Origin: Rhodovibrionaceae bacterium | GTDB lineage: Bacteria > Pseudomonadota > Alphaproteobacteria > Kiloniellales > DSM-21159 | Direction: 5' to 3' | DNA length: 42,597 nucleotides | NCBI GenBank assembly: GCA_028282405.1 | Contig: JANQIA010000221.1 | Span: 1-42,597, forward strand | Shown: piece by piece, positions 1-42,597 of the stretch | Layout of the letters: each line of letters opens with the position of its first letter | How positions within the stretch are numbered: position 1 is the stretch's first letter | Notes under the pieces: model-generated | Seen by the model: the letters and a program-made list of their open reading frames with translations, nothing else | Databases searched by the model: none | Told to the model about the DNA's origin: nothing | Position numbers and translations under genes: made by a program

Positions 1-1205
1 CGCTCGCGGAACAGCCGGCCGAACTCGATCAGCTTGCGGTCGAACTCGGTCAGCTCGAAGGCCATCTGCTGCTTCTTGTCCGCCTCCTGCGCCTGCGAGA
101 AGAAGCGGATCATCGTGTTCATGATCTGCCCGTGGTCCTCGCGCGTGACCTTGCCGATGACGTTCTGCTTCAGGCGGGACAGCGAACCGAAGGGATCCAG
201 CACGCCGTCGTGCAGATAGAACTGGCCCTCGGTGATGTAGCCGGTGTTGTCGGGCACCGGGTGCGTGACGTCGTCGCCCGGCATGGTGGTGACGGTGAGG
301 ACGGTGACCGAGCCGCCCTTGGCATAGTCGCAGGCCTTCTCGTAGCGGCGGGCGAGCTGCGAATAGAGATCGCCCATGTAGCCCCGGTTCGAGGGCACCC
401 GCTCCATGGCGATGCCGACCTCCTTCAAGGCGTCGGCATAGGCGGTCATGTCGCTCATCAGCACCAGGACCCGTTTTCCCTCTTCCACCGCGAAGCGCTC
501 GGCCACGGCCAGCGCCATGTCGGGTACCAGGAGCCGCTCGACGATGGGGTCGGAGGCCTGATTGACGAACATCACCGTGCGCGAAAAGACGCCGGCATCC
601 TCGAAGGTCTTCCGGAAGGTGTAGTAGTCGTCGAAGATCAGGCCGAGGCCGCCGAACACGACAATGTCCGCATCCGCCTGAATGCCGATGCGGGCCAGGA
701 GCGGATTGAAGGGCTCGCCCGAGACCGAGAAGATCGGGATCTTCTGGCTTTCCACCAGCGAGTTGAAGATGTCGATCATCGGCACGTCGGTGCGGATCAT
801 GCGCTTGGGTACGATGCGCTCGCAGGGGTTCACCGTCGGCCCGCCGATGTCGACCTTGGGGTCCATCATGAGATCCGGCCCGCTGTCGATCGGCGTGCCG
901 GTGCCGTCGAACACGCGGCCCAGGATGTTGGGAGAATAGATCACCTGCATGGGGTGGCCTAGGAAGGTCACCGTGGCACCGGTCGAGATGCCCTTGGTGC
1001 CGGTAAAGACCTGCAGGGACACCCGGTCGCGCTCGATCTTGATGACCTGGGCCAGAGACCGGCTGCCATCCAGCAACTCCAGCACCGCCAGATCGCCGAA
1101 GCGGGCGGCAGCGCCGTCCCCGGCCGCAGATTCCGGCACCTGGACTTTCAGGATATCGCCGACGATCTCCAGCACCCTGGAGTAGCGAACCAGCTCCCGT
1201 GACAT
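1..1205 (-). CDS. ntpB: V-type ATP synthase subunit B (3' end outside window)
   Basis: This is the non-catalytic nucleotide-binding B subunit of a V/A-type rotary ATPase, part of the cytoplasmic V1 head. The gene runs off the left edge; about 401 codons are visible and the family usually has about 430-460. Motifs seen include [29 protein letters not shown] and [20 protein letters not shown]. These resemble the B subunits of spirochaetes and chlamydiae more than archaeal ones (from memory, not searched). It lacks a Walker A P-loop, as expected for B rather than A. The start is the ATG at 1205, preceded by a purine-rich GGAAGGGGG. It lies 28 bases downstream of carbamate kinase on the same strand. 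Having arcC, not the catalytic A subunit, directly upstream is unusual. The pumped ion (proton or sodium) cannot be told from this subunit. Confidence 0.93.
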
Positions 1206-1233
1206 CGTCGCCTTACCCCCTTCCGCCCCTGCG

Positions 1234-2172
1234 TCAGGTCACCTGATAGAGCGCCATCTCGGTCGCTCCGTTATGAACAGTAGTGCCTGCCGTTCCCATC
1301 ACAATACCCTGCAGATCGGCCAAGGCCCCGATTGCGGCCGCTTTGCCCGTCGTTTCGGCGAAACTGCAGGCCGCTTCGACTTTCGGCCCCATCGAGCCCG
1401 CCGGAAAGCTGTACTTGCTCAGCTCCCTCGGCGCAGCGCGCTTTATGCCGCGGGCTTGCGGCGTTCCCCAATCGAGATACACCGCATCGGCGTCCGTCGC
1501 CATTATGAAAAGGTCTGCATCGAGCTCTCGCGCCAACAACTCACTGGCGAAATCCTTGTCGATCACCGCCTCGACACCGTGCAGCGTCCTGTTTTTGTCA
1601 TAGACCGTCGGAATTCCGCCGCCGCCGGCGCAGATCACGATGGTGCCCTTCTCCAGCAGCCATTTGATCGGACGGATCTCGAAGATCCGCTTCGGCGCTG
1701 GCGAAGGCACGACGCGCCGCCACTTGTCGCCGTCCTGCTTGATGGCCCAGCCCTTCTCCGCAGCCAGGCGCTCGGCGTCTGCCTGGTCGTAGACCGGCCC
1801 GATGAACTTGGTCGGCTGCTGAAAGGCTGGGTCGGCGCCGTCCACCTCGATCATCGTCAGGATGGTGGCAAAGGGAACCTCTTGCGGCAGCAGGTTCCCC
1901 ATCTCCTGCTCGATCATGTAGCCGATCATGCCTTCGGTTTCGGCCCCCAAGACATCGAGCGGATAGGCTTCGTCGGGTTTGTAGGCAGCGCCCTGCAAGG
2001 CCAGCAGGCCGACCTGCGGGCCGTTGCCGTGGGACACGACCAGCTCGTGCTCCTTCGCGATCGGCGCCATCACCTCGGCGGCGACACGAATGTTCTCTCG
2101 CTGGTTTTCAGCGGTCAGAGCCTGGCCGCGGCGCAGCAAGGCATTGCCGCCCAGGGCGACGACGACCCGCAT
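1234..2172 (-). CDS. arcC: Carbamate kinase
   Basis: This enzyme converts carbamoyl phosphate and ADP to carbamate and ATP, the ATP-yielding last step of the arginine deiminase pathway, in the cytoplasm. The 312-residue product has the amino acid kinase fold. It opens with [13 protein letters not shown] and carries [24 protein letters not shown], an [11 protein letters not shown] segment and the [14 protein letters not shown] region, all typical of carbamate kinases. The length is normal. The start ATG at 2172 lies 3 bases after the arcB stop, so the two are almost certainly co-transcribed. The order arcA-arcB-arcC supports a catabolic role. No missing motif was noticed. Confidence 0.96.
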
Positions 2173-2175
2173 GGC

Positions 2176-3177
2176 TCAGCTTCCCATGGTGGCGACCAAC
2201 ACCGCCTTGATGGTGTGCATGCGGTTCTCCGCCTGCTCGAACTGAATGCCGGCCGGCGACTCGAAAACCTCGTCGGTGACCTCCATCTCGGCGATGCCGA
2301 ACTTCTCGTACATATCCTCGCCGACCTTGGTCTCCCGATTGTGAAAGGCCGGCAGGCAATGCATGAACTTGGTCGTGGGGGTGCCCGAGGCCTTCATCAG
2401 CGCCTTGTTGACCTGGTAGGGCGTGAGCAGCTTGATGCGCTCCTGCCAGACCTCGGCCGGCTCTCCCATCGACACCCAGACGTCGGTGTGGATGAAGTCG
2501 CAACCGGCTACGGCTTCCTGAGGGTCATCGGTGATTGTGAGGCGGGCGCCGTAGGTTTCCGCCAGCTCCCGTGCCGGCCCCTCGAACTCCTCGGTCGGCC
2601 ACAGCGATTTCGGCGCGGCAATTCGAACATCCATGCCCATCAAGCAGCCGGCGATCATCAGCGAGTGCCCCATGTTGCTGCGGGCATCGCCGACGAAGGC
2701 ATAGGAGATACTGGTGAGCGGCTTGTCGCTGTGCTCGAGCATGGTTTGCAGGTCGGCCAGCATCTGGGTCGGATGGAATTCGTCGGTCAGGCCGTTGAAC
2801 ACCGGCACGCCGGCATACTGCGACAGTTCCTCGACCACCGCTTGGCCGAAACCGCGGTACTCGATGGCGTCGTACATGCGGCCCAGGACCCGCGCCGTGT
2901 CCTTCATGGACTCCTTGTGGCCGATCTGCGAGCCGGAGGGGCCGAGGTAGGTCACGCCGGCCCCCTGGTCCATGGCGGCGACCTCAAAGGCGCACATGGT
3001 TCGGGTCGAGGTCTTCTCGAAGATCAGGCAGATGTTCTTGCCTTTGAGGTGCTGCTGCTCGGTCCCGGCATACTTGGCGCGCTTCAGATCGCGCGACAGG
3101 TCGAGCAGGAAGCGGACCTCCCGCTGATTGAAATCGAGCAGCTTGAGAAAGCTGCGCCCTTTCAGATTGAACGCCAT
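2176..3177 (-). CDS. arcB: Ornithine carbamoyltransferase, catabolic type
   Basis: This enzyme catalyses phosphorolysis of citrulline to ornithine and carbamoyl phosphate in the arginine deiminase pathway. The 333-residue product has the carbamoyl-phosphate binding motif STRT at about residues 57-60, HPTQ at about 135-138 and HCLPAFHN at about 273-280. The length (about 333 rather than about 310) and the position between arcA and arcC favour the catabolic over the biosynthetic (ArgF) form; sequence alone would not settle this. The start is the ATG at 3177, 42 bases after the arcA stop, with a GGGAGA-type ribosome binding site upstream. The gene ends 3 bases before arcC. Confidence 0.96.
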
Positions 3178-3219
3178 GAAACGTCTCCCTGAGGCTAGTC
3201 TAGCGTGTAAAGCGTGACG

Positions 3220-5905
<2,686 letters not shown>

Positions 5906-5946
5906 GACGCCGCCGCTCCTCCCTGCATCGTCCAGCTCTCACAAAA

Positions 5947-5967
5947 AGTACGCCAAAAACACGTACT
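5947..5967 (-). promoter_or_regulatory. Inverted repeat, candidate operator for the arc operon
   Basis: AGTACG (5947-5952) and CGTACT (5962-5967) form a perfect 6-base inverted repeat with a 9-base A-rich spacer. It lies between the candidate -10 box and the start of the YfcC-like gene, where a repressor would block transcription. The binding protein is unknown; the short symmetric arms would suit a GntR- or TetR-type dimer, but that is a guess. Confidence 0.35.
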
Positions 5968-5980
5968 AAAAGTAAGTATT

Positions 5981-6009
5981 AATCTAGACAGCGCGATTTT
6001 CTAAAGCAA
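5981..6009 (-). promoter_or_regulatory. Candidate sigma70-like promoter for the arc genes
   Basis: On the minus strand TTGCTT (6004-6009) is followed after 17 bases by TAGATT (5981-5986). It sits in an AT-rich island between ackA and the YfcC-like carrier gene. The -35 box matches consensus weakly and the -10 moderately. No FNR-type TTGAT-N4-ATCAA box was found here despite the expected link of the pathway to anaerobiosis. Confidence 0.3.
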
Positions 6010-6019
6010 CAACAACCCC

Positions 6020-7213
6020 TTACCCCGCCCTGCGCAGCTCCGTGCAGTCGAGCGTATGCTCGGCAATCATGCGTTCCTCATCGGTCGGAATCACCAGGAC
6101 CAGCGGCCGGCTATCGCCTTGGCTGATGCGCGTGGCCCCCTGTGCATTGGCGGCCTCGTCGAGGGTCACGCCGAGCCAAGCCATGCGCCCGCAGATGCTC
6201 TCGCGGATCTCCGGCGCGTTCTCGCCGATGCCGGCAGTGAAGACGATGGCGTCGAGGCCACCGAGGACCGAAGCCAGCGCCCCCATCTCCTTGGCCGTGC
6301 GGTAGGCGAAGAAGTCCAGGGCCCGCTTGGCGCCGGGCGCTTCGCTGGCAAGCAGGTCGCGCACGTCGTTGCTGACGCCCGACAGGCCCTTGAGGCCGCT
6401 GCCGTGGTACAGCAGATGCTCGAGCTCTGCGGCGTCCATTCCTTTGTGGCCGATCAGGTAGAGCACGACACCGGAGTCGAGCGCGCCCGGCCGGGTGCCC
6501 ATGGGCAGGCCGTCGAGCGCGGTGAAGCCCATGGTGCTGTCGAGGCTGCGACCGGCCTTGAGCGCGCAGAGCGAGGCACCGCTGCCGAGATGGGCGACGA
6601 TCACCCGGCCGTCCGCCACCTCCGGCGCGACCTGCGGCAAGGCCTGGGCAATGTACTCATAGGACAGCCCGTGAAAGCCGTAGCGCCGCACGCCCTCGTC
6701 ATAGAGCGACTCGGGGATGGCGAAGCGGTCGGCAAGCTCGCCATGACCGCGGTGAAAGGCGGTGTCGAAGCAAGCCACCTGCGGCGTGCCCGGCCAGCGC
6801 TCCCGGATGGCCTTGATGGGGGCCAAATTGTTAGGCTGATGCAGCGGCGCCAGCGGCACGTAGTTTTCGAGTTCGGCAAGAACGGCCTCGTCCACCATCA
6901 CCGGTGCGTCGAAGTTGGGGCCACCGTGCACCACCCGGTGGCCAACGGCCATCGGCCGGGCCCCGGCCAGGCGCTCTTCCAGCCAGCGGTTCAAGATAGC
7001 CATGGCGCTTGGCACATCGGCGACCTCGTCCGGGCCGTAGGACTGCTCGATCAGCACAGCCCCCTCGGCGTCCTTGGCGACGAAGTGCGGCTGGGCGCCG
7101 ATGCCCTCGATCTGCCCCTTGAAGCGACGCTTGAGCGCTCCGCCCTCGACGGCAAAAAGCTGGAACTTGATGCTGGAGGACCCGGCGTTGAGAACCAGGA
7201 TGCTTTCGGTCAT
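6020..7213 (-). CDS. ackA: Acetate kinase
   Basis: This enzyme interconverts acetyl phosphate plus ADP and acetate plus ATP in the cytoplasm. The 397-residue product is of normal length. It starts MTESILVLNAGSSSIKFQLF, which contains acetate kinase signature 1, and later has VAHLGSGASL (signature 2), GHRVVHGG, CFDTAFHRG and the C-terminal VIPTDEERMIAEH. It lies between the response regulator gene (149 bases upstream) and the arginine deiminase genes (114 bases downstream). No phosphotransacetylase gene is in the window, so the acetyl-phosphate source is unknown. The grouping places two substrate-level phosphorylation routes side by side. Confidence 0.96.
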   Translation of the reverse strand: MTESILVLNAGSSSIKFQLFAVEGGALKRRFKGQIEGIGAQPHFVAKDAEGAVLIEQSYGPDEVADVPSAMAILNRWLEERLAGARPMAVGHRVVHGGPNFDAPVMVDEAVLAELENYVPLAPLHQPNNLAPIKAIRERWPGTPQVACFDTAFHRGHGELADRFAIPESLYDEGVRRYGFHGLSYEYIAQALPQVAPEVADGRVIVAHLGSGASLCALKAGRSLDSTMGFTALDGLPMGTRPGALDSGVVLYLIGHKGMDAAELEHLLYHGSGLKGLSGVSNDVRDLLASEAPGAKRALDFFAYRTAKEMGALASVLGGLDAIVFTAGIGENAPEIRESICGRMAWLGVTLDEAANAQGATRISQGDSRPLVLVIPTDEERMIAEHTLDCTELRRAG

Positions 7214-7362
7214 GGCGCGGGGCTGCCTTGCCTATCTTCGCCGTGGAGCCTAGTGCCCCTTCATGCAGCACACCAGTCTCGACGGATTAAGTATTTGTTT
7301 CGCGGATACAACAGCATAGGCCTCGGCGCGGCACCACCCCCTTCGGCGTCATCATTCGCCAA

Positions 7363-8112
7363 CTAAGAAGGAGTCCATTCGACGGTCGAGGCAAAGAGAT
7401 AGCCCGCGCCGTAGACTGTCCGGATCAGACCCTTCTTCCCCTCATCAGCCTGCAGCTTCTTGCGCAGCCGGGAGATGCGCACGTCGATCGCTCGGTCGAA
7501 GCTCTCCTCGCTCCCGGCCTTGGTCAGAAGAAAGTCCCGCGTCAGCACCCTCTGCGGCGCCTCCAGGAAGGCCTGCAGCAGGCGTGCCTCGGCGGCACTG
7601 AGCTCCACATCGGCACCCTGCGGCGACGTCAGGGTCATGCTGCCGGCATCGAAGCGCCAGCCGGCAAAGCGCGCGACGGCCGCGACCGGCGCTTCGCCCG
7701 AGCTTTCGCCTTCGAAGCGCCGCAGGACGGAGCGCACGCGCGCCACCACCTCGCGCGGGTCGAAGGGCTTGATCACATAGTCGTCGGCGCCAAGCTCCAA
7801 GCCCACGATGCGGTCGGAAGGATGCTGCCGGGCCGAGAGGATGATGACCGGTGTGTCCGCCTGCTCGCGAATGCGCCGCAAGAGGTTCATGCCGTCGCCG
7901 TCCGGGAGTCCAAGGTCGAGCAGACAAAGGCTCGGCGCCTCCTGCCGCAACGTGGCGAGGAAGGCGCCGCCCGAGCTGTAGCTCTTGGTGCGGAAGCCGT
8001 GTTCCTCAAGCGTGCGAGCGATCATCTCCGCGATCGGCCGCTCATCTTCGACGATGGCAATGGTCTTGCTCATGGGCAACGGTGGCGAGATTGGCTCGCT
8101 GGCGCTCTCCAT
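7363..8112 (-). CDS. OmpR-family response regulator
   Basis: This is a cytoplasmic DNA-binding response regulator of 249 residues: a receiver domain (about 16-130) and a winged-helix trans_reg_C domain (about 145-245). The acidic pair is in VEDERP, the phosphoacceptor is Asp66 in LLDLGLPDG, and the conserved lysine is Lys115 in VIKPFD; Ser93 replaces the usual Thr. The C-terminal part has the DVRISRLRKKL recognition-helix region and ends GAGYLFAS. The start ATG at 8112 has AAGG just before it and lies 5 bases after the kinase stop; an internal ATG at 8073 (MSKTIAIVEDE) is an alternative matching the usual N-terminus. The partner is the upstream hybrid kinase. Targets are unknown; the downstream ackA-arc genes and the divergent liv operon are candidates. 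Confidence 0.93.
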   Translation of the reverse strand: MESASEPISPPLPMSKTIAIVEDERPIAEMIARTLEEHGFRTKSYSSGGAFLATLRQEAPSLCLLDLGLPDGDGMNLLRRIREQADTPVIILSARQHPSDRIVGLELGADDYVIKPFDPREVVARVRSVLRRFEGESSGEAPVAAVARFAGWRFDAGSMTLTSPQGADVELSAAEARLLQAFLEAPQRVLTRDFLLTKAGSEESFDRAIDVRISRLRKKLQADEGKKGLIRTVYGAGYLFASTVEWTPS

Positions 8113-8117
8113 CCTTG

Positions 8118-10067
8118 TCAGGCCGAGCGCCCGATGAGACCGGCCAGGGCCTCCGTCGCGAAGGGCTTGGGCAAGACCGGGAAAGGACAGCCTGCCAGCG
8201 CCTCCCGGTCCTGGCCCTGGGCGAAACCGCTGATCAGGCCGACCTTGATGGTGGGCGTGATGGACTTGGCTTGCCTGGCCAAAGCGATGCCGTTCATCTC
8301 GCCGGGCATGATAATGTCCGAGACGAGATAGCGGATCTCGCCGATCGAGCGGATCATCTCGAGCGCTTCCTCAGCATCCTCGGCTTCCAAGACGCTGAAG
8401 CCGAGATCGATGAGCTGGCGGCGCACCACGGCACGCACGGCGGCATCGTCCTCCACCAGAAGCACCAGCTCACCCTGCCCCTCCGCCAAAGGCGTCGCAT
8501 CCGGGTCCTCGAACGCCTCGTCCGGCGCGCTATCCGTCCCGGCCCTATCGGCGCACGGCAGATAGAGAGTGATGCAGCACCCATCGCCCGGCTGTGAGCG
8601 CAGGGCCACGGTGCCCGAGGCATGACGGGCAAAGCCGTAGACGGTGCTGAGACCCAAGCCGTTGCCGGCACCGAATGTCTTGGTGGTGTAGAAGGGCTCG
8701 AAGGCGCGCTGGCGCGTCACCTCGCTCATGCCCATGCCGTCGTCCTCGACATCGATGCGCACGTAGTCTCCCGGCTGAAGCTCGAGCTCCGCCGCACGCT
8801 CGGCCTCCAGTCGCTCCTCGCCAACGGCATAGAGGATGCGCCCGCTGCCGTTCATGGCATCGCGCGCGTTGAGCGCCAGATTGAGCAAGGCGTTCTCGAG
8901 CTGGCTGCGATCGACGCGCGTGGGCCGTGGCGCGTCCTTGATTTGAACCACGATCTCAATGGAGCTGGGCAAGGAACGGCGCAGCAGGCGGGCGAGATCG
9001 TTCAAGGTCGCCGCCACGTCGATCGGCCGCGGGTCGACCGCCCCGCCCCGCGCAAAGGCCAGGAGCCGGCTGATCAGGCTTGCCCCGCGATTGGCGGCTT
9101 CGATCGCCGGCTCGACCAGCTCGACGAGATCCTCGTCATCGTCCGCACGGGCCTTCACATCCTTCAAGTTGCCGAGAATGATGGTCAGCAAGTTGTTGAA
9201 ATCGTGCGCCACACCCCCGGTCAACTGGCCGATGGCTTCCATCTTCTGCGACTGCCGGAGCGCTGCCTCGCGCTGGTTCTGCTCGGTCACATCCAAGGAG
9301 AGGACGAAGCAGCCCCGAACCATGCCGGCGGGGTCAACGTCCGGCAGCAGCGTGCTGCGCATGTCGGCGTAGGCGCCGCTCGGCCCCTTGCGGCGATACT
9401 CGTAGGTCATCTCCTCGCCGTTCAAAGCCCGTTCTATCCTCGGCTCGAGCTCCTCAAACAGGCTCTCGCCCAGGACCTCCACAACCGGCCGGTCTTGCAT
9501 GGCCGCAACGCTCAGCCCGAACCAACTGGCATAGCGGCGGTTGGCGAAGGTGTAGCAAGGCCGGGTGTCGATGTAGGCGATGAGCGCGGGGATCGCATCG
9601 GTGATAAGACGCAAGCGCTCCTCGCTGTGCCGCAGGTCGGAGGTGCGCTCGGCGACGGCTTGCTCCAGCGCCTCCTCTCGCTGGCGCTGATCGGTGATGT
9701 CCGTGTAGGTCGTGACGAAGCCGCCGCCGGGAAGCGGGTCGCCCTTCACCGCGATGACGTCGCCGTTGGGACGCACCCGCTCCAGATAGTGGGGACGGAA
9801 GCTGCGCGCGATCTCGACCCGCTCCGACACCAGGGTTTCGATGTCGCCGTCGCCATATTCGCCGCGCTCGGCGTTGTGGCGCATGAACTCCGAGAAGTGG
9901 GTGCCGATCTCGGCCAGATGCTCGGGAAACTCCAGAAGATCGAAGAAGTGCTTGTTGCGCCCGACCAGGCGCAGCTCGCCATCGAAGGCGGTGAAGCCTT
10001 GGTTGATGTGGTCCAGGGCGGCCTGCAGCAGCCTTAGCTGCTGCTGCTCAGATGAGCCTTCCGGCAT
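8118..10067 (-). CDS. Soluble hybrid sensor histidine kinase (PAS-PAS-HisKA-HATPase-REC)
   Basis: This 649-residue sensor kinase has no membrane segment, so it senses a cytoplasmic signal. Order: a PAS_7-type domain (about 12-126), a second PAS (about 150-262), a HisKA region with GGVAHDFNNLLT (phospho-His about 288), an HATPase domain with NALLNLALNARDAM (N box), DDGMGM (G1), FEPFYTTK (F box) and GNGLGLSTVYG (G2), and a C-terminal receiver with VEDD, phospho-Asp about 584 in VSDIIMPGEMNG and Lys about 634 in LPKPF. The attached receiver and the separate OmpR-type regulator suggest a phosphorelay or an internal brake; no Hpt domain is present. The ATG at 10067 was preferred over a TTG at 10094. 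The first PAS is nearly duplicated in the divergent livG-like gene. Confidence 0.94.
   Translation of the reverse strand: MPEGSSEQQQLRLLQAALDHINQGFTAFDGELRLVGRNKHFFDLLEFPEHLAEIGTHFSEFMRHNAERGEYGDGDIETLVSERVEIARSFRPHYLERVRPNGDVIAVKGDPLPGGGFVTTYTDITDQRQREEALEQAVAERTSDLRHSEERLRLITDAIPALIAYIDTRPCYTFANRRYASWFGLSVAAMQDRPVVEVLGESLFEELEPRIERALNGEEMTYEYRRKGPSGAYADMRSTLLPDVDPAGMVRGCFVLSLDVTEQNQREAALRQSQKMEAIGQLTGGVAHDFNNLLTIILGNLKDVKARADDDEDLVELVEPAIEAANRGASLISRLLAFARGGAVDPRPIDVAATLNDLARLLRRSLPSSIEIVVQIKDAPRPTRVDRSQLENALLNLALNARDAMNGSGRILYAVGEERLEAERAAELELQPGDYVRIDVEDDGMGMSEVTRQRAFEPFYTTKTFGAGNGLGLSTVYGFARHASGTVALRSQPGDGCCITLYLPCADRAGTDSAPDEAFEDPDATPLAEGQGELVLLVEDDAAVRAVVRRQLIDLGFSVLEAEDAEEALEMIRSIGEIRYLVSDIIMPGEMNGIALARQAKSITPTIKVGLISGFAQGQDREALAGCPFPVLPKPFATEALAGLIGRSA
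9693..10028. repeat. Inverted repeat arm 1 (PAS domain of the kinase)
   Basis: This arm encodes the first PAS domain of the histidine kinase on the minus strand. It matches the plus-strand arm at 10326-10661 over 112 codons. By hand alignment 92 of 112 residues are identical (about 82%). There are identical DNA runs of 41, 38 and 38 bases, including synonymous positions. The match ends abruptly at the TDIT motif. Confidence 0.85.
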
Positions 10068-10149
10068 GGCGAAACGCGCTCCAGCTCGAGACAATCCAAC
10101 ACACGATTGTTGTACACCAAATAATACGCATCAACCCGAATGAAATATT

Positions 10150-10184
10150 TTGAATTTCTTCTGCAACAATTTGCAACAATTCAA
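10150..10184. promoter_or_regulatory. Tandem 10-base repeat within an inverted repeat, candidate regulator site
   Basis: TGCAACAATT occurs twice head-to-tail (10162-10171 and 10172-10181), a spacing of about one helical turn, which is the arrangement OmpR/PhoB-type regulators often bind. TTGAATT (10150-10156) and AATTCAA (10178-10184) also form an inverted repeat around it. It lies in the AT-rich 216-base region between the divergent kinase and PAS-LivG genes, so it could control either. The link to the neighbouring OmpR-type regulator is inference. Confidence 0.4.
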
Positions 10185-10233
10185 ACAAACTTCAGAAAAG
10201 ACACCTCCCTAGTCTCGGCCTGAATAAGAGAAA

Positions 10234-10254
10234 GCGGGGCCAAGACGACCCCGC
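10234..10254 (+). promoter_or_regulatory. GC-rich leader hairpin before the PAS-livG gene
   Basis: GCGGGG (10234-10239) and CCCCGC (10249-10254) can pair around a 9-base loop, 29 bases before the ATG at 10284. No T-run follows, so it is not a standard intrinsic terminator. It could stabilise the leader or affect translation; no known riboswitch was recognised. A GGGAGGA at 10264-10270 lies between the hairpin and the start, with a long 13-base spacer. Confidence 0.35.
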
Positions 10255-10283
10255 CATCATAATGGGAGGACCGACACCTGGCC

Positions 10284-11417
10284 ATGGCCAGCCATACGAC
10301 AGGTGAGAACGGGCAGCTAGAGGCTCTGCAGGCCGCGTTGGAGCAGCTCGATCAGGGTATCACCGTGTTCGACCGAGAGCTGCGCCTGGTGGGCTGGAAC
10401 CAGCGCTTCTTCGAGCTCTTGGAGTTCCCGCAGCGTTTGGCCCAGACGGGCACTCACTTCTCGGAGTTCATGCGCCACAACGCCGAGCGCGGCGAGTACG
10501 GCGACGGCGACGTCGATGCTCTGGTGTCGGAGCGGGTCGAGATCGCGCGCAGCTTCCGCCCCCACTACCTGGAACGGGTCCGGCCCAACGGCGCGGTCAT
10601 CGCGGTCAAGGGCGAGCCGCTCCCCGGCGGCGGCTTCGTCACGACCTACACGGACATCACGAAAGACCGCCGCTACATTCTGGAAACCGATGGCCTGACC
10701 AAGGAATTCAAGGGCTTCGTCGCGGTTCGTAACGTCAATCTCAAGGTCCGCAAGGGCACGATCCACGCCATGATCGGGCCCAACGGCGCCGGCAAGACGA
10801 CCGTCTTCAACCTCCTCACCCGCTTTCTTCCCGTCAGCAGCGGCAGCATCCGCTTCAAGGGCAAGGACATCACCCAGACCGGCGCCGACGCCATCGCCCG
10901 CATGGGCATCGTGCGCTCCTTCCAGATCTCATCCGTCTTCCCGCATCTCAGCGTGCGCGAGAACGTCCGGGTCGCCCTGCAGCGCAAGTATGGCCGCGAC
11001 TCCCAATTCTGGCGCCCGGCGCGGGAGCTCGACGGCCTGAACGACGAGGCCGAGAAGCTGCTGTTCGAGGTCGGCCTGGAGGACTACGCCGAGCTGATGG
11101 CCGTGGAGCTGCCCTACGGCCGCAAGCGCGCCTTGGAGATCGCCACGACCTTGGCGCTCGATCCCGAAGTCATGCTGCTCGACGAGCCCACCCAGGGCAT
11201 GGGCCACGAGGATATCGGCCGCATCACCGACCTGATCCGCAAGGTCGCGCAGAACCGAACCATTCTGATGGTCGAGCACAATCTCAGCGTGGTCGCCAAT
11301 CTCTCCCAGTGGATCACGGTGCTGCAGCGCGGAGAAATCCTGGCGGAAGGCACCTATGGCGAGGTGTCGCGCAATCCGGATGTGATCGAAGCCTACATGG
11401 GGTCGGCCCATGCCTAA
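10284..11417 (+). CDS. PAS domain-LivG fusion: branched-chain-type ABC transporter ATPase
   Basis: This is the first ATPase of a liv-type ABC importer, with an extra N-terminal PAS_7 domain (about residues 15-126). The ABC part starts at about residue 131 (YILETDGLTKEFKGF), where an ordinary LivG would begin. It has Walker A GPNGAGKT (165-172), a Q-loop Gln214, a signature variant ELPYGRKRALEIA (275-287), Walker B VMLLDEP (296-302) and the switch His332 in VEHN. All ATPase motifs are intact, so it is not a broken gene. The length is 377 residues against about 250 for LivG. The ATG at 10284 is in frame with the PAS domain, and no stop or start separates the parts. The PAS sequence is nearly a copy of the divergent kinase's PAS. 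It overlaps livF by 8 bases. A PAS domain could bind a ligand and gate ATP hydrolysis, or be a passenger; this is inference. Confidence 0.92.
   Translation: MASHTTGENGQLEALQAALEQLDQGITVFDRELRLVGWNQRFFELLEFPQRLAQTGTHFSEFMRHNAERGEYGDGDVDALVSERVEIARSFRPHYLERVRPNGAVIAVKGEPLPGGGFVTTYTDITKDRRYILETDGLTKEFKGFVAVRNVNLKVRKGTIHAMIGPNGAGKTTVFNLLTRFLPVSSGSIRFKGKDITQTGADAIARMGIVRSFQISSVFPHLSVRENVRVALQRKYGRDSQFWRPARELDGLNDEAEKLLFEVGLEDYAELMAVELPYGRKRALEIATTLALDPEVMLLDEPTQGMGHEDIGRITDLIRKVAQNRTILMVEHNLSVVANLSQWITVLQRGEILAEGTYGEVSRNPDVIEAYMGSAHA
10326..10661. repeat. Inverted repeat arm 2 (PAS domain of the LivG fusion)
   Basis: This is the counterpart of 9693-10028 in opposite orientation. Long identical DNA runs lie at 10455-10495, 10521-10558 and 10623-10660. 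The similarity stops at 10660, at the border between the PAS and ATPase parts. The 297-base spacer holds both gene starts and all the intergenic DNA. Confidence 0.85.
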
Positions 11418-12177
11418 CAGCGACATCCCGATCGCCGCCGGCTCGGAGGCCGCCATGAGAGCCTCGGCGACTGTCGAGCCGGTCATCCAGGTCGAGGGCC
11501 TGCAGGCCTACTACGGCGAGTCCCACATCCTGCACGGCGTGGACTTGACGGTTCACGAGGGCGAGCTAGTGACACTCCTGGGCCGCAACGGCGCCGGGAA
11601 GACGACCACCCTCAAGTCCATCATTGGCATGGTTGGCCAGCGCGCCGGCTCCATCCGCGTGCTCGGGCAGGAAACCGTCAACCTCAAGTCCAACCGCATC
11701 GCCCGGCTGGGCATCGCCTACTGTCCGGAAGAACGCGGCATCTTCTCCAGCCTGTCGGTGGAAGAGAACCTCTATCTGCCGCCCGTCATCGGCGAAGGCG
11801 GCGTCAGCGTCGAGGAGCTTTTCGAGCTCTTTCCGAACCTCAAGGAACGCCGCGGCACCAAGCAAGGTACCCGCCTGTCCGGCGGCGAACAGCAGATGCT
11901 GGCCATCGCCCGCATTCTCCGGACCGGCGCCAAGGTGCTGCTGCTCGACGAGCCCACCGAGGGCCTGGCTCCGGTCATCGTCCAGCAAATCGGCAACATC
12001 ATCCGCAAGCTCAAGGAACGCGGCTTCACCATCCTGCTGGTCGAGCAGAACTTCCGTTTCGCCGCCGGCCTCGCCGAGCGCAACTACGTCATGGAAGACG
12101 GACGGATCGTCGACATGGTGCGGCATGACGAGCTGGCGGCCAAGGAAGCGCAACTCCAGGAATTCCTGGGCGTATGA
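11410..12177 (+). CDS. livF: LivF-type ABC transporter ATPase
   Basis: This is the second ATPase subunit of the liv-type importer, on the cytoplasmic face of the membrane. The product has 255 residues with Walker A GRNGAGKTT (58-66), signature RLSGGEQQML, Walker B VLLLDEPTEGLAP and switch His region LLVEQNFRFA. The Glu-Gly-Leu after Walker B is typical of LivF. The N-terminus is about 20 residues longer than usual; an internal ATG at 11455 (MRASATVEP) is an alternative start. It overlaps the livG-like gene by 8 bases, indicating translational coupling. Unlike its partner it has no PAS domain. Confidence 0.95.
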   Translation: MPNSDIPIAAGSEAAMRASATVEPVIQVEGLQAYYGESHILHGVDLTVHEGELVTLLGRNGAGKTTTLKSIIGMVGQRAGSIRVLGQETVNLKSNRIARLGIAYCPEERGIFSSLSVEENLYLPPVIGEGGVSVEELFELFPNLKERRGTKQGTRLSGGEQQMLAIARILRTGAKVLLLDEPTEGLAPVIVQQIGNIIRKLKERGFTILLVEQNFRFAAGLAERNYVMEDGRIVDMVRHDELAAKEAQLQEFLGV

Positions 12178-12219
12178 CGCGACGTTGTGACACCGAGTGA
12201 GAAAGAGAGGACAAGAAAC

Positions 12220-13473
12220 ATGTTGAGGAAAACCCTTCTCGCGACCGCCCTCGGCGCGAGCGTCTTTGGCGCAAGCGTCTTTGGCGCAAGCGTCTTCGCT
12301 GCGGGCGCCATGGCCCAAAGCGCCATCGCAGCCGAGCTCTCCGACGACATGGTCAAGATCGGCGTCCTGACCGACATGGCCGCGGTCTATGCCGACCTGT
12401 CCGGCGACGGCTCCGTGCTGGCGACCCACATGGCGGTGGAGGACTTCGGCGGCAGCGTGCTCGGCAAGCCGATCGAGATCGTCTCAGCCGACCATCAGAA
12501 CAAGGCGGACATCGCCGCATCCAAGGCGCGCGAGTGGATCGACACCCAAGGCGTCGACATGATCACCGACCTGGTGACCTCCTCGGTCGCGCTGGCCGTT
12601 CAGGAAGTCGGGCGGGAGAAGAACCGCATCACCATGGTGACCGGTGCTGCGACCTCTCGCCTGACCGGCGAGAGCTGCTCGCCGCTCGGCTTCCATTGGG
12701 CCTACGACACCTACTCTCTCGCCAATGGCACCGGCACCGCCGTGGTCAAGAACGGTGGCGACACCTGGTTCTTCATCACCGCCGACTACGCCTTCGGCCA
12801 CTCGCTGGAAGGCGATGTCTCCAACATCGTCAAGGCCAACGGCGGCGAGGTGCTCGGCACCATCCGCCACCCCTTCCCGTCTTCGGACTTCGCTTCCTTC
12901 CTGCTTCAAGCGCAAGCCTCGGGCGCGAAGATCGTCGGCCTGGCCAATGCCGGCTCCGACACCATCAACGCCATCAAGCAGGCCTCGGAGTTCGGTATCG
13001 TCGAAGGCGGCCAGAACCTTGCCGGGCTTCTGATGTTCGTCACGGACATCCACAGCCTGGGCCTCAACGCCGCCCAGGGTCTGTTCATGACCACCGGCTG
13101 GTACTGGGATCTGAACGATGAGACGCGGGCTTGGGCCGCGCGCTTCGAAGCCGAGGCCGGCAAGAAGCCGACCATGATCCAGGTCGGCACCTACTCGGCC
13201 GTGCTGAGCTACCTGAAGGCGGTCGAGAAGGCCGGCACCGACGAAGCCGGCGCCGTCGCCGAAGCCCTCAAGTCCATGCCCGTCAACGACGTCTTCGCCA
13301 ACGGCGGCACGGTCTATCCGAACGGCCGCATGGCGCATGACATGTACCTCGCCCAGGTGAAGACGCCTGGCGAGTCGGCGGGCGACTGGGACTACCTCAA
13401 CATCGTCCGGACCATCCCGGCCGCGGAGGCCTTCCAGGACCCGGCGAAGAGCGGCTGCGCGCTGAGCCAGTAA
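12220..13473 (+). CDS. Periplasmic substrate-binding protein of the liv-type ABC importer
   Basis: This is a 417-residue type I periplasmic binding protein that captures the substrate and delivers it to LivH/LivM. It has a signal peptide (MLRKTLLATALGAS..., likely cleaved after AIA-A) and then the mature start ELSDDMVKIGVLTDMAAVYADLSG. The C-terminus ends KSGCALSQ. The ATG at 12220 is chosen over a GTG at 12187 because it places the signal peptide at the N-terminus and has GAGAGG 9 bases upstream. The protein resembles binding proteins for carboxylic or aromatic acids at least as much as leucine-binding LivJ (impression, not searched). The signal peptide carries a threefold GASVF repeat. Confidence 0.92.
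   Translation: MLRKTLLATALGASVFGASVFGASVFAAGAMAQSAIAAELSDDMVKIGVLTDMAAVYADLSGDGSVLATHMAVEDFGGSVLGKPIEIVSADHQNKADIAASKAREWIDTQGVDMITDLVTSSVALAVQEVGREKNRITMVTGAATSRLTGESCSPLGFHWAYDTYSLANGTGTAVVKNGGDTWFFITADYAFGHSLEGDVSNIVKANGGEVLGTIRHPFPSSDFASFLLQAQASGAKIVGLANAGSDTINAIKQASEFGIVEGGQNLAGLLMFVTDIHSLGLNAAQGLFMTTGWYWDLNDETRAWAARFEAEAGKKPTMIQVGTYSAVLSYLKAVEKAGTDEAGAVAEALKSMPVNDVFANGGTVYPNGRMAHDMYLAQVKTPGESAGDWDYLNIVRTIPAAEAFQDPAKSGCALSQ
12253..12297 (+). repeat. Three tandem 15-base units in the signal peptide
   Basis: GGCGCRAGCGTCTTY occurs three times in a row (12253-12267, 12268-12282, 12283-12297), encoding GASVF three times in the hydrophobic core of the signal peptide. The units differ at only one or two bases. 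Copy-number change would stay in frame and alter signal peptide length. Confidence 0.85.
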
Positions 13474-13509
13474 CGATCCACTGAAACGGCTGTCCGTGGG
13501 CGAAATCCG

Positions 13510-14427
13510 ATGACGATGGTTTTTGACGTTCCGCTGTCCTTCCTGGCTTTGCAGCTCTTCATCGGGCTGCAGAACGGGGCCTTCTACGCGCTGCTCAGCC
13601 TTGGGCTTGCCGTCATCTTCGGGATGCTCAACGTCATCAATTTCGCCCACGGTGCCCAGTACATGCTGGGTGCCTTCGCCACCTGGCTCGGTCTCGAGTA
13701 TCTCGGCATCTCCTATTGGTGGTCGCTCCTTCTGGTGCCGATCGTTCTCGGGCTCTTCGGCATTCTGATCGAGCGGGCGCTGCTGCGCTGGCTCTATGAC
13801 CTGGACCACCTCTACGGCCTGCTGCTGACCTTCGGCCTGGTGCTCATCATCGAGGGCTTGGTGACCGATGGCTTCGGCTCCTCGGGCCTGCCCTATGACA
13901 AGCCGGCTCTCTTCGCCGGCTCCGAACGCCTCGCGCTCAGCGGGCTGACCGGGAACGAGCGCGATTTCATGGTGGTGCCGATCTATCGCCTCTGGATCAT
14001 CGTGGCCGCGGTCATCCTCTGTATCGCGACCTGGTACATGATCGAGCGGACGCGGCTCGGCAGCTATCTCCGGGCCGCGACCGAGAACCCGGCACTGGTC
14101 CGCGCCTTCGGGGTCAATGTGCCGCTGCTGATCACCCTGACCTACGGCTTCGGCGTCGCCCTGGCCGGCTTCGCCGGCGTGCTGGCGGCCGGCCTGCAGG
14201 CGATCACGCCGCATATGGGCAGCAACCTCATCATCGTCGTCTTCGCCGTGGTGGTGATCGGCGGCATGGGCTCCATTCTGGGCTCGATCATCACCAGCTT
14301 CGCCCTTGGTCTCGTGGAAGCGATCACCCGCATCGCCTACCCCGAGGCCTCCAACATAGTCATCTTCGTGATCATGATCCTGGTGCTGCTGACGCGGCCC
14401 GCCGGGCTGTTCGGACGGGAGGCCTGA
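13510..14427 (+). CDS. livH: LivH-type ABC transporter permease
   Basis: This is an inner-membrane permease of 305 residues with about eight hydrophobic segments. It has the family's NGAFYALLSLGLAVIFGMLNVINFAHG motif near the N-terminus (key residues N, G, Y, L, G, N, F, H, G) and GGMGSILGSI, which contacts the ATPase. It pairs with LivM to form the channel. It starts at the ATG 13510, 36 bases after the binding protein stop, and is followed by livM after 3 bases. Length and motifs are normal. Confidence 0.94.
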   Translation: MTMVFDVPLSFLALQLFIGLQNGAFYALLSLGLAVIFGMLNVINFAHGAQYMLGAFATWLGLEYLGISYWWSLLLVPIVLGLFGILIERALLRWLYDLDHLYGLLLTFGLVLIIEGLVTDGFGSSGLPYDKPALFAGSERLALSGLTGNERDFMVVPIYRLWIIVAAVILCIATWYMIERTRLGSYLRAATENPALVRAFGVNVPLLITLTYGFGVALAGFAGVLAAGLQAITPHMGSNLIIVVFAVVVIGGMGSILGSIITSFALGLVEAITRIAYPEASNIVIFVIMILVLLTRPAGLFGREA

Positions 14428-14430
14428 ACC

Positions 14431-15402
14431 ATGGCACGCGCACTCGTTGCCAGCCTGACGGAAACCGCCGCGACCCTATCCTTGCGGCAATGGTTGCTGG
14501 TGCTCGCAGCCTTGGCGGTGCTCGTCGCGCTGCCCTTCTTCGTCTATCCGGTGTTCCTGATGAAGGTGATGTGCTTCGCGCTCTTCGCCTGCGCCTTCAA
14601 TCTGCTGCTCGGCTTCACCGGCTTGCTCTCCTTCGGCCATGCCGCTTTTTTCGGCTCGGCCTCCTATGTCGCCGCGCACGGGCTCAAGGTCTGGGGCCTG
14701 ACGCCGGAGATCGCCATCGCTCTTGCGACCCTGGTTGCAGCCGCGCTTGGGCTCGTCTTCGGCTTCATCGCCATTCGGCGCCAGGGCATCTACTTCGCCA
14801 TGATCACCTTGGCCCTGTCTCAGATGGTCTTCTTCGCCGCCCTGCAGATGCCCTTCACCGGCGGCGAGGACGGCATCCAGGGCGTACCGCGCACCGCCTT
14901 CCTCGGCATCTTCGACCTGTCCAGCAACCTCGCCTGCTACTTCTTCGTCATGGCGGTCTTCGTCTTCGGCCTCTTCGCCGTCTGGCGCACGGTGCATTCG
15001 CCCTTCGGGCAGGTTCTCAAGGCCATTCGGGAGAACGAGCCGCGCGCCGTCTCGCTGGGCTACCGTGTCGACCACTACAAGCTCACGATCTTCGTTATCT
15101 CGGCCGCGCTCTCGGGTCTCGCGGGCGGTACCAAGGCACTGGTGGTTCAGGTCGCCAGCCTGACCGACGTGACCTGGCAGATGTCCGGCGAAGTGGTGCT
15201 CATGACCCTGCTCGGTGGAATGGGTACGGTCTTCGGACCAGCCGTCGGCGCCTTCGTCGTTCTAACCCTGCAGAACTACCTCAATGCCTTCGGGTCGTTG
15301 GTTACCATCGTCATCGGCGTTATCTTTGTGATTTGCGTCCTGCTGTTCCGCCGGGGCATCGTCGGCGAATTGCAAGCACGACTGGGCCGCCGCCCAAGCT
15401 GA
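14431..15402 (+). CDS. livM: LivM-type ABC transporter permease
   Basis: This is the second inner-membrane permease subunit, 323 residues with about ten hydrophobic segments. Visible family motifs are NLLLGFTGLLSFGHAAFFG, a region around GIYFAMITLALSQ, ENEPRAVSLGY and LLGGMGTVFGPAVGAF. It follows livH by 3 bases and is followed by the acyl-CoA synthetase gene after 14 bases, so all six genes from 10284 to 17051 look like one operon. Confidence 0.94.
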   Translation: MARALVASLTETAATLSLRQWLLVLAALAVLVALPFFVYPVFLMKVMCFALFACAFNLLLGFTGLLSFGHAAFFGSASYVAAHGLKVWGLTPEIAIALATLVAAALGLVFGFIAIRRQGIYFAMITLALSQMVFFAALQMPFTGGEDGIQGVPRTAFLGIFDLSSNLACYFFVMAVFVFGLFAVWRTVHSPFGQVLKAIRENEPRAVSLGYRVDHYKLTIFVISAALSGLAGGTKALVVQVASLTDVTWQMSGEVVLMTLLGGMGTVFGPAVGAFVVLTLQNYLNAFGSLVTIVIGVIFVICVLLFRRGIVGELQARLGRRPS

Positions 15403-15416
15403 CTCGGAAGGACTGG

Positions 15417-17051
15417 ATGATTATGAGCGCAGGCTCCCCTTATGACAGCGGCCTGGACCGCAACGACGCCAACTTCGTACCCCTGTCGCCGCTATCGTTC
15501 CTGCGGCGCACGGCGATGGTCTATCCCGAGCGGACAGCCATCGTTCACGGCGCGCTGCGGCAGACCTGGGCGGAGACCTATACGCGCTGCCGCCGTCTGG
15601 CCTCGGCGCTCGCCAAGCGCGGCATCGGGCTGGGCGACACGGTCTCCATCATGGCGCCGAACGTTCCGGCGTTCGTGGAAGCCTCCTTCGGCGTGCCGCT
15701 GTCAGGCGCCGTGCTCAACTCGCTCAACATCCGGCTCGACGCCGATGCCATCGCTTTCATCCTGCAGCACGGCGAAGCCAAGGTATTGCTGACCGACCGG
15801 GAGTTCTCGGGCGTCATCAAGGCGGCGCTGGAGAAGCTGGAGAGCAAGCCGCTGGTCATCGACATCGACGATCCGCTGGCCGAGGGCGGCGAGCTGATCG
15901 GCGAGATGACCTACGAGGACTTCCTGGCCGAGGGCGATCCGGACCATCCCTACCAGCTACCGAAGGACGAGTGGCAGGCCATCGCCCTCAACTACACCTC
16001 CGGCACGACAGGCAACCCGAAGGGCGTCGTCTACTCGCACCGGGGCGCCTACCTCAATGCCGTGAGCAACGGCATGACCTGGGCCATGCCGCATTTTCCG
16101 GTCTATCTCTGGACCCTGCCGCTGTTCCACTGCAACGGCTGGTGCTTTCCCTGGACCATCACCGCCATGGCCGGAACCCACGTCTGCCTCCGGCGAGTCG
16201 AGGCGGGCGCGATCTTCAGGGCCATCGAGGACTACGGCGTCACCCACCTCTGCGGCGCGCCCATCGTCATGGGCCTGATGATCAACGCGCCCGAAGAGAC
16301 CCGCCCCAAGACCGACCACCGCGTCTCCATGATGACGGCCGGCGCAGCACCGCCGGCGGCGGTGATCGGCAAGATGGAGGCCATGGGCTTCGACGTCTGT
16401 CACGTCTATGGCCTGACCGAGGTGTACGGCCCGGCCGTGGTCTGCGCCTGGAAGCCCGAGTGGGATGCCCTGCCCGACGAAGAGCAGGCCCGGCTGAAGG
16501 CGCGCCAGGGGGTGCCCTACGAGCTGCAGGAAGACATGATCGTCGCCGACCCGGCCACCTGCGCGCCGGTGCCGAGCGACGGCGAGACCATCGGCGAGAT
16601 CATGATGCGCGGCAACATCGTCATGAAGGGCTATCTTAAGAACCCGGCCACCACCGAGAAGAGCTTCGCCGGCGGCTGGTTCCACACCGGCGACCTGGCC
16701 GTTATGCACCCGGACGGCTACGTCGAGATCAAGGACCGCTCAAAGGACATCATCATCTCGGGCGGCGAGAACATTTCCTCCATCGAGGTCGAGGACGTGC
16801 TCTACAAGCACCCGGCGGTGCAGGCAGCCGCCGTGGTCGCCAAGCCGGACGACAAGTGGGGCGAGACGCCCTGCGCCTTCATCGAGCTCAAGCCCGGCGA
16901 GACGGTGGAGCCGGAGGAGATCGTCGCCTTCTGCCGCGAGCACCTCGCCCACTTCAAGTGCCCCCGCGCCGTGGTCTTCTCGGAGATTCCCAAGACCTCG
17001 ACCGGCAAGATTCAGAAGTTCGTCCTGCGCGATCAGGCCCGGGCGTTGTAG
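15417..17051 (+). CDS. AMP-forming acyl-CoA synthetase (carboxylic acid-CoA ligase)
   Basis: This enzyme activates a carboxylic acid with ATP and CoA through an acyl-AMP. The product has 544 residues. Adenylation motifs are all present: YTSGTTGNPKG (193-203), VYGLTEVYGP, GWFHTGDLAV, DRSKDIIISGGENIS and the C-terminal KTSTGKIQK with the catalytic Lys at about 531. The sequence resembles medium/long-chain or dicarboxyl-type acyl-CoA ligases (AlkK/DitJ-like), but the substrate cannot be assigned. GGAAGGA (15406-15412) precedes two possible starts, ATG 15417 and ATG 15423. The frame is open far upstream into livM, but that part is an antisense-like shadow. As last gene of the liv operon it probably acts on the imported compound. 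Confidence 0.93.
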   Translation: MIMSAGSPYDSGLDRNDANFVPLSPLSFLRRTAMVYPERTAIVHGALRQTWAETYTRCRRLASALAKRGIGLGDTVSIMAPNVPAFVEASFGVPLSGAVLNSLNIRLDADAIAFILQHGEAKVLLTDREFSGVIKAALEKLESKPLVIDIDDPLAEGGELIGEMTYEDFLAEGDPDHPYQLPKDEWQAIALNYTSGTTGNPKGVVYSHRGAYLNAVSNGMTWAMPHFPVYLWTLPLFHCNGWCFPWTITAMAGTHVCLRRVEAGAIFRAIEDYGVTHLCGAPIVMGLMINAPEETRPKTDHRVSMMTAGAAPPAAVIGKMEAMGFDVCHVYGLTEVYGPAVVCAWKPEWDALPDEEQARLKARQGVPYELQEDMIVADPATCAPVPSDGETIGEIMMRGNIVMKGYLKNPATTEKSFAGGWFHTGDLAVMHPDGYVEIKDRSKDIIISGGENISSIEVEDVLYKHPAVQAAAVVAKPDDKWGETPCAFIELKPGETVEPEEIVAFCREHLAHFKCPRAVVFSEIPKTSTGKIQKFVLRDQARAL

Positions 17052-17155
17052 GCGTTCGGCGAAGTCAGTCCGCAGCACTGCTAAGGTGAAGCTTCGCGAA
17101 GGGAGATTGGCGCGATGCCCGGCAAGGCAGGCGCCGTCTTACCAGTGCGGCTGTG

Positions 17156-20100
17156 TTACTGCGTTTTGGCCGCTTTTGAGGAGTCGGACTGAGACGGATT
17201 GTTCGCATCGCCGATGAATACAACGGCCGTCTCGTACTCCTGAATGGCTTTCTCGCGGCGACCGAGGAAGTCTTGTAGGTGCCTGCGCAAGACCCGCGCT
17301 GCCTCGCGCAAGGCAGCCTGCTGCGCCCTCTTTGCGCTCTCCAGATCGCTGGCGGCCTTCTTCTCGGCCTCTGTCGCTTCGGAAAGCGTCTTCTCTGCCA
17401 TTGCAATGACGTCATCCGGGCTAGAAGCGGCTTTCTCCTCGGTCAGTTTGCGCTCGGCCGTTGCGCGCGCGTTTTGCCTCTCTTCCAACTCTCCACTCGC
17501 CTTGTCGACAAAGGCAATGGTATCGACCTTGGACCTCAGCGCCGGGTAGAGGCCCGCGACCTCGTCAAGGGCTGCATAGAGGCGCTCGGTCCTATCCGCT
17601 GTGGAAGGCTTGGCGGGCAAACTGTCGAGCTTGGTGTTTGCAGCAGGCAGCGTCTCTTGGGCCGCTGCATCCAGCTCGGCACTGAGCTCCGTTAAGCGCG
17701 CCCCCTGTTTGATATCCGCATTTCCGCTCCAGGCGCTCTTGATCGTCGTCACGAGGGTCGAAGTCGGCGCATCGTTCACCAGCTTTTGGAGAGCGGCGAA
17801 GTCCGTCTCAACGGCTTTGCCGTAGGCCTTTTCATGCTTCTCTAGCAGCCGCCCCATGGCGGACGTGGGTTTCTTGTCGACGGCGTCGGCACCCTGACCG
17901 ACGGTGCCGTCGTCCTGACGCACTTGCTTCAGGAGATTGCTGTCGAACTGGCCGCTGAGGCCAAAGAGCGCCAGATTCTTGGCCGACTTGATGATCGGCG
18001 CCGCATCTGCCGCGTACTTCTTGACGTACCAGTTGCCGATGTCGTCCTTCGCCATGACATAGTTCGTGTTGCCCGCGCCGGCGACGCGCACGCTGTTAAT
18101 GGTCTGCCAGAACTGCTTGTCTATCTCGGCGTTGATCTTGGCCTTTTCCCTGTCGGTGACCGCATCATTGTAGATCCAGCCGATTAACGGTGTGGTTCTC
18201 AGCCCATGCTCCGTCAGCATGTTCTCCCAGCCCAGGCGAGGACTGTCCTGGAGGTTGGTTGCCAGAAAGCTGCTGCGCAGATAGGCCCCCGGAGGCCGAA
18301 TGTAGGCCATACCGGCGCGATGCTCGTAGGCAATGCTGAGAGCTTCCGCCGTGAAACGGGCCGGCTCGGATTCCTTGCCGAACTCCTTGGTCGCCACCAG
18401 CAGTTCGTGCCGCAGCGCCGCGATCATGTCGTCGAGGACCTCTTTGCTGTGCTTACGCGGCGTATCGAGGGCCAGGTCGGCCGCGCTCGGCTGCTGCGGT
18501 AGCGCTAGTTTCGCAACAGCCTGTTTCGCCTTCGTGATTTTGTTCTGATCTTCGCCGTTGGGATTGGCCTGCCTGGCAGCGGCCACAGCCTGTTCGAAGA
18601 CTGCAAAGATAGCCCCTCTGAACTTGCCGTAGTCGCCGCCGGCACCGTCCTTCTCCGCCCGCTTGAGGATTTCTTCGCGACGCGCTTGCAGAGTTTTCAA
18701 GTTGGCTTGCGCTTCCTCCCGAGCGCCTGTCGCCTTTGTTTGCTGGTTCATCGCTTTCTGGAGCAGACGCTTTGCATCGGTAAGCAGCTCTTTCAGGCGC
18801 CTTTCGATTTCCGGTTTCTTTCCCAGGACTTTCCCGCGGAGGGCGTCGTAAACCTGTGTCGCACTCCCCGCGGCAATCTGGTCGAGAGTCGCAACGCCTT
18901 CGACCGCGAAGTATGTTCTCGCCTGCTTCAAAAGCTGGAGGCGCGGCTCATCTTTCAAGGCCGGCGGATAGTCGGCGATCTCAGTGTCGAGAGCTGCAAC
19001 GAGGGATGTCCGCGCCGTTGCGCCATCGATCATGCCGTCGTCCGACGCTGCATTGACCACGGCGCCCTGCAGCAGAGTCGGGTCGTTGCTCGTCGCTGAG
19101 CCGGAACCTTCGAGAAGAGCGACCGCACTCCAGCGCGGCGCCAGAGCGCTTAGCTCGGCATCGATTTCGGCCCCCGACCGCTTCGGCTCCATCTGCAGCT
19201 GAGCGGTCGCGCCACTATCGGTGACGCCTGCCGCTGCAAGCAGGGCTTTGACACGTTCAACACGTTTCTCGGCCTCCTCCTTTGCAGCTTCTGCGGACTC
19301 GACAGCCGCCTCGGCCGACTGAACCGAAGCGCTCAGCCGGGTCCGGAAGAAATCTAAGGCCCGCTCGTTGGAGCGCAGCAAGGCGGCCGCCATGGCGCGC
19401 CGCTCGCCGGGCTCTCGCGCCGCGAGCCCTTCTCCGTGCGTTCGACGATGGCGCAGTTCATCGGCCTGAATGCGAATGGAGTTGCCGGTGGCCTGCAGGA
19501 TGCGGATGTAGCGCGCCTGGTCCTGCTCCAGTTGACCTTTCAGTTCGGCCGACAGACCCTCTCGCGGGCGGACCTCCAAAAGCAGCTCGTGATCGGCGAT
19601 GAACAAAACCTTCTTGGAAAAGCGCACCAGGGCTTCCAATAAGCGGTCGCGCTTTTCGGCAATATCGTCATCGCGACGACTGCCACCCAACTTGGCCGAA
19701 GCCAGCAGATAGCGCTCGATGAGGGTTTCCAAGCCGTCCGGCAAACGACCGCGCTCGAGACCAGACGCAGAGGCAGCCGCCTGGACGTCTTGCCAGCGAG
19801 CTTGAAAGGTTGTCAGCTCGGCAGCTCGGAAGGTCGGTCCGCGAACCAGACCGTAAGTGCGTTGTTTCAGCTCCTTGAGCTTCGAACTCCCCGGAAAGCT
19901 CACTTCGCCGTAGGCCCGAAAGCGTGCGTCGGCTTTTTCCAGAGCCTTGATCGCGATCTCTATTTGATTTGGATCGTACAGGACCTTTGCCAACGATGCA
20001 TCGGCCTCTCTGTAAGGGAACCTCACACGCGGTTCCTGATTTGGTTTAGCAAACTCTTTCGCTTCTTTCCATATCTCAGGCTCCCGTTTCTCCAACCAAG

Positions 20101-21361
20101 CTCTCAGCTCATCGATATCATTGTCTTCCCTTGCCCGCGCGTACATCACCTGGGTCAGGTGCCAGGGTTGCGTCAGAAAGGCGATCAACTCGGCATAGGC
20201 CTTGCGCAGCTTCCACTTGTCACTTTCCATCAACTTATCTGACTCGTTTACAAACTCCAGTGTGGCCAGGGCATTGTTCCAGAGTTTCCGCAACTGTACG
20301 CGCGCATCACCGAACGCGGTCGCAATGATCACTATGCGCTTGGTAAAGGCCTTGGCAGCAGCAGAGTTCCGATTATCTCCAAAAAGAGCGCGCCCGTGCT
20401 GCGCGACCACTTCACTTCTGGCAAGGCTCTCGAAGATCAGGTTCGAGTGATCCTGCTGTAGTTCCTTGTCGCTTTGTTCCCCGCCGGGCCGCGCCGCCTT
20501 GAGTGCTGCGAGGTTCGCTTGGCTCGTCGAGTCGCCTGCTGCGACGCTCGCTAACTCAGAAACGAATATGGAATAGGCGACATTAACAGCAGCGCTTCGC
20601 CAGAGCTTCTCAAACGCACCGTCTGTTGCCGGTCTCCACAAGCTCTCCCACGTCGTCAGATCATTGAGATCCTGGTCGGAAAGCGGCACCCCGAGATACT
20701 TCTTGTACGCGAGCCTCAAGAGCTCGCGCGATTGCTTGAGCCTGTCGAGATTTGCTCCTCTCCTGACCGAGACGCTCAACATCGTCTGCAGGTCATTGAC
20801 GGTGACCGGAAGGAAGGCCTCCTCCGCGGACGCCTCCTCCCAGATGCGCGTGTTCTCTTGATCGTGAAAAAAGACGATGGCGCGATCGTAAGCCTCAATG
20901 GCCAAACGGCCTTCCTCAATGAAGGGCTCCAGGTCCTCCTGGCCTGCGTCCTCGTAGAGATAAAGCACCCCGTTGACGCGGGCAGCAGCCTCCTGCCAAG
21001 TCTTCTTCTCATTGCGAACCCGAGAGCCATCCTTCGCTCTGCAGTTCGCCTCGTCTGGCCTCAAGATGTATCCTGGCTGATACCATGTACGATGACTGCG
21101 CATGCATTGGCGGATGGAGTCGTTCGGCCACTGCAGACGGTCGCGCAGCGAGACCAGGAGCGGCTTGGCGCCGATTGCCAGGGCCGCGAACTGCTCGATC
21201 TGCACGTGCTCGTGATCGGCCAGCGGGCCCTTGTAGACGTCAACGTCGATGCGAGCGACGGCGCAGCCGGCGAGCAGGACGGCCAGCATCAAGACGCTGC
21301 AACGGCACCAAGAGCCGCGCCAGGCCGGGTGCTTCTCGCCTAAGCCTCTTTGCGCGGTCAT
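17156..21361 (-). CDS. Giant predicted lipoprotein of unknown function (1401 residues)
   Basis: I do not recognise this gene. The product begins with a lipoprotein signal (SVLMLAVLLAGC, lipid-anchored Cys33), so it is probably tethered to a membrane facing the periplasm or the outer surface. The rest is highly charged and mainly helical. Coiled-coil-like Ala/Glu/Lys stretches lie around residues 665-710 (SAEAAVESAEAAKEEAEKR) and near the C-terminus (about 1300-1370). No enzymatic motif was seen. The ATG at 21361 overlaps the TGA of the upstream lipoprotein gene (ATGA), so the two are translationally coupled. Codon use looks less GC-biased than the neighbours by eye, which may indicate transfer. 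The gene is convergent with the acyl-CoA synthetase gene, 104 bases apart, with no clear terminator between. Confidence 0.8.
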   Translation of the reverse strand: MTAQRGLGEKHPAWRGSWCRCSVLMLAVLLAGCAVARIDVDVYKGPLADHEHVQIEQFAALAIGAKPLLVSLRDRLQWPNDSIRQCMRSHRTWYQPGYILRPDEANCRAKDGSRVRNEKKTWQEAAARVNGVLYLYEDAGQEDLEPFIEEGRLAIEAYDRAIVFFHDQENTRIWEEASAEEAFLPVTVNDLQTMLSVSVRRGANLDRLKQSRELLRLAYKKYLGVPLSDQDLNDLTTWESLWRPATDGAFEKLWRSAAVNVAYSIFVSELASVAAGDSTSQANLAALKAARPGGEQSDKELQQDHSNLIFESLARSEVVAQHGRALFGDNRNSAAAKAFTKRIVIIATAFGDARVQLRKLWNNALATLEFVNESDKLMESDKWKLRKAYAELIAFLTQPWHLTQVMYARAREDNDIDELRAWLEKREPEIWKEAKEFAKPNQEPRVRFPYREADASLAKVLYDPNQIEIAIKALEKADARFRAYGEVSFPGSSKLKELKQRTYGLVRGPTFRAAELTTFQARWQDVQAAASASGLERGRLPDGLETLIERYLLASAKLGGSRRDDDIAEKRDRLLEALVRFSKKVLFIADHELLLEVRPREGLSAELKGQLEQDQARYIRILQATGNSIRIQADELRHRRTHGEGLAAREPGERRAMAAALLRSNERALDFFRTRLSASVQSAEAAVESAEAAKEEAEKRVERVKALLAAAGVTDSGATAQLQMEPKRSGAEIDAELSALAPRWSAVALLEGSGSATSNDPTLLQGAVVNAASDDGMIDGATARTSLVAALDTEIADYPPALKDEPRLQLLKQARTYFAVEGVATLDQIAAGSATQVYDALRGKVLGKKPEIERRLKELLTDAKRLLQKAMNQQTKATGAREEAQANLKTLQARREEILKRAEKDGAGGDYGKFRGAIFAVFEQAVAAARQANPNGEDQNKITKAKQAVAKLALPQQPSAADLALDTPRKHSKEVLDDMIAALRHELLVATKEFGKESEPARFTAEALSIAYEHRAGMAYIRPPGAYLRSSFLATNLQDSPRLGWENMLTEHGLRTTPLIGWIYNDAVTDREKAKINAEIDKQFWQTINSVRVAGAGNTNYVMAKDDIGNWYVKKYAADAAPIIKSAKNLALFGLSGQFDSNLLKQVRQDDGTVGQGADAVDKKPTSAMGRLLEKHEKAYGKAVETDFAALQKLVNDAPTSTLVTTIKSAWSGNADIKQGARLTELSAELDAAAQETLPAANTKLDSLPAKPSTADRTERLYAALDEVAGLYPALRSKVDTIAFVDKASGELEERQNARATAERKLTEEKAASSPDDVIAMAEKTLSEATEAEKKAASDLESAKRAQQAALREAARVLRRHLQDFLGRREKAIQEYETAVVFIGDANNPSQSDSSKAAKTQ

Positions 21362-22023
21362 GAGGAGCCCGCGTGCGCCGGCGGCAGCGCCGCGTCGACG
21401 TCACGCTCCAAATCCTGCAGCTTCTGTCGCTCGCTGCGCAGCTCTATCAGCGCTTGGAAAAGCTTCTCGTCCAAGGCGTCATCCGCCTGGCTGGCGCGCG
21501 CCTCGGCGATGATGCCGAGCGACTCGTCAATCGCTTCGAAGAAGTCCTCCGGGCTCGAGCCCATGACCACGACCAGACGATGATCGCGGGGTGCTTCGCG
21601 GAAGCCTTCCGGCCCGAAGACCATCAGCCGACGGCCAGTTGTCAGTTTTGCCAGCTGCTCTGAGGCGCCAGCGTCAATCCGAACACCGCCGGTCTTCTCT
21701 TCCTCGAAGCCAACGCTGGAGCTCAGCGAGTCGATCAGGGGGGCTGGAACCCAACCGCTGGCGAACCGCATGAAGCTGATGAAGCTGGCTTGCCCGTGCA
21801 GGCGGATACGATAGACGGTGGGCGGCAGCTGCTCCTGCGGATCGAAGGCGCCAAGGTAGTAGGTCTGCTGGATTTCCTGCGAGGGAGTGTTCGCGCCCAG
21901 CACCGTCGCCCCGACACTGCTGCCGATGATCTCTCCGGTAGTGCAGCCCGTGAGCCAAAGCCCCAAAAGACCGAGCACCGACGCAACCCGACGCCTCGTT
22001 CGGCAATCACCCTCTTGCCGCAT
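21358..22023 (-). CDS. Small predicted lipoprotein of unknown function
   Basis: This 221-residue protein has a lipoprotein signal peptide (VLGLLGLWLTGC, Cys27) and then TTGEIIGSSVGATVLGAN, a glycine-rich start common in outer-membrane lipoproteins. The body has a predicted beta-rich middle (YRIRLHGQASFISFMRF, RLMVFGPEGF, HRLVVVMGSS) and a helical, charged C-terminus with LRSERQKLQDLERDVD. No family was recognised. A TTG at 22041 is in frame, but the ATG at 22023 is preferred because GGGGGGAGAAGG lies directly before it. It is the first gene of a two-gene operon with the 1401-residue lipoprotein, and the two probably form one complex (inference). Confidence 0.8.
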   Translation of the reverse strand: MRQEGDCRTRRRVASVLGLLGLWLTGCTTGEIIGSSVGATVLGANTPSQEIQQTYYLGAFDPQEQLPPTVYRIRLHGQASFISFMRFASGWVPAPLIDSLSSSVGFEEEKTGGVRIDAGASEQLAKLTTGRRLMVFGPEGFREAPRDHRLVVVMGSSPEDFFEAIDESLGIIAEARASQADDALDEKLFQALIELRSERQKLQDLERDVDAALPPAHAGSS

Positions 22024-22092
22024 CACCTTCTCCCCCCACAAATTCTGCTTATTGTTTTTGTTCTCCAGAAAAAATACACGACCAACGGTAGT

Positions 22093-22122
22093 ATACTATT
22101 TCAAATAAATTTATCGCGTCAA
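22093..22122 (-). promoter_or_regulatory. Candidate sigma70-type promoter of the lipoprotein pair
   Basis: On the minus strand TTGACG (22117-22122) and TAGTAT (22093-22098) are separated by 18 bases in a markedly AT-rich patch, about 70 bases before the ATG at 22023. The rest of the gap up to 22261 holds no gene; a GC-rich stretch near 22185-22215 could form secondary structure, but no convincing terminator was found. Confidence 0.5.
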
Positions 22123-22261
22123 CAGTCGCCTCTTGGTGGTTCCATCTTTCGTCGATTTCTCCAATGAAGTTCGCCTTATCGCGGGCTCTGCCCAGCCGGG
22201 GGCGCGGGCCCGTGAGACATCAGTGCAGGCGATTCTCTCTGGAAACGAACCGACCTAGCGG

Positions 22262-22951
22262 TCAGCTCTTCCGGCGCTGGACGAGGTTGAAGCTGATGCT
22301 GATGCGCACGCCGGCGTCGCCCTCGGCCTCGCTCAGGTTGGGCTCGACCTCGTGGGATAGCCAGGCGGGGAAGAGGATGAGGCGCCCTTCGACCGGCTCG
22401 AAATAGACCTCGGTCCAATTGTGCGCCTGCTGGCGCCCCTCCGCGTGAATGCGCGGCCTGAGCATCTGCGCCTGCACCCGCGGGTCGGTGAAGTAAATGC
22501 GGCCCGAGCTCTCCGGCGCTTGGATGTAGTAGACCCCGCTCCAGATCACGCCCGGGTGGACGTGTGTCCGATTGAAGGCATGCCGCGGGCTGATGTTGGC
22601 CCACATATTGTCGATCGCAGGCACGAAATCCGGATCGTAGGCCTGGTCCTGATAGACTCCGCCGGCGGCCTCCAGCACCTGGGTCGACAACTCGGCGAAC
22701 TCATCGCGCCGATTGAGATCGTCCTGGCTGTGCCAAGCGCCGGCCTGCTTGACGTTGGAGCGATGCAGCCCGTCCGCATCCTGCTCGCGCATGGCGTAGA
22801 TCGCCTGCTTCAGCGCCTGGTTCAACGCGGCGCCACCGGGCACGTCCGTGAAATAGATGTACGTCGGAAAGTAGGCTTCCCGTTTCAGAAGGTCGCTCAC
22901 GCCTGCCCCTTCGGCCATCCCTGCCCCGGCTTCTTGCCCGATCGCCGCCAC
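22262..22951 (-). CDS. 2OG-Fe(II) oxygenase family protein (2OG-FeII_Oxy_5-like)
   Basis: This is a putative 2-oxoglutarate/Fe(II)-dependent dioxygenase of up to 229 residues, matching the TIGR02466/2OG-FeII_Oxy_5 pattern. The core shows THVHPGVIWSGVYYIQAP (His130, His132), RIYFTDPR, LFPAWLSHEVEPN (His200) and GVRISISFN (Arg216), consistent with iron- and 2OG-binding residues in a double-stranded beta-helix; the exact iron ligands are inferred. The GTG at 22951 directly abuts the stop of the adaptor gene; the ATG at 22918, preceded by GGGGCAGGG, is an equally good start. It is the last gene of the run that begins at 29842. The substrate is unknown; the giant secreted protein is a possible target. 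Confidence 0.82.
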   Translation of the reverse strand: MAAIGQEAGAGMAEGAGVSDLLKREAYFPTYIYFTDVPGGAALNQALKQAIYAMREQDADGLHRSNVKQAGAWHSQDDLNRRDEFAELSTQVLEAAGGVYQDQAYDPDFVPAIDNMWANISPRHAFNRTHVHPGVIWSGVYYIQAPESSGRIYFTDPRVQAQMLRPRIHAEGRQQAHNWTEVYFEPVEGRLILFPAWLSHEVEPNLSEAEGDAGVRISISFNLVQRRKS

Positions 22952-23821
22952 TCAGTCGAGGGCGGCCGCGTCCTGCAGAAAGAGCACGCTACAGCGAATA
23001 CCAGCCGGCAGGGCTTCGTCGCTGTTGTCGAGCTTGAGGCGCACCCCGAAGGTCCCGCTTGCCGCATCGAAGACGCGATCGACGACCGAAACGACCGCCT
23101 CGTAGCGACCGCCGATCGGCTGCACCGGCTCAACGATGGCCTTCTGGTTCAGGGCGATCTCGCCGTAGCGGCGCACGGGCACGAAGACTTCGACGTTGAG
23201 CTCGTCGATGCGCGCCAGGCTGAGCAGCGGCGCCTGCTCGTGAATGTACTCCCCAGCCGCCTTGCTGACCTCTGTGACGATGCCGTCGATCGGGCTGCGG
23301 ATGGTGCGGCGCTCCAGGTTCGCCTCGGCCAGTGCCAGCTCCACCTTCGCCACCTTTCGGCGGAGCGTGGCGGACTCCACGTCGAGCGCGGAGATCTCCT
23401 CTTCCACCATGGCCTCGTCGCGCGCCTGGTCGGAAACGATGCGTCGTTGAAAGAGCTTCTCGGCGCGCTCCGCCTCCTCCCGCAGGTAGGCCAGGCGGGC
23501 CTCGCGGGAGCGCACGTCCACATCCTGCTCCGCCTCGATACGGGCCAAGTCGACGGCCAGCGTCTCCAGGCTGGCCTCCAGGCGGGCCAGGACCTGGCCC
23601 TTGATGACGTGGTCGCCACGCGTGACCTGAATCTCCTCGAGGATGCCTTCGTCGGCGCTGCCGATCTGGGCGATGGTGGTCGGCTCGATCGTGCAGTCGA
23701 GGGCCTGCTGTTGCTCATCGAGCGACTGCGCGCCACCCGGAGACGACAGCGTCAGCCAGAGCGGCAACAGCGCCAGGCCGGCAACGCCAAGCCGAAGAGA
23801 GGTTTTCTTGCTCATCATCAT
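22952..23821 (-). CDS. HlyD-family periplasmic adaptor protein
   Basis: This 289-residue membrane-fusion-type adaptor has a signal peptide (LRLGVAGLALLPLWLTLSS, likely cleaved after GGA-Q or AQ-S) and is predicted periplasmic. A biotinyl-lipoyl-like half (ILEEIQVTRGDHVIKGQVLARLEA) is followed by a helical hairpin (about 90-175, with repeated Glu/Arg/Ala heptads), the second lipoyl half (IRSPIDGIVTEVSKAAGEYI) and a beta-barrel segment. It is shorter than most RND or type I adaptors. The start is one of three ATG codons at 23821, 23818 and 23815; the first overlaps the SecA-like stop as ATGA. An adaptor without its own pump or channel in the window suggests it serves the neighbouring fusion proteins. 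Confidence 0.9.
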   Translation of the reverse strand: MMMSKKTSLRLGVAGLALLPLWLTLSSPGGAQSLDEQQQALDCTIEPTTIAQIGSADEGILEEIQVTRGDHVIKGQVLARLEASLETLAVDLARIEAEQDVDVRSREARLAYLREEAERAEKLFQRRIVSDQARDEAMVEEEISALDVESATLRRKVAKVELALAEANLERRTIRSPIDGIVTEVSKAAGEYIHEQAPLLSLARIDELNVEVFVPVRRYGEIALNQKAIVEPVQPIGGRYEAVVSVVDRVFDAASGTFGVRLKLDNSDEALPAGIRCSVLFLQDAAALD

Positions 23822-25782
23822 TCGGACCGTCCGGTGAAGGCGAGAGTGGTGCCCAGGCGCTCGTCCCAGGCCAGCAGCTCCCGCCGCATGCGGGCATAGC
23901 GCCGCTCCATGGTGCGCTGCGCGTTGTCGAAGAGCTGCTTGCCGAGCCAGGGGGCGAGCGGCGAGCCACTCAGGCGCATGCCGGACTCGGCGATCAGCGG
24001 ATCTTCCAGAGAGAGCGCAATCTCGATGTGCCCCGGCTCGCCTTGCCGGCCGCAGCGCCCGAAAAGCTGCCGGTCGATGCGCGCCGAGTCGTGCCGTTCC
24101 GACATGATGATATGCAGCCCGCCGCGCTCGGCGACGCCGGGCCCGAGCCGAATGTCGACCCCACGCCCGGCCATGTTGGTGGCTACCGTCACGCGGCCCG
24201 GCTGCCCGGCCTCGGCGATGATCTCGGCTTCGTGCGCGTTCTGCGCTGCGCTTAGGACCCGGTGGGCGATACCGGCCTCTTCCAGGTAGCGGCTCGCTTC
24301 CTCCGAGGCGGCCACCGAGCGCGTGCCGATCAAGACGGGCACCTGGGCTTCGGACAGAGCCTTGCTGCGCGCGACGATGTGGCGCCACTTCTCATCCATG
24401 CTCTCGAAGATGCGGGTGGGCGCGTAGACCCGCGCCATAGGCCGATTGGTTTCGATGGATGCCACGGGAAGACGATAGACGCTCCAAAGCTCGCGCCGGG
24501 CTTCCCGCGCCGTGCCGGTCATGCCGGCCAGCCGGCGATAGCGGCGGAAGAAGCGCTGATAGGTCATGCGGGCTAAGGGGACGCTCTGCCCCGTCACCGT
24601 GCAGCCCTCCTTGCTCTCGATCATCTGATGCAGACCTTCGCCCCAGGCGCGATCGGGCATCACGCGCCCGGTGTATTCGTCGATGATCGCGATCTTATCA
24701 TCGCGCACCAGATAGTGCTCGTCGCGATGAAAGAGATGCAATGCGGCCAAGGCGTTGCGCGCCATCTCCTCCCGATAGAGGCTGCCGCGCCAGGGGCCGC
24801 CGAGGGCCTCGCCGGCCTCGCTCAAAGCGGCCTCACCTGTTTCGGTCAGCTCGATCTGCCGCTTGTCCCGCCGAATGACGAACTCGCGGCCCAGGTCGAA
24901 GGGGGCGACCATGCGCAAGACCTCCTCAGCGCGCCGCCGCTCGCTCTCCGGATCGCTCTTGCCGGAGATGATCAGCGGCGTGCGGGCCTCGTCGATCAGC
25001 ACGCTGTCCGCCTCGTCGACGATGGCGAAGTGCAGGCCGCGCATCACCGGCTGGGTAGCCGGCTCCGCCATCTCGTGCAGGCGGGCCAGCTTGCCGCGCA
25101 GATTGCTGTTGCGGAAGCCGAGCGCGATGCGGTCGCGCAGGTAGTCGAAGGCCGCTTCCTTGTTGGTGCAATAGACGATGTCGGCGCGATAGGCTTCGCG
25201 CCGCTCGGCATGGTCCATGCCGCCGACCACGACGGCAACGCGCAGCCCCAAGCCCTGGTAGATCAGCGCCATCAAGGTCTTGTCGCGCTGAGCCAGGTAG
25301 TCGTTCACCGTGACCACATGCACGGGGATGCGGGCCAGCGCCGCCGTCGCCGCCGCCAAGGTCGCGGTCAAGGTCTTGCCCTCGCCCGTCTCCAGCTCGG
25401 CGATCATGCCTTGCAGCAGCGCATAGCCGCCCTTGACCTGAACGTCGTAGTGAAAGAGGCCGGTTCTACGCCGCGCGACTTCACGGACGGCGGCGAAAGC
25501 AGCGGCCACGGTCTCGTCGCGGAAGCCGCCGCGGATGAGCTGCCGCCGCAGGTCCTCGACGAAACCGCGCAGGACCGGTTCGCCCATCCCCTCCAGCTCC
25601 TCGCGCCGGGCGTTGACCTTGCCGACGAAACGATGGACCCGGGTCCGGCGCAATGGCGCGGCAAGTCCTTTTCCGAGCCCGACCAGCGCGCCCGTCGTTC
25701 TGCGCTCCCAGTTCGACGGACGATCCGGCCTCTCGGGATAGAGGCTGTGTCTCGGCAGTGTCAGTTGCGAGGAGGCGGCCAT
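23818..25782 (-). CDS. SecA-like ATPase lacking the C-terminal region
   Basis: This is a 654-residue homologue of the SecA preprotein translocase motor (typically about 830-900 residues). It has NBD1 with TGEGKTLTA (132-140), the VTVNDYLAQRD motif, VDEADSVLIDEARTPLIISG, a reduced preprotein cross-linking region, and NBD2 with GMTGTA, IGTRSV, ATNMAGRGVDIRLG and GRCGRQGEPG. It ends just after NAQRTMERRYARMRRELLAWDE, where SecA begins its long scaffold helix, so the two-helix finger, wing domain and zinc-binding tail are missing. The ATPase motifs look intact. The start ATG at 25782 lies 4 bases after the stop of the M50-HlyD gene. The 5'-extended open frame is shadow. It is likely an accessory motor dedicated to the cluster, not the housekeeping SecA. 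Confidence 0.9.
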   Translation of the reverse strand: MAASSQLTLPRHSLYPERPDRPSNWERRTTGALVGLGKGLAAPLRRTRVHRFVGKVNARREELEGMGEPVLRGFVEDLRRQLIRGGFRDETVAAAFAAVREVARRRTGLFHYDVQVKGGYALLQGMIAELETGEGKTLTATLAAATAALARIPVHVVTVNDYLAQRDKTLMALIYQGLGLRVAVVVGGMDHAERREAYRADIVYCTNKEAAFDYLRDRIALGFRNSNLRGKLARLHEMAEPATQPVMRGLHFAIVDEADSVLIDEARTPLIISGKSDPESERRRAEEVLRMVAPFDLGREFVIRRDKRQIELTETGEAALSEAGEALGGPWRGSLYREEMARNALAALHLFHRDEHYLVRDDKIAIIDEYTGRVMPDRAWGEGLHQMIESKEGCTVTGQSVPLARMTYQRFFRRYRRLAGMTGTAREARRELWSVYRLPVASIETNRPMARVYAPTRIFESMDEKWRHIVARSKALSEAQVPVLIGTRSVAASEEASRYLEEAGIAHRVLSAAQNAHEAEIIAEAGQPGRVTVATNMAGRGVDIRLGPGVAERGGLHIIMSERHDSARIDRQLFGRCGRQGEPGHIEIALSLEDPLIAESGMRLSGSPLAPWLGKQLFDNAQRTMERRYARMRRELLAWDERLGTTLAFTGRSE

Positions 25783-25786
25783 GGCG

Positions 25787-27934
25787 TCACAGGCTGAAGC
25801 GGCTGAGGAAGAGCTGCCGGAGCTGGCGATAGAGCTGATAGGCCAGCGGCCGTTCTCCGTGGTCGAAGCGCACGAAGACGCGGGCCCCGACACCGGTGGC
25901 GGCGATGGGCTCAGCGAGCCTGAGATCGAGCTGATAGAGCAGCTCGAGCGCCGTCTGCCCGCTGGGATCGCTCGGGTCGACGGAGATCTGGCCACCGCCC
26001 TCGGTGGCGAAGGCAGGGCTGGGAAGCTGATCGGTGACGAAAGGCATCTCCCGGATGACCTCGGCCGGCAAGACCTGGGAGAAACGGTCGGCAAAGCGAA
26101 CGCGCACCTCGCCGGTTTGCCCACGCACCAGGTCGATGGCGCTCTGCGGGACAACCACCCGCACTAGCGGGTCGGCGAGATTGGCAACATAGCCGACCGA
26201 CTCGCCCTTCTGCAGATAGAGGCCTTCCAAGTCGGTGGCCGTCCCCGTGAGGAAGCGCCCACCGGCGGGGCTGCGAACGGTCATCTGCTCGGCCCGAGCC
26301 AGGTTGAGCGCCAGCTCCGCTTCCGAGTGCTTGATCCGCTCGGCGACCACGCGGGCCTCAGCCAAGTCGACAACCCGCAGCGCGTCATAGCGCAGGCGCA
26401 GCTCGGCAAGCTCCGCCTCGACCACCCGAACCCGCGCCGGCAGCAGCGGGTCGCGAAGCTGCAAGAGCGGCTGGCCTTGCGCCACCACGCTGCCCGGGGT
26501 CGCCAAGATCTCGGTCACCACGCCGTCGGCGCTCGCGTTGACCAAGGTCTCCTCCTCGGCCCAGACCACCCCCTCCGAGACCGTGCCGAAGGGAATCGGC
26601 ACCACGGCGACCAGCGCCGTCACGATGACCGCCACGACCCCCGTCACGACGAAGGCGCGCGGACGCTGCTCGCGCAGCACCGGGCTGTTGAAGAGAAAGG
26701 CGCAGGACTTCAGCAAGGGCCAGACGAACATCATCATCCCGGCCCAGATGCCGAGAATGACGCCGACAACGAAGAACTCCGAGGCGACGAAGACGATGAT
26801 CGTGAAGGTGATGAAGAGGCGGTAGCAGAAGGCAGCGATGGCGTAGAAGAAGAACCAACCGGCCTCCCCCGGCGCGGTCACCGGAGAGATCGCATTGTCG
26901 ACGCCGAAGAGATAGCGCTGGATGAGGTAGCCGATGTAGCGGTTGGAGCGCGGGCCGAGATTGGGGATTTCGATCAGATCGGCCAGCACATAGTAGCCGT
27001 CGAAGCGCAGCAGCGGGTTGCCGTTGAACAGCAGGGTCGAGACACCGCCGATCAGCATGACGTTGAAGGCGAAGGCCTTGAGCAGACCGTCCTCGAGATT
27101 GAGCCAGAGAAAGAGCGCCAAAGCGGCGAGCAGCAGCTCGACCATCATGCCGGCCGAGCCGACCAGCGCGCGGTGCCACTTGCTGGGAAAGGATGAGACC
27201 GAGGTCGCGTCAACGTAAGGCACCGGCATGAAGACGAGGAACATCACCCCCATCTCGTGCACCTCGCCGCCGCCGACCTTGGCGGCGTAGCCGTGGCCCA
27301 GCTCGTGCAGCGCTTTGACGAAGGGATAGGTAATCGCCAGCAGCAGCAGGCTTTCGGTCGCCAGCACGCGGTCGGCGATGTTGTCGGTCAGCGCCGGCCA
27401 GTGCATCACGGCCAGCACGGTCGCCGAACCGGTAATCGCCAGGAAGAGCAGCAGCCCAAACCAGGAAAAGAAAGGCCGGACGAAGGGTAGCGTGACCGTG
27501 AGGAAACGGTCCGGGTCGATCAACGGCAGCCGCATGGCCAGCGGATTCATGAACTTCTGCAGCAGCTTGCGGCGCTGCTGCTTGTCGGCCCGCGCCGCCA
27601 TCTCCTGCAGGTCGGGGCTGCTGTCGCCTAGCAGAATGTCCGCGTGGTGCAACTGGGCGAGCAGCCGGATGACCTCGTCTTGGGTCAGGTTGTCGTCGCC
27701 CAGGCGGTCGCTGGCCAGCTCCCAGATCTCCTCCACCGTGCGCCGACCGTCCATCAAGCTGATCAGCAGGTGCGCCTCGGGCGTGAAGCGGTGATGCCGG
27801 CCGGACGCCCGGTCGCGCACCACGTACCAGCGCTGGCCGCGGAAGCTGTGACGATGGATGCGGGCATGGGGCCGCAGGGCGGGCCTGAGCTGAGCCACCC
27901 GGTACCAAGAGGAGCTTCGTAAGCTCATCGACAT
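25787..27934 (-). CDS. PqqD-like / M50 metalloprotease / HlyD fusion membrane protein
   Basis: This 715-residue protein has three parts. Residues about 28-102 form a PqqD-like winged-helix domain (YVVRDRASGRHHRFTPEAHL, LMDGRRTVEEIWE), the fold used as a peptide recognition element. Residues about 155-445 form a multi-pass site-2-protease-like domain with the zinc motif HELGH (210-214) and FDGYYVLAD (311-319). From about 450 a periplasmic HlyD-like part follows, with lipoyl halves (VNASADGVVTEILATPGSVV and TVRSPAGGRFL) and a short hairpin. The ATG at 27934 has AAAGG 6 bases upstream and follows the GAF-HlyD stop by 9 bases. Inference: it binds a substrate in the cytoplasm, cleaves or holds it in the membrane, and links to the adaptor. 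Confidence 0.88.
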   Translation of the reverse strand: MSMSLRSSSWYRVAQLRPALRPHARIHRHSFRGQRWYVVRDRASGRHHRFTPEAHLLISLMDGRRTVEEIWELASDRLGDDNLTQDEVIRLLAQLHHADILLGDSSPDLQEMAARADKQQRRKLLQKFMNPLAMRLPLIDPDRFLTVTLPFVRPFFSWFGLLLFLAITGSATVLAVMHWPALTDNIADRVLATESLLLLAITYPFVKALHELGHGYAAKVGGGEVHEMGVMFLVFMPVPYVDATSVSSFPSKWHRALVGSAGMMVELLLAALALFLWLNLEDGLLKAFAFNVMLIGGVSTLLFNGNPLLRFDGYYVLADLIEIPNLGPRSNRYIGYLIQRYLFGVDNAISPVTAPGEAGWFFFYAIAAFCYRLFITFTIIVFVASEFFVVGVILGIWAGMMMFVWPLLKSCAFLFNSPVLREQRPRAFVVTGVVAVIVTALVAVVPIPFGTVSEGVVWAEEETLVNASADGVVTEILATPGSVVAQGQPLLQLRDPLLPARVRVVEAELAELRLRYDALRVVDLAEARVVAERIKHSEAELALNLARAEQMTVRSPAGGRFLTGTATDLEGLYLQKGESVGYVANLADPLVRVVVPQSAIDLVRGQTGEVRVRFADRFSQVLPAEVIREMPFVTDQLPSPAFATEGGGQISVDPSDPSGQTALELLYQLDLRLAEPIAATGVGARVFVRFDHGERPLAYQLYRQLRQLFLSRFSL

Positions 27935-27943
27935 AGCGTGCCT

Positions 27944-29842
27944 TTAAGGCCACCAGGCCCAAAGCTTGAACCGCAGCCAGTGCAAGAGCTCCTGCGTCCA
28001 GATCTGGATCAGCAGCCGGCGCCCGGCATCGGTCTTGGCCACGCCCTCCATGCCGGGGCGCAGGCCTTCGCTGCGGTCGTCGAGCACCGCCTCGACCCGG
28101 AAGAAGTTGCGGCCCTCGCGCGCCTCGGTGATCGGGGTGATGCGCTCTACGGTGTAGGGCAAGGTCCGGTCGAGCAAGGCAGCGACCTTCAGCTCGCCCG
28201 TCTGGCCCGGCGCGATCTCCGTCACCCGAGCCTCGTCTACCTCCAAGATGACCCGGTAGGAGTCGAGTGGGGCGATGCGAAAGAGCTCCTCCCCGCGCTT
28301 GACGGCCGAGCCGATGGACTGGCTGAGGTCACCGGCGACGATCACGCCGTCGAAGGCCGCCACCAACCTGGTGCGCGCGAGCTGTTCTTCGATCAGGGCG
28401 ATCTGCGCTTCCGCCTGCTGGATCTGCGCGCGCACGATGTTGATGCCGGCGCGGTCGCGGTTGGCCAGCGCCTGGTCGTACTCGGCCTGCCGCTGCTGGC
28501 GGGTGGTCGTCCAGCGCAGGTGCTCGAGCGACAGATCGCGGTCGTCGAGGGTGGCCAGCACCGTGCCGGCGCTCACCTCGTCGCCGGCCCTTGCGGCCTG
28601 GGAGGCGACATAGCCATCGAAGGGTGCGACCAGCACGCGCTGGATGCGGCCTTCCACCTTGGCATCCGCGGTCACCCGGTAGTCGTCCTTGTAGAGGGCG
28701 AAGAACGCGACCAAGAGGGCGATGGTGCCGAAGGCGAGCTTGCGCCCGAGATAGTGAGGCCCGAAGAGACGCCCGGTCTGAGAGACCAGAGACTCCCAAA
28801 TCTTCGAGACGAGGAGCCGGTCGTTGCGCCGCTTCTCCTCCAACAAGGGGCCGACCGCCGCGGCAATGGCATCGCAGAGGTCCACGGCATCCTGATCGAA
28901 GGGACTCTCGCCGGCCCGCTGGAAAAGCAGCGCGCCAAGCGGCTTGTCCTCGTGGATCAGCGGGACGGTGAGGACGGTGGCCTCGTCCAACAGCCCGGCC
29001 AGCTCGCGATGCGCAAGCGTAATGTGATAGTCCCCCTCCTCAGGCGTCGGAAAGAGGACCGCGCATTCCTGGTCGCTCGCCTCTTCCATGGCGGCCGCCA
29101 TGGCCTGCACCAGGTTCATGCGCCGCCCGAACTCGGCGGTATGAGACAGGGCGACAACCTTCATACGCTGGCCGGAGAGCATGCCCAGGCCGACCAGGTC
29201 GCAGTTGAGACGGGTGGCCAGCTCGGTGACCACCGCCTTGCAGGCCGCGCTATAGCTTTGCTGCTCGATCAACAAGGCGATCAGGTCGAGCGCCGCGCTG
29301 GTCTTGTCGAGGCTATGGGCGGCCGCCTGTCCCTCCTTCCGGCGCCAGGCCAGCTCCAGCCAGGCGGCACCCCACTGCAATTGGCGCATGACCGCCCGCA
29401 GTTCTTCGGCACTGCGGTCCGCCACCTCCAAGGCCACGGCGCCGCGGGCCTTGCCGTCGATGACGAAGGGATAGGCCGTGCAGCAGAAGCTGCCTTCCGC
29501 CGGCCCATCCTGTCGATGGCCCGAGACGACGCCCTTCGCCTCTTCGATCGCGCGTTTTGCGGTGGTCAACAGCGAGGTCGGCCCATCGCCGCCGCCCTCG
29601 GGCCAGTGGCTGGCCAACCGCAAACCGGCGCCGTCCTCGCGCTCGAGGAACAAGCCAGCGCGGGCGACCCCATCGATCATGCGGCACTGCAGGACGAGCC
29701 AGAACTCGGCCAGCTCCGCCGGAGAGTCCGCTTCGGCCAGCCGGTTCCAAAGCGCCCTGTCGAGATAGGCAACGCGGCGAACGGCCTCGCCCTCGCTCAG
29801 CCTCGCGGCTGGGTCGATGGACAGATGGCCGTCGCTGGTCAT
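27944..29842 (-). CDS. GAF-GAF-TM-HlyD fusion protein
   Basis: This protein of about 632 residues has two GAF-like sensory regions in the cytoplasm (about 20-165 and 185-335), one membrane segment (about 368-384, LAFGTIALLVAFFALY) and a periplasmic HlyD-type adaptor (about 395-600) with lipoyl halves (VLVAPFDGYVASQAARAGDEV and LVAAFDGVIVAGDLSQSIG) around a helical hairpin. A GTG at 29872 is an alternative start; neither start has a strong ribosome binding site, and 29842 was chosen as the ATG. It lies 63 bases after the DUF3467 gene and 9 bases before the M50-HlyD gene. The layout suggests an adaptor whose state is set by a cytoplasmic ligand; the ligand is unknown. Confidence 0.87.
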   Translation of the reverse strand: MTSDGHLSIDPAARLSEGEAVRRVAYLDRALWNRLAEADSPAELAEFWLVLQCRMIDGVARAGLFLEREDGAGLRLASHWPEGGGDGPTSLLTTAKRAIEEAKGVVSGHRQDGPAEGSFCCTAYPFVIDGKARGAVALEVADRSAEELRAVMRQLQWGAAWLELAWRRKEGQAAAHSLDKTSAALDLIALLIEQQSYSAACKAVVTELATRLNCDLVGLGMLSGQRMKVVALSHTAEFGRRMNLVQAMAAAMEEASDQECAVLFPTPEEGDYHITLAHRELAGLLDEATVLTVPLIHEDKPLGALLFQRAGESPFDQDAVDLCDAIAAAVGPLLEEKRRNDRLLVSKIWESLVSQTGRLFGPHYLGRKLAFGTIALLVAFFALYKDDYRVTADAKVEGRIQRVLVAPFDGYVASQAARAGDEVSAGTVLATLDDRDLSLEHLRWTTTRQQRQAEYDQALANRDRAGINIVRAQIQQAEAQIALIEEQLARTRLVAAFDGVIVAGDLSQSIGSAVKRGEELFRIAPLDSYRVILEVDEARVTEIAPGQTGELKVAALLDRTLPYTVERITPITEAREGRNFFRVEAVLDDRSEGLRPGMEGVAKTDAGRRLLIQIWTQELLHWLRFKLWAWWP

Positions 29843-29905
29843 TGCCGTGCGCCAATCATGCCGCGTCCTCACTCCACCGGACTAGGTCGCAAGCATGGGC
29901 CGGGC

Positions 29906-30247
29906 CTAGCCGGCCTGTCCGCCGCGTTGCACCTCCAGCTTGCCGTGGCGCTCCTCATAGGCCTTCAGGTGCGCGTCGAGCAGGATGGACAGGCGCTTGG
30001 CGGCATGGGGTGTCATGATGATCCGGTCGGTGAGCTTGATGGTCACCTCATCCCGGCCGCCGATGCCGGTGGTCAGGTTGGTGCCGAAGAAGAGCCCGCA
30101 TTCCTCCCGCGTCATCGACACGTTGACGACGTTGGCATAGGAGGTGGACATGGCCGAGTCGTCCCACTTCAAGGTGGGTTGGCCGCCGCCGTTGGATGCC
30201 GCAGCACCCCCCGTCGCGTCACCCGGCTTCACTTGATCGCTTGGCAT
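29906..30247 (-). CDS. DUF3467 family protein
   Basis: This small cytoplasmic protein has 113 residues. After a flexible, Gly/Ala-rich N-terminus (about 30 residues) comes the DUF3467 pattern: SYANVVNVSMTREECGLFFG, DEVTIKLTDRIIMTPHAAKRL and LDAHLKAYEERHG. The function of DUF3467 is not known. It sits between the giant gene (107 bases upstream) and the GAF-HlyD gene (63 bases downstream) on the same strand, so it may act as a chaperone or assembly factor for the cluster; that is inference. The ATG at 30247 starts MPSDQVKPGD. Confidence 0.85.
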   Translation of the reverse strand: MPSDQVKPGDATGGAAASNGGGQPTLKWDDSAMSTSYANVVNVSMTREECGLFFGTNLTTGIGGRDEVTIKLTDRIIMTPHAAKRLSILLDAHLKAYEERHGKLEVQRGGQAG

Positions 30248-30327
30248 TGGTCGCTGTTCCCCGTTGGACGTTGAATCAATGGTTTATTCTTTCCAGTCAA
30301 TAACATAGCAGACCATGCCAATGCTGT

Positions 30328-30341
30328 CACTCAATCGAGTG
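30328..30341 (-). other. Small hairpin after the giant gene
   Basis: CACTC (30328-30332) and GAGTG (30337-30341) form a 5-base stem with a 4-base loop, 14 bases past the giant gene's stop at 30355. No T-run follows, so it is a weak processing or attenuation site at best. The 107-base gap shows no convincing promoter, so the DUF3467 gene may be read from the giant transcript. Confidence 0.25.
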
Positions 30342-30354
30342 GGCAACCTCAAGC

Positions 30355-33300
30355 TCAGTCGAACAGCAACCAGGTGGCATCCCGCGCGCTGATGTCCTTC
30401 GCCGGCCCCTTGAGACGGGCGACCACATCATCGGCCCAAGGATTGGTTACCGGCGAGATATCGTCGTCGCCATCCTCGAAGATGATGTCCTCGACATCCA
30501 CCAGCGCGTCGTCGCCGTCGAGCAGCGGGTCGGCGCTGGTCACCGCAGTGCCGCCCGGTCCCGGCGTGACGCTATAGTCGGCCGCCTCGCCATTGTAGAA
30601 GGCAACGTCGTCATCGGCACCGCCGTCGAGCGCGTCGTTGCCTTCGCCACCGACCAGCAGGTCGTTGCCCGCACCGCCGCTCAAGTCGTCTTCGCCGGCG
30701 CCGCCGATCAGGATATCGCTGCCATCGCCGCCTTCCAAATCGTCATTGCCGGCGCCGCCAAGGATGACGGAAGAGGCCGCCTGAGAGGACAGGGTGTCGT
30801 TGCCCTCGCCGCCCATGACGAGGAAGGGCAAGGCAATCCCGTCCCCAACGGAGACGGAGTCGTTGCCGCCGCCGGCGTAGACCACCGCGCCGGTCAGTCC
30901 GGTGACATCGATGGTCTGGCTGCCGCCGCCCGAGCCAAGGAAGTTGGCGGCGATATCCACCTGCTGGCGTGTCGGGTCGGAGAGGTTGCGGGTGATCATG
31001 ATGCTGTCATCGGCCCCCGTCCCGACGATCTGCAGCACGCCGTCGCGCACGGCCGTGCCGGTCACGAAGGCGACCGTCTCGACCGCCTCGGAGTTCGCAC
31101 CGTCGTTGTCGGCAGCCGTCACCGTCACCTTGTAGACGCCGGCGCCGGTGTAGGTGTGGCGACCGGAGAAGCTGCCCTCGCCGTTGCCCTGGGTGACGGA
31201 CGCGACCGTCGTCGTGCCGTCGCCCCAGTCGATCAGCACCTCGTGGCTGTCAGCGATGCCGAGATCGCTGAAGCTGCCCTCGATGAACGCCGTACCGCCG
31301 GCAGCGAAGGTCGTCGTGCCGCCATCGGCCGGCGGCGGCGGGACGCTCTGCCCGAAGGCACCGAGCACGATGTTGATGTCGGTCATATCGATCATGCCGT
31401 CGCCGTTGAGGTCGGCAGCGGCGGCCCGCGGATCGCTCGCCGGATCGGCGCCGAAGCTGCTGGCCACGATCGAGATGTCGAAGACATCGATGATGTTGTC
31501 GCCGTTGAGATCGGGCAGCGGCGCTTCGGAGATCGAGAGCGAGGTGATCTCGGGCGCGGCATTGGCGATCTGGACCGCCAGCGACGCCGCGTTCTCGATG
31601 GTGCCCTCTGCGGTGACCACGTCGACCGAGATCAGGTTGTTGAACAGGCCGTCGGCAAAGCTGTGGGTCACCGGACCGGCGGCGGTGAAGCTCTCCACCG
31701 CACCGTCGCCCCAGTCGACGATGTACTCGAGGACGGGAATGACACCGCTATCCGAGCCCGGGTCGACCAAATCGCCCAGGTTCAGGGTATAGGGCGTGCC
31801 TTCGACCGCTGTCGGCGCGCCGGAGATCTCGAGCGAAGCCGGCACGACGTTGACCGTTACGATCTTCGTCGCGACGTCCTCGAAGAGACCGTCTTCGTCG
31901 ACGAGATCGATCGAGATGGTGACGTCCGAGCCGCCCGAGTCGTTGCCGTAGACGTGGGTCACGACACCGGACGCGGTGAAGGTCTCGACCGGGCTGCCGT
32001 CACCCCAATCGACGATGAACTCCTGCACCGTGTCGTCGCCGGGGTCGGTCGGGTCGCCGAGGGTTAGGCTATAGACCTGACCCTCGTCCACTGAGGCATT
32101 GCCTGTGACCTCAAGGCTCGGGGCGACGTTCCTGACCTCGACATCGAGAGCCGTGTCGTTGACGAAGCTGCCGTCCTCATCGGTCAGAGTGACGGTGATG
32201 GAGCGGGTCACATCGCCGTCGTCGTAGATGTGCACGACATCCAGGGTCGGGATGAAGCCGTTCTCGTCGGCCTCCGGAGCCGCGACAACCTCGAGCGGCG
32301 AGCCGTCGCCCCAATCGATGCTGTACTGCGTGACGGTATCGTCGCCGGGGTCGTTCGGCGCAGCGATTTGCAGGATGAAATTGCTGCCTTCGTTGACCGC
32401 CACCGCGCCATTCGTCGGCTCGGGGCCAGCGAGCTGTGCGGTGGGCGTGCCGATGCCGGAGAGCGCGGTGACCGGCGCGACGTTCTCGACCGTGACCTGC
32501 GTGGTCTCGACGTAGGAGCCGTCCTCGTCGGTCGCCGTCACGGTGATCTCGAAGGTGCCGCCGGCGCTGTCGTCGGCATAGATGTGCGAGACGCTGTCGC
32601 TGCTGCCCGGAACGACCACGCTGTCGCTGCCGTCGCCCCAATCGATGGTCCAGCTCGCGATGATATCGTCGCCCGGGTCGCTGGCCGACAGATTGAGGAT
32701 GTAGCCTTCGCCCTCCTCGATGGTCGCGGGGCCGGAGATCGTGATCGTCGGCGCCACGTTGGCGACGGTGACGGTCTTCTCCACGACGTAGAGACCGTCT
32801 TCGTCCTGCGCCGTGATGGTCACGGTGAACTCGCCGCTATCGGCGAAGACGTGCGTCAGATCGGCGACGTCGTTCAAGATAGTGACACCACTGCCGTCGC
32901 CCCAGTCGACGGTCCAGCTCGCGATGCTGTCGTCGCCCGGATCCGTGGCGCTGAGGTCGAGGTCGTAGTCCTGTCCTTCGATGGCCGTATCGGCACCGAC
33001 CACATTCAGGGTCGGCGCGACTTCAGCCACGCGCACACCGGTGAAGAGCTCGGTGCTGCTGCCATCCTTGTCGGTGATCACCGCGCGCACGGTCTGCGTG
33101 CCGGCGTTGTTCAGGAAGACGCCCGGGACCACGACACTGGCATCGGTCGTGTTCTCGATTTCGAAGACGCCGTCGTTGTCGAAGTCGTAGGAGTAAGTAA
33201 AGCCCGCGGCCTCGTCGCTTGCAGAGGGATCGCTCTGGTTGCTGATCGTGACCGTCGCGGACTCGCCCTCGTTGACCGGACCCGCGGGAAGCTCCGTCGA

Positions 33301-36300
33301 GTTGCCGAGCTGCGCGCTGGGGGCCGCGTTGAGCACCGTCAGAGCCGCGGTGCCGACAGCCGTATCGACGCCGAGCCCGCCGGCGCCGCTGCCGAATGCG
33401 ACCTGCACGCCGATGCTGTAGTCGGCGGTGCCATCATCGAGGCCCAAGGCTTCCAGCTCCGCCGCCGTGAGGGTGATCTCCGCACCGTTGACCGTGCCGA
33501 AGCTCGCTTCGTCGCCGAAGGCGCCGTCGCCATCCAGATCCCAGGTGAAGCTGGTCGGCGTGCCGGCCACCACGGCCTGCAAGGTAACGCCCTCCCCTTC
33601 GGAGATCTGCAAGGCCGTGTCCGTTCCCACTGTCGTGATGGACGGCGTCGGCGGCGTGACGGTGACGGTCGGGCCTGCCTCGGTGTAAGGCGTGCTCGCC
33701 GGATTGCCGGCGAAGGAGCCGGTGCCGTCCTCGTCGGTCGCCACGACGATCGGCGTGAAGCTGCCGGTCGTCAGATAGACATGGCTGGCGGAGGTGGCAT
33801 CGCTGGCGAAGACCTCGCGCGGCGAGCCGTCGCCCCAGTCGACCTCCCACCTTGTGATGGTGTCGTCGCCCGGGTCGGTGGCGGAGAAGGTCAGGACGTA
33901 AGGCGTGCCGACAACGGCCGCGTTCGCACCACCCGTGGTGATCTCCGGCAGCGCGTTGAGGATGGTCAAGAGGCCGGTGTTGATGGCCACGTTGCCGACA
34001 CTGTCCGTCACCTCGAGGCTGATCTCGAAGAGACCGTCGTCGTCGATGCCGAGCGCGACCAGATCGTCCCAGGACAGCAGCGGCGCGACACCTTCGGCGT
34101 CGCCAAAGTCGCCGTCACCGTTCAGATCCCAGCGCGTGCTGACGATGGTGGTGTTGGTGGCCGGCGTCGCCGTGCCATTGAGCTGGAGCCCGTCACCTTC
34201 GTTGATCTGGTAAGGCCCGCCCGCATCGGAGACCGAAGGCTCAAAGCCCGGGATGGCCTCGATGCTCTGATAGGTCACCGTGCCGAAGGCCGCACCGTTG
34301 ACCTTGATGGTGCCGTTCGGGGTGACCGGCACGGCCGGCACGATCGGCAGGCCGCCGGCGCTGAACAGCAGAGTGTCGTTTTCGCTGCCGCCGTCGAGAG
34401 CGATGGAGGCGCTGGCCGGCAGGGCCTCGCCGGCAATCTGGACGGTGTCGTCGTTCTCGCCGAGATCGATGGTGAAGGCGTTGCCGGAGACCAGCTCCCG
34501 CACCACCACCATGTCTTCGCCGGCACCGGTCTCGACGTTGAGCGTCAGCGCGCCCGGCGTATCCGAGCGCACAGAGACCTCGTCGTTGCCGGCGCCCGTG
34601 AGCACCGAGGTGCTGGGACCGAGATTCAAGAGGTCGACCGTGTTGAAACCGTTGCCGGCGTCGATGGTCAGCTCGTTCACGCTCGCCGCGTTGATCTGAC
34701 TGATGACGTCATCGCCGCCGCCGAAGCGCAGGCTGAGCTCTTCGATGCCCTGATGCTCGACCACCAGAGGCGGCGTCTCGCCGGTGGAGGCGAGACGGGA
34801 GAAGGCGGCGATACCGCCGTTGGTCAGGCCCAAGCCATCGTTGGACGAGACGTAGACGCTGCCGTCGGCCGCGGTCGCCAAGCCGCTGGGCGACTCCAGG
34901 CCTTCGCGGCCGCGCAGGACCTGTGCGAACTGCAGCTCGCCCGTGGTGGCGTTGCGTTCGAAGACACCGAGAGAGTCGCCGGACCCGCCGGTCACATAGA
35001 CGAAGCCATTGTCGCTGGAGGCCGCGACATCGTTCGCGCCGGCAAGACCGCGGATGCCCTCGACGTCCTCCTGCAGGACCTGCAGGAAAGACAGGGTGCC
35101 GGTCGCATCGCGCGTGAAGACGGCCAGGCCGCCGGCCTCGCCCACCGCGTAGACGAAGGCGCCGTCGGCGCTGATCGTCACGGCGCTGGCCCCACCGACG
35201 CCGAGCGCGCCGAGATCGATGGTCTGCAAGGGCTGGCTGAGATCGGTCGCATCGGCGCCGGTCAAGGTGCCCGCCGTGCTGTCGATGGCATAGAGGTCGC
35301 CACCGTCATCGCTCACGGCCACGTCGGTGACATCGCCGATGTTGCGGGCGTCCGCCTGGCTCAGCGAGCCGTCGGCCGCCCGGTCGAAGACCACCACGCC
35401 GTCGTCGCCGCCGATGACCACCGTGTCGCCGTCGCCGCTGGTCGCGACCGTGTCGTAGACATCCAGGCCGCCGGACGCGCTGAAGGTGCCGACGAAGGTC
35501 AGGTCGCCGGTCGCCGGGTCGCGGTCGAACTGGGCGATCTCGCTGTCGTCGGAGCCGGTGACGTAGACGCTCTCGCCGTCCGCGCTGACGACCACGGCGC
35601 TGGCGCCGTCCAGACCGTCGACACCGTCGACGCCATCCTGGAAGAACTGCCGCTGGCCAAGATCGCCGGCGTTGGCGACCACGAGCGCCCGCTCGGCCGT
35701 GTTGATGCCATAGAGGGTCTGCCCGTCCGGGCTGACGGCAACGCCCTGCAGGCCGCTTAGCTCGGCGGCATTGCTGACCACCGGCCGCGGCGCGGTGATG
35801 AAGAAGGACTCGCCGTCGCGCAGGCCCTCGCCCTCGGCGCCCATGATGGTGCCGTTGACCGAGGCGTTGATGAAGTCGGTGGCGAGGCCGCCCGGATTGC
35901 TGTCGGGGATGAGCGTCGCCCAGATCTGCCCGACACCCAGCGCATCCAGCGCCTGCGGGCTGCCGGACCCGCCGAACAGGGCATCGGTCATGAAGCCGCC
36001 GGTCAGCAGATCGGTCGAGAAGCCGCTTGCCGGATTGCCGACGATGCCGAGCTCCGGATCGTCGAGCGCCTGGTCCGACAGGTTGATGAACAGCAGCATG
36101 TCATGGTTGCTGTAGTCGTCGGCGTAGCCGGTCGGACCAACATCCAGACGCACGACGGCCGCCAAGGCATCCGAAGGCGCGTTGTCGAGCGTCTCGAGCC
36201 CGACGAGCTGGCTGCTGATGTCATCCAGGAAGCTATCGAAGTCGCCGATGTCGTCGAGCAGGCCATAGCCTTCCGCGCCGCCGGCAAGATCGGCGATCAG

Positions 36301-39300
36301 CGGTGTCTCGGTTGTGCCGCCCTCAATGAAGGGATTGATCTCCGTCGGTCCCTCGAAGGTGAGGGAGGACTGCGCGGTGACGTTGCCGGCCTCGGGTCGG
36401 CCGCCGGCCACATTGCTTTCGAAAATGAAGCGGCCGTCTTCCGCGCCGGGCGAAACGGTCAAGAGTTGAGGCGTCCCGCCGCCGATCGAGTAGGTGAGCG
36501 AGATGCCGGCGAAACCGGTCCGCTCGTAGAAGTCGACCCGGAATGGCGTGAGCCCGGGACTGAAGGTGAAGGAGCCGGTCTGTACGTTGAAGCCCTGATC
36601 GCGCCAGTTGTCGATCAAGATGGGCGTGCTGAGCGAGGTGCCACCAATGCGCAGGCGAGACCCGTCGTCGCTGCCGAGTTGGAAGTTCACCGTCACGTCC
36701 TGATTGCCGGTGACCTCTATGTTGCCGAGCCAAGAGACGATGAAATTGTCTGATGGGGTCAGGCCGAAGAAACTGCCGCTTCCATTGCCCTCGAAAATGC
36801 TGGTTGACCTGGTTGTACCAAGGAAGTTGCCGTTGATGTCCCAGTAGGTGGTGCTGAGGCTGTTGCCGAAAATACTGACCCGAGGGTCGCCGGCACCTTC
36901 GCCGCCCGAGGTATCGACATTGACACCCTCGGCATCGACCACAGAGCCGGAAAGCTTGACCGTGCCGCCGGCGCCACCTGCGCCAGCGCCACCGTAGCCG
37001 CCATCGGCACCAGCACCGCCACTGCCACCATCACCGCCGCCGCCGCCGAAGCCCAGTCCGCCACCCTCATTGTCACCGCCGCCGCGTCCGCCTTCCTGGC
37101 CGCCGCCGCCGCCACCGCCCTCGGTGCCGCCAGCGCCGGCACCGCCGTCGCCACCACGCGCCAGGAGTGTCGCCGAACCATCGACGATCAATCGGCCCTG
37201 CGCCAAGACCTCGATGGCACCACCGCCGCCGCCGCCGACTCCAGGATTACCGCCATTGCCACCGCTGCCGCCATTGCCGCCCTCTCCACCGGCACCGCCG
37301 GTCTGCGCGTTGATGGCCCAGCCGCCGCCACCGCCAGAGCCACCAGCGCCGCCGCCGCCGCCTTCGCCGCCTCCGCCGCCGTGGCCGCCGGCACCGCCAC
37401 CACCACCGCCCGAGATGACCGCGCCGCTGCCGTTGTTCTGGCCTGCCGTCCCGGCGCGTCCCGCGTCGCCACCCGACGCCGCCCCACCGGAATCGCCCCG
37501 CTCGCCGCCGTCACCGCCGTCGAAGGCATCGCCACCCTCGCCGCCGACGCCTCTTTCGCCACCACCGCCGCCGGAACCACCCGCGCCACCGGCACCGCCT
37601 TCACCTGCAATGCCGCCGTTGACGCCAGCAAAGCCGTCGCGGCCGGCATTGCCGCTCGCGCCGCCCTCACCGGCTCCGCCGTCCTCTCCGCCACTGCCGT
37701 CCTGGCCGCTGCTGAAGAGACCGCCGGCGCTGCCGACTTCGTTCTGCCTGTCGCCGCCAAGGCCTTCTTCTTGCGCGACTTCTCCGACGCCGCCGCCGCC
37801 GCCACCTTGATCGAAGCCGCCATCGCCGCCGCCGGCACCACCGATCCGACCGTTGGCAGATACGTCAAAGCTGGCACCCGGGTCGATGTAGGCGTTGTTG
37901 CCGGCGAAGAGCGACAGAGCTGGGTCGCCAACCGCCGTTACGAGTGCGCCATCCTCGATCAGGACGTCCCCGGCGAAACGGAACTGAGTGATTCCGTTGC
38001 CGAGGTTGGAGGCGAACATGCCCTTGGAGGCTGCGAAGGCGTTGCTCGAAAAGGCCGAGATGAAATCGTCGACAACCAGATCGCCATCCAGATCGATGCC
38101 GACGGTGCCGCCCCAAAGCCGCGAATTCGAGGTGTTGAACGTCACCGTCCCGGAGAGGATGTAAGTCGGGAAGTCGCCTGGCGTCGCCGCCGGCGTGCCC
38201 ACCGGCACCAGGCTCGCGCCGATGATGTTGTCGACCAGGATCTCGTCGCTGGCAGCGCTGCCGTCGCTGACGTTGACCGCGCTCCAGGTTACATCGCGCA
38301 GAGAGGTAAAGTTCGATGGCAAGTCGAAGACGGCGAAACCGGCCTCACCCTCGACCGTGAAGCTGCGGGTCACCGTATCGCCGACCAAGGTCGTACCGGT
38401 GAAGGTGATCTCCTTGTCGCCCGGCGTCAGCGCAGCGAGCGAGATCGAGTAGAGCGCGAAGGCCCCGTCGTTCTCTTCGGTGAGGGTAAAGACGTCGTCT
38501 GCGCTCTGCGCCTTGGCCGCGGCGCTCAGGCTCTCGTCCCGCAGGATGGCCGTTCCGCTGGTCGCGAGCGTGAAGCCGTCTTCGGTGTACTCGACGCTCG
38601 CGCCGTCGACCAGCGCGTCGAAATCCACCACGTTGGAGAAGTTGGCGAAGGTGCCGAAGCCGCTCGACTGCAGCACCACATCGCCGAGCTGCAGCACCAC
38701 ACTCTGCCCGTCGATGGTGGCATCGACCGGGCGTGCCAGCTCTTCGAAGTCCAAGCTATCGTCGGCGGAGCCGCCGAGAATGCGGATCTCCTCGGCCCCG
38801 TCGGTAAAGAGCAAGTCGACGCCGTTGCCGCTGAGCACGCCAGACGAAACCAGCCAGTCGACGCCTGAGGCATTGTCCTCGTTGTCGACAACCAGGCTCT
38901 CAACATCGACGCGCAAGTTCTCGAAAAGATTGGCATGCTGCGGCGCCGAGGGGTCGCCTGGAATCTCCACCACCACCTGGTCGAGACCGCTTTCGCCGGT
39001 GATTTGCGTGGCGCCGCCGATCTCATGAATCGTCACCGTATCGTCGCCGGCCGCGCCGTCGATCTTCACGGTCAGGTCGCTGAGGCTGTTGTTGACCGAG
39101 ATCGCGTCGCTGTTCTGGCCAAGCTCGACCTGCGCTTCCTCGAAGCCGTCGAAGGTGACGTCGCCGATCGGGCCGAGGTTGGTCAGCAGGCCGCTGCCAT
39201 TGCTTTGGCCCAACTCGGCGCCGGAGGTTGGGGTGGTCACATCGCCGATGTCGAAGACGATGGTGTCGGCGCCGCTGCTGGTACCGCCGTCGATGTTGAG

Positions 39301-42300
39301 GCTGCTGCCGCCGAGAACCGTGACCTGATCGCTCTCGCCGCGAAGCTCGATGGTGGCGCCGGCCGTGGCGTTTAGAATGACGAGGCTGTCCTGACCGCTA
39401 TTATCCGTCGCATCGGTTCGGATGGTCGTCTCGATCGCCGTATCGACCAGCGTGACGTCGTCGTCCGTGTCGGCCAGAGTGATGTCGAGCGAGGCGAAGC
39501 TCGCAAAGTCGATGCGTCCCTCGACGCCCATGGCGAAGCCGGTGATGCTGCCGACGTCGATGAAGCCCGGGCTGTCGGAAATGGTGTTGGCCCGGTCGTC
39601 GATGGTCAGTGTGTCGGTGCCGTCGCCAGAGAGCAGGCTCAGGGGCGCCTGAATATTGATCAGCGCGCGCTCGGCGCCGTCCCGCGAATCGCCGACGACA
39701 ACTTCGTCGTTGCCGCCGCGCAGCTCGAACTCGGTCGATGTCGCGACATCCCAAACCAGCAGGCGGTCGACGCCGGGCCCATCGCCCAGCGCAATGTCCA
39801 CCTGGTCGGCCCCGGTGGTTTCCAGCACAAGCTGGTCGTAGAAGCCCGGCACCAGCGGGTCGAAGATGCCCGGTGTGCCGGCGCGAAGCTGATCGTTGGT
39901 CAGCAGCCAATCGGTATCGCCGAAGTTGTTGTCGTTGGCGAAGTCGACCTGCTCGGCGTTGAAGGTGATCAGCCCCGGCGCCAAGAGCGTGCCGAGCGGT
40001 GTGCCGAAAAGCGTCGCCTGAACGCTGTCGTCGCCGCCGCCAGCGTCCACGATGACCCGGCGGGTCAGATCGGCGATCTCGACCTCATCGGCGCCGAGGC
40101 CCAGACGCAACTCCACCGTCTCCACCGCATTGTCGTAGCGCAGCGCACCCGGTGCCGAGAGACCCAGGACGGCGAGAACGCCGATCTGCGCCAGCGTATC
40201 GTCGGCCGAAGCGCTTTCGTCGAAGGTCAGCTGGTCGCTGCCGGTGCCGCCGAGGATCTGCAGGTCGCCGAGGATACCGCCGAGCGAGCCGTCCTTGCCG
40301 ACGATCACGTTGTTGTCGCCGCCGTTGAGGTCGATCGTCGTCAGGCCCGCCAAGGTCTCCAGCAGGATGATGTCGTTGAAGGTGCTGCCCTGAATCTCCA
40401 GGTCGCCGTCGATGCTGCTGACCACGCGGAGCGTGTTGCCAGCGGTCGCTGGCTCCAGCTCGATACGCAGGCTCTCGATGTCGGAGAAGCTGAGACGGTC
40501 GCTGACCTGCCCGGCCCCGTCCTCGGTCCGGGAGATCAGCAGGTCGCTGTCGAACAGCTCCAGCGATGTCAGCCCATCGATGATCTTGCCGTCGCTGCGA
40601 ATCAGCAGACTGTCGCTGTCGCCGCCACCGATCAGCGTGGCGTTGTCGAAGGCGCTGATCAGGGTGTCGTTGCCGGCGCCGCCGTCGAGGGTCACGTCGA
40701 TCAGGTCGGAGACGTCGATGTTCTCGCTGCCGGCGAGAATCTCCAACTCGTCGTCGCCTTCCAATCCGCGAACTTCCAGGAAGTCCTTTTCTGGCGTGCT
40801 GTTGATGATGAAGGCGCGGCTGTCGCGTCCCGGCGTCTGATCGCGGAGCTGCAGGATCTCGCGGGAGATTTCGGTGGTGACGCCGCCCTCGGGGTCGGCG
40901 CCCAGGTCGGTCTGGTCGAAGCTGGCGAACACACCTTCGACGGTGAGATTGTCGTCATCGGCACTGCCGCTGAAGATCACGCGGTCGGTCTCGCCGGCCG
41001 GGCTGCTCTCTTCCGGCGCGCTGAGGTCGATAGCCAGGAGACTGACACCGGTCCCGGTCAGATCGCCGAGGGTGACCAGGTCGGACCCGCCGCCCGCCGC
41101 GATCGAGATGTTCTCGATGTTGTCGATCAGGAGGCTCTGCGTCGGCCCGGAGCCATCCGACGTCTCGAGCAGCACCTTGAGCGCGCCTGCATCCAAGACC
41201 TTGCTGAGGGTGATGTTGTCACCGGCTTCGATGGCGCCGATCACGCCGGACTCGTAAGCGCCCTCGGTCAGCTCGAAGCTGCCGCCGACCGTCAGGCGGT
41301 CGGTGTCGCCCGCGAGTCCCGGGTCGTCCAAGAAGACGTCCGCGCCCTGCCCCGGCGCCCAAACGAAGGTGTCGCTGCCGCTGCCGCCAATGTTCTCGTC
41401 GTCGCCCAGACCGCCATCGAGCCGGTCGTCGTTCGCACCGCCGTCCAGGGTGTCATTGCCGTCGCCGCCGACCAGGTCGTCGTTGCCGATGCCGCCCTGC
41501 AGGCTGTCGTCGTTCGAGCCGCCGATCAGACGGTCGTCGCCGTTGTCGCCGCGCAGCAAGGCAACGCCGCTGCCGGCATAGGAGAGGACATCGTCACCGC
41601 TGCCGCCGGAGAAATCGACGCTGGCCAGCACCTCGTCGTCGACCACGATCTGATCGTTGCCGCTGCCGCCGGCCGCGACGATGTTGGTGACGCCTTCGAA
41701 GCGCTGCTGCACGCGCTCGACCCGCTCGCCGTCCTCAAAGACCAGGAACTTGACCAGCAGGGTCTCGCCCCCGGCCGGGTTGTCCGGGTCGGTCAAGCCG
41801 AGGGAGGAGATGGAGAAACCTTCGTTGATCTCGTTGTCGACACCTTGGCGGCCCGGGCCGGTGTTGACGCGCTGATCGGCCGTGGCGCCCATGAAGAGCG
41901 TCAGGGTGCCGTTAGTATCGACCGCGCCGATCGTCGGCGGATTGAGGATGATGCCGGCAAGCACATCTTCGTCGGGAAGCTGGAAAATATCGAAGTCGTA
42001 GATGACCTCGTTCACCAGCTCGAAGGTCTTGTCGACGATGACGATCTCGAAGGGGCTGAAACCGATCGAGGCGAAGACGAAGGCTTCGAGCCCGGCGCGC
42101 AGCGCGCCGGAGTAGTTGAAGATGCCGAAGGGATCAGCCCGGGTGATGAGATCGAGCTCGCCGATACGCACCCGGCCATCGTAGGTGAAGTCGCCCGTGG
42201 GCACCTCGGTGAACTCGCCGTTGCGCAGCTTGTTGACGTAGTCGAACTGCTCGTCGTTCTGCGGATCGGGCAGATCGTTCAGGTCGAACAGCAGATCAGT

Positions 42301-42597
42301 GGCGAAGAAGACGCGCACGCCGGCCGAGAACTCTGCGACCACCAGATCGGGGCCGACCTTGGCGCCGGCGGAGAGCTTGGCGGTGACTGTCAGCTCCGGC
42401 TTCTCCTTCGCGGGATCGCGCGGGCTGAGGTCGAAGATCGGATCGGTCGGGTCGACATCGCCGTCCTGCAGGTCCGCCGGCGCATCCTCGGGGAAGTGAT
42501 CGTCGAGGAAGAAGCCGTCGGCCAAGCGATGCTTGTTGTCCTCGATGCTCTGGTCGAGCGCCTCGTCGCTGGAGAAGTCCAGGCTACGGGTCAGCGC
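30355..42597 (-). CDS. Giant RTX/PKD/dockerin-like surface or secreted protein (5' end outside window)
   Basis: The frame is open to the right edge (at least 4080 residues); the apparent TTG start at 42525 is not a real start, since coding continues through the last 24 codons ([17 protein letters not shown]...). Order from the N-terminal side: an N-terminal region (to about 41700), RTX-like GGxGxD repeats (41365-41680), a long array of beta-rich repeats (to about 38500), a segment with a filamentous-adhesin feel, a Gly-rich block (36960-37860), a PA14-like module (36440-36860), a beta-propeller (34790-35770), PKD-like repeats (31190-34200), a dockerin-like pair (31350-31520) and terminal RTX repeats (30595-30885). 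The composition is acidic with very few Cys, as in calcium-stabilised secreted proteins. Likely roles are adhesion or matrix formation. The signal or targeting region at the N-terminus is not visible. Confidence 0.9.
30595..30885 (-). repeat. C-terminal RTX calcium-binding repeats
   Basis: Nonapeptide repeats of GGxGxDxLx type ([42 protein letters not shown]) form a calcium-binding beta-roll near the C-terminus of the giant protein. About 95 residues follow, ending in ATWLLFD. RTX repeats next to the C-terminus are usual in type I secretion substrates, but no HlyB-type exporter is in the window. Confidence 0.9.
31190..34200 (-). repeat. PKD-like repeat region with seven WGDG motifs
   Basis: Seven copies of the PKD core (V/I)DWGDG lie near 33834, 32900, 32635, 32308, 32008, 31708 and 31225, each followed by a HVY/HIY-type strand and a TDEDG or equivalent turn. 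Spacing is about 265-330 bases for the inner repeats, i.e. about 90-110 residues, the size of one Ig-like PKD domain. The DNA of the core is nearly the same in all copies. Such domains usually act as spacers or binding modules on the surface. Confidence 0.85.
31350..31520 (-). other. Dockerin-like pair of EF-hand loops
   Basis: Two calcium-loop motifs, [16 protein letters not shown] and [16 protein letters not shown], are separated by about 27 residues, as in type I dockerin domains. They lie between PKD repeats in the giant protein, not at a terminus. Dockerins bind cohesins; no cohesin is seen in the window. Confidence 0.8.
34790..35770 (-). other. YVTN/lactonase-type beta-propeller in the giant protein
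   Basis: About six to seven blades with [55 protein letters not shown] and [11 protein letters not shown] motifs, each followed by a variable FDRD/FERN strand. It lies on the N-terminal side of the PKD repeats. The propeller may bind ligands; no catalytic residues were assigned. Confidence 0.8.
36440..36860 (-). other. PA14-like module in the giant protein
   Basis: The stretch from about [12 protein letters not shown] through [37 protein letters not shown] and [10 protein letters not shown] matches the PA14 beta-barrel pattern, a carbohydrate-binding fold found in adhesins. It follows the Gly-rich block directly. Confidence 0.75.
36960..37860 (-). repeat. Glycine-rich low-complexity block in the giant protein
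   Basis: About 300 residues are mostly Gly with Ala, Asp, Glu, Ser and Asn, in runs such as [17 protein letters not shown], broken once (near 37160-37210) by a strand-like segment, [19 protein letters not shown]. The DNA is a dense run of GGN codons. It lies between a filamentous-adhesin-like segment and the PA14 module and is probably a flexible or polyglycine-like rigid spacer. Confidence 0.9.

Follow-up and report, generated by a model that had tools for sequence, protein, structure and literature searches.

The closest precedent for the system considered here is MpaP, the daptide RRE-site-2 protease proposed by its discoverers to remove a leader with the motif ELExMEAP (PMC10036551). In MpaP/DapP an N-terminal RRE is fused to an M50 membrane protease, and the precursors carry an N-terminal leader motif that contains LE. 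Also pertinent are the C39 PCATs, single assemblies that read a leader, cleave it and export a cargo of at most about 10 kDa (PMC8277102), type I secretion of RTX adhesins of the LapB/SiiE type, with its periplasmic adaptors and giant RTX/PKD substrates, and SecA and accessory SecA2. For proteins with the LEPR-XLL domain (NF012209), and for DUF4347 giants, no export route is described in the open-access literature searched, nor was an account of a PqqD-M50-HlyD/LEPR-XLL system found there.

The locus at issue lies in a window, i.e. the whole stretch of DNA analysed, of 42,597 nucleotides from a Rhodovibrionaceae bacterium (Table 1). Its 715-residue protein shares with MpaP/DapP the fusion of RRE and M50 protease, and the LEPR-XLL and DUF4347 giants are the presumed substrates of its cassette, with LEPR-XLL paralleling the N-terminal LE-containing motif of the daptide precursors; the protein differs in having an additional adaptor, in presumed substrates that are giants rather than short peptides, and in being from Gram-negatives. 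The daptide HExxH equivalog model, NF041824, spans both domains (residues 20-406) with 148.5 bits, which does not reach its curated cut-off of 300 bits and makes the protein a relative rather than a member. In contrast to daptides, no RiPP modification enzymes were recognised in the cassette, save for an occasional 2OG oxygenase, and RiPP biosynthesis was rejected as a role, with no short precursor or modification set recognised there and with a giant as presumed substrate. Resemblance to type I secretion extends to the periplasmic adaptors, to TolC in some loci and to giant RTX/PKD substrates, but the cassette is without an ABC transporter and has a membrane metalloprotease and a SecA-like ATPase, and in its giants the conserved end is the N-terminal one, with its motif, rather than the C-terminus. 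With C39 PCATs the likeness is in the proposed union of recognition, cleavage and export, whereas the M50 protease is unrelated to C39 and an ABC is again lacking. The architectural and genomic case that the system combines an RRE-site-2 leader protease, of a known kind, with adaptors of the tripartite type is strong.

Table 1. Features of the locus (positions in the window)
Feature	Position	Strand	Remark
TIGR02466 2OG-Fe(II) oxygenase, accessory	22262..22951	-	recurs near other cassettes
RND-type periplasmic adaptor	22952..23770	-	
SecA-like ATPase (NBD1-PPXD-NBD2 only), ~659 aa	23818..25797	-	start codon not fixed
PqqD-M50-HlyD protein (P0001), 715 aa	25787..27934	-	ATG start; PqqD, M50 and HlyD domains
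Periplasmic adaptor (HlyD/MacA/MexA-like), residues 446-715	25790..26599	-	HlyD_3 match and structure matches
M50 (site-2) protease membrane domain, residues ~130-444	26603..27547	-	7 predicted TM helices
FDGYYVLAD, residues 311-319	26978..27004	-	D312 invariant, presumed third zinc ligand
HELGH zinc site, residues 210-214	27293..27307	-	H210, E211, H214 invariant in 58/58
PqqD/RRE-like domain, residues ~10-106	27617..27907	-	cytoplasmic side inferred
GAF-HlyD, 642 aa: GAF domain, TM, periplasmic adaptor	27944..29872	-	
DUF3467 protein, 113 aa	29906..30247	-	family match
Giant PKD/RTX/dockerin-like protein, at least 4080 aa	30355..42597	-	runs off contig end

Three domains in one chain

The first-pass annotation had read the ORF as a PqqD-like domain joined to an M50 protease and a HlyD adaptor; all three parts are present in the 715 residues, and its numbering of HELGH (H210/E211/H214) and of FDGYYVLAD (311-319) is correct. 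For the N-terminal part, Pfam PqqD gives an E value of 0.0039 with the whole chain and 2.9e-4 with the domain alone, and is matched by 39 of 43 orthologous N-domains (best 1.2e-7), an assignment that is weak from one sequence and firm across the family; an ortholog profile likewise finds PqqD 3g2b (residues 18-102, E 0.0035). As the full-length model, used as query against known structures, gave nearly only adaptor matches, the N-domain was folded separately. It folds at pLDDT 88.8 with the three strands and three helices of PqqD, and matches the lasso-peptide RRE-leader complexes 5v1v (Z 8.8) and 6jx3 (Z 8.7) and PqqD 5sxy (Z 8.4, 2.8 A, 89 aligned). The best-scoring row of that search belongs to an unrelated domain, from a methyltransferase (Z 9.7), and unrelated winged-helix rows score as well as the RREs (8hkr, Z 9.7); the assignment therefore leans on the Pfam match too. 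The earlier proposal had been staked, as far as structure goes, on the PqqD fold of this domain, which the Pfam matches across the family together with 5sxy, 6jx3 and 5v1v bear out.

The Peptidase_M50 match (E 1.4e-4, 21.7 bits) is under the gathering score of 27.2, and that of the ortholog profile to the site-2 protease 3b4r is weak (E 0.34). The M50 hallmarks, HExxH and a distal Asp motif in TM helices, occur as HELGH and FDGYY in 58 of 58 orthologs, among which H210, E211, H214 and D312 are without variation, and the same four residues are kept in relatives at 21-27% identity. Because of this invariance, in orthologs and distant relatives alike, catalysis by the M50 domain is argued for.

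The adaptor matches HlyD_3 (E 4.9e-9) and, in structure searches, MacA (Z 14.5, 4.6 A, 229 aligned) and MexA (Z 13.6), and it has the barrel-sandwich, beta-barrel and helical hairpin of HlyD/RND adaptors. In the full-length model (pLDDT 85), the helices between PqqD domain and adaptor suggest seven TM segments, a topology that would put the former in the cytoplasm and the latter in the periplasm.

A recurrent cassette

Orthologs at 45-68% identity are present in Alpha-, Beta- and Gammaproteobacteria, Desulfobacterota, Nitrospirota and one Deferribacteres MAG, where the common gene order is giant, DUF3467 or SapC, GAF-HlyD, PqqD-M50-HlyD, SecA-like ATPase and RND-type adaptor. The window has the same order in its DUF3467 variant, with the 2OG oxygenase at the tail. 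GAF-HlyD is upstream of the PqqD-M50-HlyD gene in 67 of 68 loci and the SecA-like gene downstream in 62 of 63. A dedicated ABC transporter, by the type I criterion, is not a recurrent part among 63 loci, just two of which have a T1SS-ABC-like match nearby, and TolC adjoins the cassette in few loci only. DUF3467 (27/68 loci) and SapC (18/68) are seemingly interchangeable beside the cassette (L029-L107, by a rule-based count), SapC being also a member of the Campylobacter S-layer type I operon. The TIGR02466 oxygenase can be on either side (L030:14976-15644, L076:7320-8129, L081:7216-7887, L106:7228-7896) and could have the giant or another cassette protein as its hydroxylation target.

Diverged members, at 25-31% identity and in some cases on Azospirillum and Citrobacter plasmids, have the arrangement giant, TolC, RND adaptor, HlyD and M50-HlyD; a SecA-like gene was not seen in the stretches read around them. 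On a Citrobacter plasmid (L171:11640-17935) such a cassette is beside a giant Ig-like protein with N-terminal LESRQLFDGA, and E. coli plasmids carry a similar M50-HlyD gene. In the window itself, two lipoprotein-like ORFs downstream of the cassette, at 17156-21361 (1401 aa) and 21358-22041 (227 aa), have no family match and, for want of a counterpart in related loci, are not counted with the cassette. The flank at 1234-15402 encodes routine metabolic functions (the arginine deiminase pathway, an acetate kinase, a histidine kinase, a urea/branched-chain ABC importer). A role of the cassette in anti-phage defence was rejected, there being no PADLOC match.

Giants and the LEPR-XLL motif

The window giant combines a lactonase-like beta-propeller and a dockerin-like domain with PKD and RTX repeats and a long stretch rich in Gly. 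Its reading frame continues uninterrupted to the end of the contig at 42597, so that the protein does not begin at the TTG at 42525, and the N-terminus, with which the first-pass annotation had wanted the PqqD-like domain modelled, is outside the window. Relative to a Pseudomaricurvus giant that is 55-57% identical over the aligned parts and has LEPRLLLSAD near residue 70, about 650 N-terminal residues are absent. The missing piece was not found in the organism's own incomplete MAG, with NF012209 and the relative's N-terminus as queries; the closest relative, at 68% identity, has LEPRLLLSAD in its giant.

Giants of cassette loci reach about 15,000 residues, and several are named LEPR-XLL proteins in public annotation. 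The N-termini printed have an Arg-rich start, then LEPRxLLSAD within ~20-100 residues, and no Sec-type hydrophobic stretch was seen in them by eye; N-termini of this kind, without a hydrophobic signal, would set the giants apart from Sec substrates. Variant motifs occur in the giants of two diverged cassettes, LEPRFMFDA in Azospirillum and LESRQLFDGA in Citrobacter, and PF07595, the short Planctomycete extracellular motif, has a weak match (E 0.22) on a Thalassospira giant. The C-termini differ and share nothing, though conservation is poor among T1SS signals too. A single genome can have as many as about nine LEPR matches, several of them away from the cassette (G295 and G326; Marinobacterium, Nitrospirales), and such proteins are possible substrates in trans.

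Among 398 Pseudomonadota genomes, all 33 with LEPR at E<=1e-4, and 39 of 40 at E<=1e-3, have a relative of PqqD-M50-HlyD. Reciprocally, LEPR at E<=0.05 is found in 38 of the 39 genomes with a strong PqqD-M50-HlyD match, the one exception being the window's own genome with its giant cut by the contig end, and NF012209 is above cut-off in 37 of 40 genomes that carry an ortholog. As a comparison control, the LapB-type (LssB/LapB) T1SS ABC is over its cut-off in only 22 of the 40 clear-LEPR genomes. Thirteen genomes have weak LEPR matches (E 0.003-0.05) without the protein. The trend is the same in a second phylum, where the numbers are smaller (p 5e-6) and three genomes have a LEPR match, one at E 5e-5, without the protein. 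These counts ignore phylogeny; gene adjacency, which is independent of such correction, is seen for 24 of 53 LEPR places within 20 kb of the PqqD-M50-HlyD gene, 19 of them no more than 6.5 kb away and on its strand. The domain architecture, the conserved zinc site, the conservation of the cassette and its co-occurrence with LEPR-XLL are established.

A shortened SecA-like ATPase

The SecA-like protein shares with SecA and accessory SecA2 the order NBD1-PPXD-NBD2 and an intact ATPase core. Its match to B. subtilis SecA (about 1e-126) ends at residue 555 and the protein stops ~80 residues past motif VI, without most of the helical scaffold, the two-helix finger, the wing domain and the C-tail of SecA. 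In the 39 SecA-like proteins where motif VI was found, 69-95 residues follow it, and ATPases lacking wing domain and C-tail are a widespread family among these cassettes. Since the sequence ends so soon after motif VI, a SecA-like partnership with SecYEG is probably beyond this protein. We regard it as a candidate motor, and not the sole energy source, as some cassettes are without its gene (Thalassospira L022, Azospirillum L027).

Proposed export route and rival readings

We favour, with a probability of roughly 0.6, a reading in which PqqD-M50-HlyD is the inner-membrane recognition and processing component of a dedicated export machine for giant surface proteins with LEPR-XLL. The PqqD domain, in the cytoplasm, would bind the leader, i.e. 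the Arg-rich tail and LEPRxLLSAD, as RREs bind leader peptides, and, by analogy with daptides, would hold it for the M50 site, with a cut near the LEPR motif. The fused adaptor and the two further adaptors, GAF-HlyD and the RND-type protein, suggest a tripartite-type conduit through the periplasm, which might lead to a TolC-type channel, and the SecA-like ATPase, where present, may push or unfold from the cytoplasm in place of an ABC transporter. Leader binding, cleavage and transport by the cassette are what we infer. The first-pass annotation had a single chain recognise, cleave and hand over its substrate; that sequence of events fits the seven-TM topology and the very strong genomic link to LEPR-XLL, but the chain seems not to be self-sufficient, since its gene stands in a conserved cassette that also encodes a SecA-like ATPase and two further adaptors.

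A more conventional arrangement, in which the giant is exported by a standard type I ABC system with its genes elsewhere and the cassette just processes, folds or envelope-anchors it, would account for the RTX repeats of the window giant and for an LssB/LapB-type T1SS ABC on another contig of the same genome (C530) that could export it. Such an ABC is, as noted, over cut-off in 22 of 40 LEPR genomes, but the other 18 are without one while 39 of 40 have PqqD-M50-HlyD, the cassette has no ABC as a part, and the giants' C-termini, where an uncleaved T1SS signal would be, are not conserved; we regard this arrangement as unlikely. Many PqqD domains merely bind and present peptides, and the M50 domain might then be a catalytic or structural relic, with the protein an adaptor or docking platform only and the leader bound without cleavage. 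That is less likely still, given that H210, E211, H214 and D312 show no variation, whether among the 58 orthologs or among relatives at 21-27% identity. Site-2 proteases often work in regulated intramembrane proteolysis and the partner GAF-HlyD has a GAF domain, so that the M50 protease could instead cut a regulator, with sensing via GAF-HlyD, and control expression of the giant; however, no anti-sigma factor or regulator recurs in the cassettes examined, and the adaptor fusion and SecA-like partner indicate transport rather than signalling, which leaves such control very improbable.

Beyond the favoured role in export of LEPR-XLL giants, a more tentative proposal, for which we would offer rather less than even odds, is of a distinct Gram-negative secretion class in which a LEPR leader is read by an RRE and cut by a site-2 protease, with a multi-adaptor conduit and a truncated SecA-like motor but without an ABC, RND or MFS transporter.

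Meaning for giant protein export

At 5,000-15,000 residues, the giants are among the largest bacterial proteins known, and the near one-to-one link of LEPR-XLL with the protein offers a testable export route for them and a candidate function for the motif. That secretion would draw on RiPP-type leader recognition and on a SecA-derived ATPase is unexpected, and if the absence of a classical transporter is confirmed experimentally, the system would be a separate secretion class. Were it such a class, LEPR-XLL would be a portable export signal, as its several occurrences away from the cassette imply.
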